This document shows positions 1 to 54,195 of a DNA stretch of 54,195 bases, piece after piece. The notes under the pieces are model-generated. The model saw only the letters and a program-made list of their open reading frames with translations, did not search any database and was not told the DNA's origin. How positions within the stretch are numbered: position 1 is the stretch's first letter; every line of letters starts with the position of its first letter. Made by a program: the position numbers and the translations under genes. Origin of the DNA: Clostridia bacterium (lineage in GTDB: Bacteria > Bacillota > Clostridia > Oscillospirales > CAG-272); NCBI GenBank assembly GCA_017502975.1, contig JAFVTV010000002.1:1-54195 (forward strand), given 5' to 3'.

Positions 1-80
1 AATTTTAGTGTTTTCGAGCTTGAGGACGAGGGTTCAGAAAGTTTCGTCAGACCGCGCAAAACCTCCACCAGGCTTCACAA

Positions 81-111
81 AGGCAACCAAAAAAATTTGG
101 TTGCCTTTTTT
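81..111 (+). terminator. Rho-independent terminator
   Basis: A perfect stem (AGGCAACCAAA / TTTGGTTGCCT) is followed by a run of T. It would end a + strand transcript arriving from left of the window. No gene is supported between 1 and 247; the 115-225 part is GC-rich and non-coding in appearance, with short inverted stretches (GAAGCC...GGC). Confidence 0.7.
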
Positions 112-247
112 ACGCCCGGGCAAGCCATTGGCGCAGACCGGAGTGGAAATTGGCGATAGCCAAAGTGAAGCCTGCCACGGCGTAGTGGTGCAAAGCACCC
201 CGAAGCCGGGCTGACTGGCAAGTTACCTCTAATGGAGAATATTCTGC

Positions 248-496
248 ATGACAAAATTCTATTATGTTTACTTATTGATCGATGTTGCAACGGAAACTCA
301 TCGTTATACCGGAGTTACAGAAGATTTGCAAACCCGCCTTGCCAAACACAATGCAGGTGAAGTTCCTCACACCTCAAAATTCAGGCCGTGGAAAATTGAA
401 ACAGCCATTGCTTTTTCATCAAAGGAAAAAGCCTATGCGTTTGAAGCATATCTTAAAACACACAGCGGCAGATCATTCGCCAACAGACACTTTTGA
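248..496 (+). CDS. Small GIY-YIG nuclease domain protein
   Basis: An 82-residue stand-alone GIY-YIG domain of the UPF0213/YhbQ kind. The first beta strand carries YVYLL and is followed by YTGVT, which stand for the GIY and YIG elements; LQTRLAKHNAGE supplies the conserved Arg and the helix, and FEAYLKTHSGR the C-terminal part. GIY-YIG proteins cut or bind DNA with one metal ion; solo members of this size have no settled role. It is convergent with the N-acetyltransferase, the two stop codons being one base apart. A non-coding leader with hairpins precedes it, as for many solo nucleases of this type in gut bacteria, so it may be a selfish or repair-related gene. Family call is firm, function is not. 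Confidence 0.8.
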   Translation: MTKFYYVYLLIDVATETHRYTGVTEDLQTRLAKHNAGEVPHTSKFRPWKIETAIAFSSKEKAYAFEAYLKTHSGRSFANRHF

Positions 497-497
497 T

Positions 498-1352
498 TTA
501 TGCCCAAAAACGTTTTCCGCAGTTGCAAACATCTGTAAGAGATGGGTCATCCATGAGGCAGACGATGCCGAAATTTTCCGCCAGGATCTTCTGTAAAGCA
601 GTCTGATCGGGAATCGGGGTCAGTTCACAGGTATTGTCGCAACTCTTCCGGACGCAGTAAGTACGATGGGTTTCCGGAGGAACGGGCGCTTCGATACTGT
701 ACTGAAACTCATCTGTCAGACGGTGCATCATGAGTTTGGACCGGAACGGGGAGGATGGCTCCCGGCTGCAATAGTAGTTCACATAGTTGAAGTCCTGCGG
801 GAAATGGGGGTCTTCCGTGAAGGAGAAGTAGTTGACAAATCCTTCCGCTGTCTCCGTCTGGACAACGATCCCCAGTTGAGCGTCCCGGATCAACCGGTAG
901 CGCCGGACATTCCGCTGCTGGGGCGTATTGAACACAAACTCCAGGGGCGTTGTGGGGCAGAGACACCCCACGCCCGCATCGACAACAAACACGCCATCCG
1001 GAGAGGTCACTTTCAGCACCCGGTGGCGGCGCATGGGAACGGGATCGCTCTCCCCGTAGTGCCAGCGGGCGAAGTATTCCGCGACACCGTAACCGAGACT
1101 GCGCAGCAGTTCCGCGAACAACCCGTTCAGTTCAAAGCAGTAACCACCCATCCGTTTCAGCACGATCTTTTCAAAGAGCGCGTCCGTGCAAAGCGAGGGC
1201 TCCTGCTTTGACTGATAGATCGTCAGGTTGGTATAGGGAATGGAGGCAAGATGTCCCCTTTGCAGACGGAAAAGATTTTCTTTGGAGACGGCGCGGGCAC
1301 CGGTGCAGCCGATCCGTTCCAGGTACGTAGTGATCTGATCTTCTTTCAGCAT
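498..1352 (-). CDS. Arylamine N-acetyltransferase family protein
   Basis: Cytosolic enzyme moving an acetyl group from acetyl-CoA to an arylamine or hydrazine through a Cys-His-Asp triad. About 284 residues, normal for the family. The Cys sits in the GGYCFELN motif (family RGGxCxEx), the His in RRHRVLKV and the Asp in VVDAGVG, so the triad is complete. I chose ATG 1352 because AGGAG lies 7 bp upstream; the longer open frame to 1382 has no ribosome site. Natural substrates in gut bacteria are uncertain; aromatic amines such as 5-aminosalicylate are known substrates of the family. It is monocistronic and convergent with the GIY-YIG gene. Confidence 0.85.
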   Translation of the reverse strand: MLKEDQITTYLERIGCTGARAVSKENLFRLQRGHLASIPYTNLTIYQSKQEPSLCTDALFEKIVLKRMGGYCFELNGLFAELLRSLGYGVAEYFARWHYGESDPVPMRRHRVLKVTSPDGVFVVDAGVGCLCPTTPLEFVFNTPQQRNVRRYRLIRDAQLGIVVQTETAEGFVNYFSFTEDPHFPQDFNYVNYYCSREPSSPFRSKLMMHRLTDEFQYSIEAPVPPETHRTYCVRKSCDNTCELTPIPDQTALQKILAENFGIVCLMDDPSLTDVCNCGKRFWA

Positions 1353-1435
1353 AGTTTTCTCCTGTTTCGTGTAACAAATCATGCTGATAATATATCCGTG
1401 GAGAATGAGAAATCAAGAAACATAGGATTTTTTGC

Positions 1436-1476
1436 ACAAAAAAACCGGAGACCTGCGGCTTGCAGGGACTCCGGTC
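1436..1476 (-). terminator. Terminator of the 1496-1918 gene
   Basis: Read on the minus strand, ACCGGAG and CTCCGGT pair, with an inner CCTGC/GCAGG stem, then a T run. It lies 20 bp past the stop codon of the small membrane protein gene. Confidence 0.8.
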
Positions 1477-1495
1477 CAACTTATTTTTACCGTTT

Positions 1496-1918
1496 TTACT
1501 TTGCCGGGATTGCAATGACCTTCGATTTGCCATCGTTGCGGATCACAATGATGGTGTATTTGACTTTTTTGTCTTTCTTTGTAACAACATCCCCTTCAAA
1601 CTTGAAGGCTTCGCCTTTCATGCCATTCATTTCCTTTTCATCGGCTTCCTTCAGGAAAACGACATTTTCAATGGCTTTTGCGTTTGCCATTTTCATTGCC
1701 TGATCCATTTCATCCTGCGTCATGGTGGGAGTTCCACCGCAGCAGAGAACCAGCACAAGAATGACCGCCACGATCGCTGCCAGAATTCCAGCAGCGATCA
1801 TTTTGAATTTTTTACTTTTTACATCGACTTTCCCGCCGAGTTTTTCATTGATCTGATTCAGTGCCTGATCTTTGATTTCTGCGGCTTTTTTCGTTGCTTC
1901 GTTGACCTTTTCGTTCAT
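1496..1918 (-). CDS. Hypothetical protein with one membrane helix
   Basis: About 140 residues. The N-terminal 40 residues are rich in Lys/Glu/Ala (coiled-coil-like), then one hydrophobic segment (MIAAGILAAIVAVILVLVL) ending in CCGG, then a polar 85-residue domain ending in a short basic beta segment. The arrangement suggests an N-in membrane anchor with an outside domain. ATG 1918 is preferred over the longer frame because AAGGA lies just upstream and the extra N-terminus looks like untranslated leader. I do not recognise a family. It has its own terminator. Confidence 0.65.
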   Translation of the reverse strand: MNEKVNEATKKAAEIKDQALNQINEKLGGKVDVKSKKFKMIAAGILAAIVAVILVLVLCCGGTPTMTQDEMDQAMKMANAKAIENVVFLKEADEKEMNGMKGEAFKFEGDVVTKKDKKVKYTIIVIRNDGKSKVIAIPAK

Positions 1919-2367
1919 GATTTTTCCTTTCTGTGTGGGTTTATTAAATGAATTAAAAAGGGGGTGTTCGGGGAATAAAAAAAGACGTACTCCGCTGCAT
2001 GCTCCGGAGGTACGCCAATACCCGCAAAAACCATGCAAGCAGAATACGCCTGAATACACAGACGCACCCTTCACGCAACTGGTTTCTGCTCTTTGATTTT
2101 GGCGTTTTCCGGAGCTAACCTGCTGAAAAGACTGCAATTTTTAACTTTTTATCCGACTGCTGTTAACTGTTTCCTGTTCAAAAATCTCCTTCATGTAAGT
2201 GAACGGGAAAATATATCACAGGAACGCGAAAAAGTCAAGTTGCAGATCTGCCTGCATGGCAAAAAAAACAATTGTGAGAAACAGCAGAACGGCAAAATTT
2301 TGCGTCTGTATATTATTCGCAGTGTAAAGCTGTTTTTTGTCGCGGTTTTTCAAAAAAAATGAAAGAA
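1919..2367. other. Gene-free stretch
   Basis: No convincing frame in either direction. It should hold the promoter of the 1496-1918 gene. A short palindrome (TCCGCTGCATGCTCCGGA, about 1991) and A/T-rich runs near 2340 are the only structure seen. Confidence 0.4.
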
Positions 2368-2612
2368 TTATGGAATCAGCGAACGTTGTGTATTGATCAG
2401 GCGCTTCAGTTCATCTGTCTGAAAGTCTGCAGCCGAAAGCTGTTTTCCGGTAAAAATATTCTGCAGTCTGTCCCGGATGAGCAGCTCAAAAGCGGCGTAC
2501 TGCATTACCGGATCTGTCGCCAGCATTTCCCGGTATATTTTCTGCGGATCGCCCGTTTGTTTCCGCCAGTACTCCTGACGCTCTGCCAGTTTTTCCGGCT
2601 GGATCTCCCGGT
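2368..2612 (-). pseudogene. 3' fragment of an unknown gene, cut at about 2610
   Basis: The minus-strand frame ending at the TAA at 2368-2370 reads as real protein ([15 protein letters not shown]...DELKRLINTQRSLIP), with the amphipathic, Glu/Lys/Leu-rich composition of a helical C-terminal tail. It has no start: the frame runs into the ribosomal protein L1 fragment at about 2610, where the DNA changes identity. So about 80 residues of an unrecognised protein survive. Either a genomic rearrangement or a mis-join in assembly removed the rest. Confidence 0.5.
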
Positions 2613-3029
2613 GACGTTGGCGATATGGAATACGTTGACAAGATCATGAAAGAGAACTGGTTCGAGTTCGACGTTGTGATCGCATCCCCCGATATGATGG
2701 GCCTTGTTGGCCGTATGGGTAAGGTGCTTGGTCCTAAGGGCCTTATGCCTTCTCCCAAGGCCGGTACCGTTACCCCCGACGTTGCACGCGCTGTAACCGA
2801 GGCTAAGGCAGGTAAGATCGAGTACCGTCTTGACAAGACTAACATCATTCACTGCCCCATTGGCAAGGCATCGTTTGGCACTGATAAGCTCGCTGAGAAC
2901 TTCACCACCCTGATGAACGCTATCATCAAGGCTAAGCCCGCTGCTGCAAAGGGTCAGTATATCAAGTCCTGCGTGCTCGCATCTACGATGGGCCCTGGCA
3001 TTAAGATCAACGGCGCAAAACTTGGTTGA
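2613..3029 (+). pseudogene. rplA: Ribosomal protein L1, C-terminal 60 percent only
   Basis: L1 binds 23S rRNA at the exit-site stalk and is normally about 230 residues; only about 138 are here. The match is clear: [36 protein letters not shown] (the L1 signature) and the C-terminal strand ending [10 protein letters not shown]. The N-terminal RNA-binding half is absent: upstream of 2613 the sequence belongs to a different, opposite-strand gene. In Clostridia rplA is followed by rplJ-rplL; here it is followed by a hairpin, repeats and a peptidase gene. It is therefore a displaced fragment or an assembly join, and a full copy should exist elsewhere. ATG 2625 gives an open frame but no ribosome site. 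Confidence 0.85.
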
Positions 3030-3158
3030 TCCAAATTTGGCGCAGAACAAAATGGACACGCTACGGCGTGTCCTTTTTTAGCGTCGCTCCCTCGCTTGAC
3101 GTAGGTCACTACGCCTTCGCTCGCGATCGGCGCTTCTGCATCCAAATTTGGATCAACC
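3024..3158. repeat. 17-bp inverted repeat around the L1 stop and terminator
   Basis: GGTTGATCCAAATTTGG (3024-3040, covering the rplA stop) is matched exactly in reverse at 3142-3158. Between them lie a GGACACGC/GCGTGTCC hairpin with T run (3051-3079, a likely terminator) and a GC-rich palindromic spacer. The block could fold as one large hairpin. Confidence 0.7.
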
Positions 3159-3189
3159 GTGCGTAGCCGCGCGGATAAAGGCGCAGAAC

Positions 3190-3231
3190 AAAAAGGACAC
3201 GCTATAGCGCTTTACTCTAAAGGACAGTTTT
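3190..3231 (+). repeat. REP-like repeat, left copy
   Basis: A 42-bp block (starts AAAAAGGACACGCTATAGCG, ends AAAGGACAGTTTT). Its reverse complement recurs at 4676-4717 with 38 of 42 positions identical by eye, directly after the stop of the REP-associated transposase. A related shorter copy sits at 3043-3065. Confidence 0.7.
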
Positions 3232-3431
3232 ACCTACTGGCAGAAAAATGATCAGATCTGTAGCGGTAGATATGTAAAGTTTACTAACAAAATAGGACGA
3301 TTTGAGTAGAATCCAAGCCGTCCTATTTACTTTTTGGGGATTTTATGTTATAATGTAAGTGTTAGATAATCTTGAATTGACATAGAGATGCAACTGTATG
3401 GCTTTGATAAAGGAGAAGTTGGTTAGATACG
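3232..3431 (+). promoter_or_regulatory. Leader region of the S51 peptidase gene
   Basis: With the repeats before it, 3030-3431 has no gene. It contains a hairpin (AATAGGACG / CGTCCTATT, about 3289-3326) and a -10-like TATAAT at about 3350. AAGGAGAAG at 3411-3419 lies rather far (about 12 bp) from the ATG at 3432. Confidence 0.4.
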
Positions 3432-4097
3432 ATGATTAACATATTACTTGAAGGATACAACATTGATGCCCCATGGCTTTATAATGAATTAAAGAAATAT
3501 ATACAGCCTAATCATTCTGTTGCCGTTGTGGCATTTTCATTTAGAGATAATCGAGTAAAGTCCTTATCGGATTGGAATGCATTGTATGATAAAAAAATTG
3601 GCAAGTTTTATAACGGAATTGTTGGTGGATTTGCTGCCTATGGTATCCTCGAAGAAAACATTGTTTTTATTAATTATTTTACGGATACTAAGGAAACCGC
3701 CGCACAGAAGATTAAAAATGCCGATGTCGTTTATTTCCTTGGTGGCTTGCCTGACAAAATGATGGATAGAATTAAGGAATTTGATTTGTATGATACTTTG
3801 ATGCAACACAAAGGGATAGTCATGGGCTATAGTGCTGGTGCAGTTATTCAGTTAGCTGAATATCATTTGTCTCCAGACAATGATTACCCTGAATTTAATT
3901 ATTATGAGGGGATTCCTTATTTACGGGACTTTTATATGGAAGTTCATTATGAGGGGACCTCCACACAAAATGAAGCAATACAACGTGTTCTTTCAGAGCG
4001 TGGTAAAACTGTATATGCAACTGTTGCTCAAACAGGTGCAATTCTTGTAGATAATGGGAACATTAAACTGCTCGGTGATGTTAAAATGTTTATGTGA
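3432..4097 (+). CDS. Peptidase S51-like (type 1 glutamine amidotransferase fold)
   Basis: A 221-residue cytosolic protein. ADVVYFLGGLPDKM and IVMGYSAGAVIQL are the two landmarks of family S51 (PepE dipeptidase, cyanophycinase): the Ser of GYSAGA is the nucleophile on the tight turn, and the His of MEVHYEG is a fair partner. S51 enzymes cut short Asp-containing or beta-aspartyl peptides; which substrate this one uses cannot be told. It is more AT-rich than its surroundings and lies between REP-like repeats at 3190 and 4676, so it may have come in with that block. The ribosome site is weak or distant. Confidence 0.75.
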   Translation: MINILLEGYNIDAPWLYNELKKYIQPNHSVAVVAFSFRDNRVKSLSDWNALYDKKIGKFYNGIVGGFAAYGILEENIVFINYFTDTKETAAQKIKNADVVYFLGGLPDKMMDRIKEFDLYDTLMQHKGIVMGYSAGAVIQLAEYHLSPDNDYPEFNYYEGIPYLRDFYMEVHYEGTSTQNEAIQRVLSERGKTVYATVAQTGAILVDNGNIKLLGDVKMFM

Positions 4098-4125
4098 ATT
4101 TGAATATTGGATGCTGATTGCTAAA

Positions 4126-4176
4126 GCCTCCCTTGTGTAAAGGGAGGTGGCACGCGTCAGCGTGACAGAGGGATTG
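4126..4176 (+). repeat. Left terminal inverted repeat of DUF559 element
   Basis: CCTCCCTTGTGTAAAGGGAG hairpin, a TCAGCGTGACAGAGGGATTG part, then the DUF559 start two bases later. The reverse complement recurs at 4524-4571 with the same order (GAGGGATTG, GTCAGCGAAGCTGAC, TTGTGTAAAGGGAG). Confidence 0.85.
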
Positions 4177-4178
4177 TA

Positions 4179-4547
4179 ATGCAGAGAAAACACAATAAAG
4201 ATATTGTGCCAACCGCAAAAATGTTGCGAAAGAATATGACCAAAGAAGAAAAACACCTTTGGTATGATTTTCTACGTACCTATCCCGTTCGATTTTTACG
4301 TCAAAAGGTTCTTGGAAAGTATATTGCAGATTTTTACTGTGCAGAGGCAAAACTCGTCATAGAACTTGACGGCTCGGGACATTATACCGAAGAAGGGAAA
4401 CAACACGATGAAGAAAGAACCGCTTTCCTTGCAGAATACGGTTTGACAGTTATCAGAATACCGAATACGGAAATACATAAAAACTTTCGGGGTGTTTGCG
4501 AGTATATTGATTATCTCGTAGAACAATCCCTCAGTCAGCTTCGCTGA
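4179..4547 (+). CDS. DUF559 (Vsr-like) endonuclease, mobile-element type
   Basis: A 122-residue PD-(D/E)xK nuclease-fold protein. MLRKNMTKEEKHLWYDFLR is the typical N-terminus of DUF559; VRFLRQKVLGKYIADFYC and KLVIELDGSGHY give the D...ExD catalytic pattern (Asp of IADFYC, Glu and Asp of IELDG). It relates to the very-short-patch repair nuclease Vsr. What is striking is the packaging: long inverted repeats begin two bases before the ATG and include the stop codon, so the unit 4126-4571 is just one gene plus its ends. Very similar nuclease-plus-repeat units are scattered in gut Clostridia, so I infer a selfish or domesticated mobile unit. Confidence 0.85.
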   Translation: MQRKHNKDIVPTAKMLRKNMTKEEKHLWYDFLRTYPVRFLRQKVLGKYIADFYCAEAKLVIELDGSGHYTEEGKQHDEERTAFLAEYGLTVIRIPNTEIHKNFRGVCEYIDYLVEQSLSQLR

Positions 4548-4571
4548 CAGCTCCCTTTACACAAGGGAGCC
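4524..4571 (-). repeat. Right terminal inverted repeat of DUF559 element
   Basis: Reverse-complement partner of 4126-4176. It covers the last eight codons of the nuclease gene, including TGA 4545-4547, so the coding tail is part of the repeat. Confidence 0.85.
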
Positions 4572-4632
4572 CTTTTTGTTCACCTATGACTTGTCAATTT
4601 TCCTGACAAGCACTGCATTTGTGGACACAAAT

Positions 4633-4674
4633 GCAAAATACGGCATATCTTGAAATAGATATGCCGTATTTTTG
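4633..4674. terminator. Bidirectional hairpin with A/T flanks
   Basis: AAATACGGCATATC and GATATGCCGTATTT pair with a short loop and T run. A second perfect palindrome, TGCATTTGTGGACACAAATGCA by position 4613-4635, sits just left. It can end transcription from the DUF559 side. Confidence 0.6.
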
Positions 4675-4675
4675 A

Positions 4676-4717
4676 AAACTGTCCTTTAGAATGAAGCCCT
4701 ATGGCGTGTCCTTTTTT
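4676..4717 (-). repeat. REP-like repeat, right copy, abutting transposase stop
   Basis: Inverted partner of 3190-3231 (38/42 identical). It overlaps the first base of the transposase stop codon, as expected of a sequence recognised by that transposase. Confidence 0.7.
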
Positions 4718-5051
4718 AATCGTTTTCATAAAGCTTGTCATACTGCCAACGCAGGGGATTTTCCTCGATGTATTTTGAAATCTCGATATAATCATGATCG
4801 TTTCGAACAATGTGGTCATAAGACCTTGATTGCCAAATGCTTTGCCCGATTTCTTTGTTGCAAAAACGTTTAAAGGTTGAAACAAAGCGCGAGAGCGTTG
4901 AATTTTGCGCTGTAGGGACGCCGGTCCCTACAATTTTAGAGAGAACGCATTGTCTGTTTTGCGTACAAATTGTTATAAAATAGACGCCGGGCTGGCTGTA
5001 ATTAAAATATTTTGCGCGCACCCTTTTTCTGTTTGGCAATTTTTCATTCAT
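4716..5051 (-). pseudogene. REP-associated tyrosine transposase, internally deleted
   Basis: 111 residues where about 170-180 are usual for Y1/TnpA-REP. The N-terminus (RVRAKYFNYSQPGVYFITICTQNR) and the C-terminus (STFKRFCNKEIGQSIWQSRSYDHIVRN...YIEENPLRW, with the catalytic Tyr region) are typical. The middle, which normally carries the HUH metal motif (HIHLL), is missing: KIVG runs straight into TGVPTAQNSTLSRF. The codons at this joint form a palindrome (TGTAGGGACCGGCGTCCCTACA, 22 bp at about 4909-4930), itself REP-like. The product is most likely inactive. A 42-bp repeat follows the stop. Confidence 0.75.
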
Positions 5052-5057
5052 CGTTTT

Positions 5058-5762
5058 TTAAACTCTGTTTAAAAACTCCTTGGTAATGGCAACAGAGGTT
5101 TTTGCGGCGAGGGTCACAAATTCCGAAAACTCCATGCCGTCGCCGCCGTCGGAAATGGCGCGGAGCACCGCAAAGGGAATTTGATTGACATAGGCAACAT
5201 GACCGATCGCCGCACCCTCCATTTCACAGGCAACGGCATCAAAGTCTGCTACCAGGCGCGCCTTGGTTTTCTCCTTTGCCACAAACAGGTCGCCCGAGGC
5301 AACGGTGCCAACAATGCCGTTGTAATCAAGCGCGGCGGTCGCCTCGCAAAGTGCTTTTAAAAGGTGCTCATCTGCTTTGATCTTTACAACGTTGATGCCC
5401 GAAAGCAGCCCTTGCGGGTCGCCAAGCGCGGTGGTATTCATGTCGTGCTGCACGACCTCATCGGCAACCACAACATCACCGACCTCAAGCATGGGAGAAA
5501 GCCCACCTGCAACACCCGTGTTAAGCAGGGCACTCACGCCAAACGAGAGGATCATCGCTTCGGCACAAATGGCGGCAAACACCTTGCCAACACCACAGGT
5601 GGCAACCACTACATCGCGCCCGCAAAGCTTGCCCTCGGTGTAAATTACCCCACTAACGGTGTGCGTTTTTTTGTCTGTCATTTCGGCAATCAGCCCCTCG
5701 GTTTCTACCGCCATAGCGCCGATAATGCCGATACGTGATGTGATTTTTGCATTATTTTGCAT
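5058..5762 (-). CDS. mtnN: MTA/SAH nucleosidase
   Basis: Cytosolic hydrolase splitting adenine from 5'-methylthioadenosine and S-adenosylhomocysteine, the step before LuxS in the activated methyl cycle. About 234 residues. GIIGAMAVETEG holds the conserved Glu, ALLNTGVAGGL the purine site, FDAVACEMEGAAIGH the ribose-binding Met-Glu, and RAISDGGD the catalytic Asp. ATG 5762 is preferred: AGGAGG is 8 bp upstream, while the TTG at 5768 would be 2 bp from it. The gene overlaps luxS by 11 bp, so the pair is translated together. Confidence 0.95.
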   Translation of the reverse strand: MQNNAKITSRIGIIGAMAVETEGLIAEMTDKKTHTVSGVIYTEGKLCGRDVVVATCGVGKVFAAICAEAMILSFGVSALLNTGVAGGLSPMLEVGDVVVADEVVQHDMNTTALGDPQGLLSGINVVKIKADEHLLKALCEATAALDYNGIVGTVASGDLFVAKEKTKARLVADFDAVACEMEGAAIGHVAYVNQIPFAVLRAISDGGDGMEFSEFVTLAAKTSVAITKEFLNRV

Positions 5763-6207
5763 ATTCAAAGCCTCCTGTTTGCCCCTCTAACGCGATGATA
5801 TAAGAGGCACATTCCTTTTTTGCATCGTCTATGCTGAGGTTTTCAAAGTTTCCGCATTCCTTACGCGTGTTTCCAAACATCGGGCCGCTGTGAGTGAGCG
5901 TTGCGCGCAGTGCCTGAAGCAGCGCCTTTTTCACCCGTTCGGGCGAGAGCCCGCGCGTGAGCAGATAAAAGCCCGTTTGACAGCCCATGGGGCCGAAATA
6001 AATTACGTTCTCGCCGATCTCGCCGTTTCTAAGATAAGTGGCAAGCATATGCTCCACGGAGTGCAGGGTACGCGTATCCATATAACTGCCCATGTTGGGG
6101 CGGCGCGTGCGCAGATCAAAGGTGATGATATCTCCGTCAATGCGCGAGATATACATGCCCGGCATGATCTTGTCGTGGTCGACGGTAAAGCTTGTAATTT
6201 TTTGCAT
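5752..6207 (-). CDS. luxS: S-ribosylhomocysteine lyase (AI-2 synthesis)
   Basis: Cleaves S-ribosylhomocysteine to homocysteine and DPD, the precursor of autoinducer-2. 151 residues, standard length. The metal-binding HSVEH is at about residue 52, the third ligand is the Cys in ECGNFENL and the catalytic Cys lies in FGPMGCQTGF. It is first in a luxS-mtnN pair and starts 16 bp after alr. The tight overlap with mtnN links production and use of ribosylhomocysteine and argues for methyl-cycle recycling at least as much as signalling. Confidence 0.96.
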   Translation of the reverse strand: MQKITSFTVDHDKIMPGMYISRIDGDIITFDLRTRRPNMGSYMDTRTLHSVEHMLATYLRNGEIGENVIYFGPMGCQTGFYLLTRGLSPERVKKALLQALRATLTHSGPMFGNTRKECGNFENLSIDDAKKECASYIIALEGQTGGFEYAK

Positions 6208-6222
6208 AGTGCTCCTCTTTTT

Positions 6223-7359
6223 TTACACTCCGTTATCGGGCGGAGTGCTTTTTATTTTTAAAACTCTTTCCTTGATCGAGGTAAGGATCTCGTAGGGAAT
6301 GGTGCCGAGCGCTGCTGCTGTGGCAGAGATATCACCAAGCAGGTCTACCTCATCGCCCACCTCGGCAGGGGTATCGGTAAGGTCAAGCATTAGTTGATCC
6401 ATGCAGATGTTGCCCGCAATGGGGGCAAAAAACACACCGCTTTTGCACAAAACACGCACCTGTCCCACCGTATCCTTAAAACGGCGCGGAATGCCATCAC
6501 CGTAGCCGATCGGCACGGTGCCGATCGTTGATTGGCGTGCGGTAACAAAAGTGCCGCCGTAGCCAACGGGCGTGCCGCTTGGCACGCGGTGGATCTGGAT
6601 GATGGGGGCTGTGAGCGTGAGCGCAGGCTTTAGGTCAAGTGCGCAAGGCACGGGGGCGATGCCATAGAGCGCAAGCCCCACGCGCGCACCGTCAAGCACT
6701 GCCTCGGGTAATTGTAAAAGTGCGGCAGAGGCGGCGGCGTGGGTGAAAAATGAAAATCCGCGTGCCGCTAGTTCTTGTCGGCAGCACAAAAACCGCGAAA
6801 GGGCGGCACGTGTGGCGGGTAAATCGGTATCGGCAGAGGGGAAATGTGTATAGATGCCAAGGGGGATGAGATTTTTCTCTGTTGCGGCACGGACGATCTC
6901 CTGTGTGCACTGTGGGGAGAACCCAAGGCGGCACATACCGCCGTCGATTTTGAGATGTATTTTTACAAAAACCCCCATAACGGTGGCGGCTTTTGAAAGC
7001 GCCTGCGCGTATTCCGGCGAAAAAACCGTTTGTGTGAGGTTGTAGCGCGCGAGATCCGCGGCGCGGGCGGGCGGCGTGTAGCCAAGGATCAGGATGTCGG
7101 CTGGGGGGCAGAGGCTACGCACCTCAATGGCTTCTTCTACGGTGGCAACGGCAAAAAAATCACAGCCCGCACGAGAAAAAGCGGGAACCGCCAGCGCGGC
7201 GCCATGCCCGTATGCGTTTGCCTTAACGACCGCGATCGTGCGCGGTGGGCGCGTGCCCTTGGTATGCTGTGTGGCGTAGTTATGTAACGAAATAAAGTTT
7301 GCCGATAGCGCTGCGGTGTCGATGTGCGCGATTGCGCGTGGGTCTTGAAAGTAAGACAT
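6223..7359 (-). CDS. alr: Alanine racemase
   Basis: PLP enzyme making D-alanine for peptidoglycan. 378 residues. AVVKANAYGHG carries the PLP lysine near residue 46; KIDGGMCRLGF and the GYGDGIPRR segment are family landmarks; the catalytic Tyr is in PVGYGGTF, as is usual for the second active-site residue, and GNICMDQLMLDLT is the conserved C-terminal strand. It is upstream of luxS-mtnN on the same strand with a 15-bp gap, so likely one transcript. Ribosome site AGGAGG precedes ATG 7359. Confidence 0.95.
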   Translation of the reverse strand: MSYFQDPRAIAHIDTAALSANFISLHNYATQHTKGTRPPRTIAVVKANAYGHGAALAVPAFSRAGCDFFAVATVEEAIEVRSLCPPADILILGYTPPARAADLARYNLTQTVFSPEYAQALSKAATVMGVFVKIHLKIDGGMCRLGFSPQCTQEIVRAATEKNLIPLGIYTHFPSADTDLPATRAALSRFLCCRQELAARGFSFFTHAAASAALLQLPEAVLDGARVGLALYGIAPVPCALDLKPALTLTAPIIQIHRVPSGTPVGYGGTFVTARQSTIGTVPIGYGDGIPRRFKDTVGQVRVLCKSGVFFAPIAGNICMDQLMLDLTDTPAEVGDEVDLLGDISATAAALGTIPYEILTSIKERVLKIKSTPPDNGV

Positions 7360-7473
7360 ATTGTCTGCCTCCTTTATGATAGCACAATTTTAGACCCATG
7401 ACAAGGTATTGGTCGCATTTTTCCGCAATTTTACACATAGATATAAAAAGAATAAAAAAAGAGGGTGGTTGTG

Positions 7474-7959
7474 ATGAAAAGATTTTTGTTGGTATTTTCT
7501 TTGCTTGTCGCGCTTGCTTTTTCGGGGTGCGCTGCACCAAGCACCGATTTCTTTGCAGCCTTTCGCGGTGGCTATGTGGCAGAGGTGGAGGGAACGCTTT
7601 ACGGCATGCCTTTTTCGGCAAGGATCGAAATGGGCAAGACCGAGGAGGTGCCTTGCGTGCCCGCTACCATCACATTTTATGCACCCGAGGAGATTTCGGG
7701 CACTGTGATCGCGCGTGCGGCAGACGGTGCGATTACGCTGACAAGCGGCGGTGTTTCCACGGGGGATATGGGCGGTGTTGGGGCGGCGCTCTTTTCACTT
7801 TTCCCCACAAGCGGCAGTGTGCGCAAGACAGAAACGACAGACGAGGGGCGCACACGCCTCACTTTAGAGGGCGTTGAGTTGGAATTTTTGTCTGACGGCA
7901 CGCCATACGCGGTAAAAACCGAGGATGTTACGGCGACAGTGGTGCGCTGGAGCACGTGA
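7474..7959 (+). CDS. Small lipoprotein of unknown function
   Basis: About 161 residues. The N-terminus MKRFLLVFSLLVALAFSGCA is a lipoprotein signal with lipobox FSGC. The rest is beta-rich (VAEVEGTLYGMPFSARIEM, alternating polar/hydrophobic strands), resembling small YceI/LolA-like barrels only in style; no family recognised. ATG 7474 is chosen for its GAGG 9 bp upstream, rather than GTG 7465. It is divergent from alr and should sit on the outer face of the cell membrane. Confidence 0.7.
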   Translation: MKRFLLVFSLLVALAFSGCAAPSTDFFAAFRGGYVAEVEGTLYGMPFSARIEMGKTEEVPCVPATITFYAPEEISGTVIARAADGAITLTSGGVSTGDMGGVGAALFSLFPTSGSVRKTETTDEGRTRLTLEGVELEFLSDGTPYAVKTEDVTATVVRWST

Positions 7960-8081
7960 GGCCCGGGTCATGGGTTTGCAGAAAAAGGGAAAATACCCAT
8001 AATCTCTTTACAAACTTGTAAAACCGTGATAGAATTTTGGTAAGGGGAGCTCTACCCCTAAATTGTAAGGAGGAACAGAAT

Positions 8082-10757
8082 ATGAGAAAAATTGCAACAA
8101 CCTTGCTTGCTTTGGTTCTTTGCCTTATCACAGTGCTCATGCTGGCATCCTGCGAGGGTGGCAAGAGTGCCTATGACATTGCCGTTGAAAACGGCTTTGA
8201 GGGCGATGAGAAAGCATGGCTGGAATCCTTAAAGGGCGCAACCGGTGCCAAGGGTGAAGCAGGTGCCGCGGGTGCTGCCGGCGAGGCGGGTGCCGCAGGT
8301 GCCCCCGGTGTTACCCCGCAGCTTCGTGTAAACCAAACCACCAATATGTGGGAGGTATCCTATGACAGCGGTACGACGTGGACGTCGCTGAACGTAGCGG
8401 CAACAGGTTTGGCAGGCACTCCCGGTGCGGCAGGCACTCCCGGTGCGGCAGGTGCCCCCGGCGTTACTCCGCAGCTTCGTATAAACCAAACCACCAATAT
8501 GTGGGAGGTATCCTATGATAGCGGTACCACATGGACGTCGCTGAACGTAGCGGCAACAGGCGCTCCTGGCGCAGCAGGCGCTCCTGGCGCTCCCGGTGCT
8601 CCCGGTGCTACAGGCGCAACGGGTACGGGTATTAAGGATATTGCCATTACTTACGGCTGGACTGCAGACGGTGCTGTCATGGTGTTCACCATTACCATGG
8701 ACGATGCCGCCGGCACCGTGATCGTCAAAGAAGTTCCCGTTCCCGAAAAGACATTCCGCATCAGCCTTGAGGAGAATGAGCTTTACCAGTGTATGGTAAC
8801 GGCAGGCAATGAGCCGCAGATCTATTTGACGGTTTACACCACCGAGGAAGACTACCATATGGATCGGTACATAAAGGTGCTGCTCAGTGAGGATATGATC
8901 ATTGACGGCGAGATCGACTTTACCGAGGCAGGGGAGTATCCCATTACCGTATTCTATAACGGTGCAACGGTTGAGGAAACTGTTACCGTTTACGATCCTG
9001 CCAACCCTGTGATTACGTACGTTGGCTTCAATAACAACTATATTGCGCTTCTTGTTAAGGAGGGCGAGGTGGTTTATGATCTTGAAGGCTACTACCTGAC
9101 GGTCCAATATGACAACGGCAACTACGAGGAGGTGCCCCTGACTGAGGATATGCTGCGCAAGAGCGACATTGCTTTGGAAGCCGGCCTTGAGGAGTGGCAG
9201 CTTGTTTGTGTCAGCTACCGTGACGTGCCGGTAGACCAAGACTTTTACGTAGCCCTTATCGACACTTCCGCACAGGCAACCGATGTGAATGTGCGCACGA
9301 ACGACTTCGTCGTTATTCCCGTGGGTGGGACGCTAAGCATTGGCTATATTGAATACTTTGTTGAAGTCAACCAAGGCGGCGGCAGCTTTTATTTACCGAT
9401 CACGGCGGATATGCTGATCGATACAGAAACCGAAGCCGCGCCCACGCTTGATGTTGTGGGTGAATATCGTTGCCGCATTGAGCACGCCTTTGGCGGGCAG
9501 GAGGCAACGGGTGAGGTCACGATTTCTGTGGTTGATCTCCAGGCGGACGGTGTAGAAGCATACGCACAGGTGTCGGGACCTTATCCCATTACCGATACGG
9601 CAACTGAGCTTCCCGAAATAATTGTGGACATTATGTACAGCAACGGCTATGCCGAGCGTATCACGCTTGTTCCTGCGATGTTTGCAGAGCTGCCTGATTG
9701 CACGGTGCCCGGCGAGCTTCGCTTGCAATTTACCTATAACAACCGTTCGTTTGACGTGAGCACCTCGCTATACGATCCCGATGCGATCGAGGTCGAAGAT
9801 GTAGAGGCTGAAAATGACGAGCTCCTGCGCGTGGAGGAGGGCATTCCGTTTATAAGGCTTGAGGTTCGCTATAACGACGGCAGCTATACATACGTACGCC
9901 TGACACGCGAAATGATCGTTGGCACGGTGGATTTCACCACCATTGGCGAGAAGGAGTTTGAGATCACGTATGCCGGTGGAACGTGGGAGGTCTGGCTGGA
10001 GATCTATGACCCCGAGATCTGCAACGTATCAAGTGCTGATCTGGATGGATCAACGTGGATAACCGTATCGCAGGGCGCCGATAAGGCGGCGCTTGTGGAG
10101 AGCCTTATCGGTATGACGGGCTGGGTATACTATTATGAGCCTGTAAACGGAGATTATTCTGATTACTTTACGGTGACCGAGGAGATGATCGATGCCACCG
10201 CCCTTGATACCGCAACGGTTGGCGAGTACAGGATCTTGATCACCTACATGGGCTACGAGCTTGAAATCGTGGTGAACGTTCAGCCTGATTTCAGCACAGC
10301 AACACTGCTTTACACCCTGCAAGGCAATCTCGTGGGTGAGTCTGCTACCGTAGAGCTTTACGATAACGGCTATGCAAGGGTATACGGCGACCCTGCGCCA
10401 TACACCTTTGATGCGACCACGGGCAAGCTTGTGCTTGATATGGGCGACTACAACGGCAAGTATTTCTATAAGGTAACGCTGGATACACAGGATAACACGA
10501 TCGGCACCTTTGCGCTCGATCCTGCAACACTTGCACTGACACAAAATGCGGGTGTTGAGGCATACACCTTTGAGCTGTACGGTATGCCCGGAGCTGTATA
10601 TCTGGTAGATGAAAGCACTGCTGTCGTTTACTTCGGCGGCAATCCGTTTGCGGTATGTGGTTACACGCGTGAGGGCAACATGGCCAATGCGATGGGCATG
10701 GATTGGGAGCTTGATCCTGAAAACAACACCGCGACCATGGTTGGCGGTAACGGCTAA
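8082..10757 (+). CDS. Collagen-like, Ig-like repeat surface lipoprotein
   Basis: About 891 residues. The signal peptide ends in LMLASC (lipobox). Residues about 30-55 (SAYDIAVENGFEGDEKAWLESLKG) are the short module that often precedes collagen-like stretches in Clostridia. Gly-X-Y triplets follow, interrupted twice by a near-identical 33-residue block (VTPQLR[VI]NQTTNMWEVSYD...), so the gene has an internal DNA repeat (about 8309-8406 and 8462-8559). After that come about six bacterial Ig-like domains of 75-85 residues, each with a D/N-G-x-Y-xx-V-x-L-T-xx-M strand pattern, and a C-terminal beta domain. No sortase motif or transmembrane tail. Likely surface adhesin or matrix protein. ATG 8082 follows TAAGGAGG by 8 bp. 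Confidence 0.85.
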   Translation: MRKIATTLLALVLCLITVLMLASCEGGKSAYDIAVENGFEGDEKAWLESLKGATGAKGEAGAAGAAGEAGAAGAPGVTPQLRVNQTTNMWEVSYDSGTTWTSLNVAATGLAGTPGAAGTPGAAGAPGVTPQLRINQTTNMWEVSYDSGTTWTSLNVAATGAPGAAGAPGAPGAPGATGATGTGIKDIAITYGWTADGAVMVFTITMDDAAGTVIVKEVPVPEKTFRISLEENELYQCMVTAGNEPQIYLTVYTTEEDYHMDRYIKVLLSEDMIIDGEIDFTEAGEYPITVFYNGATVEETVTVYDPANPVITYVGFNNNYIALLVKEGEVVYDLEGYYLTVQYDNGNYEEVPLTEDMLRKSDIALEAGLEEWQLVCVSYRDVPVDQDFYVALIDTSAQATDVNVRTNDFVVIPVGGTLSIGYIEYFVEVNQGGGSFYLPITADMLIDTETEAAPTLDVVGEYRCRIEHAFGGQEATGEVTISVVDLQADGVEAYAQVSGPYPITDTATELPEIIVDIMYSNGYAERITLVPAMFAELPDCTVPGELRLQFTYNNRSFDVSTSLYDPDAIEVEDVEAENDELLRVEEGIPFIRLEVRYNDGSYTYVRLTREMIVGTVDFTTIGEKEFEITYAGGTWEVWLEIYDPEICNVSSADLDGSTWITVSQGADKAALVESLIGMTGWVYYYEPVNGDYSDYFTVTEEMIDATALDTATVGEYRILITYMGYELEIVVNVQPDFSTATLLYTLQGNLVGESATVELYDNGYARVYGDPAPYTFDATTGKLVLDMGDYNGKYFYKVTLDTQDNTIGTFALDPATLALTQNAGVEAYTFELYGMPGAVYLVDESTAVVYFGGNPFAVCGYTREGNMANAMGMDWELDPENNTATMVGGNG
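8309..8560 (+). repeat. Direct repeat inside the collagen-like gene
   Basis: Two copies of a roughly 98-bp block coding the VTPQLR..NVAATG unit, about 153 bp apart, separated by Gly-X-Y codons. Copies differ at a few synonymous sites. Such repeats recombine easily, so copy number may vary between strains. Confidence 0.8.
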
Positions 10758-10793
10758 GAGGCTTTCATTAAAAGTGTAAAATCATAAAAATAA

Positions 10794-10830
10794 AAATAAC
10801 ACACGGAGTGATCCGTGTGTTATTTTTATA
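10794..10830. terminator. Terminator between the collagen-like gene and mutY
   Basis: AATAACACACGGA / TCCGTGTGTTATT stem with T run on the + side and A run on the other, so it can serve both convergent genes. Confidence 0.85.
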
Positions 10831-10864
10831 GCCGAAGAGAGGCTTATAGGTTCGGCTATCGCAT

Positions 10865-11911
10865 TTACATATAGGGGCGGTAGGCGCGGTAGGCAGAGGG
10901 GAGGGCATACACCGTGTCGATCTCCTCGCGCGGGGCAAGGAAGAGCTCCTGCGGCAGTCTTGAGGCGTTCTCCTCATCAAGCAGGATCTCAAACCCCGTC
11001 ATGTGCCATTCAAGGTGAGTGAAGATGTGCTTGGATGCCTCTAAGGGGGTGATGCGAAGCGGTGAAATGCCAAGGTCGGCAAGCGCGCTTATAACCTCCT
11101 CGGGGGAGCGATGCCCCGAAAGACAATAGGGCTCGTATAGCCCCGACAGTAGCCCCTCGTTTGGGCGGCGGCACAGCGCCACACGGTCGCCAACGCGTAA
11201 AATCAGTACCGTTCGTGCCTCTGTTTTGCGTGCGGCGGGCTTTTTGCGAATGGGCAGTGCAGTTTCTTTTCCGTTTTTGCGTGCCGCACAAGCATCAAAT
11301 AAGGGGCATTTCTCACACCGTGGTGCGCCGTTTGGCAGGCACACGGTAGCACCCAGCTCCATGAGGGCTTGGTTGAGCGTGGCGGGTGGATGCTTTTTTG
11401 CCTCTTTTGCGACCGCGGCGGTCAGTTCCTTTTTGGCGGCGGGGGAGAGCACGTCGTTTTCATAGCAAAGCAGGCGCGCTGTCACGCGCAACACGTTGCC
11501 GTCAACGGCGGGGTAGGGGAGATCAAAGGCAAAGGAGGCGATCGCCCCTGCGGTGTAGTCGCCAATGCCGCAAAGGGCACGAATATCCCCAAACGTGGTG
11601 GGAAATTCGCCACCGTATTGCTCCATTACGGTGCGCGCCGCCTTTTGCATGTTGCGCACACGGCTGTAGTAGCCAAGCCCCTCCCAAAGCTTTAGCAGCT
11701 GTGGCTCGGGGGCGGCAGCAAGTGCCGAAATGCTCGGTAACGTATCGAGAAAACGCGCATAATAGGGCAAAACTGCCTCAACGCGTGTTTGTTGCAGCAT
11801 GATTTCCGATACCCAGATGCGGTACGGGTCACGCGTGTGTCGCCACGGGAGATCCCGTGCGTTTTTCTCATACCACGAAATGAGTGGCGTAAGATCGGGT
11901 AATTTTAACAC
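10865..11911 (-). CDS. mutY: A/G-specific adenine glycosylase
   Basis: Removes adenine mispaired with 8-oxoguanine. 348 residues. The catalytic Glu is in VSEIMLQQTRV (residue about 36), the helix-hairpin-helix is LCGIGDYTAGAI, the catalytic Asp lies in PAVDGNVLRV, and the 4Fe-4S ligands are Cys in VCLPNGAPRCEKCPLFDAC. The C-terminal third is the NUDIX-like 8-oxoG reader, ending with the FTHLEWHMTGF strand. Complete and ordinary; ends 35 bp from the shared terminator. Confidence 0.95.
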   Translation of the reverse strand: MLKLPDLTPLISWYEKNARDLPWRHTRDPYRIWVSEIMLQQTRVEAVLPYYARFLDTLPSISALAAAPEPQLLKLWEGLGYYSRVRNMQKAARTVMEQYGGEFPTTFGDIRALCGIGDYTAGAIASFAFDLPYPAVDGNVLRVTARLLCYENDVLSPAAKKELTAAVAKEAKKHPPATLNQALMELGATVCLPNGAPRCEKCPLFDACAARKNGKETALPIRKKPAARKTEARTVLILRVGDRVALCRRPNEGLLSGLYEPYCLSGHRSPEEVISALADLGISPLRITPLEASKHIFTHLEWHMTGFEILLDEENASRLPQELFLAPREEIDTVYALPSAYRAYRPYM

Positions 11912-12166
11912 CGTTTTGCTCCTTTCTCAAAGTTTATGTTTTGGGGGCAATCATGTAGGAGATGGGTTCCCCCTCCCGCAACCCGCGATACACGAAGACG
12001 GGAGGAGCAAGCCCCTCCCCTACGATAAAGGGTGCACGTTGTTTTTTGTGCATCGGGGATCACGGGAGGAGCAAGCCCCTCCCCTACTTTGTTCGCATAT
12101 ACCGTTCTTGTTTTTAAGAGTTTTCGGGATAAGGGGGTGAAGCTTTTTTCACGAATGTGAAAAAAG
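11912..12166. other. Gene-free spacer with a duplicated 25-bp palindrome
   Basis: CGGGAGGAGCAAGCCCCTCC followed by CCTAC occurs at 11999-12023 and again, identical, at 12063-12087. Each copy is an imperfect palindrome (GGGAGG...CCTCCC), a REP-type intergenic repeat. A third hairpin (CTTTTTTCAC / GTGAAAAAAG) is at 12144-12166. No open frame is convincing. Confidence 0.6.
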
Positions 12167-12210
12167 AGAGGGGGAGAAGCCTGTTTTTCAAAAGGGGCTT
12201 CTCCCCCTCT
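12167..12210 (-). terminator. Terminator of smsCB
   Basis: AGAGGGGGAGAAGCC pairs with GGCTTCTCCCCCTCT, 10 bp after the stop codon of the SufB-like gene. Confidence 0.8.
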
Positions 12211-12220
12211 TACAAATAAA

Positions 12221-13147
12221 TCACTTCAAAAATCCGCCGATGATCTGTTCCTCTGCTTCCTTTTCGGTAAGACCGAGGGTCATGAGCTTGATGAGCTGCT
12301 CGCCCGCGATCTTGCCGATCGCCGCCTCGTGAACAAGGGAGGCATCGGGGTGGTTTGCCATGATCTCGGGCACAGCCGAAACGCTTGCTCCATCCATGAT
12401 GATGGCATCGCACTCGGTGCGCCCTGTGCAAGCGTTGTTGCCGTTTACATGCGATACAAACAACTGTGTGGAGCTATCGCGCGCAACGGAGCGCGAAACC
12501 ACGTGCGTGTTGCAGCCCTCGCCGTTGAGATCGACCTCGAAGCGCGTTTCGGCGCGTTGCGTACCGTGCGTCATCACCTTTTCGCGCACGATGAGGGTCG
12601 CCTTGTCGGCAAGTGTTGCTTTTGTCAGGCGGTTGGTGCTGTCAATGCCCTTAATCTGTGCCGTTTCCATTTCCATGTAAGCGCCCTCGGCAAGCTCCGC
12701 GACGGTTGTGGGGTTCATGGTGTTTTTGCCGTTGCCGTCACCCTCGCCGTAGTGCTTTTCGATATATTTTACGCGCGCATTTTTGCCAAGGTAAAAGGCA
12801 TGGATACCGCTGTGCTCGCTCTCGCCCTTGCCGCCGTTGTGAATGCCGCAGCCGGCAACAATGGTGATGTCGCAGTCCTGTCCGATATGGAAATCATTAT
12901 ACACAAGTTCTTTTAAGCCGGACTGTGCAAGCAGCACGGGAATGTGCAGGCTCTCCTTTTTCGTACCGGGCTTTACGTAAATATCAATGCCTTGCTTATC
13001 GGTTTTTGCCACGATCTCAATATTTTCGGAATTGCTTTTTCCAAACAGCTTTCCGTCAACGCGCAGGGAATACGCGCCTGCAGGGATCTCGTGGATATCC
13101 GCGACCTGCTCAAGCAGGTTCTTTTTGATGTTATCAAGCTCTCTCAT
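12221..13147 (-). CDS. SufB/SufD-family scaffold subunit (SmsB-like)
   Basis: 308 residues, shorter than SufB (about 470) or SufD (about 420). The beta-helix core is present (DITIVAGCGIHNGG, the ARVKYIEKHYG strand, TEAR-like ETRFEVDLNGEGC, CTGRTECDAIIMDGASVSAVPEI), and the C-terminal helices (SLVHEAAIGKIAGEQLIKLMTLGLTEKEAEEQII) are the SufC docking part. With the ATPase one base upstream it makes a two-gene set, as in the minimal SMS type of Fe-S assembly seen in archaea and anaerobes. The product would act as scaffold for Fe-S clusters, which the many Fe-S proteins of the next operon need. No SufS/SufU lies nearby. Confidence 0.85.
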   Translation of the reverse strand: MRELDNIKKNLLEQVADIHEIPAGAYSLRVDGKLFGKSNSENIEIVAKTDKQGIDIYVKPGTKKESLHIPVLLAQSGLKELVYNDFHIGQDCDITIVAGCGIHNGGKGESEHSGIHAFYLGKNARVKYIEKHYGEGDGNGKNTMNPTTVAELAEGAYMEMETAQIKGIDSTNRLTKATLADKATLIVREKVMTHGTQRAETRFEVDLNGEGCNTHVVSRSVARDSSTQLFVSHVNGNNACTGRTECDAIIMDGASVSAVPEIMANHPDASLVHEAAIGKIAGEQLIKLMTLGLTEKEAEEQIIGGFLK

Positions 13148-13148
13148 A

Positions 13149-13871
13149 TCAGTTTCCCTCCGTAAAGCGGCAGCCTGCGGTGGTGCCGAACAGCAAGGGG
13201 AAGACTTCCTCCTTCGTGCCCTCGGCGGCGACCTTGCCGTTTGCGATCATAATGAGCTTGTCCGCGATGTTAAGAATGCGCTCCTGGTGCGAGATGATGA
13301 GTATACTGCCGTTTATCTTCTCGTGCATCTTTTCAAAAACCTTAATGAGATTGTTAAAGCTCCAAAGGTCGATGCCTGCCTCGGGCTCGTCAAAAATAGA
13401 GAGCTTTGTGGCACGTGCCAGGATCTCTGCGATCTCAATGCGCTTGAGCTCGCCACCTGAGAGCGAGGCGTTGATCTCGCGGTTGATATACTCCTTTGCG
13501 CAAAGCCCGACCTCGGAAAGATAACTGCAGGCGGCAGAGATTGAAAGTTTTTCGCCTGCGGCAAGGGAAATGAGATCCTTGACCGTGAGGCCCTTAAAGC
13601 GCACGGGCTGCTGAAAGGCAAAGCTGATGCCGCGCTTTGCGCGCTCGGTGATCGAGAGATCGGTAATATCCTCGCCGTCAAGCAAAACGCGCCCCGAGGT
13701 GGGGGTGATAATGCCCGCAATGATCTTGGCAAGCGTGGATTTTCCGCTGCCGTTGGGGCCCGTGATCGCCATAAAGCGCTCGGAGATCTTTAAGTTTATG
13801 TCGTTTAATATTTCCGTTTTTCCACCGCTTTCAAGGGGTGCGGAAAAGCAGACGTGTTGTAATTCCAGCAT
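13149..13871 (-). CDS. SufC-like ABC ATPase (SmsC)
   Basis: 240-residue cytosolic ABC ATPase of the SufC type. Walker A GPNGSGKS near residue 40, Q-loop in FAFQQPVRFKG, signature LSGGELKR, Walker B LSIFDEPEAGID (the EPEAGID form typical of SufC), and H-loop IISHQERI. It partners the SufB-like protein that begins one base after its stop. ATG 13871 has AAAGGAG 8 bp upstream; the longer frame to 13943 lacks one. Separated divergently from fumC. Confidence 0.92.
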   Translation of the reverse strand: MLELQHVCFSAPLESGGKTEILNDINLKISERFMAITGPNGSGKSTLAKIIAGIITPTSGRVLLDGEDITDLSITERAKRGISFAFQQPVRFKGLTVKDLISLAAGEKLSISAACSYLSEVGLCAKEYINREINASLSGGELKRIEIAEILARATKLSIFDEPEAGIDLWSFNNLIKVFEKMHEKINGSILIISHQERILNIADKLIMIANGKVAAEGTKEEVFPLLFGTTAGCRFTEGN

Positions 13872-14045
13872 ATAAGCTCCTTTGGAAATTATAGTCCTAA
13901 TCATTATACCACAGGCAAGAAAAAAATTCAAGCAAAAACCCACATTTTCGCCTTCTTGTTACATTGCTGTAAAAAGCAACAGTTTTCTTGTTAAAAAATT
14001 GTCAAAAAAGGCAAGAACTTTGTCGCTTTATTTGGCGCGTACCTC

Positions 14046-14075
14046 TTGACGGTAAATGTTTAGCTGTGATATAAT
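14046..14075 (+). promoter_or_regulatory. Sigma-A promoter of the fumC-hdr-flx-frd operon
   Basis: TTGACG (14046-14051), 18 bp, TATAAT (14070-14075). A hairpin with stem CTCTCGCG/CGCGAGAG (14103-14120) lies in the leader just before the TAGGAGG ribosome site and could tune translation of fumC. Confidence 0.75.
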
Positions 14076-14138
14076 ATATAATGTTAAATTTATAACACAC
14101 GCTCTCGCGTGCGCGAGAGAGGTTTAGGAGGAAATAAG

Positions 14139-15515
14139 ATGGAATACCGTATTGAGCACGACTCCATGGGTGAGGTAAAGGTACCCGCTGACCGTTACTG
14201 GGCGGCACAGACCGAGCGCAGTCATCAGAACTTTCCGATCGGTGTTGGCATTGAGACCATGCCCCGTGAGATCACACGTGCGTTTGGTGTGCTGAAGAAG
14301 GCGGCGGCAATCGCCAACAATGCCCTCAAGCCCGAGAAGATGACCGATGAAAAGCTTGCCGCGATCAAGGTGGCGTGCGATGAGGTGATGTCGGGCGCGC
14401 TGAACGATCATTTTCCGCTTGTTGTATGGCAAACGGGGTCGGGCACGCAATCTAACATGAACGCAAACGAGGTGATTGCAAACCGCGCAAATGAGATCGC
14501 GGGCAGCAAGCTCTGCCACCCGAATGACGATATCAATATGAGCCAATCCTCAAACGACACCTTCCCCACTGCCATGCACATTGCGGCTGTTGAGGCGATC
14601 GAGGATAAGCTTTTCCCCGCGATTGATCTGCTGGTGGATACCTTCCGCCGCCTTGAAAAGGAAAACGAGGGGATCGTAAAAAGCGGCAGAACCCACCTGC
14701 AGGACGCAACGCCCATCACCTTCTCTCAGGAGATCTCGGGCTGGCGCTCGAGCTTGGAGCGCGACAGGGAGCTGCTTGAAAGATCGCTCCCGACCCTGAA
14801 GGAGCTGGCGCTTGGCGGCACCGCCGTTGGCACGGGCCTCAATACCCCTGCGGGCTTTGACGTAAAGGTTGCCGAGGCTGTTTCCGCTATCACGGGTAAG
14901 GACTTTAAGACCGCAGGGAACAAGTTTCACGCGCTCACCTCAAAGGACGAGCTGGTGTTTGCACACGGCGCCATTAAGGCGCTTGCCTGCGACATGATGA
15001 AGATCGCAAACGACGTGCGCTGGCTCGCTTCCGGCCCCCGTCTTGGTCTTGGCGAGATCCGCATTCCCGAAAACGAGCCCGGCTCCTCCATTATGCCCGG
15101 CAAGGTCAACCCCACCCAGTGTGAGGCAGTGACCATGGTTGCCGTTCAGGTCATGGGTAACGACGTGGCAGTCGGCATGGCGGCTTCGCAGGGCAACTTT
15201 GAGCTGAACGTCTTTATGCCTGTGTGCATTTACAACTTCCTGCAATCGGCAAGACTGCTTGCCGAGGCGATCGTTTCCTTTAACAACAACTGTGCCGTTG
15301 GCATTGTTGCCGATAAGGAGAAGATGCACGGAAATCTCCACAACTCCCTGATGCTGGTTACCGCACTCAACCCCTACATCGGTTACGAGAATGCGGCAAA
15401 GACTGCCAAGAAGGCTTACAAGGAGAACATTTCCCTGAAGGAAGCGTGCGTGGCGCTTGGCTTCCTCACGGCGGAAAAGTTTGATGAGGTATTTCATCCG
15501 GAACAAATGGTATAA
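14139..15515 (+). CDS. fumC: Class II fumarase
   Basis: Oxygen-stable fumarase interconverting malate and fumarate. About 458 residues. The superfamily signature [16 protein letters not shown] is at about residue 310 with the mobile catalytic Ser; [11 protein letters not shown] holds the catalytic His region; [14 protein letters not shown] binds substrate. ATG 14139 is chosen for TAGGAGG 7 bp before it. It is the first gene of the long operon, which implies that its job here is to feed fumarate to the FrdAB proteins encoded downstream. Confidence 0.96.
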
Positions 15516-15545
15516 ACCACGAAAACAAGAGAAGGGAACATACAA

Positions 15546-16328
15546 ATGAAATTCAGTTATTATCCCGGCTGTACGCTGAAGACCAAGGCAAAGGACCTTG
15601 ACAGATACGCAAGAGCCGCCTGCGAGGCGCTGGGTGTTGATCTTGCCGAGCTGCCCGAGTGGCAGTGCTGCGGCGCGGTCTACACCATGGCAAAGGATGA
15701 GATCGCCTCAAAGCTCTCCTCGGTGCGCGCGCTGGCAAGCGCACGCGACCTTGGCACGGATCTCGTTACGCTTTGCTCTGCTTGCCATAACGTGATCAAG
15801 CAGGTCAACAACGATATGAGAACGAACGCTGACATCGCGCTTCGCGCCAATAATTACTTAAAGCTTGACACGCCCTACACGGGTGAAACGAACGTGCTGC
15901 ACTTCCTCGAGATGCTGCGCGACCGCGTTGGCTTTGACGCGCTGAAGGCAAAGGTCACAAATCCCTTAACGGGTCGCAAGATCGGCGCTTACTACGGGTG
16001 CCTTTTGCTGCGCCCCTCAAAGGTCATGGCAATGGACGATGCCGAAAACCCCACCATTATTGAGGATTTCATTCGCGCTATCGGCGCGACGCCTGTGGTG
16101 TATGGCATGCGCAACGAGTGCTGCGGCGGCTATGTGACGCTTGAAAACAAGGGAAGTGCGAAGAAGCGGAGCAGCGCTGTGCTGGAAAGCGCAAAGTCCA
16201 AGGGCGCTGATACCGTTGTCACGGCTTGCCCTCTTTGCCTTTACAATCTCAAAAAGAACGGCGGCACCGACGGTGTTGACGTTGTATACTTTACCGAGCT
16301 CTTGGCTGAAGCGCTCGGCGTGAAATAA
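15546..16328 (+). CDS. hdrB: HdrB-like heterodisulfide reductase subunit
   Basis: 260 residues. Two CCG domains are complete: YYPGCTL...WQCCGA...CSACHN and YYGCLLLR...NECCGG...CPLCLYNL. In HdrB these bind two non-cubane 4Fe-4S clusters that split disulfides. The family works with HdrC and HdrA, here the next genes, in that order. Methanogens use CoM-S-S-CoB, which this organism should not make, so the disulfide or other electron acceptor is unknown. A 30-bp gap after fumC holds a good ribosome site. Confidence 0.92.
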   Translation: MKFSYYPGCTLKTKAKDLDRYARAACEALGVDLAELPEWQCCGAVYTMAKDEIASKLSSVRALASARDLGTDLVTLCSACHNVIKQVNNDMRTNADIALRANNYLKLDTPYTGETNVLHFLEMLRDRVGFDALKAKVTNPLTGRKIGAYYGCLLLRPSKVMAMDDAENPTIIEDFIRAIGATPVVYGMRNECCGGYVTLENKGSAKKRSSAVLESAKSKGADTVVTACPLCLYNLKKNGGTDGVDVVYFTELLAEALGVK

Positions 16329-16340
16329 GGAGGACAGGCG

Positions 16341-16736
16341 ATGAGTCACGATAAGAAGCAAGCACAGCTTGACGAGATCCTCGCGGCATCGGGCGTTGAC
16401 GTGCGCAAGTGCATGCGCTGCGGCAAGTGCACCGCGACCTGCCCTGCGTTTGATGAAATGGAATACCACCCCCACCAATTTGTTTACATGGTGGAAAAGG
16501 GTCAAATTGATAAGCTCGCGGCATCGCCCTCGATTTGGCAGTGCCTATCCTGCTTTGCCTGCATGGAGCGCTGCCCCCGTCAGGTAGAGCCCGCCAAGCT
16601 CATTGAGGCGGTGCGCCTTTCGGTTATTCGAGCAAAGGGCGCAAATCACCTGAAGCCCGAAGAGATTCCGGCGCTTCTTGATGCGGATCTGCCGCAGCAG
16701 GCGATCACAAGTGCGTTCCGCAAATACAGCAAGTAA
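16341..16736 (+). CDS. hdrC: HdrC-like 4Fe-4S subunit
   Basis: 131 residues with two ferredoxin motifs, CMRCGKCTATCP (about residue 23) and CLSCFACMERCP (about residue 68). HdrC wires HdrA to HdrB. AGGAGG before the ATG; 12 bp after hdrB. Shorter than methanogen HdrC but of the normal size for bacterial Flx-Hdr sets. Confidence 0.92.
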   Translation: MSHDKKQAQLDEILAASGVDVRKCMRCGKCTATCPAFDEMEYHPHQFVYMVEKGQIDKLAASPSIWQCLSCFACMERCPRQVEPAKLIEAVRLSVIRAKGANHLKPEEIPALLDADLPQQAITSAFRKYSK

Positions 16737-16751
16737 GGAGGAGGAACGAAG

Positions 16752-18749
16752 ATGCAAAGAATTGGCGTATTTATCTGTCATTGCGGTACAAACATTGCCG
16801 CAACGGTTGACGTAAAGGCTGTTGCCGAAGCGCTTGGCCGTGAGCCCGGTGTCGTTTTCTCCACCGATTACCAATACATGTGCTCGGAGTCGGGTCAGAC
16901 CCTGATGCGCGATGCCATTCGCGAGCATAAGCTCTCGGGTGTTGTCGTTTGCTCCTGCTCGCCCCGTATGCACGAGGCAACCTTCCGCAAAGCGGCAGAA
17001 AAAGAGGGGCTGAACCCCTACATGGTTGAGATCGCAAACATTCGTGAGCAGGTATCCTGGATACATAAGGATGTTGCCGAGGCAACCGAAAAGGCAATTA
17101 TCCTTGGCCGTGCCGCCATCGCAAAGGTGCACCTCAACAAGCCCCTGACGGCAGGCGAGAGCCCTGTTACAAAGCGCGCGCTTGTCATTGGCGGCGGTAT
17201 TGCGGGCATTCAGACCGCGCTTGATATTGCCGAGGCAGGGTTTGAGGTTGACATTGTGGAAAAGGAGCCTACGATCGGCGGTAAAATGGCGCAGATCGAC
17301 AAGACCTTCCCCACGCTTGACTGTGCCGCTTGTATCCTTACCCCCAAGATGGTGGATGTGGCACAAAACGATAAGATCAAGATCTTCTCCTACAGTGAGG
17401 TGGAGTCTGTAAAGGGCTTTGTCGGTAACTTTAAGGTAGCGATCCGTAAAAAAGCGCGCTTTGTCGATGAGGATAAGTGCACGGGCTGCGGCATTTGTAC
17501 CGAAAAGTGCCCGCAGAAAAAGGTTCCCAACGAATTTAACATGGGGCTTGATACCCGCCGTGCCATTTACATTCCCTTTGCGCAGGCAGTGCCGAAGGTG
17601 GCGACTATTGACGCAAATTACTGCACGATGATGAAAACAGGCAAGTGCGGCGTTTGCCAAAAGGTCTGCGGCGTAGGTGCTATTGACTATAAGCAGCAGG
17701 ACGTGATCGTGGAGCGCGAGTACGGCGCGATCGTTGCGGCAACGGGCTTTAACCCGATGAAGCCGACGCAGTATGACGAGCTTGGGTATTCGACCTGTGA
17801 GGACGTTGTCACCTCGCTTGAGCTTGAGCGCTTGATGAACGCGGCAGGCCCGACGGCAGGAACACTCCTGCGCCCCTCCGACAAAAAGCACCCCCACACC
17901 GTTGTGTTTGTGCAGTGCGTGGGGTCGCGTTGCGATGCTGAAAACGAGAAGGGCAAGCCCTACTGCTCTAAGATCTGCTGCATGTATACCGCAAAGCACG
18001 CGATGCTCATTCGCGAGAAGTACCCTGATACCGAGGTTTACGTATTCTATATTGACGTGCGTACCCCCGGCAAGAACTTTGATGAGTTCTATCGCCGCGC
18101 GGTAGAGCAGTACGGTGTGCATTACGTGAAGGGTCAGGTTGGTAAGGTCGTTGAGGATAACGGCGTGCTGAAGGTGCAGGCAAGCGACCTTTTGTCGGGC
18201 GAGCAGCTTCACATCGATGCCGATCTTGTGGTTCTTGCAACCGCAGTTGAGCCCGACAAGAGCGCGCGCTCTATTGCCACGATGCTGACTGCCAGCATGG
18301 ATACCAACGACTTCTTTACCGAGGCACACGCAAAGCTTCGTCCCGTAGAGAGCCCCACGGCGGGCATCTTCCTCTCGGGCGTTTGCCAAGGCCCGAAGGA
18401 TATTCCCGAAACGGTTTCTCAGGCAAGCGCTGCCGCGGCAAAGGTCATTGGCCTGCTTGCCAAGGATAAGCTTACCTGCAATCCCTGCGTGGCTGAATCC
18501 GATGAGCTGCTTTGTAACGGCTGCTCCTCGTGTGAGAAGGTATGTCCTTACGGCGCCATTACCTATGCCGATAAGGAGTTCCGCGGCCCCAATCGCACCA
18601 CCCTTATTCGCCGCGTAGCGAGCGTAAACCCCGCAGTATGCCAGGGGTGTGGTGCTTGTACCGTGGCTTGCCCGTCGGGCGCGATGGACCTGAAGGGCTT
18701 TTCTAACAGACAAATCATGGCGGAGGTTGACGCAATATGCAAGATGTAA
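16752..18749 (+). CDS. hdrA: HdrA-like flavoprotein, putative bifurcation site
   Basis: 665 residues. Order of parts: N-terminal IGVFICHCGTN Fe-S domain; FAD-binding Rossmann fold at GGGIAGIQTALDIAE (about residue 145) with the TLDCAACILTPKM Cys segment; inserted ferredoxin motifs CTGCGICTEKCP and CGVCQKVCG; thioredoxin-reductase-like second half with FVQCVGSRC; C-terminal CNGCSSCEKVCP and CQGCGACTVACP. In methanogen and bacterial complexes HdrA's FAD is where an electron pair is bifurcated, one to ferredoxin and one toward HdrBC. This member keeps all parts. It overlaps flxD by 13 bp. Confidence 0.94.
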   Translation: MQRIGVFICHCGTNIAATVDVKAVAEALGREPGVVFSTDYQYMCSESGQTLMRDAIREHKLSGVVVCSCSPRMHEATFRKAAEKEGLNPYMVEIANIREQVSWIHKDVAEATEKAIILGRAAIAKVHLNKPLTAGESPVTKRALVIGGGIAGIQTALDIAEAGFEVDIVEKEPTIGGKMAQIDKTFPTLDCAACILTPKMVDVAQNDKIKIFSYSEVESVKGFVGNFKVAIRKKARFVDEDKCTGCGICTEKCPQKKVPNEFNMGLDTRRAIYIPFAQAVPKVATIDANYCTMMKTGKCGVCQKVCGVGAIDYKQQDVIVEREYGAIVAATGFNPMKPTQYDELGYSTCEDVVTSLELERLMNAAGPTAGTLLRPSDKKHPHTVVFVQCVGSRCDAENEKGKPYCSKICCMYTAKHAMLIREKYPDTEVYVFYIDVRTPGKNFDEFYRRAVEQYGVHYVKGQVGKVVEDNGVLKVQASDLLSGEQLHIDADLVVLATAVEPDKSARSIATMLTASMDTNDFFTEAHAKLRPVESPTAGIFLSGVCQGPKDIPETVSQASAAAAKVIGLLAKDKLTCNPCVAESDELLCNGCSSCEKVCPYGAITYADKEFRGPNRTTLIRRVASVNPAVCQGCGACTVACPSGAMDLKGFSNRQIMAEVDAICKM

Positions 18750-19171
18750 ATTATAGACCCAAAATCGTAGCGTTTTGCTGCAATTGGTGCTCGTATGCGG
18801 GTGCTGACCTTGCAGGCTCAAGCCGCCTTGCATATCCTGCGGACGTCAAGATCATCCGCGTGCCCTGCTCCTGCCGTGTAAACCCCTTGTTTATTCTGCG
18901 CGCCTTTCAGCGCGGTGCTGACGGCGTGATCATGGCAGGCTGCCACCCCGGTGACTGCCACTATACCAGCGGCAACTATTTTGCACGCCGCCGCATGACG
19001 CTCCTGTTCTCGATGCTTGATTACCTCGGCATTGAGCGCGAGCGCACGCGCGTTGAGTGGATCTCGGCAGCAGAGGGTGCAAAATTCTCGAAAACGATGA
19101 ACGAATTTGCGGCAACCATCGCCGCACTTGGTGAGAACAAGAGATTGGAGGATCTGCGATGCAAGAAATGA
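18737..19171 (+). CDS. MvhD/FlxD-like iron-sulfur adaptor
   Basis: 144 residues of the MvhD family: FCCNWCSYAGAD, VPCSCRVNP and GCHPGDCHY carry the conserved Cys pairs of its 2Fe-2S cluster. MvhD docks the electron donor to HdrA. In hydrogenotrophs the donor is MvhAG hydrogenase; no hydrogenase subunit is present here, and the donor module is FlxABC instead. It overlaps both hdrA (13 bp) and the next gene (13 bp), so the complex is translated in a fixed ratio. Confidence 0.9.
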   Translation: MQDVNYRPKIVAFCCNWCSYAGADLAGSSRLAYPADVKIIRVPCSCRVNPLFILRAFQRGADGVIMAGCHPGDCHYTSGNYFARRRMTLLFSMLDYLGIERERTRVEWISAAEGAKFSKTMNEFAATIAALGENKRLEDLRCKK

Positions 19172-20130
19172 TGAAAAAGCGCGCCATAGAATTGCTTGCC
19201 AACGGCACGTGTGACCGTGTGCTCGGCTGGACAAACGGCGACTTTGCATATGACCAGACTCCTGCGCTCTTTCGCACCGAGCAGGAGTTGGAGGAAGGGT
19301 TCGTTTATAACGGCTTTTCTGCCGCAAATCTTTCTAAATATCTTGTAAAGGAATGCCGCGCGGGCGGTAAGATCCTTGTGTTCCTCAAGCCCTGTGATAC
19401 ATACAGCTTTAATCAGCTTGTAGCCGAGCACCGCATCAAGCGTGAGATGATCTACGTCATTGGCGTTGCTTGCGATGGCAAGGCAGACGTAGAAAAGCTG
19501 AAGGAGCAGGGAATTGACGGCATTACTGCCATCAAGGAAGAGGGCGATACGTATGTCGTATCCACCATTTACGGGGATAAGACCGTGAAGAAGGAAGACG
19601 TCCTTGCCGAGCGCTGTGTGAATTGCAAGAGCCGCAAGCACATGGTATACGATGAGCTCATTGGCGAGGCGGGCGACGTGATTGCCGACTGCGGTCGCTT
19701 TGATATGGTAGAAAAGCTTGAGGCTATGACGCCCGACGAGCGCTACGAGTTCTGGCGCGGCGTGCTTTCGCGCTGCATTCGCTGCAACGCCTGCCGCAAC
19801 GTCTGCCCCGCTTGCACCTGTGAGCAGTGCATCTTTGACAACCCCAAGTCGGGTGTGGCGCAAAAGGCGGCGGCAAACTCCTTTGAGGAGAATATGTTCC
19901 ATATCATCCGTGCTTTCCACGTGGCAGGCAGATGCACCGACTGTGGCGAGTGCTCTCGCGTATGTCCCGAGAACATTCCGCTTCATCTTTTGAACCGCAA
20001 GTTTATTAAGGATGTAAACACCTTTTACGGTACGTATCAGGCAGGCGAGGATCCTGCCGCAAAGCCCCCGCTTGGCAGATACGAGAAAAACGATATCGAG
20101 CCCGGTGAGGCAGGAGGTGTAAAGGCATGA
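19159..20130 (+). CDS. FlxC-like 4Fe-4S protein (FrhB/FdhB-related)
   Basis: 323 residues. The first 200 residues resemble the beta-subunit fold of F420/formate dehydrogenases (ILVFLKPCDTYSFNQL, MIYVIGVACDGKADVEKLK), with extra Cys in RCVNCKSRKH. The C-terminal third has CIRCNACRNVCPACTCEQC and CTDCGECSRVCP, two 4Fe-4S clusters. I place it as the FlxC/FlxB-type ferredoxin subunit of the NADH module; which Flx letter it deserves is uncertain. ATGA overlap with the next gene. Confidence 0.8.
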   Translation: MQEMMKKRAIELLANGTCDRVLGWTNGDFAYDQTPALFRTEQELEEGFVYNGFSAANLSKYLVKECRAGGKILVFLKPCDTYSFNQLVAEHRIKREMIYVIGVACDGKADVEKLKEQGIDGITAIKEEGDTYVVSTIYGDKTVKKEDVLAERCVNCKSRKHMVYDELIGEAGDVIADCGRFDMVEKLEAMTPDERYEFWRGVLSRCIRCNACRNVCPACTCEQCIFDNPKSGVAQKAAANSFEENMFHIIRAFHVAGRCTDCGECSRVCPENIPLHLLNRKFIKDVNTFYGTYQAGEDPAAKPPLGRYEKNDIEPGEAGGVKA

Positions 20131-21152
20131 AAAAGCTATCTTCTGCAAAGCTGAATGAATTTTTTGCCGCCATTGCGGCAAGCAAAGCGCTCTACCTGCC
20201 CGTGGATAACAAGAGCGGCAAGGCAGAGTATAAGAAGTGGGAAGCGGGCGAGGAAATGAGCAAGGCGCTCAATACCGTGCGCTCCGCGAAGGATTTCTTC
20301 TTCCCCCAGACCGAAAACCTGATGGAATTCAAGATGGACGGCAAAAGGGTTGAGGTCATCGACACCCGCGCTGAGGCTGAGGATTTTGTGATCTTTGGCG
20401 TGCGCGCGTGCGATGCCGCAAGCTTCAAGATCCTTGACAGCGTCTATCTTGTTGACCCCGTTGACAGTTATTACAAAACGCGCCGCGAGCATGGCGTGGT
20501 TGTAACGCTTGCCTGCGGCAAGCCTGCGGAAACCTGCTTTTGCAAGGTCTTTGGCATTGATGCGGCTGACCCCGCAGGTGACGTGACCGCTTGGGAGACC
20601 GATGGCGCTTATATGCTGCGCGCCAATACCGAAAAGGGCGAGGCGTTGCTTGACTCTGTTGGCGCACTCCTTGAGGAGGGCGATGAGGCGGCAGTAGCGG
20701 CGGCACAGGCAAAGACGCGTGAGATTATCGAAAGACTTCCGCTTTCCTCGCTTTCTACCGAGGGGCTGGGCGTTGGCAAGACCGCGGAGCTCTTTGACCG
20801 CCCCGAGTGGAAGACCCTCTCCGAGGCATGCCTTGGCTGTGGCACCTGCACCTTTGTCTGCCCCACCTGTCAGTGCTATGACGTGCGCGATTTTGACACG
20901 GGCAACGGCATCAAGCGTTTCCGCTGCTGGGATTCCTGCATGTACTCCGATTTCACGCTGATGGCACACGGCAATTCCCGTAATTCTCAAGTAGAACGCT
21001 TCCGTCAGCGCTTTATGCACAAGCTGGTGTATTATCCCGACCGTAATAACGGCACCTTTGGGTGCGTGGGCTGTGGCAGATGCCTTTCCCGCTGCCCCAT
21101 TTCCATGAATATTGTAAAGGTAATGAAGACAATGGGAGGTAAGAACAAATGA
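20127..21152 (+). CDS. FlxB-like 4Fe-4S dicluster protein (AsrA-related)
   Basis: 341 residues. The body matches the subunit family of anaerobic sulfite reductase A and sulfhydrogenase beta (DFFFPQTENLMEFK, VIFGVRACDAASFKILD). Two clusters close the chain: CLGCGTCTFVCPTCQC and CVGCGRCLSRCP. It starts in an ATGA overlap with the preceding gene and ends in another with flxA, so it is built as part of one complex. Likely carries electrons between FlxA and the MvhD-like protein. Confidence 0.85.
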   Translation: MKKLSSAKLNEFFAAIAASKALYLPVDNKSGKAEYKKWEAGEEMSKALNTVRSAKDFFFPQTENLMEFKMDGKRVEVIDTRAEAEDFVIFGVRACDAASFKILDSVYLVDPVDSYYKTRREHGVVVTLACGKPAETCFCKVFGIDAADPAGDVTAWETDGAYMLRANTEKGEALLDSVGALLEEGDEAAVAAAQAKTREIIERLPLSSLSTEGLGVGKTAELFDRPEWKTLSEACLGCGTCTFVCPTCQCYDVRDFDTGNGIKRFRCWDSCMYSDFTLMAHGNSRNSQVERFRQRFMHKLVYYPDRNNGTFGCVGCGRCLSRCPISMNIVKVMKTMGGKNK

Positions 21153-21976
21153 ACACCGAAACCTTGATCCCTTACGTTGGTATCGTTACCGAGATCACAC
21201 AGCAGACCCCCGATGTAAAGACCTTTCGTGTAGAGGCGCCCGGCGGCGGCAAGCTCTTTGAGCACAAGCCCGGGCAGTGCGCTATGCTCTCGGTGCCCGG
21301 CATCAGCGAGGCAATGATCTCGATTACCTCCTCGCCCACCAACACCGAATATATGGAGTTTAGCGTAAAGAAGTGCGGTTGCCTTACCGAATGGCTGCAC
21401 GCCATGGAGGTTGGTCAAATGATCACTGTGCGCGGCCCTTACGGTCGCCATTTCCCCGTGTATGATGAGCTGCTTGGCAAGGATCTGTTGATCATTGCCG
21501 GCGGTATCGGCCTTGCGCCTGTGCGCTCTGTTATCAACTACGTGCGCGACAATCGCGACAAGTTTGGCACGGTGGATATCGTTTACGGCTCGCGCTCCAA
21601 GGATGACCTTGTGTACTACAAGGAGATCGTAGAGGAGTGGATGCAGACCGAGGGCTTTAACGTTCACCTCACCATTGACAACCCTCAAGAGGGGTGGGAT
21701 GGGCACGTTGGCTTTGTTCCCAATTTCGTCAAGGAGCTAAACCCCGATCTTAAGAAAACCGTTTTGATGTGCGGACCGCCCATCATGATCAAGTTTACGC
21801 TTGGGGGTCTGATGGACCTTGGCTTTAAAAAGGAGCAGGTCTACACCACAATGGAGCTTCGCATGAAGTGCGGTATCGGCAAATGCGGCCGCTGCAACAT
21901 CGGCAACAAGTACGTGTGCAAGGACGGACCCGTGTTCCGCTTTGATGAGCTTGACGAGCTGCCGAGCGAATACTGA
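21149..21976 (+). CDS. FlxA-like NAD(P)H-binding flavoprotein (AsrB-related)
   Basis: 275 residues. FAD domain (ETLIPYVGIVTEITQQTPDV, FKPGQ-like HKPGQCAML), NAD(P)-binding domain (LLIIAGGIGLAPVRSVI, DIVYGSRSKDDLVY, LMCGPPIMIKFTL), and a C-terminal 2Fe-2S motif MKCGIGKCGRCNIG...VCKDGPVF as in dihydroorotate dehydrogenase B. This is the entry point for NADH (or NADPH) electrons in FlxABCD-HdrABC sets, described in Desulfovibrio. ATGA overlap with flxB; 18 bp before frdB. Confidence 0.88.
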   Translation: MNTETLIPYVGIVTEITQQTPDVKTFRVEAPGGGKLFEHKPGQCAMLSVPGISEAMISITSSPTNTEYMEFSVKKCGCLTEWLHAMEVGQMITVRGPYGRHFPVYDELLGKDLLIIAGGIGLAPVRSVINYVRDNRDKFGTVDIVYGSRSKDDLVYYKEIVEEWMQTEGFNVHLTIDNPQEGWDGHVGFVPNFVKELNPDLKKTVLMCGPPIMIKFTLGGLMDLGFKKEQVYTTMELRMKCGIGKCGRCNIGNKYVCKDGPVFRFDELDELPSEY

Positions 21977-21994
21977 TAAGGAGAAACCACAGAA

Positions 21995-22666
21995 ATGGAA
22001 AAAATGGTAAATATATACCTGTACGGTAAAAAATACGAGGTGCCCGCAAGCCTGACGATCATGAACGCCATGGAATACGCAGGCTACCAGCTGGTGCGCG
22101 GCGTTGGCTGCCGTTGCGGCTTTTGCGGCGCTTGTGCCACGATCTACCGTATCAAGGGCGAAAATGAATTAAAGACCTGCCTTGCTTGCCAAACTAAGGT
22201 AGAGGACAATATGTACATCGCAACGCTCCCCTTCTTCCCGTTGGTAAAGCAGCCCTACGATATCAACAAGGTAAAGCCCACCGAGCAGATCATGATGCAG
22301 CTTTACCCCGAGATCTATGCTTGCGTTGGCTGCAATGCCTGCACCAAGGCCTGCACGCAGGAGCTTAAGGTCATGCAGTACATCGCTTACGCACAGCGCG
22401 GCGAGTACGAGAAGTGCGCGGAGGAATCCTTTGACTGCGTGATGTGCGGCGTTTGCTCGTCGCGCTGCCCCGCAGGCATTACCCACCCGCAGGTCGGGCT
22501 TCTCGCAAGACGCCTCACGGGCAAGTACCTTGCACCCGAAACAAAGCATCTTTTAGATCGCGTTGCCGAAATTGAGGCAGGCGATTGCGAGGCGGCGCTG
22601 AAGGATATCATGGCAAAGACGGCTGAGGAGCTCAAGGAGCTCTACAACAACCGCGATTTTGAGTAA
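21995..22666 (+). CDS. frdB: FrdB/SdhB-like three-cluster iron-sulfur protein
   Basis: 223 residues. The N-terminal plant-type 2Fe-2S domain is marked by GCRCGFCGAC...CLAC; then CVGCNACTKACT and CVMCGVCSSRCP for two 4Fe-4S clusters. It resembles the fumarate reductase/succinate dehydrogenase iron-sulfur subunit or the N-terminal part of TfrB, thiol:fumarate reductase, but without TfrB's HdrB-like tail. No quinone-binding membrane anchor gene (frdC/D, sdhC) is anywhere in the operon. I infer a soluble partner that passes electrons from Hdr/Flx to FrdA. ATG has GGAG upstream. Confidence 0.8.
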   Translation: MEKMVNIYLYGKKYEVPASLTIMNAMEYAGYQLVRGVGCRCGFCGACATIYRIKGENELKTCLACQTKVEDNMYIATLPFFPLVKQPYDINKVKPTEQIMMQLYPEIYACVGCNACTKACTQELKVMQYIAYAQRGEYEKCAEESFDCVMCGVCSSRCPAGITHPQVGLLARRLTGKYLAPETKHLLDRVAEIEAGDCEAALKDIMAKTAEELKELYNNRDFE

Positions 22667-22678
22667 GGAGGCACGACA

Positions 22679-24328
22679 ATGTATACACAGGAAATGTTAG
22701 AGTCCATTAAAAAAGTGGAAGCAACGCGTGCCGAGCGCTTAGCCAATGTGAAGGCAGGCATCCACCCCCGCCGCATGACGGCAGAGGAAAAGGTGCAGGT
22801 CAAAATGGAGAACCACCCCGACTATATCGAGTCGCAGTTTGCTGAGCTTTCGATTGGCCCCAACAAGGGCGAGAAGGTTCCGCTTGAGCTTGCTGAGGTT
22901 TTGCAGGGCAACCCCCGCGTGACCCCGAAGGATATTGACCTCACCAAGGTTGATTACGACGTGGACGTGCTTGTCATCGGCGGTGGCGGCTCGGGCTCTG
23001 CTGCGGCAATTATGGCGCACGAGAACGGTGCAAACGTTATGATCGTAACTAAACTCCGTCACGGTGATGCGAATACCATGATGGCAGAGGGCGGTATTCA
23101 GGCGGCGGATAAACCCAACGACAGCCCCGCGCAGCACTACCTTGACGTCATGGGCGGCGGTCACTTTAAAAACGTACCCGAGCTTGTTGGCAAGCTTGTA
23201 ACCGATGCACCTATCTGTATCAAGTGGCTCAACGACCTTGGCGTTATGTTTGATAAGGAAGCCGACGGTACCATGGTCACCACCCATGGCGGCGGTACCT
23301 CGCGCAAGCGTATGCACGCCTGCAAGGACTATTCTGGCGCTGAGATCATGCGCGTGCTTCGCGATGAGGTACAAAACCGCGCGATCCCCGTGGTAGACTT
23401 TACCTCGGCAATCGAGATCATTAAGGACGAGAAGGGCAGAGCTGCAGGCGCCGTGCTTCTCAATATGGAAACGCAGGAGATCCTGATTGCGCGTGCAAAG
23501 ACCGTGGTCATCGCTACGGGCGGTGCAGGCCGTATGCACTATCAGGGCTTCCCCACCTCCAACCACTACGGTGCAACCGCAGATGGCTTGGTGCTTGCTT
23601 ACCGCGCAGGCGCGCCCCTGCTTTACGCCTACACCCTGCAGTATCACCCCACGGGTGCGGCTTACCCCTCTCAGATCTTTGGCGCACTTGTTACCGAGAA
23701 GGTGCGCTCGATCGGTGCACAGCTCGTAAACAAGGATGGCGAGCCCTTTATGTACTCGCTTGAGACCCGTGATATCTGCGCTTCGGGCGTTATCCGTGAG
23801 TGCAAGCGCGGCAATGGCGTTGATACCTTCAATGGCGGTCAGGGCGTATGGCTCGACTCCCCCATGATCGATATGATCCACGGAGAGGGCACCATTGAGA
23901 AGCGTATCCCCGCTATGATGCGTATGTACCTCAAGTACGGCATTGATATGCGCAAGCAGCCCATCCTCATTTACCCCACGCTCCACTACCAAAACGGCGG
24001 TATCAAGATCGGCGTCAATGGCATGTCCGACGTTGAGAACCTGTTTGTTGCAGGTGAGGCTGTGGGCGGTATCCACGGCGAGAACCGCCTGATGGGCAAC
24101 TCCTTGCTTGACATTATCGTATTTGGCCGTAACGCGGGTGTGAATGCTGCGAAGGTGGCAAAGGATATGGCTCCTGCAAAGAAGCTGAATCTTAACCACG
24201 TGAAGAGCTTTATGAAGGAAATGAAGGATGCCGGCATCAAGACCGACGTCGTATCTCCTCGCCTTCTGCCCCGTTACACGCACGGCAACCCCGTGTTTGA
24301 TGAGCCCAACGCAAAATTGATGAAGTAA
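22679..24328 (+). CDS. frdA: Fumarate reductase-type flavoprotein, non-covalent FAD
   Basis: 549 residues. A 95-residue N-terminal extension precedes the FAD fold (VLVIGGGGSGSAAAI). Catalytic landmarks of FrdA/SdhA are kept: QYHPTG, the Arg in LVTEKVRSIG, HYQNGGI, and HGENRLMGNSLLDIIVFGRNAG. The His that binds FAD covalently in membrane FrdA (in SHTVAAEGG) is replaced by Asn (ANTMMAEGG), as in soluble members. So this should be a soluble fumarate reductase with non-covalent FAD. Its place after flx-hdr genes and fumC fits fumarate, though other enoate substrates are possible. 12 bp after frdB. Confidence 0.85.
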   Translation: MYTQEMLESIKKVEATRAERLANVKAGIHPRRMTAEEKVQVKMENHPDYIESQFAELSIGPNKGEKVPLELAEVLQGNPRVTPKDIDLTKVDYDVDVLVIGGGGSGSAAAIMAHENGANVMIVTKLRHGDANTMMAEGGIQAADKPNDSPAQHYLDVMGGGHFKNVPELVGKLVTDAPICIKWLNDLGVMFDKEADGTMVTTHGGGTSRKRMHACKDYSGAEIMRVLRDEVQNRAIPVVDFTSAIEIIKDEKGRAAGAVLLNMETQEILIARAKTVVIATGGAGRMHYQGFPTSNHYGATADGLVLAYRAGAPLLYAYTLQYHPTGAAYPSQIFGALVTEKVRSIGAQLVNKDGEPFMYSLETRDICASGVIRECKRGNGVDTFNGGQGVWLDSPMIDMIHGEGTIEKRIPAMMRMYLKYGIDMRKQPILIYPTLHYQNGGIKIGVNGMSDVENLFVAGEAVGGIHGENRLMGNSLLDIIVFGRNAGVNAAKVAKDMAPAKKLNLNHVKSFMKEMKDAGIKTDVVSPRLLPRYTHGNPVFDEPNAKLMK

Positions 24329-24518
24329 TAAGGGCATCTTCCCCGCCCTTTCTTGAAGGGCGGGGGAGAGCCACTCGCGCTTATCTTGAAGTTATTTGAT
24401 GCGGCGATAGCCGCAAACCCTCGCGGGAGAACGCATTTTGCCCAAAAAGCCCATAACGGAGTAGTTTTTGTGCGAAATACGCTCTCCCTACAACACAATT
24501 TTTTTGGAGGCATTTCTC
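24329..24518 (+). promoter_or_regulatory. Hairpin-bearing gap before the exchanger gene
   Basis: CCCCGCCCTTTCTTGAAGGG lies at 24340-24366 with a perfect stem but no T run, so it may attenuate rather than end transcription, or protect the upstream mRNA. GGGAGAACGCATTT and AAATACGCTCTCCC pair across 24425-24488. TTGGAGG at 24504-24510 serves the next gene. Confidence 0.45.
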
Positions 24519-25721
24519 ATGATCGAATATCTTGGTGGTGTAACCGGCTCGCTCCTTTCCACCATTTTTATTGCCTTTATCATCGCTGCGCTCGGTTATC
24601 TTTTGGGCGCGATCGAGATCAAGGGCATTTCGCTCGGCACGGCAGGTGTGCTGCTTGTAGCGCTTGCCTACGGTGTTCTTTGCAACTATGTACCGAGCTT
24701 CACGATCGGTGCAAAAACCATCTCACTGTTCAACGCAGGCAATTTTAAACTGATCTCCAGCATCGGTACGGCAATGTTTGTGACTGCCGTGGGTCTGATC
24801 GCAGGCCCCAAGTTCTTCCGCACCTTCAACCGCAAGTCACTTTCCTATATTGTAATGGGAATTGTTGTCATCACTGCGGGCGCACTTACCGCTGTTGTTC
24901 TTACCCTTGTTGATTCCGGGCTTACTCCTGCAATGGCTGTCGGTCTTCTCACGGGCGGCCTTACCTCAACGCCCGGCCTTTCCGCCGCGCAGGACGTGGT
25001 TTCGGAGAGTGCCGATGCTCTCAGTCAGCTTACCGCAGGCTATGGCATCGCGTATTTGTTTGGTGTGCTTGGCGTGGTGCTGTTTGTGCAGATCATGCCC
25101 AAGGTCCTTAAGGTTGACATTGACAAGGAGCGCGAGTCCTTTGTGGCTGCCGCCGCTGTCGAGATCAAGAAGAGTGAAAAGCAGTATAAGCAGCTTGATC
25201 CCTTTGGATTTTTCCCTTTCTTCCTTGCCATTGCCCTTGGCTGCGTGATCGGCGCCATTAAGATCCCCGGCATCAACTTCTCGCTCGGCACCTCGGGCGG
25301 TACGCTTGTGGCAGGCCTGATTATCGGTCACTTTGGCCACATCGGCCCGATCGATTGCCGCCTCAAGAAGGAAACGCTCAACTTCTTCCGCGAGCTCGGC
25401 CTTGTGCTCTTCCTCATTGGCGCAGGCGTGCCCGGCGGTGTGAATTTTGTTTCTAACGTAAAGGTTTCCTACTTTATCTACGGCGCTATTATGACGCTGG
25501 TGCCCATGATCCTTGGCTTTGTGCTGGGTAAGTTTGTGTTCAAGCTTTCCATTTTCAACAACCTTGGCTCTATCACGGGCGGTATGACCTCAACCCCTGC
25601 ACTTGGCGCCTTGATCAGCACCGCTAAGACCGACGACGTTTCCGCTTCTTACGCGGCAACCTACCCCATTGCGCTTGTGATGGTGGTGCTGGCAGCGAAG
25701 ATCATTTTGATGGTGTTCTAA
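24519..25721 (+). CDS. AspT/SucE-type dicarboxylate or amino acid exchanger
   Basis: About 400 residues, 10-11 hydrophobic helices. Two inverted halves each carry the family motif: LTGGLTSTPGLSAAQ and ITGGMTSTPALGALI (aspartate:alanine exchanger family). The central loop (about 30 residues) lacks the two TrkA-C domains of E. coli YidE/YbjL. Known members include AspT and the succinate exporter SucE1 of corynebacteria. After fumC and frdAB, succinate export is the simplest reading, with malate or aspartate uptake as an alternative. ATG 24519 has TTGGAGG 8 bp before; the longer frame is spacer. Confidence 0.8.
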   Translation: MIEYLGGVTGSLLSTIFIAFIIAALGYLLGAIEIKGISLGTAGVLLVALAYGVLCNYVPSFTIGAKTISLFNAGNFKLISSIGTAMFVTAVGLIAGPKFFRTFNRKSLSYIVMGIVVITAGALTAVVLTLVDSGLTPAMAVGLLTGGLTSTPGLSAAQDVVSESADALSQLTAGYGIAYLFGVLGVVLFVQIMPKVLKVDIDKERESFVAAAAVEIKKSEKQYKQLDPFGFFPFFLAIALGCVIGAIKIPGINFSLGTSGGTLVAGLIIGHFGHIGPIDCRLKKETLNFFRELGLVLFLIGAGVPGGVNFVSNVKVSYFIYGAIMTLVPMILGFVLGKFVFKLSIFNNLGSITGGMTSTPALGALISTAKTDDVSASYAATYPIALVMVVLAAKIILMVF

Positions 25722-25756
25722 AACGCAGTTGGGTTTTTAGCGCAAAAAAGAAAAAG

Positions 25757-25800
25757 CAACCGCCATCCCCACCCGAAAGGAGGGGAGGCGGTTTTTTGCG
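25757..25800 (+). terminator. Terminator of the fumC-frd operon
   Basis: AACCGCC...GGCGGTT outer stem with an inner CCCC/GGGG pairing, then TTTTTT. Closes the 11.7-kb operon. Confidence 0.8.
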
Positions 25801-25845
25801 GCTTAAATGTAAGCGGCAGAAATTTTTAAAAAATATTTCAAAAAG

Positions 25846-25877
25846 GTATTGCATTTTTAAAAAGAGTGTGCTATAAT
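25846..25877 (+). promoter_or_regulatory. Promoter of tRNA-Glu
   Basis: TTGCAT at about 25847 and TATAAT at 25872-25877, then 17 bp to the tRNA. Confidence 0.65.
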
Positions 25878-25894
25878 ATCACCGTTGCAAAAAT

Positions 25895-25969
25895 GGCCCG
25901 TTAGTCAAGCGGCTAAGACGTCGCCCTCTCACGGCGAAGGCATGGGTTCGATTCCCGTACGGGTCACCA
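25895..25969 (+). tRNA. tRNA-Glu (CTC), CCA encoded
   Basis: Cloverleaf fits: acceptor GGCCCGT/ACGGGTC, anticodon stem TCGCC/GGCGA with loop CTCTCAC giving anticodon CTC, T arm ATGGG-TTCGATT-CCCGT, discriminator A, CCA. Its 3' end is the left attachment site of the island described below. Confidence 0.95.
25951..25967 (+). repeat. Putative attL in the 3' end of tRNA-Glu
   Basis: ATTCCCGTACGGGTCAC, identical in direct orientation at 46210-46226. It covers half the T arm and the acceptor 3' strand, so the tRNA stays whole after integration. Confidence 0.7.
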
Positions 25970-25974
25970 AACAG

Positions 25975-26024
25975 AACAAATCCGAACTATTTCGTATCAA
26001 ACGAATGGTTCGGATTTGTTTTTT
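25975..26024 (+). terminator. Terminator after tRNA-Glu
   Basis: AACAAATCCGAAC / GTTCGGATTTGTT stem followed by TTTTT. Confidence 0.85.
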
Positions 26025-26044
26025 ACTATAATTATCCATATTAA

Positions 26045-26096
26045 AATTGAATCCGCCGAGAGCAAGTGCCATCTTACACTCGGCGGATTTTTTCTC
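26045..26096. repeat. CCGCCGAGAGC hairpin, copy 1
   Basis: AATCCGCCGAG / CTCGGCGGATT stem with T run. The same stem (CCGCCGAG...CTCGGCGG) occurs at 51671-51709, outside the island. From 26171 to 26224 two more hairpins (GGTTGC...GCAACC; GTTGCTTTTT...AAGCAAC) follow. No gene lies in 25970-26292. Confidence 0.65.
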
Positions 26097-26234
26097 TATA
26101 CCCGTTTTTGTTTCGCGGTGAAGAAACAATACAGAGCCCCTGCATAATACAGACATCAAAAAGCAATTTTAACGGGTTGCATTTTAAAAACGCAACCTCA
26201 AGAAGTTGCTTTTTAAAAAAGCAACGTGTTTTAC

Positions 26235-26263
26235 TTGCTTTTTAAGAAAAGATGTGGTATAAT
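26235..26263 (+). promoter_or_regulatory. Promoter of the satD-DUF3307 pair
   Basis: TTGCTT (26235-26240), 17 bp, TATAAT (26258-26263), 30 bp before the start. Confidence 0.65.
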
Positions 26264-26292
26264 AACCCTACAGCTCTAAAAAGGAGAGTTAA

Positions 26293-27147
26293 GTGTATAT
26301 GAAATATGCTGCTTTAATGTTTGATATTGTTGAATCGAGGCATTATCAAGATAGATATGATGTCCAAAACATCTTAATGAATGCCGTAAGCTATTTGAAT
26401 TATTTGTATAGTGAAGATATAAAAAAAGAGGTCGTTTCCAGTGCTGGCGATGAATTTCAGGGATTGTTTTTTAATCTTCAATCTGCTTTTTTGTATATCA
26501 GAAAATTGCAATTGCTTATTTATCCTATCAAAGTGCGGTGCGGAATAGGATACGGAGAAATAAAATATGATGTGAAGGAATGGTCGTCTTTAGCATTTGA
26601 CGGAGAAGCTTATTATTTAGCGCGTGATGCAATCAATGAGATTTCAAAAAGAAAAAGTAATGCAATATTTTTCAACACAAGATCTAATTATGATAAATAT
26701 TTGAACATGCTTTGCTTCGCCGGTGTTGACATGAAAGTTCGTCAATCTCAGGTTGCTCGTTGGATTGAACTTTTAGCAGACATTATTTTACCTATTAAAC
26801 AAGTAGAAGAAGATATTTCGTTTTATGATTTCATTTTGGAAATGAGGCACAGAATAATTTTATCTGAACGATGGAATAAAGTGTATGATAAATCAAGAGA
26901 AATTGAACCTTTTGATACTGATTTCCGTTTTTTGTTTGAAACAAGAGGCGAGTTTAGATCAAAAGAAGATTATTATAACAACTTAATTGTTGAAGAATTT
27001 TGGAGTTACGGGATGTCCACTGTTCTTGCACAAGCGATGGGCACATCACGCCAAAATATTGACAGATATGTTTCCTTGGGAAAAATAAAAGACAGTCGCA
27101 CAATGGATAAAACAATTTATGAATTGTTGGGAGAAGAAATATGGTAA
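26293..27147 (+). CDS. SatD-family protein (nucleotide-cyclase-like fold)
   Basis: 284 residues. The N-terminal half begins with a strand and acidic residue (ALMFDIVESR) and continues to SSAGDEFQGLF and VRCGIGYGEI, the pattern of the GGDEF/class III cyclase fold that SatD shares. The C-terminal 60 residues (STVLAQAMGTSRQNIDRYVSLGKI) form a winged or helix-turn-helix DNA-binding end. So it may sense or make a nucleotide and bind DNA; neither activity is proven for the family as far as I know. GTG 26293 has AAGGAG 6 bp before; ATG 26299 is the alternative. It overlaps the membrane protein gene by 7 bp. AT-rich against the host. Confidence 0.75.
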   Translation: MYMKYAALMFDIVESRHYQDRYDVQNILMNAVSYLNYLYSEDIKKEVVSSAGDEFQGLFFNLQSAFLYIRKLQLLIYPIKVRCGIGYGEIKYDVKEWSSLAFDGEAYYLARDAINEISKRKSNAIFFNTRSNYDKYLNMLCFAGVDMKVRQSQVARWIELLADIILPIKQVEEDISFYDFILEMRHRIILSERWNKVYDKSREIEPFDTDFRFLFETRGEFRSKEDYYNNLIVEEFWSYGMSTVLAQAMGTSRQNIDRYVSLGKIKDSRTMDKTIYELLGEEIW

Positions 27148-27866
27148 ACTTTTTGATTTTATTGACTCTACATTTTTTAGGAGATTTTTATTTGCAAACG
27201 TCCAAAATTGCAAAATGTAAAAACGCCAATATTGGAGAAGATTGCAACCGCTGCAGTAGTTGTAAGGAAAAGGCTTTTTTTAATAATAAATATGTTGCTC
27301 TTCATTCGTTGCTGTATGCAGTTCCGTTCTTGTTCCTGTTCTTTATGACAAGATGGACAAGCGCCCTCATAATAATAGCAACACTTCTCGCTTCGCATTA
27401 TGTGATAGATACAATTTCTTGTTGCTTGAACAAAAAGCTAAAACAAACACTCGTATTTATTGTAGACCAAGTATTACATATCGCAATTTTCGTTGTGATG
27501 TTTAAATTATTTGATTTCAACTCTGAGTTCGAAAAATATGAGTTTGTAATAAAAATCATTTTTTCTGTTTCGTTTTTAATTATTCCCGTTTCTGTTTTTA
27601 TAAACAAGCTTTTTTATGACCTATATCCTAATTCGCAGCCAGGCAAAATATTTGATGTCGGCTCAATAATAGGAATGTTTGAGCGAGCATTGGTTTTAAT
27701 TTTCGCAAGCTTTGGAGATTTTGCCGCAATTGCAATTATTATCACCATAAAAACTTGGGCTAGATCAAATGATTTGAAAGATCCCGAATTTAGAAATAAA
27801 TATTTATTAGGAACTTTAGCAAGTTTGGTGTTAGCCTTAATAGCATTTTTAATTTATAGGTTGTGA
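27141..27866 (+). CDS. DUF3307 membrane protein
   Basis: 241 residues with about six hydrophobic helices. LTLHFLGDFYLQT at the start and HYVIDTISCCLNKK are DUF3307 landmarks (acidic residues inside helices: LGDF, VIDT). A Cys-rich insert CNRCSSC sits in the first loop. SatD and DUF3307 proteins recur as a pair in Bacillota, and the 7-bp overlap supports joint work, perhaps nucleotide sensing coupled to a membrane effector. Function unknown. Confidence 0.75.
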   Translation: MVNFLILLTLHFLGDFYLQTSKIAKCKNANIGEDCNRCSSCKEKAFFNNKYVALHSLLYAVPFLFLFFMTRWTSALIIIATLLASHYVIDTISCCLNKKLKQTLVFIVDQVLHIAIFVVMFKLFDFNSEFEKYEFVIKIIFSVSFLIIPVSVFINKLFYDLYPNSQPGKIFDVGSIIGMFERALVLIFASFGDFAAIAIIITIKTWARSNDLKDPEFRNKYLLGTLASLVLALIAFLIYRL

Positions 27867-27898
27867 GTAGGAAAGGTAAGGAGTTAAAATGAGAGATA

Positions 27899-27946
27899 GC
27901 AATCCCGGCAATCTTTTTAAAGAAGATTGCCGGGATTGCGTTTGTT
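27899..27946. terminator. Bidirectional terminator
   Basis: GCAATCCCGGCAATCTT pairs exactly with AAGATTGCCGGGATTGC, T run after. It separates the + strand satD pair from the long minus-strand block. Confidence 0.9.
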
Positions 27947-27957
27947 ATTGATTGTCT

Positions 27958-28299
27958 TTAGCCATTATTTTTGGACTTCCACTCCTCAAATGCCGCCTTG
28001 CCTTCCTCGCTTTCAAAGTAGGCAAGAATATCCGGCAGGAGGCAGCGAGCAAATTCTTTGATCAAATGATCGGGCAGCTCGCACTCACCTCGGTTGTTTC
28101 CGAGGATCTCTTTCAGGCGCTGCCAGAATCTTTTAAAAGGACCCACACCGCTATCCTTTTTGCTCTCAATCCATTCGATCAACTCTCCGACCTCCCGATT
28201 ATGCGCATCCTCTCCTTTGTCACTATCACCAGGAAACAAACCCGATTTATGATCGGAAAGCACCGCAATGGTGCGCTTTTTAAATTCACTCCAAATCAT
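27958..28299 (-). CDS. Hypothetical acidic protein
   Basis: 113 residues, helical and charged (GELIEWIESKKDSGVGPFKRFWQRLKEILGNN; ESEEGKAAFEEWKSKNNG). Not recognised. ATG 28299 is preferred for AAAGGA 9 bp upstream; the open frame upstream to 28377 covers operator-like repeats. It ends the minus-strand block. Confidence 0.6.
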   Translation of the reverse strand: MIWSEFKKRTIAVLSDHKSGLFPGDSDKGEDAHNREVGELIEWIESKKDSGVGPFKRFWQRLKEILGNNRGECELPDHLIKEFARCLLPDILAYFESEEGKAAFEEWKSKNNG

Positions 28300-28705
28300 T
28301 TTTTCGATTCCTTTCACATTTTGGACGTCAACAAAGACGTCAAGCAAAATCCCGCAACCATGGGGCTTTGAGGGCAATTCTTGGAGGTGCTGACATCAAA
28401 ATTGACGTCCAACTCTTTTTTACGACCCCAATTCGGCAATATGCCGAAAGAAGAGGAAAGTGCCTCAAAAACGGCGGAAAAGAGAGATAAAGCGGTCGGC
28501 TCTGCCGGCCAACGTGGCTCGGGTTGGCGTTTTGACGCCAACCCTTTCACCTGCTTCAAAATCGACAAGAATTGCTTGCCGATTTTTCGTGCAATTTATC
28601 CCCACAAAACGCCGTCACTTCGCGCGCGTGTTATATTTCTTTTCTGCTCTAAAAATAGGTTAAAGTGGGTATAGTTAGTATCCTCTTTTTTATGCTACCC
28701 ACTGC
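28300..28705. promoter_or_regulatory. Gene-free region with paired GACGTC boxes
   Basis: GACGTC occurs at 28324 and 28336; GACATC at 28392 and GACGTC at 28404: both pairs are 12 bp apart, and the two 22-bp units (28321-28342, 28391-28412) are inverted copies matching at about 17 positions. GGGTTGGCG...CGCCAACCC is a hairpin at 28521-28544. Short frames here lack ribosome sites. Operator for the 27958-28299 gene, or an origin/iteron region of the island, are both possible. Confidence 0.5.
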
Positions 28706-28990
28706 TCATTGCAAGGGTAAGATGCGGTAAACGTTAGAGCGATAACCGCCGTCCTCGCTATGCTGATGATGCTTCTCGATCAATCCTTTTTCTGTCAGCA
28801 CCTTGAGCGCGCGGTCTACCGTTTCTGCGCCCGAAATTCCGCATTCACGGGCGATTGTCCGCCGCGAAGGGAAGCATGTCCCACCCTCGTTGCTTGCGTG
28901 CCGACAAAGGCAGAAATAAACGGCAAGGTCGCGGGGCTTCAAGTCAAACGAGAAGATGCGGTTGTCTACCATAAAAAAGTTTTGTTTCAT
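28706..28990 (-). CDS. HTH_36-type DNA-binding protein
   Basis: 94 residues. FDLKPRDLAVYFCLCRHAS and CFPSRRTIARECGISGAETVDRALKVLTEKGLI make the helix-turn-helix typical of replication initiators and island regulators of Bacillota. Good ribosome site (GAGG, 8 bp). Beside the repeat-bearing spacer it is a candidate replication or control protein of the island. Confidence 0.7.
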   Translation of the reverse strand: MKQNFFMVDNRIFSFDLKPRDLAVYFCLCRHASNEGGTCFPSRRTIARECGISGAETVDRALKVLTEKGLIEKHHQHSEDGGYRSNVYRILPLQ

Positions 28991-29019
28991 TATTTACCTC
29001 AACATTGACAGCTGTTTCG

Positions 29020-29250
29020 TCACTTTCTGATATGAGAGAATGTTGCCTTTGCCAAAAAGAACCCCAATGAGACCGCTATCGTGGGAATGCCAAAAAACAA
29101 TGCCAATGCACTTTGTGGCGTACAATAAGAGAGTACTTGCTTTAATTCCATAAAAGCAGGGATGCTTTCAATCAGTCTCAAACACGTCTCTGACAAGAAT
29201 AGCCATACAGTTTGACAGAATAATGTGATTATTTCAATGGCGATTTCCAT
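29020..29250 (-). CDS. Small two-helix membrane protein
   Basis: 76 residues; hydrophobic helices at about 5-25 and 50-68 (ALALFFGIPTIAVSLGFFLA), basic tail. GAGG precedes the ATG. Overlaps the gene before it by 17 bp. Unknown function. Confidence 0.55.
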   Translation of the reverse strand: MEIAIEIITLFCQTVWLFLSETCLRLIESIPAFMELKQVLSYCTPQSALALFFGIPTIAVSLGFFLAKATFSHIRK

Positions 29251-29605
29251 TTTTACCTCGTTTTATCATTTTTTTAAAACCAATCACTGCGCCTGTAAAT
29301 ATAAAAAGCATCAACGCTGGGGGACAGACGAGCATTATCAGTAAATATCCCCAATGGAAACCGGTATAAAGCAAGCTTCCTTTGCTTGGATGATCAGTTT
29401 TAGAATTATATAATATTCCGGTACTTGCATAACTTACTTGACGTAACGGAGTGGTAATCATATTTCCTGCAATTTTTTTGATTCCTTTTCCGATGACTCC
29501 ATGCTGTTCCCATTTCTTTAACGGATCTGGCGAAAATTTGTTTCGCGCCCAGCGGTTCACGCTTCGCACAATGCAGAACCTTGTCTTATTGTATTTCCTT
29601 CTCAT
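29234..29605 (-). CDS. Hypothetical basic membrane protein
   Basis: 123 residues: a very basic N-terminal 50, then one or two hydrophobic helices (GYLLIMLVCPPALMLFIFTGAVI) and a basic tail. GGGAGGGG precedes ATG 29605. Translationally coupled to the 76-residue membrane protein. Not recognised. Confidence 0.55.
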   Translation of the reverse strand: MRRKYNKTRFCIVRSVNRWARNKFSPDPLKKWEQHGVIGKGIKKIAGNMITTPLRQVSYASTGILYNSKTDHPSKGSLLYTGFHWGYLLIMLVCPPALMLFIFTGAVIGFKKMIKRGKNGNRH

Positions 29606-29622
29606 CTTTCCCCTCCCTTCTT

Positions 29623-30228
29623 TTACGCTCTCGCCGCTTCCAACTGGGCGAACAAATTGAATACATTATCGATAGCGCGGCGACGCTCCCGCTTTGCCTC
29701 TCTTTTTTGCTCCTTTACCCATCGTTTGGAGCCCTTGGGTGCGGGCGGCTTAGGCAGCTTTGCATCGTTCGGCTTTTGTGCAGGGCAAGCACAACGGTAC
29801 TGATCATGCTCAACAATGTATTGGCAATAATCAAGCATGCTTTTGCATCGTTTGTTTTGCAAATGAAAGCCCTTCACGCTGCTCTGTACATCGCGGTAGC
29901 TCTCCCATTGATTTTTATGATACAATGCTACTTCTCCATTATCGGTTGGTACAATGCGCCAGCTGCTATGCGGTGTCCAAAGACGCACATATTGCCAATA
30001 AATCTCGCAAGCGATTCCGTTTTGACGGCAATAATCCTGCGTTTGTACGCGCGTGGAACGGTAAAACGGAAATACGGGATTACAATGCTTGCACAAACGG
30101 TAGCCTGCATCCTGCGCTTCTCTCAAGGTTTCAAAGCTCCCCAAATTTTCGAGCAACATGGACTTGCTATGTCGACAGGATATGAAATGCACGATCTTGC
30201 TTTTGCTGCTCTTGCTATAATATAACAT
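29623..30228 (-). CDS. Protein with Ada-like Cys/His metal-binding N-terminus
   Basis: About 201 residues. VHFISCRHSKSM...GYRLCKHCNP resembles the zinc site of the Ada N-terminal domain (C-x-H...C-x-x-C), a module also used in nucleases and island proteins. The C-terminal 60 residues are very basic (KRWVKEQKREAKRERRR), so nucleic-acid binding is likely. ATG 30228 follows GAGGAGG; the frame to 30243 does not add a better start. Coupled to the HIRAN gene, 11 bp away. Confidence 0.6.
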   Translation of the reverse strand: MLYYSKSSKSKIVHFISCRHSKSMLLENLGSFETLREAQDAGYRLCKHCNPVFPFYRSTRVQTQDYCRQNGIACEIYWQYVRLWTPHSSWRIVPTDNGEVALYHKNQWESYRDVQSSVKGFHLQNKRCKSMLDYCQYIVEHDQYRCACPAQKPNDAKLPKPPAPKGSKRWVKEQKREAKRERRRAIDNVFNLFAQLEAARA

Positions 30229-30239
30229 CGCACGCCTCC

Positions 30240-30632
30240 TCAAAAGCCGATCTTGGCAAGCGGCCCCGTTTTCTTTTCGGGCTCGGGACGCTCGATCTCT
30301 ACTTGAGGTGCATCCTCTCCGTTCTCCTCTACCATCTCGGGTGGAAGGACCAGCGCGATCACACTTGAATGAGTGATAAACATCACCTGCGCATAGGCGT
30401 ATTCACCGATCTTTTCATAAAGCCGCCCGGCGCTATATGTTCCCGCAAACACGGTGTTGGTGCTGTTAGCAACATAGCCAATGGTATCAATAAAGGGGAG
30501 TTCTACGCGAATGGCCTCGTCATCGTGCGGATTTTCCACGTCCTTGACGATCTTGACGATGCGACCGACCTTAAACGGCTTCATACCGAGATAGTGATTT
30601 TGCCCGGTGATCGTGATAAAAATATTCTTCAT
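30240..30632 (-). CDS. HIRAN-domain protein
   Basis: 130 residues. ITITGQNHYLGMKPFKVGRIVKIVKDVENPHDDEAIRV is a typical HIRAN start (NPHDxxAI motif) and IGYVANSTNTV the middle. In HLTF the domain holds 3' ends of single-stranded DNA; solo HIRAN proteins occur in mobile DNA. GGAGG precedes the ATG. It is first in its block, right after a promoter with the shared 20-bp box. Confidence 0.8.
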   Translation of the reverse strand: MKNIFITITGQNHYLGMKPFKVGRIVKIVKDVENPHDDEAIRVELPFIDTIGYVANSTNTVFAGTYSAGRLYEKIGEYAYAQVMFITHSSVIALVLPPEMVEENGEDAPQVEIERPEPEKKTGPLAKIGF

Positions 30633-30674
30633 AGCTTTACCTCCATTTCCTTATCGAGGCCTTTACCTCTGATA

Positions 30675-30711
30675 CCATCGTAACACAAGAGGTGTACCAA
30701 AAAACGGACAG
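30675..30711 (-). promoter_or_regulatory. Operator-promoter A (HIRAN block)
   Basis: GTGTACCAAAAAACGGACAG at 30692-30711 is copy A of the shared box; reading on the minus strand, a TTGTG-TTACGAT element follows as -10. See copies B and C. Confidence 0.6.
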
Positions 30712-30808
30712 TTTTCACTCGCGCTCGCAAGCGCTTTATTTGTTGTTTTTATAAAGTGTTTCAAAAAAACCAATACCAAAGGCAAGAATAAGCAAAAACC
30801 ACATCATA

Positions 30809-31696
30809 TCAAAATTCCTCCGCATGTTCCTTGAAAAAGTCATAATAAGCGCGCACGTTGGCAAGCTCCGTCCATGGACGAACAGTTACGGGAACACAGT
30901 CCAAATCGTATATCACAGCATCCTTCATAGCAAGTAAAAACGGTGAATGCGTGGAAATCACGAACTGGCACTTGTAAAACCGTGCCGAATCCTCAATAAA
31001 GCGCGCCAGCTCCTTTTGCAGCGTTGCGGACAAGCTGTTTTCCGGCTCGTCGAGCAGATAGAGCGCACGCTCAACGATCTTCTGCGTGAAATAAGAAAAC
31101 GCGCTTTCACCGTTTGATTTTCCACTTAGTTCGCTTGGAATTCTGCGTGCTGTATATTTTGATCTAGTGCCTTTCTTCCATCGCGCCTCTGCTTGCTTTT
31201 GAAATCGCTCCAAATCATCTAATCCTTGCAGCAATTGCCTTTTTCCACGATTCAACTCCGCGTACTCCTCAAACACCGTATTTCGCTCATGATCAACCCC
31301 TTCATTAATTGCTCGGACATCCAGCAAAAAATCAAACACATCATCGCTTGTAATGATACGGCTACCGTCAGGTGCCCTTTCGAGGCCGAACGCTAACTCA
31401 AAATCACAACAATTCAAATAATCCTCCACAAAAGGCGTTTTATTAAACATAGAGGATCTGTCCAACTCCAACTTTTCCGCGATAACGTTCAGCAAGGTAG
31501 ATTTTCCGGAGCCGTTTCCGCCATAAAAGATCGTAATGGGAGCAAACTCTATTTCACCGAGTTGTTTGGGTGGAAAAATGCGAAACGGATATACGTTTGT
31601 ATTGGAATAGCATTGCATATTCAATTTGGGGTTAACATGCAAGGACCCTTCCTCTTCCCTCGGTGTCGGTAACCAAAAGTTTTTCAAAAACAACAT
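30809..31696 (-). CDS. AAA ATPase of the OLD/RecF-like kind
   Basis: 295 residues. Walker A FYGGNGSGKSTLLNVI at about residue 50, signature-like ELSGKSNGESAFSYF, Walker B LYLLDEPENSLS, and H-loop FVISTHSPFLLA. It lacks the long coiled coil of SMC proteins and has no nuclease domain. ATPases of this size are common single-gene or two-gene defence components. ATG 31696 is set by GGGGAGGG; its own shared-box promoter lies just upstream. 83 bp from the previous stop. Confidence 0.8.
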   Translation of the reverse strand: MLFLKNFWLPTPREEEGSLHVNPKLNMQCYSNTNVYPFRIFPPKQLGEIEFAPITIFYGGNGSGKSTLLNVIAEKLELDRSSMFNKTPFVEDYLNCCDFELAFGLERAPDGSRIITSDDVFDFLLDVRAINEGVDHERNTVFEEYAELNRGKRQLLQGLDDLERFQKQAEARWKKGTRSKYTARRIPSELSGKSNGESAFSYFTQKIVERALYLLDEPENSLSATLQKELARFIEDSARFYKCQFVISTHSPFLLAMKDAVIYDLDCVPVTVRPWTELANVRAYYDFFKEHAEEF

Positions 31697-31703
31697 AGCT
31701 ATC

Positions 31704-31753
31704 CCTCCCCTCATATCCATTTTAGCACAACATCTGTACCAAAAAGCGGACAG
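31704..31753 (-). promoter_or_regulatory. Operator-promoter B (ATPase gene)
   Basis: CTGTACCAAAAAGCGGACAG at 31734-31753; minus-strand -10 GCTAAAAT about 20 bp on, then the GGGGAGGG ribosome site. The minus-strand half sites CTGTCC and GGTACAG nearly form an inverted repeat. A GGGCGC/GCGCCC hairpin (31758-31779) just right of it ends the upstream gene. Confidence 0.65.
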
Positions 31754-31778
31754 AAAAAAGGGCGCGGATGCGCCCTTT

Positions 31779-32420
31779 TCATTCTTCGTCATTTGAAAGT
31801 GCCGGTCTCAACTCCGAAAATGGAAGGAATAAAGCATGGTCTTTTTCGTCAAGACAGGTTATAGTGGTATAATCGATCATACTACCAACGCACAGCTTCA
31901 CACCATTCTCGAGGCACAGCAAAATCTCAAGTGCCGCTTCTGTTGCGATTGCCGATTGCGGTCTTATCTTCACATCAACGATTTTTTGCTCCAGGCAAGG
32001 TAAAAAAAGCACACTGGCATCTACGTTTGGCACTCCCCGTTCGGGTTTTATTTCCCATGGGATCGCGTTCATACTCATCAAAAATTCACTCTCCCACGGC
32101 ACCTCGATTTCAAAATGATCTCCATCCTCAAACAAGATCATCAACGGCTCATCCGTTTGCAAAAATCTGAAAAACGGCAGGTCTTGTGAAATGTTCTCAT
32201 ATTCAGACTGTAATTGACGTTCCTCCTCCGGCAACTCATCACCCAATATGTCATACGCCGTGCTTTCCACCCAATAGCGCGTATGATAAAAGCTTTGCCC
32301 CAGTAAGCGCATTGACTTGATCCGACGACCGACAAGTTTAAAACCGTCAAGGGCTTGCTTTATTTGCTCCGCCGTGACGTAGCGTGTTGCTTGCCACTCG
32401 CTTGAATGAAAAACCTGCAT
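31779..32420 (-). CDS. Hypothetical protein of the ankyrin-like operon
   Basis: 213 residues, acidic, beta-rich in the second half (IMILFEDGDHFEIEVPWESEF, KIVDVKIRPQSAIAT). No family recognised. Third gene of an operon after two ankyrin-like paralogues, 15 bp after the second; ribosome site GTGAGGA. Could be an immunity or accessory protein. Confidence 0.6.
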   Translation of the reverse strand: MQVFHSSEWQATRYVTAEQIKQALDGFKLVGRRIKSMRLLGQSFYHTRYWVESTAYDILGDELPEEERQLQSEYENISQDLPFFRFLQTDEPLMILFEDGDHFEIEVPWESEFLMSMNAIPWEIKPERGVPNVDASVLFLPCLEQKIVDVKIRPQSAIATEAALEILLCLENGVKLCVGSMIDYTTITCLDEKDHALFLPFSELRPALSNDEE

Positions 32421-32435
32421 CTTTCCTCACTCCCT

Positions 32436-33203
32436 TTACACCTTTTCATCGCCATTGCCCCAACAAAAGCGCCAGACCTGCCTGCCGGTCGACTTTTCAA
32501 AAATCGTGACGATCAACTCATTAGGAGGTCTATCGTTTGAAGCGATCATACGAGAATCGTCAAATTCATACGAAAAATCATTCCATTCACGAAAGTGCAA
32601 CAATTCATAGTCATTGTGCTTACATCCGATCCAACGGCGCAGTTCATCATCCGCAGATAAAATACGCTCATAGGAAGCAATCAGCATCACCATTTTAAGC
32701 GTCCAAGTCAGTTCTTCACGCACACTCTCTATCGACAGATTGCCAAAGCCGCACATTAAAAACACGCAATCCGTTAACGCATGGCTCCAGCATTCCGCGG
32801 CAGAATCCGCATCAAGCCCATGATCCAATAGTCGCTTCAACGTCTGAAGTATTGTTTCATTCGTCCCGCCAAGCCCCATATCCCACATCGGAGGTATGCT
32901 CCAACTGCCATCGTAAGGCAGTTTGGGCTTGGTTATATCCATTCCATATTTCAAAAACAATTCAGTTAATTCAGGGAGGCGTGGGCAAAGGTTATCCAAT
33001 GCGTCACAAATCAAATCGCCAAATAAATACTCGTCGCATTTCTCAAGCTCGGTGGGGCCAAGCGGATCGGCACCCTGCTGCAATAAAGCTTCAACCGCAT
33101 GCAGATCAACCTCTCGTGCGACACACGCCTCGTATAACCGACGGTTCAACTCGATTTCCTCTGTTGTGAAAAGCTTCATCCATTCTCTTATGTCTCGTTC
33201 CAT
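32436..33203 (-). CDS. Ankyrin-like repeat protein 2
   Basis: 255 residues. Repeats with helix-turn-helix character: RRLYEACVAREVDLHAVEALLQQGADPLG (the G-A-D-P turn of ankyrin repeats), LTELFLKYGMDI, LKRLLDHGLDADSA. The C-terminal 70 residues end in a FEKSTGRQVWRFCWGNGDEKV strand also seen, altered, in the next gene upstream. Follows that gene by 5 bp. Probably protein-protein binding; could be toxin immunity. Confidence 0.65.
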   Translation of the reverse strand: MERDIREWMKLFTTEEIELNRRLYEACVAREVDLHAVEALLQQGADPLGPTELEKCDEYLFGDLICDALDNLCPRLPELTELFLKYGMDITKPKLPYDGSWSIPPMWDMGLGGTNETILQTLKRLLDHGLDADSAAECWSHALTDCVFLMCGFGNLSIESVREELTWTLKMVMLIASYERILSADDELRRWIGCKHNDYELLHFREWNDFSYEFDDSRMIASNDRPPNELIVTIFEKSTGRQVWRFCWGNGDEKV

Positions 33204-33208
33204 ATCTC

Positions 33209-33910
33209 TCACCACCGCGTTATAGCGGCTACCTCTCCGTTTCCTTTGCAAACGACACGCAATGCACGCGTCTTACCTGAAAAATCCAACTCGTAATCAA
33301 AATTTTCAAACATCCGCAAATCCTCTACACGATAGCCGTTTTGCATATCCAGCGGGCGATTTTCATCTGATCCCCCGCCACCATAGGAGATCAGCACCAA
33401 CCAGCATTTGAATTCGATGTCAAACTTCCACATCATTTCTTGCATTTCCACCATATCAAACCATATGTCGGAATCAAGTTTTTCAAATAGCGCCTCACCG
33501 GATATTTCCAAATTGGGATCCCCTCCACGCTCCATCATCATACGCATCACGCGCGGTGCAATATCTCCGTTGGCAACAAAGAGAAAATTCTCCATCACAT
33601 TCCAGGAATCATGATGCTCGTCATCCTGCAAAACAAGATTTGGCTGCAAGCCGCAACGCAAGAAAAGGTCAAAAAGCACGACCCAATTCGTACTGATAAG
33701 TTCCTCGGGGCGAGGGTCTTTTTCGTTTTCCCAAACATAATCTTCGATCTCAAATTGGTATTGATCCAATAGTTTCAACGCGACACGTGTGATCTCCTCA
33801 CCGTCAAGAGCGTGCTGCTGAATATAGGATTCAATAGCGTAAAGATCTATGTCTGTGCGCGCACAGAGCTTCAAAAGACCCTGCTCCTTTTCGGACAGTT
33901 GAAAAAACAT
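33209..33910 (-). CDS. Ankyrin-like repeat protein 1
   Basis: 233 residues, distant paralogue of its neighbour: ARTDIDLYAIESYIQQHALDG, LFDLFLRCGLQPN, RMMMERGGDPNLE (ankyrin GxxPN turn), and the same kind of end, RALRVVCKGNGEVAAITRW. First gene of the operon; ATG 33910 with GGAGGGATC before it, and promoter C just upstream. Confidence 0.65.
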   Translation of the reverse strand: MFFQLSEKEQGLLKLCARTDIDLYAIESYIQQHALDGEEITRVALKLLDQYQFEIEDYVWENEKDPRPEELISTNWVVLFDLFLRCGLQPNLVLQDDEHHDSWNVMENFLFVANGDIAPRVMRMMMERGGDPNLEISGEALFEKLDSDIWFDMVEMQEMMWKFDIEFKCWLVLISYGGGGSDENRPLDMQNGYRVEDLRMFENFDYELDFSGKTRALRVVCKGNGEVAAITRW

Positions 33911-33928
33911 TGTTGATCCCTCCTTTTC

Positions 33929-33966
33929 TATATTATAGCACACTCACTGTCCCAAAAAGCGGACAG
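33929..33966 (-). promoter_or_regulatory. Operator-promoter C (ankyrin-like operon)
   Basis: CTGTCCCAAAAAGCGGACAG (33947-33966) is copy C: CTGTCC and GGACAG make a 6-bp inverted repeat. On the minus strand TATAAT (revcomp at 33931-33936) follows with the box where -35 should be, so a bound protein would block RNA polymerase. Confidence 0.7.
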
Positions 33967-33993
33967 AAGGGGTGTACGAAACGTACACCCCTT
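33967..33993 (-). terminator. Terminator of the WYL gene
   Basis: AAGGGGTGTACG / CGTACACCCCTT stem, abutting operator C. Confidence 0.8.
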
Positions 33994-34003
33994 GATAGAA
34001 GAT

Positions 34004-34984
34004 TCAGTTTTCGTATCTTTCCAGCGTTTTTCTTAACAGTTGTGCAAATTCTGCGCGCACGCTGCCGGGTGAAACGATCTCAATATCGGCACCGAAGTTT
34101 AACACCCACGTGAGGAATAGCGGGCTAATCGCCACCCTCTCGTGGATCTCAAAATGCTCGCCATCTACCTTAAAGAACTGTGTTTCGCGGCCGAATCGGT
34201 CGATAATGATGCTCGCAAGCTTATTCTTGCATCGGAGCGTGACCAATTCCTCCTTGCCACGGAACATACCGAAGGTCTTTTTGGGGTATTGCGCCATATC
34301 AAAATCACGGAAGCGCTCGGCGCCGTCACGGCGCTCGTCAAGCACCTTGATCTTCTGCATTTTATCCACGCGATAGTGGCGGATCTGCTCGTTTTCGCTA
34401 TCGTATGCGATTAAGTAATAATTCTCATCGTCCCACGTGAGCGCAAAGGGACTGACGCGGTAGATCTTTCCGTCATGGCGCAGCACCTTCTCCTTTTCCA
34501 CGTTCCATTCAAAATATTGAAATGAGATTTTAGAGTTGCCGTTGATCGCCTCGTGAATATCGTCCACGGTGTAATAAATACTCTCGTTCATGGTCTTGAT
34601 TCGCCCCGCCACAAACACCTGGCGTTGGAGCTGTCTTGCCTCGTGCTCGCTTGCCAGCGCCTCCAGCTTTTTGATCAGCTCCGTGCTCTTTTTGGGGGTG
34701 ATAAACTTGGAGCCCTGTACCGCATCCACCAGGAGCTTTAGCTCGGGCATTTCAAAATCGCGGCTCACCACGTGATAGCGCGTGGTGCCCTCCTTGCGCA
34801 TCTGAATGTCGATGCCGAAGGTGCGCAATGCCTCAATATCACTGTAAAGCGCCTTGCGCTCCACCGAAATACCCATTTCACCGAGTGCGCTCGCAATTTC
34901 CTCCAAAGTCAGACCGTGCTTCTCATCGGTGCGCTCCAGAAAAAGACGCATCAGATATAATATTTTCAGCTTATTATTTGCCAT
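34004..34984 (-). CDS. WYL-domain transcription regulator
   Basis: 326 residues. N-terminal winged helix (LKILYLMRLFLERTDEKHGLTLEEIASAL), then the WYL domain with the KIYRVSPFALTWDDENYYLIAYD core (W-x-x-x-x-Y-L type) and a C-terminal WCX domain. WYL regulators sense nucleotides or single-stranded DNA; BrxR and CapW repress defence operons. It sits upstream of the box-bearing promoters, making it my first candidate for the protein that binds them; its own promoter lacks the box. ATG 34984 with GGAGGTGTG. Confidence 0.88.
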   Translation of the reverse strand: MANNKLKILYLMRLFLERTDEKHGLTLEEIASALGEMGISVERKALYSDIEALRTFGIDIQMRKEGTTRYHVVSRDFEMPELKLLVDAVQGSKFITPKKSTELIKKLEALASEHEARQLQRQVFVAGRIKTMNESIYYTVDDIHEAINGNSKISFQYFEWNVEKEKVLRHDGKIYRVSPFALTWDDENYYLIAYDSENEQIRHYRVDKMQKIKVLDERRDGAERFRDFDMAQYPKKTFGMFRGKEELVTLRCKNKLASIIIDRFGRETQFFKVDGEHFEIHERVAISPLFLTWVLNFGADIEIVSPGSVRAEFAQLLRKTLERYEN

Positions 34985-35012
34985 AGCACACCTCCGATCG
35001 AGTTCTTGTTTT

Positions 35013-35041
35013 ATTATACCACTTGGCACAAAAGTTGTAAA
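35013..35041 (-). promoter_or_regulatory. Promoter of the WYL gene
   Basis: Minus strand TTTACA (35036-35041), 17 bp, TATAAT (35013-35018). Confidence 0.7.
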
Positions 35042-35067
35042 GGGGTCCCCGAAACGGGGACCCCTTT
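35039..35067. terminator. Hairpin GGGGTCCCC/GGGGACCCC
   Basis: Perfect stem with A and T flanks. A second, AAAGGGAGTCG / CGACTCCCTTT, is at 35102-35130. No gene is seen between 35042 and 35262. Confidence 0.7.
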
Positions 35068-35262
35068 GACTCGGGCAATGTCTGTGCTTATCGCTATGCG
35101 GAAAGGGAGTCGCGAATCACGACTCCCTTTGCTATATTAGGGGTTTGGGCTTAGCCCAATGCCATCGCGGCAGAACAGTCCGCCGTAATACAAAGGCGAA
35201 ACTCGCAATCGACCCTTACTCCCCGAAACAGGGTGTGAACTTAGACGTTCACACTTTTTAGT

Positions 35263-35901
35263 TTATGCTTTTTCTTTGTGTCCCATAATATCTTTATCTA
35301 GGACATCTTGCACGATATCAATTCTTTTTTTCTCCGCTTTCTTTTTCCAAGAGTTAATCATTTCTTGGATTGCAATTAAAATGACAATCCCATACTCATT
35401 CAATTGACAAAAAGCAACCACCTCATCAGATAAAAAAGCATATCCCATAGAAACGATCTGGGATACAATTAAACATAGCAAGTAAAGCGAGTAAATAATA
35501 GGTTTGATCGGTATATAAAATACAAACATATGACTAGCAGCACGAGTATACCCAGCTTTAAATGCAGATAATATAGAGTTAACATTTTGCGTTCTGTCAA
35601 GAAAAAAGATTTTGCAAATCGCATCCGATGACATTATCGCTAGGAGTATCGTGTAAACAAGCACACATATATATGCCCCTAAAGGAAATTCCGTTAAATA
35701 TTCACCTAATTCTTTCAATCCCCACAAGGCAAAAAGGTCTCCAACTATCAGTACAACTCCAAATGCTGCAAACAAAATTTTGATTGACAAATGTGCCTGA
35801 TAAATCTTATATTTATAGCCCACCACATTGAGGCTTGCCGCAATAAGAGGCACAAAAAATGACATTACAATGAACCAAAAAACTAATTGTATTCCTATCA
35901 T
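35263..35901 (-). CDS. Hypothetical membrane protein
   Basis: 212 residues, five likely membrane helices (LVFWFIVMSFFVPLIAAS; ILFAAFGVVLIVGDLFAL; GAYICVLVYTILLAIM; IIYSLYLLCLIVSQIV; a last weak one) and a charged C-terminal tail (KKKAEKKRIDIVQDVLDKD). AT-rich. Unrecognised; a membrane effector is thinkable in this setting. No clear ribosome site (AAGGA is near). Confidence 0.55.
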   Translation of the reverse strand: MIGIQLVFWFIVMSFFVPLIAASLNVVGYKYKIYQAHLSIKILFAAFGVVLIVGDLFALWGLKELGEYLTEFPLGAYICVLVYTILLAIMSSDAICKIFFLDRTQNVNSILSAFKAGYTRAASHMFVFYIPIKPIIYSLYLLCLIVSQIVSMGYAFLSDEVVAFCQLNEYGIVILIAIQEMINSWKKKAEKKRIDIVQDVLDKDIMGHKEKA

Positions 35902-36116
35902 TAAAATCCTTTTCCTATAAATAATTGTAATGTGCTTTTGCCCATATTTATTTGAAAGCTTTAGTTTTCAAAACAAATGGGCAACTGTAAAAATGTGATT
36001 GTGTTTAGTTTTCATTGATATTATACAACCAAAGAATAGAAAAGTCAATATATTGTGCTGTTGTTTTTAAAATAATCTATATATTGTGTTTCAGGCTTCT
36101 CTGCTTAGTGAAACAT
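35902..36116. other. AT-rich spacer, no gene
   Basis: Short inverted stretch (TTTGAAAGC TTTAG TTTTCAAA, about 35950) and A/T runs. Probably promoter of the 35263-35901 gene. Confidence 0.35.
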
Positions 36117-36151
36117 TAAAAGGGCCTGGGCAAATTGCCCAGGCCCTACCC
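36117..36151 (-). terminator. Terminator of the helicase-nuclease gene
   Basis: AGGGCCTGGGCAA / TTGCCCAGGCCCT perfect palindrome, TTTT on the minus-strand 3' side. Confidence 0.85.
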
Positions 36152-36188
36152 ATTGAGAGTAGCCCCGACGGGCTGATGTTCGATTATC

Positions 36189-39100
36189 TTATTGCTTTAA
36201 CGAAAGCATATCACCACTGATCTCAATATCACTTGAAATCAATTTCAATGCTCTTTCAAGCCGGGACAAGATGGCATCTCCCATGCGGCTGAAGCCAAGG
36301 TGTTGCACGAGGAGGCGGAACAGTCCCATCTTCTCGGCAGAAACATTTTGTTTCAGCAGTTCCTTCAAGCCGAGCGCCAATTCCTCGATCGCAATATATT
36401 TGACATCGCGGGGAGTGCCTGCGTTTTCTGCAGGAACACGAAGCATTGGGATTTCTTTGCCTTGCAAATACAGGAATCCGTTTTTGCGAATGATGCCAAG
36501 GTTACGGCAATAGCGCATTTGTGCCTCATATTCGCGCAAAACAACGGATGTCACCTTTTCACGGCCGTCATACAAATGGACCAATCGCTTCAGAATCCAT
36601 TCTTCCGACACAGGAGATTCCACCTCAAGCACTGCACGTATAATACGGGGTACGTCGTAGTTGCATCGGGATTGAACGTTGAACACATTTACCATCTGAT
36701 ACCTTGGAAATTCAAAGTGCTTTTCTTCCACTCTTTCCTCGAAAGAGACCTCCGGCTCGTCCGGCTGCGCATCCACTCTGGGAGCATTTTCAATTGCTTC
36801 CTTCACCGCGGCAAGCAGTCGTTCTTTTTCTGCGCGCTTGTTTCTGAACCAGTCGGTCGACCAGATGCGGTAGAATTTCCAACCCATATTCTCCAAAATG
36901 GTTTGGCGCAAGCGATCTCGGTCGCGTGCGTTTTTGGAAGAATGGTAGGTGGCACCGTCGCACTCAATTGCCAACAGATAGTTGGAGCTGTGCGGATGCT
37001 TCAGTGCCAAGTCGATTTTAAAGGAAGAACAACCCACTTGGGTGTCAACTGCGTATCCCTTGTCACGCAAAAACTCGCACACTTCCATCTCAAATTCGGA
37101 ATCAAAGTGTTCGAATGCATTGACACTAACAGCGCGCTCCAAAGCGATAGCGCCGTTTTCCGCATAATCCAAATATTCGCGCAGGAGTCTTGCGCCAACC
37201 GATTGCGTGCGTGACAAATCAATGTCACTGTAATGCATGGAGGTAACAAGCTGCACGTTATATTTGGCGCGTGTAACGGCAACGTTCAAACGGCGCTCGC
37301 CGCCCTCTCGATTGATCGGACCAAAGTTCAGCAGCAATCTGCCTTGGGCATCCTTGGCGTATGCAATGCTGAAAATGATCGTATCACGTTCATCACCCTG
37401 TACGGTTTCCAGATTTTTGACAAAGAAGGGCTCGGGACGATCAGACTTAAAGAACGGCTCCTTGGAGGGATCGCTTTGCCTGCGCTTGGCGATCAGCTTT
37501 TCAATCAAGTTCTGCTGTGAAATGCTGAATGCCACAACGCCGAGACTGCGCTCGGGATACTTTTCAATATTTTCAAACACCAGATCCACCACGCGTTCGG
37601 CTTCGGCTCTATTCGTCTTGCTTTGGCGATCAAACGTGCCATCCACATAGTGGTAATCCACGCCAACGCCCGGCATATCCGCCTTTGCAGAGGGGAAGGT
37701 AACCAAGTCGTTATCGTAGAAATTCTTGTTGGAAAAAGAGATCAGCTGCTCAAATCGGCTTCTGTAATGCCACTTGAGTCTGCGCTGCGGGAAGGTGGTA
37801 GAGCAAAGATCCAAAATCGACTCGAAATCGGTAATGCTCTCATCCTCGCTATCGTCATCCATATCAGCCGAGGCATTAAAGAAATTGCTGGGCGGCATCT
37901 GCTTCGAGTCACCGACTACGATCAGCTGCTTACCACGATAGACGGCACCAATCGCATCCTGCGGGAAAATCTGCGATGCCTCATCGAATATGATCACATC
38001 AAATTTGATATCGGGCGACAGGAACGTGCTGACGCTCAAGGGCGACATCAAGAAGCAGGGCTTCAGCGTCAGCGCCAACTCTCCGATTTCGGAAAGAAGT
38101 TGACGAACGCCCTTTTGCTTGCGGCGCTTTTCTCCCTCTCGGAGCAAGATCGAGATCGCGCTACCTTGCGCCACCATATCAAGACTCGGGCGCTGTGCCG
38201 AAACGCTTGCACGGATCTTAGCCTTGTTGATCTCAAAATTCAGTTCGTCCTTTTCCTTGAAACGTCTTACTGCCTCATCGTGGGGAACGCGCATCAACTC
38301 CAGCAATACGGGGGAATCGTGCAAAACGGCATCCACCCACTGCGAGTAAAATGCCTTTTTGAAAGCGGGGATCACTTCATCGGTCGCGATCTTGCGATCA
38401 ATCGTATAATCAACAAAGCCTCTCGTTTCAAGATTTTGGAGCTTCTTGAGCAATTTCACAAACTCGCACCAATTGTCAAGCTGATCGATGGATTGCAGGC
38501 AAGTGCGCAGCTTGTCGGCAAGTGCCAACAGATCTATAGCTTTGAAGTCGCACTCTGCCAAATCTACCTGGGCAAATATGCGTTTTTCTGCATTGCTGCT
38601 CGGTTGCAATGCTTCGTCAAAATCCTTGGCAAACTGTGCAAAACTGCCTTGCTGTGCGGCGAACTCTTCTACAGACAGCTCTGCAAGCGACGCGTACGCG
38701 ACACCATCATTTGCAAATGCCACCATTGCCTGCAGTTCTGCAATCAACTGATCAAAATCGGTCGTTACGCCTTGATATCCGACACCAAGTAAGGGCGCAA
38801 TATCGCTTGCCAAACGATCAAATTCAACCTGTGTTGCCTGACAGCAAGCAAGCGCTTCCATATGCTGCACTGCGGCTTTGTACTTGGGCTTTTTGCCGTT
38901 GTGACGACAAAGCTTTAGCTCAGCCATCATGCGCTTGTACTCGCTATTAAACAAGCGTGAGAAACCGCCGTTAAATTGCTTCGTCAGCTTTTTGTGGAAC
39001 AAGGCCCCGTCGATTTTATAAATATCGGCATCGTATTGCTCATCCAAAATGGCGCGCTTTGCCAAAACGGTTGCTGCCAAAGGTTGTATTTCCAATACAG

Positions 39101-40835
39101 TTTTTAAGAGTTGAGCAACTCTGCCGGACTCCAACAATGCAGGAACTATAAAATTGCTTTCACTTGCCAGTGCAAAAAAGCTTCGGAATGCATACGCAGA
39201 TCGCAGTGTATCGATCTTAACACCGTATTTTGCATTGGCGCGCAGAGCAATTTGATTCAAAGCAACGCAAAGATCGGCAAGCACCTTGAGATCGGCCTTG
39301 AGTTGCATTTTTGCCTCATAAGAGGTATCCGGTGTGTCGAAACCAAACCAAGAATTGTGGTGATAGTCATATCCGATAGAGGGCGTGTATTCCACGTATC
39401 GCTCCAATGCGGCTATAGCGCGCTCAATATATTCTTCACCCTTGGATTTGATATTGGCGATCGCAAATTCGGTGTCTGGCGCCTTTCGGCAGGCAGAAAT
39501 CTCCTCGTACAGCCGATAAAGAGTTTTATTGATAACAGGGCGGACTTTGTGTAGCTCCTCCGCATAGGCGTCCAACTGCCGTTGCGCCTTGCGCTTTGCC
39601 TCCAGCTCGTGCTGTGCACGCTCGGAGACGCCACTTTTTTGTGCTTTCAACGTGTGGCACAGTTCCTCAATGACCTGCTTCTTGTTCGCTTTGTGGCTGT
39701 GCAGCTCCAAACAGAACTCCTCGAGTCCCGCTTTTTTTAACTTATCGTATACTACACTCAGAGCGGCAAGCTTTTCGGAGACAAACAATACCTTCTTGCC
39801 GTCTGCCAAGCACTCCGCAATGATATTGGTGATAGTTTGGCTCTTGCCCGTTCCGGGAGGGCCCTGCAAGACAAAGCTTTTGCCTTCTTTCGCCATTTCA
39901 ATGGCTTCGGATTGGCTGGAGTCTGCATCTACTACGTTATGCAATTCAAGCAAATCAACGGGAGAGATCATATCGCCATCTCCCGTGCCCAGACCGATCA
40001 CAGACATATCGTCTCCGGCCATTGCACGTACGTTGGGGCTCTTAATAATCGTTTCCGCATTGTTTTTGAGATCCTGATACATATTGATCTTCAAAAACGA
40101 GAAAATGCCGAGCTTGCAATCTCTCGCGACCGTCCATTTTAAACGGGAAACGAGCGCCTCCACTTTGTCAAAATAAGCTTCAATGTCATCGTCATCATCA
40201 AACGCGGGGAGCGTAAAGCCAAACTCGTTTTGCAGTTTATAGGAGAACGTGGGGTTGACAATGATCTCGTCATCGGTAACCTTGATGTGATAGGGGTCAA
40301 GCGCGGATTCATTTTCGATGGAAACAGGAACGAGAAGAATGGGGGCCTTCATCACATATTCGGAGTTTTCATTTTCGGTCCAATGGATAAAGCCAAATGC
40401 GAGATAGAGAATGTTAACACCGGTTTCCTCAATAGCAGTGCGTCCCTTCTTACTGATGTTTTTCAATGCCTGAAGGGGCTTATTGGAGCTGTTATAGACC
40501 AGAATTTGTCCTTTTTTTAACTTGCGCCCATACATAGCGAGGTACTGCTCTTTGGTGATCTTGATCTCACCGGAAGGGGCACTCGTCCCCTCGGCGGTTT
40601 CGCTTTCCGCGGGGATCATATCCTCAGCAAATTCAAAATCGTCATCTTCCTCGTCGTTTTTGGGATCATAGACCTCAAACACTGCAGAGTGCTCTGCACC
40701 GGAGAAAAGCATGCCAATATCGGGGGCAACAATTTCTGCCGTCCCCATCTTGGTATTTCTGAAATTCACCAAATTGTTCCGCTTGCCAGTATCAAACAGC
40801 AAATCGGCCCATTTGTTCAAGGTCGCTCTTTCCAT
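36189..40835 (-). CDS. DUF4011 / SF1 helicase / Vsr-like nuclease / DUF3320 giant protein
   Basis: 1548 residues in one chain. Residues 1-290: DUF4011 (NKWADLLFDTGKRNNLVNFR). Helicase motif I LQGPPGTGKSQT at about 330; motif II IIFDEASQIFPQD and QLIVVGDSKQMPPSNF near 1000; motifs IV-VI VQGDERDTIIFS and RRLNVAVTRAK near 1190. Nuclease at about 1270: VGCSSFKIDLAL and LLAIECDGATYH, a D...ExD Vsr-like site. DUF3320-like C-terminus. Such proteins are repeatedly found in defence islands, presumably loading on and cutting foreign DNA. ATG 40835 follows GGAG; TTG 40847 is too close to it. Confidence 0.9.
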   Translation of the reverse strand: MERATLNKWADLLFDTGKRNNLVNFRNTKMGTAEIVAPDIGMLFSGAEHSAVFEVYDPKNDEEDDDFEFAEDMIPAESETAEGTSAPSGEIKITKEQYLAMYGRKLKKGQILVYNSSNKPLQALKNISKKGRTAIEETGVNILYLAFGFIHWTENENSEYVMKAPILLVPVSIENESALDPYHIKVTDDEIIVNPTFSYKLQNEFGFTLPAFDDDDDIEAYFDKVEALVSRLKWTVARDCKLGIFSFLKINMYQDLKNNAETIIKSPNVRAMAGDDMSVIGLGTGDGDMISPVDLLELHNVVDADSSQSEAIEMAKEGKSFVLQGPPGTGKSQTITNIIAECLADGKKVLFVSEKLAALSVVYDKLKKAGLEEFCLELHSHKANKKQVIEELCHTLKAQKSGVSERAQHELEAKRKAQRQLDAYAEELHKVRPVINKTLYRLYEEISACRKAPDTEFAIANIKSKGEEYIERAIAALERYVEYTPSIGYDYHHNSWFGFDTPDTSYEAKMQLKADLKVLADLCVALNQIALRANAKYGVKIDTLRSAYAFRSFFALASESNFIVPALLESGRVAQLLKTVLEIQPLAATVLAKRAILDEQYDADIYKIDGALFHKKLTKQFNGGFSRLFNSEYKRMMAELKLCRHNGKKPKYKAAVQHMEALACCQATQVEFDRLASDIAPLLGVGYQGVTTDFDQLIAELQAMVAFANDGVAYASLAELSVEEFAAQQGSFAQFAKDFDEALQPSSNAEKRIFAQVDLAECDFKAIDLLALADKLRTCLQSIDQLDNWCEFVKLLKKLQNLETRGFVDYTIDRKIATDEVIPAFKKAFYSQWVDAVLHDSPVLLELMRVPHDEAVRRFKEKDELNFEINKAKIRASVSAQRPSLDMVAQGSAISILLREGEKRRKQKGVRQLLSEIGELALTLKPCFLMSPLSVSTFLSPDIKFDVIIFDEASQIFPQDAIGAVYRGKQLIVVGDSKQMPPSNFFNASADMDDDSEDESITDFESILDLCSTTFPQRRLKWHYRSRFEQLISFSNKNFYDNDLVTFPSAKADMPGVGVDYHYVDGTFDRQSKTNRAEAERVVDLVFENIEKYPERSLGVVAFSISQQNLIEKLIAKRRQSDPSKEPFFKSDRPEPFFVKNLETVQGDERDTIIFSIAYAKDAQGRLLLNFGPINREGGERRLNVAVTRAKYNVQLVTSMHYSDIDLSRTQSVGARLLREYLDYAENGAIALERAVSVNAFEHFDSEFEMEVCEFLRDKGYAVDTQVGCSSFKIDLALKHPHSSNYLLAIECDGATYHSSKNARDRDRLRQTILENMGWKFYRIWSTDWFRNKRAEKERLLAAVKEAIENAPRVDAQPDEPEVSFEERVEEKHFEFPRYQMVNVFNVQSRCNYDVPRIIRAVLEVESPVSEEWILKRLVHLYDGREKVTSVVLREYEAQMRYCRNLGIIRKNGFLYLQGKEIPMLRVPAENAGTPRDVKYIAIEELALGLKELLKQNVSAEKMGLFRLLVQHLGFSRMGDAILSRLERALKLISSDIEISGDMLSLKQ

Positions 40836-40935
40836 TTCGATCTCCAATCTGTCGCATTTTGCTTGACTTGCCTCCTATTATATCATAAACCTTGCTCTTT
40901 GGCAATTACATTGCCACAAAAAGAGGATTTATAGA

Positions 40936-40961
40936 AAAAGCGGGACATCAATCGTCCCGCT
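40936..40961 (-). terminator. Terminator overlapping a stop codon
   Basis: AGCGGGAC / GTCCCGCT with T run on the minus side; it covers the last codons of the DUF6809-like gene. Confidence 0.75.
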
Positions 40962-41220
40962 CTGTCATTGCCGCGATAGCAATCTGCATGCCGAGGCGAA
41001 AAGCGTGTATAAAGACCTCCTTATCGCACAACTCGGCATACTCGTTCCAGCAGTCGTCTAATTTCTCAAAGGTTTCTTTCAATTCCCCCGTGAGATTACT
41101 TGTTAGCTTTTCGTGATGCCGGGCGATGTAGCCCATCAGCTGCGTCATCTCGGGCGTGTGGCGCACGCTGCCGTAAGGCACAACGTTCCCACGCCAAAGC
41201 TCCTCCAAAATGTTAGCCAT
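40948..41220 (-). CDS. DUF6809-like small protein
   Basis: 90 residues. ANILEELWRGNVVPYG at the start and FIHAFRLGMQIAIAAM at the end are typical of this small helical family common in Clostridia mobile DNA. ATG 41220 follows GGAGGTGAGGGAA. Overlaps the upstream gene by 8 bp. No known function. Confidence 0.7.
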   Translation of the reverse strand: MANILEELWRGNVVPYGSVRHTPEMTQLMGYIARHHEKLTSNLTGELKETFEKLDDCWNEYAELCDKEVFIHAFRLGMQIAIAAMTERDD

Positions 41221-41458
41221 TTCCCTCACCTCCCGATGTAAAAACGGCGGCCGCGCTACCGAGATCACTCTCGGCAATGCAGTCGCCGTTTTGTTTCATT
41301 TTTTCTGCCGCGATCAGCGTCTGACGGACGATCTCCAGCTCCAAGCGCGTTTGCTCGTCCACCGTTTTGTCGGGTGCCAATAGCATCGACTTGAACACCT
41401 CGCCCATCACGCCGTAGCGCTCCCCGTAGTATAGTTCTTTCACTGTAATTTGTGCCAT
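41213..41458 (-). CDS. Hypothetical small protein, coupled to DUF6809
   Basis: 81 residues: MAQITVKELYYGERYGVM..., helical. Ribosome site AGGAGG before ATG. Its stop overlaps the start of the DUF6809-like gene, which supports a real pair, likely on one transcript. Confidence 0.6.
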   Translation of the reverse strand: MAQITVKELYYGERYGVMGEVFKSMLLAPDKTVDEQTRLELEIVRQTLIAAEKMKQNGDCIAESDLGSAAAVFTSGGEGNG

Positions 41459-41557
41459 TTTTGCTACCTCCTATGGTTGGTAGCACACACTATACCACAA
41501 GTTACGGGAGAAGTCCAGAAAAGAAATTGTTAATATGAAATGTGCTTTTCAACACAC

Positions 41558-42034
41558 TCAGTTTTCCCTTATCTCTGCTGCATTATCATCTTTTAGAGCG
41601 TGGATAAATTTTATGATGGCATCTTTTTCGTCGTCGCTTAAAATCAATTCGCCGATTTCAAAGTCACCCGCTATTTGCGTTTTTATTGATATTAAAATGC
41701 TGTTTTTAAGCCTAAACTCGTCAAAAACTTTTTTTATCTTGTATGTTATCATTTCTATGGCCGATTTTGGGAAAATCTTTATGCCAATTTCTGTTTCATA
41801 TTCATTCCAATACTCACGAAGAGGTTTTTGAAATTGAAGGACACAAACATCTTTTTTGTAATCAATTATCACCGTATATGATGCTTTATCTTCATTTTCG
41901 TCAACCGTGATATGTGTTAAATATTCTTGCTTGCATAAATCTATCCCAAAAGGACGCAACACCTTAGCAATAGCATCTGCATCCACGCGAAACCGATTTT
42001 TTTGAAGATCATTAATTGTCAGAAATGTTTTCAT
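41558..42034 (-). CDS. Hypothetical partner of the TIR protein
   Basis: 158 residues, mixed alpha/beta, AT-rich codons. MKTFLTINDLQKNRFRVDADAIAKVL, then YTVIIDYKKDVCVLQFQKPL. Not recognised. ATG 42034 shares ATGA with the TIR stop and GGAGG lies inside the TIR tail, so the two are translated as a unit. Candidate immunity, sensor or accessory protein. Confidence 0.65.
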   Translation of the reverse strand: MKTFLTINDLQKNRFRVDADAIAKVLRPFGIDLCKQEYLTHITVDENEDKASYTVIIDYKKDVCVLQFQKPLREYWNEYETEIGIKIFPKSAIEMITYKIKKVFDEFRLKNSILISIKTQIAGDFEIGELILSDDEKDAIIKFIHALKDDNAAEIREN

Positions 42035-43005
42035 CTTAACCTCCATGTCATTTGTTTAAATACAAATTCACCCAGGTCCTTGCCGTTGGAAATCTTTTCG
42101 CCATACACCCCCATTGTTGCATTCAATGCTAATACCTTTTCGCTTTGATCTGCACCAATCCACAGCTGATAGGAATTATATCCAGGGCGGCCATATCTTC
42201 CCAAATCAGAAGATCCGTATATCCCCATAGTATCCTCACCATTGGGAACCCAAAGACGATATCCGTTAGACTCACCCAGGAAACTGATTTGATACATATG
42301 TCCCTTATACTGTGTTTTCCTTTCTATCATTTGACCGTTAAGAAGCCAAGATCTTCCTGCTGAAACGCTTTCGTCAATCTCTTTATGCGAAAATGAAAAA
42401 TCGGGATATTGAGACTGAGTCTTCTGAAGCAAGGCCATAATTCGTTCGTGTGCCTGTTCTAGCTGCTGTTCCAAAAATAGCTGCTTGTCTTCGCGTGCAT
42501 AACGCGTTAGATTTGGAATCAGATCATCATCTATGTCGACATGTTTGCTAGTGACTTTTTTAGGATTTTTAGCTATAGGCGCTGGCTCATATTGAGGACT
42601 ATCTTGAAGTTTCAAAACAAGTTGCTCAATATTCTTTACAAAGTCGCCCTGCGTAAAATCAATGTACTGGAATCCATTCAAATAAAAGGGAAGTTCTGTA
42701 TCCTCTTTTTTGATTACCACGATTTTGCTTGGGTTTTTGACAAAATAGTTAAAGAGCAATTGGGTCTCTGTGCCTACACCACCTTTAATACCATCAGCTT
42801 TCTCTGCATACTGGCGAGTGGCAACAACGATAATTTTATCGCTATCACGAATCTCTTCTACCATCATACGATTCAAATCATCGATAGTTCGCGTGCCATC
42901 ACATCGTGCATCAAAGCCGTAAGGATTTCTTAAAGTGTTGGCAATTTTTACAACCCATTCTCTATGTGCATCGCTATCCCAAGAATATGACAAAAATACT
43001 CGCAT
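42031..43005 (-). CDS. TIR/SEFIR-domain protein
   Basis: 324 residues. MRVFLSYSWDSDAHREWVVKIANTLR, FDARCDG, DSDKIIVVATRQYAEKA and GGVGTETQLL make a SEFIR/TIR fold; the Glu in GTETQLL is a plausible NADase residue. A linker leads to a helical segment (DKQLFLEQQLEQAHERIMALL) and a beta C-terminus (GHMYQISFLGESNGYRLWV). Bacterial TIR proteins deplete NAD or make cyclic ADP-ribose during phage defence. ATG 43005 has AGGAG; the frame up to 43299 runs into fic. AT-rich. Confidence 0.82.
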   Translation of the reverse strand: MRVFLSYSWDSDAHREWVVKIANTLRNPYGFDARCDGTRTIDDLNRMMVEEIRDSDKIIVVATRQYAEKADGIKGGVGTETQLLFNYFVKNPSKIVVIKKEDTELPFYLNGFQYIDFTQGDFVKNIEQLVLKLQDSPQYEPAPIAKNPKKVTSKHVDIDDDLIPNLTRYAREDKQLFLEQQLEQAHERIMALLQKTQSQYPDFSFSHKEIDESVSAGRSWLLNGQMIERKTQYKGHMYQISFLGESNGYRLWVPNGEDTMGIYGSSDLGRYGRPGYNSYQLWIGADQSEKVLALNATMGVYGEKISNGKDLGEFVFKQMTWRLR

Positions 43006-43021
43006 TGTTATTCTCCTTTTT

Positions 43022-43912
43022 TTACAACTCAACTCTAAAGTACTCCAGCACTTTCTTAAACTTATCCTGCGCGGAGAGGCAAGTGTCGAGGAGGTAGCCG
43101 CGCTCGTAATCCCACTCGGAGAGACCACGGTAGTAGAACATTTTGTGGCTCTCGTTGATGATGAAGGGGACGATGTTATGCTTGAGGCACTCCTTGAACA
43201 TAATAAGGCGGCCGATTCTGCCGTTGCCGTCCTGGAAGGGATGGATACGCTCGAAGCGCACGTGGAAGGCAATGATATCCTCAAAGGTGACATTCTCAAG
43301 GGCGTTATACTCGGCGATCAACTCGCTGATCTCATCATGGACCTCCTCGGGTGCGACGGTTTCGCGATTGCCCACCTCGTTGGGGAGCTTTTTGTAATCT
43401 CCCACCGCAAACCAGCTCTTACGGCTATCGCTGGTGCCGCTTTTGAGGAGCAGATGAAGCTCCTTGATATATTTTTCCGAGAGGGCGTGTGTCGCGTTGT
43501 CAATAATGGAGTCAATGCAACGGAAGTGGTTGGTGGTCTCCACGATATCGTCTACGTTCACGCTGCCATCGGTGATGCCAATGGTATTCGTTTCAAAAAT
43601 GTAGCGCGTTTGATCGTGCGTGAGGCGGCTGCCCTCGATATGGTTGGAGTTATAGGTCAGGTCGATCTGCACGCGGTGATAAATGCCGCCCGACAAGCGA
43701 GAATCCTTCTGATCGCGCAGAATGGCAAGCAACGTTTTCGGCTTCTTGCTTTCTCGCGGCTTGCGCGCGGGCTTTTGCGCATCCTCGGGAATATTCCACG
43801 TCTTGCCCGTGAGGAACGCGCCGGCAATTTTGCCGTCGGCGCAGTATTTGCGCACACTACGATCGGTGAGCCCCCATTTGGCGGCAAATTCGGCAACAGA
43901 TAAGTATTTCAT
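43022..43912 (-). CDS. Fic-family AMPylator with N-terminal HTH
   Basis: 296 residues. The first 60 (YLSVAEFAAKWGLTDRSVRKYCADGKI) are an excisionase/MerR-like helix-turn-helix. The inhibitory motif is SNHIEGS (class II, in front), and the active loop is HPFQDGNGRIGR, complete with His. Fic proteins transfer AMP to Ser/Thr/Tyr of target proteins and are held back by the inhibitory Glu. ATG 43912 with AAGGAGG. Ends 16 bp before the TIR start, so both may be one transcript. Confidence 0.93.
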   Translation of the reverse strand: MKYLSVAEFAAKWGLTDRSVRKYCADGKIAGAFLTGKTWNIPEDAQKPARKPRESKKPKTLLAILRDQKDSRLSGGIYHRVQIDLTYNSNHIEGSRLTHDQTRYIFETNTIGITDGSVNVDDIVETTNHFRCIDSIIDNATHALSEKYIKELHLLLKSGTSDSRKSWFAVGDYKKLPNEVGNRETVAPEEVHDEISELIAEYNALENVTFEDIIAFHVRFERIHPFQDGNGRIGRLIMFKECLKHNIVPFIINESHKMFYYRGLSEWDYERGYLLDTCLSAQDKFKKVLEYFRVEL

Positions 43913-44081
43913 ACGATGCCTCCTTAATTTACTGTTTTTATTATACCACATTATAGGAAAAATATCAATACAATTCATTAAATAAATATGATTTATATTC
44001 TTCCCATAAAGGAACTATTCACTATATTAAAAATTATTCACAGAGGCAATGGCGAGGTAAAAAGCAAAATTCATATATGAC

Positions 44082-44110
44082 TTGACACACGGTGTTTATT
44101 ATGCTATAAT
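44082..44110 (+). promoter_or_regulatory. Consensus sigma-A promoter of the integrase operon
   Basis: TTGACA (44082-44087), 17 bp, TATAAT (44105-44110). Being near-perfect it must be repressed in the integrated state, presumably by the XRE protein it drives. Confidence 0.85.
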
Positions 44111-44135
44111 AGCATTAAATCGACGGAGGTGTGCT

Positions 44136-44507
44136 ATGCAGATACTTGGTGAAAGATTGAAAGTATTGCGAGAGGGCATGAAGCTCTCGCAACAGAAGGT
44201 GGCGGATATAATCGGCTGTCCGCAGACCAGTATTTATCGCTATGAAAACGGCACCTACACGCCCTCTGCGGAGGCGTTGCTCTGGTATGCCGACTACTTT
44301 GATGTGTCCATGGATTATATTTTTGGACGCACAGACAAGCCACAAGGCAAGCTCTATAAATACGAGCCGCAGGCACTTAAAATCACAGAAGAGCGCCGCC
44401 GTGAAATGGCAGATTTTGTGGCGATGTGCTTTGATCCCAAGTCCGAGGCGAGTGCCAAAATCAAGGCACTTATGCTGCAAATGATGGAGGAAAGCAATGG
44501 AACGTGA
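44136..44507 (+). CDS. XRE-family regulator
   Basis: 123 residues. LGERLKVLREGMKLSQQKVADIIGCPQTSIYRYENGTYTP is a clear Cro/C1 helix-turn-helix; YADYFDVSMDYIFGRTD is the usual follow-up; the C-terminal helix may dimerise. ATG 44136 follows GGAGGTGTGCT. It overlaps the recombinase gene by 11 bp and likely controls it. Confidence 0.9.
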   Translation: MQILGERLKVLREGMKLSQQKVADIIGCPQTSIYRYENGTYTPSAEALLWYADYFDVSMDYIFGRTDKPQGKLYKYEPQALKITEERRREMADFVAMCFDPKSEASAKIKALMLQMMEESNGT

Positions 44508-46104
44508 TGCGAAAAAGCACTCCGATGGCATTTCAGACGGTCTGCGCGCCGTCATCTACGCACGCTATTCCTCCGACAATCAACGCGAGGAATCCATAGA
44601 GGGGCAGATCCGCGAGAACACTGCCTTTGCCGAAAAAAATGGTCTGCGGATCGTAGGGCATTATATCGATCGCGCGTTCTCCGCCAAAAGCGATGAGCGC
44701 CCCGAATTCCAGCGTATGATCAAGGACAGCGCCAAGCGCGGCTTTGATCTGATCATCGTTTGGAAGCTTGACCGTTTTTCGCGTAACCGTCACGACTCTG
44801 CCATCTATAAAGCTATGCTAAAAAAGAATGGCGTTCGTGTGGTATCCGCCACCGAAGCGATCTCCGAAGGCGCGGAAGGAATACTTTTGGAATCTCTTTT
44901 AGAGGGGCTTGCGGAATACTATTCTGCTGACCTTGCGGAAAAGATCACCCGCGGTATGACCGAGAACGCTTTGAAGTGCAAATATAACGGCAGTGTGGTG
45001 CCATACGGATACGTGATCGATGCAGAGAAAAATTATCAGATCGACCCTGCCGTTGCGCCCATTGTGATAGATATTTTCAACCGCTATGCCGCAGGTGAAT
45101 CCATTACGGATATCATCAACGATTTCAACGGACGTGGCGTGCGCTATTCAAAGGGCAAGCCGTTCACCAAAAGCAGTATGAACCGCATGCTGCAAAACCG
45201 TATTTACATTGGCGAGTACCACTTCAGCGACGTGGTCGTGCCGAACGGTGTTCCCGCTATGATTTCACCCGATGTGTTCGAGCGAGTATCCAAGCGGATG
45301 GAATCCAACAAGCGTGCCTCTGCCAAGGGCAAAGCCCCCGAGCGTTATATCCTGACCACCAAGCTTTTCTGCGGTAAATGCAAAACGATGATGGTGGGCG
45401 ACAGCGCGCAGAAAAAGAACGGCACGATATACCGCTATTACAAATGCGCGGCGGCGAAAAAGCATCAATGTGACAAAAAGGCGGTGCGTAAGGAGTGTAT
45501 CGAAGATCTGGTGATCGAGCGCGTGATGCGCATTTTGAAGGACACAGAGACGCTTGATAAGCTCGCAGACAGCATTATGGAGCTAATGAAGGAAGATAAC
45601 ACCTTGATTCCTGCACTGGAAGCGCAGTTGAAGGAAGTGCAAAAATCCCTCGATAATGTGATGAAGGCCATTGAAATGGGAGTCATCACTCGCTCCACCA
45701 AGTCCCGCTTGGAGGAGCTGGAAGCCGAGGAGGAGCGCATCAAGCATAGCATTTTGGAGGAGGAAGTCAAGCGCCCCACACTCACAAAGGAGCATATTCT
45801 GTTCGTATTGGAGCGTTTCAGCAATCTGGACGTAAGCATTACGAAAAACCGCGAGCGCCTGATCGACGGTTTGGTCAAATCCATACTGCTATACGATAAT
45901 AAGCTGATTATTACCTTTACATTTAAGGACGAGCCCCTTGCCGTACCCACGGGCGAGGAGCTTGACCGTATTGAAAATAGTTCGGATATCAAAATGACGG
46001 CTTCACCAAAAAGAAAAACACCCCCGATTGGGGGTGTTTTCTTTTTGACGCCCCATACGGGGCGACATCGAACCCGGTGTGTGGGGGGCTGTGCAGAGCA
46101 GTAA
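44497..46104 (+). CDS. Large serine recombinase (putative island integrase)
   Basis: 535 residues. Catalytic domain RAVIYARYSSDNQREESIEGQ (nucleophile Ser in YSSDNQ) with VWKLDRFSRNRHD; recombinase domain about 165-280; zinc ribbon CGKC...YKCAAAKKHQC; coiled coil about 380-430 (LEAQLKEVQKSLDNV). The frame's last 30 residues run through a strong terminator (46015-46046), so the tail beyond SSDIKMTASPK is probably not conserved and may be a product of integration. It sits 105 bp from the right repeat. Confidence 0.93.
   Translation: MERDAKKHSDGISDGLRAVIYARYSSDNQREESIEGQIRENTAFAEKNGLRIVGHYIDRAFSAKSDERPEFQRMIKDSAKRGFDLIIVWKLDRFSRNRHDSAIYKAMLKKNGVRVVSATEAISEGAEGILLESLLEGLAEYYSADLAEKITRGMTENALKCKYNGSVVPYGYVIDAEKNYQIDPAVAPIVIDIFNRYAAGESITDIINDFNGRGVRYSKGKPFTKSSMNRMLQNRIYIGEYHFSDVVVPNGVPAMISPDVFERVSKRMESNKRASAKGKAPERYILTTKLFCGKCKTMMVGDSAQKKNGTIYRYYKCAAAKKHQCDKKAVRKECIEDLVIERVMRILKDTETLDKLADSIMELMKEDNTLIPALEAQLKEVQKSLDNVMKAIEMGVITRSTKSRLEELEAEEERIKHSILEEEVKRPTLTKEHILFVLERFSNLDVSITKNRERLIDGLVKSILLYDNKLIITFTFKDEPLAVPTGEELDRIENSSDIKMTASPKRKTPPIGGVFFLTPHTGRHRTRCVGGCAEQ
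46015..46046 (+). terminator. Terminator inside the recombinase reading frame
   Basis: AAAACACCCCC / GGGGGTGTTTT stem then CTTTTT. Coding there reads KTPPIGGVFF. Confidence 0.8.
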
Positions 46105-46209
46105 GCGGCTACGCACTTTGCCCACACACATGGGTTCGCATTTTCGCCGCAGAGCGCGTCGAGCTCGCTCGTAAGCGGCAAGGCGAAAAATATTCGCGCA
46201 AAGCGCGAA

Positions 46210-46226
46210 ATTCCCGTACGGGTCAC
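46210..46226 (+). repeat. Putative attR (tRNA-Glu 3' remnant)
   Basis: ATTCCCGTACGGGTCAC, exact direct copy of 25951-25967. The 80 bp before it hold GC-rich imperfect repeats. Confidence 0.7.
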
Positions 46227-46231
46227 TGCGA

Positions 46232-46262
46232 AAAAAGCACCACATTCGTGGTGCTTTTTCAT
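46232..46262. terminator. Terminator right of attR
   Basis: AAAAGCACCAC / GTGGTGCTTTT with T run; serves the CDF gene's neighbour and would have been the tRNA-Glu terminator before insertion. Confidence 0.8.
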
Positions 46263-46271
46263 TATAAAAGA

Positions 46272-47168
46272 TCAGTGGTGATGATGATGGTGATGATGCC
46301 CGGAGGATGACACAACATCCACATGGCAATGCTCCTCGTGGCAATGCTCATGTTCCTCTTCAAGCTCAAGCGTTGCGTGCCCGATGCCGTGTTCTTTTAA
46401 TTCATCGCGGATACTGTGCTTGATCTTATGTTTGTCACCGTTTACAACAACGTGCATGGTAGCGTAATTGTTGTGTCCGTCCATGCTCCAAACGTGAACA
46501 TGATGAACACCCAACACGCCGTCAATCTCACATATATGCTCTGTGATCTCACGTATGCTGATACCGTGCGGTGTCTTTTCAAGAAAAAGATCAAGCGCCT
46601 CCTTCAAGCCCTTCAAAGCATTTACGAGAATAAATATTGCCACGCCGATAGACATCAGGGAATCGATCATATAGAAATTTGTAAATCTCATTACGACAGC
46701 GCCCACCAAAACCACGATCCAACCAAGAACGTCCTCAAGCATATGGAGATTTACAGCCCTTTGATTGAGCGAAGCCCCATCCCGCGTTACAAGCGCGGCG
46801 GCAAGATTTACGCATACACCAACGATTGCAAAAAGGATCATTCCGTTATAGTTGATCTCGACGGGATCGATCATACGTAGTATAGCATGATAGATAACCG
46901 CAAGAGAGCCGAGCAATAGGATCAAGGTCGTTAAAACGCTACCAATCACCGCATAACGACTGTACCCATAGGTATATGCTTCATCGGGCTGTTTTTTGCT
47001 TTTCTTTTCAAGAAAGAATGAGGCGCCGATGCTTGCGGCATCTCCTATGTCATGCACAGCATCTGAAATAATGGCAACGCTACCCGTGAAAATGCCGCCG
47101 ATGAATTCAAATACAGAAAATGCCAAATTGAGAATGAAGGCAATAAAAATATTTCTCGCGGTTTTCAT
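46272..47168 (-). CDS. Cation diffusion facilitator with C-terminal His8
   Basis: 298 residues, six membrane helices, then a cytosolic ferredoxin-like domain. Metal site residues in helix 2 (AIISDAVHDIGDAAS: D and HD) and helix 5 (MLEDVLGWIVV, D). HVHVWSMDGHNNYATMHV is the C-terminal domain core. The tail HEHCHEEHCHVDVVSSSG then eight His is a natural metal sponge. Exports Zn, Mn, Fe or Cd; the H/D rather than D/D pair points to Zn or Cd. GAGG precedes the ATG. Confidence 0.92.
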   Translation of the reverse strand: MKTARNIFIAFILNLAFSVFEFIGGIFTGSVAIISDAVHDIGDAASIGASFFLEKKSKKQPDEAYTYGYSRYAVIGSVLTTLILLLGSLAVIYHAILRMIDPVEINYNGMILFAIVGVCVNLAAALVTRDGASLNQRAVNLHMLEDVLGWIVVLVGAVVMRFTNFYMIDSLMSIGVAIFILVNALKGLKEALDLFLEKTPHGISIREITEHICEIDGVLGVHHVHVWSMDGHNNYATMHVVVNGDKHKIKHSIRDELKEHGIGHATLELEEEHEHCHEEHCHVDVVSSSGHHHHHHHH

Positions 47169-47382
47169 GATTCCTCCAAATTGACAAAGGTTGATGTTTT
47201 TGGTACAATAAACGTGTTATCGAACACGCTGTACAATAACAGTATAATATGAAACGGAATAAAAATCAACATATTTATTTTGCAAACCGTTTTTGCGGAG
47301 AGCCAATACACCGAGCGGCTTGAGGCCATGATGGATATGATAAACAAAAAAGCCACTAACAAAATTTGCAGGAGAGTGTGCC

Positions 47383-47979
47383 ATGAAAATATACGATATT
47401 TCTCAAGAGGTTTTTGGCTCCCGGGTGTATCCCGGCGACCCCGTGCCCGAGAAAAGGGAGCTGTGCTCTATGGAAAAGGGCGCCTTATATAATTTAACTG
47501 CGTTTGCAATGTGTGCCCATAACGGCACGCATATCGATGCGCCACGCCATTTTATAAAGGACGGAAAAACCGTGGATGAGATCGCCCCTGAGGTCTTTGT
47601 TGGGAAGGCCTATGTGGCGGTGCATCACGGTGTGCTTACGGGCGAGGATGCCGCGAGGATCATAACAAAAGCGCGGGAGCGGGACCGTGAGGCGGCAAAA
47701 AGAATTTTAATGAAGGGCGCGGTTGAGGTGTCCCTTGCGGCGGCACGGGTGTTTGCCGCCGCGGGGGTGCTGCTTCTTGGAAACGAGTCGCAGACGGTTG
47801 GCCCACAAAATGCGCCCATGGCGGTGCATCTAGCCCTGTTATCGGCGGGTGTTGTGCTGCTTGAGGGGATTTGCCTTGGTGAGGTTTTGGAGGGCGTGTA
47901 TCTTTTAAATGCCGCACCGCTGAATTTATCGGGCGCGGAGGGCGCGCCCTGCCGCGCGTTACTGATAGACACCGAGTGA
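47383..47979 (+). CDS. Cyclase-family (kynurenine formamidase-like) hydrolase
   Basis: 198 residues. MCAHNGTHIDAPRHF is the metal-binding HxGTHxDxPxHF motif at about residue 43; DISQEVFGSRVYPGDP at the start is usual. Related enzymes hydrolyse N-formylkynurenine or cyclic amides. A His or Glu in LLEGICLG completes the site. Monocistronic, GAGAG before ATG 47383. The substrate is not evident. Confidence 0.88.
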   Translation: MKIYDISQEVFGSRVYPGDPVPEKRELCSMEKGALYNLTAFAMCAHNGTHIDAPRHFIKDGKTVDEIAPEVFVGKAYVAVHHGVLTGEDAARIITKARERDREAAKRILMKGAVEVSLAAARVFAAAGVLLLGNESQTVGPQNAPMAVHLALLSAGVVLLEGICLGEVLEGVYLLNAAPLNLSGAEGAPCRALLIDTE

Positions 47980-48056
47980 TCATTTCAAATTGCAGCGCCA
48001 AAAGAGGGAACGCTTGCGGTCGGTGTGGATCTCAGTAAAATTTTTTCAAAAGCCCT

Positions 48057-48087
48057 TGACTTTTACCTAGCGTAAAATTCTATAATT
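48057..48087 (+). promoter_or_regulatory. Promoter of the 48156-49649 gene
   Basis: TTGACT (48057-48062), 19 bp, TATAAT (48082-48087). Confidence 0.55.
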
Positions 48088-48155
48088 GTATAAAAAGGAA
48101 GCGGTTTGTCCTCTTGCCTAAAGCAAATGTTATCTTGTTCCATGGAGGGAATAAA

Positions 48156-49649
48156 ATGAAAGCCAAATTGTTGTTGTTGATCACTGTTTTTGTCGTAATT
48201 GCTTTGGCGGTAGGTGGCACCGTTATGGCGGTAACGATATTAAAGGAGCCTGCAGTTGTTGCGACAAACGCGCTGGGCGGGTTGGCAAAAGATGTGCTTG
48301 AAAGAGATGAGATCGAACCCTTTTGCGAGCTTTTTACAAGCGGCTCTATAGAGGCATCGCTTGACGGGATGAAGGTAAACGGTTATGATTCTTTTGGGGA
48401 TAGCAGCATTTCCGGCAAGCTTTATTTTTCAGAAGACGCACTTATGCTTAGAAATGTTAAGGTAAATTTAGCCGACGGTGCTCTTGATCTTAGTGGTGAT
48501 GCTTATATATCTGAAGACGTGATCTACGTCAATGAGCAAGAAATACTTGGCGGTACTTACGGAATAAACTTTTCTACGCTTGCAGATGATCTTGCCAATT
48601 CGATTTTTGCCGCCGACTCGGGATCGGTATATGCCCTTGACAAGGAAACCTACGATGCTATGATAAAGAGGCTCGATAACGTTTCGGAAAACAAGATGAT
48701 GCAAAGGGACCTTGAAAAGCTTTCGAGGCGTGTGTTTTTAGATCTGTGGGAGATCGTGCTGGATCATGCAGCACTGTCATCCGAAGTGGTTAAGATCGAT
48801 CTGAACGGAAAAAGCACCAAGGTTCGCTTGATCAGCATAACCATAGATTCTCTTGCAATGCAAAATATTATCCGAGATGCGTATGAGTATTTGTGTGACT
48901 CTGAGGAGATCGTAGCATTTATAGAAAAGCACGAGAATACGCTTTACAGCATGCTTGATGCGCTATACCCTTATGATTGGGACACGTACGGTTCGCTTGC
49001 CGAGCTTTACAAGGAAAAGATGAGGGGGCTTGCCGACACGGTGGAGGCTCTGTGTAATGAGCTCGAGCCCGACTCTTCCTCCGCTCTCTCGATCCATATC
49101 GCAACATCCAGAATAAGCGGAAAGCTTTTGAAGCTCTGGATCGGGGATGACCAGGAAACAGTGCTGTCCATTGATTGCGGCAAAAAGGGAATGCGGAAAA
49201 CCGACACCGTTACCATTGAGGCGGGCGAGGTCAAGATCGTATATAAGGTTGATAAAAAGGGCTTAAAGAAATTGGGTGTATCGATCGCCTTTGAGAGCCA
49301 CAATCAAGAGATTGAGTTTTCGGTCTCTATCGACAAAAAAGAGGGCACGTACACGGCAAACTTTAAGCACGTGAAAAATGAAAAGAATTATTATTTGACG
49401 GAGTGGGTCGCAAGTGGCAATATCGCCACAAAGAGATCTACGATAACGTTTACGATCGATAAGGTGAACTACAAACATAGAATAAACAATAGTTCTGATT
49501 GGTGGAATAGGTATAAGCTTGAGTGCGAGGTAATTGTAAAGCTTGAGGATGAGATGCCAATGCCGCGTAAGGTGTATAAAACCGTTGCCGATATCACGGA
49601 GGAAGATATTGAGAATTTTGTAAAGAAGCTTGAAAAACTTGTTTCTTGA
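48156..49649 (+). CDS. Large hypothetical exported protein
   Basis: About 497 residues. The N-terminus LLLLITVFVVIALAVGGTVMAV is a signal anchor without lipobox. The body resembles a two-part beta/alpha protein: an N-terminal strand-rich part (SISGKLYFSEDALMLRNVKVNLADGALDLSGDAYI) and a helical middle (YEYLCDSEEIVAFIEKHENTLYSML), then more strands (EVKIVYKVDKKGLKKLG). Similar in style to YceI/LPS-transport-like or spore/cell-wall-facing proteins, but no family recognised. ATG 48156 follows TGGAGGG. Confidence 0.7.
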   Translation: MKAKLLLLITVFVVIALAVGGTVMAVTILKEPAVVATNALGGLAKDVLERDEIEPFCELFTSGSIEASLDGMKVNGYDSFGDSSISGKLYFSEDALMLRNVKVNLADGALDLSGDAYISEDVIYVNEQEILGGTYGINFSTLADDLANSIFAADSGSVYALDKETYDAMIKRLDNVSENKMMQRDLEKLSRRVFLDLWEIVLDHAALSSEVVKIDLNGKSTKVRLISITIDSLAMQNIIRDAYEYLCDSEEIVAFIEKHENTLYSMLDALYPYDWDTYGSLAELYKEKMRGLADTVEALCNELEPDSSSALSIHIATSRISGKLLKLWIGDDQETVLSIDCGKKGMRKTDTVTIEAGEVKIVYKVDKKGLKKLGVSIAFESHNQEIEFSVSIDKKEGTYTANFKHVKNEKNYYLTEWVASGNIATKRSTITFTIDKVNYKHRINNSSDWWNRYKLECEVIVKLEDEMPMPRKVYKTVADITEEDIENFVKKLEKLVS

Positions 49650-49682
49650 AATTGCAAAGGACGCCCCCTTTAAATAAAGGGA

Positions 49683-49712
49683 AAGCCCCCTCGTTTGAGG
49701 GGGCTTTTTGCG
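49683..49712. terminator. Bidirectional terminator
   Basis: AAGCCCCCTC / GAGGGGGCTT with T run on the + side; serves the convergent surface-protein and SDR genes. Confidence 0.85.
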
Positions 49713-49723
49713 CCTTGCGCTAG

Positions 49724-50488
49724 TTACAGCGTTGCGCCAAAGTCGGATACGATCACCTGACCCGTGATGGCGCGGGATTCATCACTTGCGAGGAACAAGA
49801 GGATGTTTGCCACGTCAATGGGCATGCAGGGGGAAACAGACAGGTTCATGTGCTTGTTCATCTGCCCCATCATATTGGGATCAAGCGTTTTGGGGTCGGT
49901 CGTCATTGTCATAGGGGTGACAATGGTGCTGGGGTTTACCGAGTTGCAGCGGATGCCTGTGCCTGTGAAGCGCAGGGCAGTGTGCTTGGTAAGACCGATA
50001 ACGGCAGCCTTACTTGTAACATAAGAAGCGCCGCCCGTGCCAAACGCGCCTGCAACCGAGTCGAGGTTGATAATAGACCCCTTGCCCGTTTTCATCATTT
50101 CCTTGACAACCGCTCTCGTGCAGTAAAGGCAACCCTTGGTGTTGATGCCAAGCACCCACTCAAGATCCTCATCGGTGCAGCAGTCAATGGGCTTAAGACC
50201 TGCCTCAAGCACGCCTGCGTTGTTGACAAGCACGTCAACGGTGCCGTAGGTTTCTACCACCTTGGCAACCATTTCCTCAACTGCTTCTACTTTAGATACA
50301 TCACAGGGGATAGGGAGAACCTCGCCGCCCGCCTCGCGGATTTTTGCGGCCACTTCTTCAAGTTGGGGTACGCGTCTTGCAGTGATAACGACCTTTGCGC
50401 CTTCCTTTGCAAAGAGCTCTGCGGTGGCAGCGCCTACACCCGAGTTACCGCCCGTGATAATTGCTACTTTTCCATCCAAACGTCCCAT
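49724..50488 (-). CDS. Short-chain dehydrogenase/reductase
   Basis: 254 residues, classical SDR. TGGNSGVGAATAE (cofactor loop), VLVNNAGVLEAG, catalytic Ser in NLDSVAGAFG and YVTSK. ITARR after strand 2 suggests NADP or NAD with Arg present; preference uncertain. FabG-like or a hydroxysteroid/alcohol dehydrogenase. Divergent from another SDR gene, sharing the 192-bp gap. Confidence 0.9.
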   Translation of the reverse strand: MGRLDGKVAIITGGNSGVGAATAELFAKEGAKVVITARRVPQLEEVAAKIREAGGEVLPIPCDVSKVEAVEEMVAKVVETYGTVDVLVNNAGVLEAGLKPIDCCTDEDLEWVLGINTKGCLYCTRAVVKEMMKTGKGSIINLDSVAGAFGTGGASYVTSKAAVIGLTKHTALRFTGTGIRCNSVNPSTIVTPMTMTTDPKTLDPNMMGQMNKHMNLSVSPCMPIDVANILLFLASDESRAITGQVIVSDFGATL

Positions 50489-50603
50489 ATCTACATTCTC
50501 CTTTTGCTTTTATTTTTTGAGATTGCTATTTTTATTATAGCATGTTTCCAACAGTTGTCAATTGCTTAGGGGAATTTTTTGGGCAAAGTGTTCAAAAAAT
50601 ATC

Positions 50604-50632
50604 TTGACACGTCGCTACAATTTAGATATAAT
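50604..50632 (+). promoter_or_regulatory. Sigma-A promoter of the + strand SDR
   Basis: TTGACA (50604-50609), 17 bp, TATAAT (50627-50632). Consensus. Confidence 0.8.
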
Positions 50633-50680
50633 TTTATTGTAGGGCCTTGAAAATTTTAATATATAGAAGGAGAACAGATC

Positions 50681-51511
50681 ATGGCAAATGTATGCGTGAT
50701 TACGGGCGGCGGCTCCGGCATGGGGCTTGAGGCTGCCAAATTTATGCCAAAGGATAAAATTATTGTTCTTTCCGGTAGAACGGTAGCTAAGCTTGAGGGA
50801 GCCGTTAAGGAGCTTGAGGCTCTTGGCTTTACGGCTTATGCCAAGGCGTGTGACACCTCAAACAGAGAAAGTGTGAAGGAGCTGGCCGCTTTTGCCGCAT
50901 CGCTTGGCGAGATCAAGAACGTTATCAATGCGGCAGGTGTGTCGCCTGCGATGAAGGGCACGCAGGAAAGCATTCTTCGCATCAATGCACTCGGTACTGT
51001 TTATGTCAATCAAGAGTTTTCTAAGCTGATGAACAAGGGCAGCGTGATCGTGGATGTTTCTTCGAACTCTGCATACATTCTTCCCTCCATCATCATTAAC
51101 AAAAAGATCTATAAATTGGCTGAAACAGACGAGGATGCCTTTGTGAAAAAGCTGGTCAAGAAGAGCAATCTTGCCAAGGGTGAGTATCAGCGCAAGGGCT
51201 TTGCGTATTCGCTGTCGAAAAACTTTGTGGTATGGTACGCAAAGAAGTGCGCCTTTGAGTACGGCCTGAAAGGTATTCGTGTGGTATCCCTTAGCCCCGG
51301 GTTGATCGCAACCGACATGGGCAACCTTGAAAAGAAGGACGGCGGCATGCTGATCCCCTTCTCGGCAGAGGAGAGAATGGGCGAGCCCGCAGAGCTTGGT
51401 TATGCGCTGGCAACTGTGGCTGATGAGCGCAACGGCTATCTTGCCGGTGTTGACGTGCTTTGTGATGGCGGCAGCACATACGGTATGAAGGAATTTAAAA
51501 AGAAGAAATGA
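50681..51511 (+). CDS. Short-chain dehydrogenase with long insert
   Basis: 276 residues. TGGGSGMGLEAAK, VINAAGVSPAM (NAG as NAAG), catalytic Ser in VDVSSNSAYI, then a roughly 40-residue insert (IIINKKIYKLAETDEDAFVKK...) before YSLSK. LSPGLIATDM is the usual substrate loop. The insert is unusual between Ser and Tyr and may form a lid. Could be a hydroxysteroid dehydrogenase; sequence alone does not say. GGAG before the ATG. Confidence 0.88.
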   Translation: MANVCVITGGGSGMGLEAAKFMPKDKIIVLSGRTVAKLEGAVKELEALGFTAYAKACDTSNRESVKELAAFAASLGEIKNVINAAGVSPAMKGTQESILRINALGTVYVNQEFSKLMNKGSVIVDVSSNSAYILPSIIINKKIYKLAETDEDAFVKKLVKKSNLAKGEYQRKGFAYSLSKNFVVWYAKKCAFEYGLKGIRVVSLSPGLIATDMGNLEKKDGGMLIPFSAEERMGEPAELGYALATVADERNGYLAGVDVLCDGGSTYGMKEFKKKK

Positions 51512-51670
51512 TGCGGCAAATAAATAAAAATCCCCCCGCTAAGCCTCGGGCTCCTAAGGACAGTTTTTGTTATGATATGGTAGACAGACAAAAGATTACA
51601 ATAAAGAACTCATACAAAAGCGCACTTACTCACCACTGACCGTGGTTGTGTCATAAAAAATAAAACAATT

Positions 51671-51709
51671 AACCGCCGAGAGCGACCAAAACGGTTACCC
51701 TCGGCGGTG
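51671..51709. terminator. CCGCCGAGAGC hairpin, copy 2
   Basis: ACCGCCGAG / CTCGGCGGT stem, same family as 26045-26096. Ends the MutS-like gene on the minus strand. The 51512-51670 spacer also has CTAAGGACAGTTTTT, resembling the end of the REP-like repeats at 3190 and 4676. Confidence 0.65.
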
Positions 51710-51713
51710 TACT

Positions 51714-53213
51714 TTATATCAATCCGTATTTTTTAGCAATGCTTTGTGCGTAACTGCCGGATTCTGCTTTACCATTTTGAATCGCATAGGTTCGTCGATC
51801 ACCGTATGCCTCGGTGTGCAGATAGCCGATTTTTTCACCGCACTCGGCAATTTTCGGATCTGTTTCGCAAAGTTCGTGATGATGTGTAATAAAAACACAT
51901 TTACCCCCGATTTTGCATAGTTCCCTAATAAAGTTCGCCGCTATCGGTACAGCTTCTGCCGAAGAAGTTGATGTAAACGCTTCGTCAATGAGTGCCAGGC
52001 TGTTTTCTGAAAATTGCTTCAATACGTTAGAAAGTGAAATACACTCTTTTTCAAAACGTCCAACCAAATTGACGTTTGCCTGTTTTTCAACCGATATTTT
52101 GTATATGGCATCGCAAATCGGTAAGGTTGCTTCTTTAGCGGGAATAGGCATACCAAGCTGAAAATAATACTGTGCAGCGGCAAGCGAATTGATAAACACC
52201 GTTTTGCCACCACTGTTTGGACCGGTCAAGATATAACAACAAACACTGTTTTCAAGTGTTATCGTATTAGGAACGATATCTTTCTTATCCTTTGCTCGAC
52301 ATAGAGCATTGTCATATAATGATACAACGCTTAACTCCCTATTAGTACTGATTTTGGGAAAGCATAAAGGAATATTCTTTTCCTTGAATATCTCTATGCG
52401 GTTAATTGCTTCAACAACAAATTTAAGAGAATCAAAAAACTCAAAATATTTTGCAAGTCTCGACTTGATATAGTTCAAGGCGCGGGTGCTACAATGATGA
52501 AGTCCGCCATCCAAAACCTTGCCCATAGCTTTTAGAAAAGCATAATTAACTTGTTGACTTTCTTGAAATCCGAGTTTCTTGTCAATTACGGTAATGGGTG
52601 CAATACAGTGATATTCATCCTTTTCAAAATCCAATTTTATAATGCGGTCAAGAAGATCTCCCGACTTGAATGTATTGTTATTTAAAGAGATTATCCCTGC
52701 TTCTATGGGTTGATATAAGGCGTTAAGATTTACACCAATCGTTACGCTGTTGACCGAGCGAAGTCTGTTAGCATTTTTCTCGTAATAACGTTCAATACGT
52801 TTATATTCATTGGACTCAACATCGTTTTGTGCAAGCGTATAAAGTTGCTTTAGGGATTCAGCTGTAATACTGCTCTTTAGCGATGAAAGCGATTCGCAAA
52901 TAAATTTTACAAGTTCGATATAAACGGTTGGATATAGAATGCTATGCAACTTTTCTTCGGTGTTTGCTGCTTGACTATATTTCATCAGCGGTTCGTATTC
53001 GGTAAGTTTCTCGGAAAGAGTTTTGAAGAAATCCGACAATCCGCTAATTTTCAATATATCAGAAAATAATGATTGTCTGTAGAGCAAAGTTTCACTGTCG
53101 GTGCTGATATATCTCTTTGCACGTTCAAAAAACTTGTCCTTGGATACAATCTCTGATCTCACATCGAAATCAACGATTGCTTGATCACTCTTATTCAAAA
53201 GCATAAAGTCCAT
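51714..53213 (-). CDS. MutS-like ATPase (not mismatch repair MutS)
   Basis: About 499 residues. The C-terminal half is the MutS ATPase: Walker A LTGPNSGGKTVFI, LVGRFEKECISLSNVLK, Walker B LALIDEAFTSTSSAE, FITHHHELCE. The N-terminal half has core and lever helices but no mismatch-binding domain (no FxE), nor the Smr tail of MutS2. This matches the MutS-related solo family found with membrane proteins. ATG 53213 follows GGAGG; it overlaps the membrane protein by 19 bp. Likely acts on DNA or membrane-linked structures. Confidence 0.85.
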   Translation of the reverse strand: MDFMLLNKSDQAIVDFDVRSEIVSKDKFFERAKRYISTDSETLLYRQSLFSDILKISGLSDFFKTLSEKLTEYEPLMKYSQAANTEEKLHSILYPTVYIELVKFICESLSSLKSSITAESLKQLYTLAQNDVESNEYKRIERYYEKNANRLRSVNSVTIGVNLNALYQPIEAGIISLNNNTFKSGDLLDRIIKLDFEKDEYHCIAPITVIDKKLGFQESQQVNYAFLKAMGKVLDGGLHHCSTRALNYIKSRLAKYFEFFDSLKFVVEAINRIEIFKEKNIPLCFPKISTNRELSVVSLYDNALCRAKDKKDIVPNTITLENSVCCYILTGPNSGGKTVFINSLAAAQYYFQLGMPIPAKEATLPICDAIYKISVEKQANVNLVGRFEKECISLSNVLKQFSENSLALIDEAFTSTSSAEAVPIAANFIRELCKIGGKCVFITHHHELCETDPKIAECGEKIGYLHTEAYGDRRTYAIQNGKAESGSYAQSIAKKYGLI

Positions 53214-53554
53214 AATACCTCCAGCAACATAGAAACAGGAATGGAAATAATCTTTATTAGCAAAATTGAAGCACCGTGAAACACAATATATGCTCTTGCA
53301 GAAACGTTGCACGCCTCCCATAGAGGGAAAAACATCACCAAGAAAACAGAAAAAACTATAAGTGAGGGCAATCCAACCATAGCAAAAAATATATTACTGC
53401 GCACCAAAAACAAGCCTAATAGATATAGCCATATAGGTAACATCGGTTTCAGAAGTAATCTTTTAGAGATCAGAATATAATATACATTTCCGAAAGATAA
53501 CAATTCGGCATACTCGTAATATTCTTTTCCATAAATCCTTAAATTTTTACTCAT
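53195..53554 (-). CDS. Small membrane protein coupled to MutS-like ATPase
   Basis: 119 residues, three hydrophobic helices (MLPIWLYLLGLFLV, FFAMVGLPSLIVFSVFLVMFF, IIKIISIPVSMLLEVLWTL). Overlaps both neighbours (19 bp with the ATPase, 4 bp with the upstream TPR gene). No family seen. Confidence 0.6.
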   Translation of the reverse strand: MSKNLRIYGKEYYEYAELLSFGNVYYILISKRLLLKPMLPIWLYLLGLFLVRSNIFFAMVGLPSLIVFSVFLVMFFPLWEACNVSARAYIVFHGASILLIKIISIPVSMLLEVLWTLCF

Positions 53555-54195
53555 AGGTTTATTTCAATATAAGGTTTGAGCATATTGGAAATATATCTAA
53601 ACCTTTCGTTTTCACGAACAACATCGTATTCTTTACGGTCCATATTCTTTAGAATTACCATAGCTTGATTATCTTCGCTGTTTAGTGAAACATTGCGAGA
53701 TTGCTCAACCATTCCTTTGAGGAAAAGAGATGTATGAGTAAAAGTCTCTTTCTGCATAAATGTAATAAAATCTATTGCTAAATGCACGGATTTTTCTAAA
53801 CACTCTAAAGCTTTTTCGGTATTGCCGGCAGTTGCGTAGTGACGTGCACTCTCCTCGTAAAAATCGGAAAGACCGCCACTGTAAAATCCGAAATCACCAT
53901 CTTCAAACAATAGCTCTAAAAGAGCGATTTTCTTTTCTCTCAACGCATCCAGATCATCCGAGGAATATAATCTTTCACCGGAATCCAATTTGTAATTTGA
54001 ATCAAACTTTTTAAGGAAAAATTGCAATAGATCATATTTTAGTCTTTGATTTGCTTCGTTCTTCTTGGTGCCCTTATATATATTCGCAAACAAAAAGTCT
54101 TGACTCATAACCATAACAGGCATCTTCCCGGCAAGCTCCTCTGCCTTATGTATTTCGCCTTTTTCAGCATAATAAGTACAAAGATTAGATACGGC
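53551..54195 (-). CDS. TPR-containing protein, C-terminal part (cut by window end)
   Basis: 215 codons, open to the edge. A TPR is visible at ARHYATAGNTEKALECLEKSVHLAI, another begins NLCTYYAEKGEIHKAEELAGKM. The layout (TPR tail, KALECLEKSVHLA, YISNMLKPYIE end) is that of Clostridial XRE-TPR regulators whose N-terminal HTH would lie past 54195. Coupled by a 4-bp overlap to the membrane protein, so it may control or sense for the MutS-like operon. Confidence 0.7.
   Translation of the reverse strand, partial: AVSNLCTYYAEKGEIHKAEELAGKMPVMVMSQDFLFANIYKGTKKNEANQRLKYDLLQFFLKKFDSNYKLDSGERLYSSDDLDALREKKIALLELLFEDGDFGFYSGGLSDFYEESARHYATAGNTEKALECLEKSVHLAIDFITFMQKETFTHTSLFLKGMVEQSRNVSLNSEDNQAMVILKNMDRKEYDVVRENERFRYISNMLKPYIEINL

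Follow-up and report, generated by a model that had tools for sequence, protein, structure and literature searches.

An eleven-gene fumC-hdrBCA-flxDCBA-frdBA-exchanger cluster of a Clostridia bacterium as a candidate cytoplasmic NAD(P)H:fumarate oxidoreductase that may bifurcate electrons to ferredoxin

The window, the entire 54,195-nucleotide stretch of Clostridia bacterium DNA analysed here, carries on its forward strand an eleven-gene cluster (14139-25721) encoding in order FumC, HdrB, HdrC, HdrA, FlxD/MvhD, FlxC, FlxB, FlxA, FrdB, FrdA and an AspT-family exchanger, and family and profile matches bore out these gene identities as given by the first-pass annotation. The first ten genes, fumC to frdA, are tightly packed with spacings of 30, 12, 15, -13, -13, -4, -4, 18 and 12 bp in order, and the gap between frdA and the exchanger gene amounts to 187 bp when the ATG at 24516, located behind a GGAGG, is taken as the start, or to 139 bp with an upstream TTG. 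Ahead of fumC lies a sigma-70-like promoter match (14046-14075, forward strand; TTGACG-18-TATAAT with a TG before the -10 element), a consensus match only that agrees at 11 of 12 positions, and sites of this kind numbered 18 in the scanned region compared with 11.2 in shuffles. A terminator-like hairpin followed by a T run spans about 25759-25797 (forward strand; -28.7 kcal/mol for the stretch, z -4.8) and is absent from the list of a mechanical terminator scan, which performed no better than shuffles (19 versus 18.6). A second and stronger hairpin, lacking a T run, is located between frdA and the exchanger gene (24333-24372, forward strand; -34.4 kcal/mol, z -6.0). The initial description of one promoter and one terminator is matched by the sigma-70-like site and the T-run hairpin and complicated by this second hairpin, and because it intervenes after frdA, a single transcript reaching the exchanger gene is only putative. 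Some relatives carry hairpins of differing sequence at the same position. An Rfam search returned tRNA as the sole match.

The leading gene fumC (14139-15515) encodes a class II fumarate hydratase (TIGR00979, 707.4 bits, cut-off 664.75). The flavoprotein FrdA (22679-24328) matched FAD_binding_2 with 219 bits and contains the substrate-site His, Thr-Glu, Arg, His and Arg of the broad FrdA/SdhA family. These residues, H323, T339, E340, R364, H436 and R470, which we take to play their usual roles in the fumarate site, align to SdhA and show no variation among 13 sequences of 50% identity or more (alignment A1), confirming the earlier statement that the catalytic residues are kept. Asn132, equally invariant in A1, aligns with the flavin-attaching His of the quinone-linked enzymes, and the FAD of FrdA is probably non-covalent as judged from this alignment. 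FrdA has an N-terminal extension of about 90 residues, the C-terminal part of SdhA/FrdA was unmatched, and its best NCBIfam model was TfrA with 333 bits (cut-off 718), placing it under all curated cut-offs shown. Paralogs of FrdA at 29-37% identity formed a separate set of matches and are taken to be NadB-like. L-aspartate oxidase was rejected as the identity of FrdA itself, which has a His where the Glu of NadB aligns, a residue we presume to be specific to NadB.

FrdB (21995-22666; 223 aa) comprises a [2Fe-2S] motif (C39, C44, C47, C65) and two [4Fe-4S] motifs (C110/113/116/120 and C148/151/154/158), all invariant in 14 sequences (alignment A2), and a domain search detected no CCG domain. 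Its best family matches were far under the cut-offs, which corrects the first-pass picture in that this FrdB is not of the usual FrdB/SdhB kind. An ordinary quinol:fumarate reductase was discarded as well: the cluster contains no anchor gene, as stated at first pass, FrdA lacks the covalent-FAD His, and menB was found in none of 22 genomes; the claim that no quinone is involved gains partial backing from the search for menB, a gene of the non-futalosine route to menaquinone.

HdrB (15546-16328) harbors two CCG sites, Cys 9/41/42/77/80 and 152/192/193/228/231, that are invariant in 10 sequences (alignment A3), HdrC (16341-16736) is a 4Fe-4S dicluster protein based on family and profile matches, and HdrA (16752-18749), comprising FAD and ferredoxin domains, matched solved HdrA chains over its full length, together yielding the composition of an HdrABC. 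The scores stayed below the curated methanogen Hdr cut-offs (HdrA2 794 of 1100; HdrB 136.7 of 345; HdrC 65 of 160). For HdrB, the best NCBIfam model was the SdhE anchor, a fumarate reductase subunit of the CCG type, with 153.3 bits compared with 136.7 for the HdrB models, all under the cut-offs. Furthermore, the N-terminal part of FrdB and HdrB match one half each of the TfrB model, here as separate chains and with scores far under the cut-offs.

Next to HdrABC are encoded the 2Fe-2S adaptor FlxD/MvhD (18737-19171; FlpD/MvhD, 184 bits), the dicluster Fe-S protein FlxC (19159-20130), which displays Fe-S domains only and is named from its operon position, the sulfhydrogenase beta/AsrA-type Fe-S protein FlxB (20127-21152) and the FAD/NAD(P)-binding subunit FlxA of the sulfhydrogenase gamma/AsrB type (21149-21976), the latter two based on family and profile matches. 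An MvhD-like protein, two Fe-S proteins and an FAD/NAD(P)-binding subunit beside HdrABC are what we presume to define FlxABCD, and FlxA resembles NADH and NADPH enzymes alike. The exchanger gene (24516-25721) encodes an AspT/YbjL-family protein with two PF06826 (Asp-Al_Ex) repeats as in AspT and SucE, missing the cut-off of the aspartate-alanine antiporter model TIGR03802 with 148 of 547 bits; by family membership it is a possible succinate exporter.

The core hdrBCA-flxDCBA-frdBA was present in this order in 52 of 52 scorable loci from the best 80 of at least 591 matches listed, a sample leaning to close relatives, as well as in 20 of 20 scorable loci of the window's family set, in agreement with the flx-hdr-frdAB synteny proposed at first pass and ruling out chance clustering of hdr-flx with frd. 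Scorable loci had at least 9 kb upstream (28 of the 80 listed and 1 of the 21 family-set loci were dropped); the two samples overlap, as seen from contigs alike in length and identity (e.g. L103 and L081), and their counts were not summed. Of the 51 other family genomes in which an ortholog was found, 21 went into the family set, mostly matches with room on the contig. Blautia glucerasea MSK.21.93 (L166) possesses the nine-gene core too. fumC leads the operon in the window, in 33 of the 52 loci from the best 80 listed and in 16 of the 20 family-set loci, and each of 21 operon-bearing genomes tested yielded a single HdrA match at E <= 1e-40.

Outside the window's family, the same nine genes were observed in the order frdB-frdA-hdrB-hdrC-hdrA-flxD-flxC-flxB-flxA at four loci (L039, L041, L042, L044) from two further families, f17 and f63, where longer stretches placed flxDCBA after frdBA-hdrBCA. 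A locus of yet another family (L071) has the nine genes with hdrC ahead of hdrB. These reordered loci fall elsewhere in the FrdA tree, which was built by a quick method and contains several long branches. L055, L060, L061 and L065 have hdrC-hdrB alone next to frdB-frdA; neither hdrA nor flx was matched in the fetched stretches on either side, and this pairing suggests HdrB-FrdB wiring. No hdr match beside frd was found in 19 of 39 fetched non-family loci, nor in a look further downstream at 17 of the 19. Several of the 19 (L048, L053, L057, L075) have little contig upstream, and L053 comes from one genus with the hdrCB-bearing L055. The first-pass annotation had held that finding hdr/flx and frd mostly apart in relatives would refute its reading; such separation is false within the family and partly true in the phylum, given these 19 loci. 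Among the non-family pairs, FrdBA adjoins a dicluster-cytochrome b561 protein in L076 and a dicluster protein with a membrane FMN-binding protein in L047 and, by eye, in L038, and some pairs have no recognised partner. Read by eye, frdBA also has class I fumarases encoded next to it in several other families, and in the more distant L072 and L074 it adjoins genes of MmgE/PrpD type.

Concerning the fate of reduced ferredoxin, the window genome (84% complete) and its sister G037 (97%) contain PFOR and PFL, and in neither did we find RnfC or [FeFe]-hydrogenase over the cut-off, or any RnfD or Ech-type match. In the window's genus neither Rnf nor Ech-type subunits turned up, two operon-bearing members also having no [FeFe]-hydrogenase match over the cut-off, and a NuoD/Ech-type subunit was absent from 10 of 10 genomes. 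An NfnB-type protein is present, and because Rnf, hydrogenase and Ech-type matches were not found in the window genome and G037, the only outlets seen for extra reduced ferredoxin are Nfn and the 2-oxoacid oxidoreductases. Among the 21 operon-bearing genomes tested, [FeFe]-hydrogenase and RnfC exceeded the cut-off in 18 and 15, respectively.

Taken from its gene content and motifs, the cluster very probably turns fumarate into succinate in the cytoplasm using NADH, perhaps with reduced ferredoxin made alongside. FumC would supply fumarate from malate and FlxA would oxidise NADH, with NADPH as a possible donor, whereupon FlxB, FlxC and FlxD would carry the electrons on to the FAD of HdrA. From there a high-potential branch would pass HdrC and then HdrB with its non-cubane clusters before reaching FrdB and the FAD of FrdA, yielding succinate, and a low-potential branch would reduce ferredoxin, FlxA > FlxBCD > HdrA > HdrC/HdrB > FrdB > FrdA being the likely electron route. 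The predicted stoichiometry is 2 NADH + fumarate + Fd(ox) -> 2 NAD+ + succinate + Fd(red). Based on the potentials quoted in the available excerpt of PMC5861303 (Fd -420, NADH -320, fumarate +33 mV), our own arithmetic gives about -49 kJ/mol for the coupled reaction; the same excerpt cautions that HdrABC homologs by themselves are no proof of bifurcation.

The best explanation, to which we assign a probability of roughly 0.55, is a cytoplasmic NAD(P)H:fumarate oxidoreductase in which Flx-Hdr and a two-subunit FrdBA head would form a physical complex that bifurcates to ferredoxin. Direct feeding of FrdBA by Hdr-Flx appears highly probable, an estimate raised slightly because two further families turned out to hold the nine genes in a different order, and given such feeding, bifurcation is reasonably probable. 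Counted for this explanation were the kept linkage, the order change, the single HdrA per genome, the invariant FrdA site, the SdhE score of HdrB, the hdrCB-only loci, the lack of menB and NuoD/Ech-type matches, the calculated energy yield and the transcript rise in Pseudoclostridium thermosuccinogenes described below, and counted against it were the missing ferredoxin outlets in the window genome and G037, the 19 of 39 non-family loci without hdr, the caution in PMC5861303 and the tfrAB expression in Endoriftia, also described below.

These outlets bear on whether the same coupled complex might instead act without bifurcation, as a sink that passes the electrons of NADH, and perhaps of reduced ferredoxin too, all onto fumarate. 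With PFOR and PFL present and the usual outlets not found in the window genome and G037, added reduced ferredoxin would be harder to balance, whereas a dual-donor sink would balance. However, the operon is equally kept in genomes with [FeFe]-hydrogenase and RnfC, HdrA is full length with FAD and ferredoxin domains, and an NfnB-type protein is at hand; we judge a non-bifurcating sink possible, though on the unlikely side. Rather doubtful is a wider proposal that treats this FrdBA type as a plug-in fumarate head wired by lineage to Flx-Hdr (in at least two gene orders), to Hdr with a Qmo-like flavoprotein, to HdrCB alone or to a dicluster-cytochrome b protein, and in which Flx-Hdr of the window's genus would merge NADH and reduced ferredoxin onto fumarate without splitting, HdrA serving as the sink junction.

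A connection through a thiol pool, with a DsrC-like or small-thiol disulfide being reduced by Hdr-Flx and the thiols then used by FrdAB as in thiol:fumarate reductase, would fit the TfrA match of FrdA and the two CCG sites kept by HdrB. It is nevertheless quite improbable, as FrdB has no HdrB-like CCG part, the portion that presumably carries thiol oxidation in TfrB, so that FrdAB itself has no thiol site and one HdrB would need to work in both directions. A DsrC-like route is the alternative named for Endoriftia in the available part of PMC11636981. That FrdAB uses another donor and Hdr-Flx is merely co-transcribed, as the cytochrome b561, FMN-binding and partnerless neighborhoods of other families could suggest, is very improbable, given that the nine genes stay linked at every scorable locus near the window's type and through a change of gene order, and that each genome has one HdrA match. 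Just as improbable is a fumarate-like acid as the substrate of FrdA, for which its scores under all curated cut-offs shown and the MmgE/PrpD-type neighbors of distant, non-family loci could be cited, against the invariant fumarate-site residues, the leading position of fumC and the class I fumarase neighbors of frdBA in several other families.

If the bifurcating reading is true, succinate formation in many gut Clostridia would conserve energy in the form of reduced ferredoxin, with neither membrane nor quinone involved, and models of growth yield and hydrogen/succinate balance for gut and rumen would change. Our survey offers a natural contrast here, as the operon occurs both in genomes where the usual ferredoxin outlets were found and in others where they were not.

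Comparison with known systems places the operon among several related enzymes. Unlike in quinol:fumarate reductase, the covalent-FAD His and membrane anchor subunits are absent from the window operon. The 8-methylmenaquinol:fumarate reductase SdhABE shares the SdhE-type match of HdrB, but here menB was not found and a soluble NAD(P)H module takes its place. Methanogen TfrAB provides the best model for FrdA and, through the TfrB halves, matches to FrdB and HdrB, yet the one-chain TfrB, a FrdB-HdrB fusion, is not seen here. FlxABCD-HdrABC of Desulfovibrio vulgaris, the system attributed to Ramos et al. 2015, reportedly has the composition of NADH module and HdrABC that family matches indicate here. 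Its high-potential acceptor is thought to be DsrC according to the available excerpt of PMC10920352, whereas the fumarate reductase genes lie in the same operon here. Moorella MetFV-HdrABC-MvhD likewise couples an NADH-linked HdrABC-MvhD to an attached acceptor enzyme, but with methylene-tetrahydrofolate as acceptor and with no FlxABC set named in the excerpt (PMC5861303). In Thioflavicoccus and tubeworm symbionts, Flx-Hdr genes are interspersed with the thiol:fumarate-reductase-like pair tfrAB and direct transfer was suggested, although in a reductive TCA setting with 2-oxoglutarate:ferredoxin oxidoreductase (PMC6315080, PMC11636981, in part); in Endoriftia tfrAB was the exception to Hdr-Flx cluster co-expression (PMC11636981).

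The full set had been presented as undescribed at first pass, a view overturned by the 'succinate operon' of Pseudoclostridium thermosuccinogenes, which the available text of PMC7282089 reports with a proposed ferredoxin coupling, citing a 2019 preprint by Koendjbiharie and van Kranenburg. Our literature search found no proof of mechanism for a Flx-Hdr-linked fumarate reductase, and the window operon joins this already proposed kind. No locus titled P. thermosuccinogenes was among the best 80 of at least 591 matches listed, and the comparison with this other organism was by gene list and does not extend to the type of fumarase or of transporter. When CO2 was limiting, transcripts of its operon rose about 4-fold, a change that was not significant in all subunits (PMC7282089, excerpt), and CRISPRi is available for the organism (PMC9044749). 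Compared by locus-tag order, that operon comprises a fumarate hydratase, a seven-gene Flx-Hdr, a two-gene fumarate reductase and a hypothetical protein proposed as succinate transporter, and the window has the fumarase, seven Hdr/Flx genes, two fumarate reductase genes and a possible transporter in the same order.

Eleven tightly spaced genes occupy positions 14139–25721 on the forward strand, as the first-pass annotation had described. Family searches identified their products, in order, as a class II fumarase (family score exceeding the cut-off), HdrB, HdrC, HdrA, MvhD/FlxD, the Fe–S protein FlxC, the sulfhydrogenase-β/AsrA-type FlxB, the sulfhydrogenase-γ/AsrB-type FAD/NAD(P) protein FlxA, FrdB, the fumarate-reductase-type flavoprotein FrdA and an AspT-family exchanger with two Asp-Al_Ex repeats, the sole gene set apart, by a 187 bp gap. 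The proposed single promoter has a good upstream match, albeit to the consensus only, and the proposed single terminator corresponds to a T-run hairpin at the cluster end, although folding also yielded a more stable hairpin lacking a T run (24333–24372) between frdA and the exchanger gene. In the frd loci L078, L098 and L101 this spacer folded into stems of different sequence, as it appears to do by eye in L077, and it is nearly absent in L080 and L102. Divergent from the operon lies a sufC–sufB-type Fe–S assembly pair (12221–13943, named by eye), which still adjoins it in L077 and L080, and partly in L101. Further upstream, a 906-residue protein (8037–10757) carries collagen-like Gly-X-Y repeats after a lipoprotein-like start, judged by eye, and downstream of a tRNA-Glu (25895–25969) two genes lie in a segment with just 33% G+C (26293–27866), possibly a recent insertion.

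FrdA keeps the expected catalytic residues, with His, Thr-Glu, Arg, His and Arg, which we take to form the fumarate site, aligning to a solved SdhA and invariant in 13 sequences. Because the equally invariant Asn132 replaces the flavin-attaching His in this alignment, the FAD of FrdA is probably bound non-covalently. At its amino terminus FrdA carries ~90 additional residues, in which HPD and GPNKG-like stretches are conserved; nothing in FrdA matched the carboxy-terminal part of SdhA/FrdA. FrdB is a 2Fe–2S plus dicluster protein with one [2Fe–2S] and two [4Fe–4S] motifs, whose cysteines are invariant in 14 sequences; among solved structures, none is closely related by sequence to FrdA or FrdB. 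HdrB retains both CCG sites and obtained its top family score with SdhE of quinol-linked fumarate reductase. HdrA aligned with a solved HdrA over its entire length, Lys415 matching Lys409 of the methanogen protein, presumably the residue touching FAD.

The window assembly (1.66 Mb, 84% complete, with the window as its contig C21) contains one HdrA match at E ≤ 1e-40 and no second FrdA match at E ≤ 0.001. FrdA orthologs of at least 60% identity occur in 52 of 146 family genomes, counting the window's and two fragments, and FrdA matches at E ≤ 1e-100 in 39 of 398 phylum genomes, the window's included. The hdr–flx–frd synteny that the first-pass annotation had proposed to check was recovered in every scorable locus near the window's type: among the best 80 of at least 591 database loci, all 52 scorable ones (those with 9 kb or more of sequence ahead of frdA) show the nine-gene core in the order hdrB-hdrC-hdrA-flxD-flxC-flxB-flxA-frdB-frdA, as do 20 of 20 scorable among 21 loci from family genomes, an overlapping set counted separately. 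This linkage far exceeds chance. The flanking genes are less constant, with fumC upstream in 33/52 and 16/20 loci, respectively, and an AspT-like gene in 52/69 and 17/21 loci whose contigs continue for 1.7 kb or more downstream. Of the 80 record titles, 43 mention an animal host or gut site. Loci L098–L100 (FrdA 89–90% identical) derive from MAGs recorded as Clostridia bacterium or Oscillospiraceae bacterium; L105, L147 and L164 (70–74% identity) carry operon genes in MAGs whose titles, Treponema, Planctomycetaceae and Spirochaetales, may reflect mis-binning or transfer.

Outside the family, FrdBA was found in varied contexts across 39 loci in 38 genomes, one of which has two copies. The full set occurs in five, four of them (L039, L041, L042, L044) with frdBA first, followed by hdrBCA-flxDCBA, and one (L071) with hdrC preceding hdrB. 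Eleven combine Hdr genes with a second large HdrA-like protein, of 1053–1489 residues beside a 648–683-residue HdrA in nine and cut by the contig end in L062 and L066; from the domain make-up of one, in L049, these may be Qmo-like. That 1092-residue flavoprotein (6928–10206) lies between HdrA and frdBA and has two FAD-type and several ferredoxin domains; nearby genes resemble, by eye, those of malic enzyme and 2-oxoacid oxidoreductase. Four loci have hdrCB-frdBA alone, without hdrA or flx matches in a further 4.9 to 12 kb downstream, and 19 have no hdr match, 17 of these through a further 7 to 13 kb downstream. Some of the 19 have other electron inputs, such as a fusion of a dicluster protein with a cytochrome b561 domain (L076) or a dicluster protein accompanied by a membrane FMN-binding protein (L047 and, by eye, L038).

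The FrdA tree tracks context, with 11 changes for six labels versus 33.9 in shuffles, the four frdBA-first loci still being labelled as lacking Flx; relabelled as full set, they give four changes for the full set and seven for four classes, both shuffle-free counts. Of the 26 rows in the window's FrdA clade (SH-aLRT 99), 22 are full-set loci and four are not, and the remaining five full-set loci lie elsewhere. From these contexts and the tree, FrdBA looks like a modular head, whose association with the whole Flx-Hdr set persists through gene-order changes. The more distant FrdA relatives in L072 and L074, outside the family, adjoin genes resembling MmgE/PrpD by eye, and in L074 also a PrpF-type gene, so that FrdA proteins of this class may in part reduce other unsaturated acids. 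In another genome (L200, 1840–9861), two further FrdA-like matches (28% and 35%) and an FrdB-like match lie downstream of frdBA.

The nine genes in a second order raise direct feeding of FrdBA by Flx-Hdr, which we consider highly probable, and with it the whole explanation, an NAD(P)H:fumarate oxidoreductase bifurcating to ferredoxin, to which we assign a probability of roughly 0.55. A coupled complex acting as a non-bifurcating electron sink is a less probable alternative, favored by the missing ferredoxin outlets of the window genome. Among 22 genomes tested, 21 with the operon, RnfC was above cut-off in 15 and [FeFe]-hydrogenase in 18 of the 21, and menB in none of the 22. The three operon-bearing genomes with no hydrogenase above cut-off are that of the window, the 97% complete sister genome G037 and one 52% complete genome, and G140, a genus member without the operon, lacks it too; G097, the third operon-bearing member, has the hydrogenase, together with an RnfC-like match that falls below cut-off. 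RnfD was found in six of 10 genomes tested and in none of the four genus members, NuoD/Ech-type subunits in 0/10, PFOR and an NfnB-type protein in 10/10 and PFL in 9/10. The window genome also encodes a protein resembling, by eye, a sodium-pumping decarboxylase membrane subunit (L179, 461–1606), a possible alternative energy-conserving step. The missing outlets are still compatible with bifurcation; run forward in the window genome, it would require ferredoxin to go to NADPH or biosynthesis, and nfnB and, by eye, an nfnA-like gene adjoin PFOR there. A thiol-linked route between Flx-Hdr and FrdAB is improbable, and mere co-transcription of FrdAB with Flx-Hdr more so, both losing ground to the conserved nine genes in a second order.

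The operon is real and conserved; its mechanism is an unproven proposal, and no purified complex was found in the literature searched, most subscription journals lying outside coverage. New here are the synteny counts across gut-type Clostridia, the occurrence of the identical nine genes in a second order in other families and the modular FrdBA contexts, FrdA Asn132 and the FrdB cluster features, and the ferredoxin outlets missing in the window's close kin. PMC6315080 describes tfrAB interspersed among flxABCD-hdrABC and suggests direct electron transfer, and PMC11636981 reports that tfrAB deviates from the co-expression of its cluster. The full set, initially thought undescribed, is named in PMC7282089 as the 'succinate operon' of P. 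thermosuccinogenes, comprising genes for fumarate hydratase, Flx-Hdr (seven), fumarate reductase (two) and a hypothetical protein, possibly the transporter for succinate; the operon described here belongs to this kind, already proposed in print.
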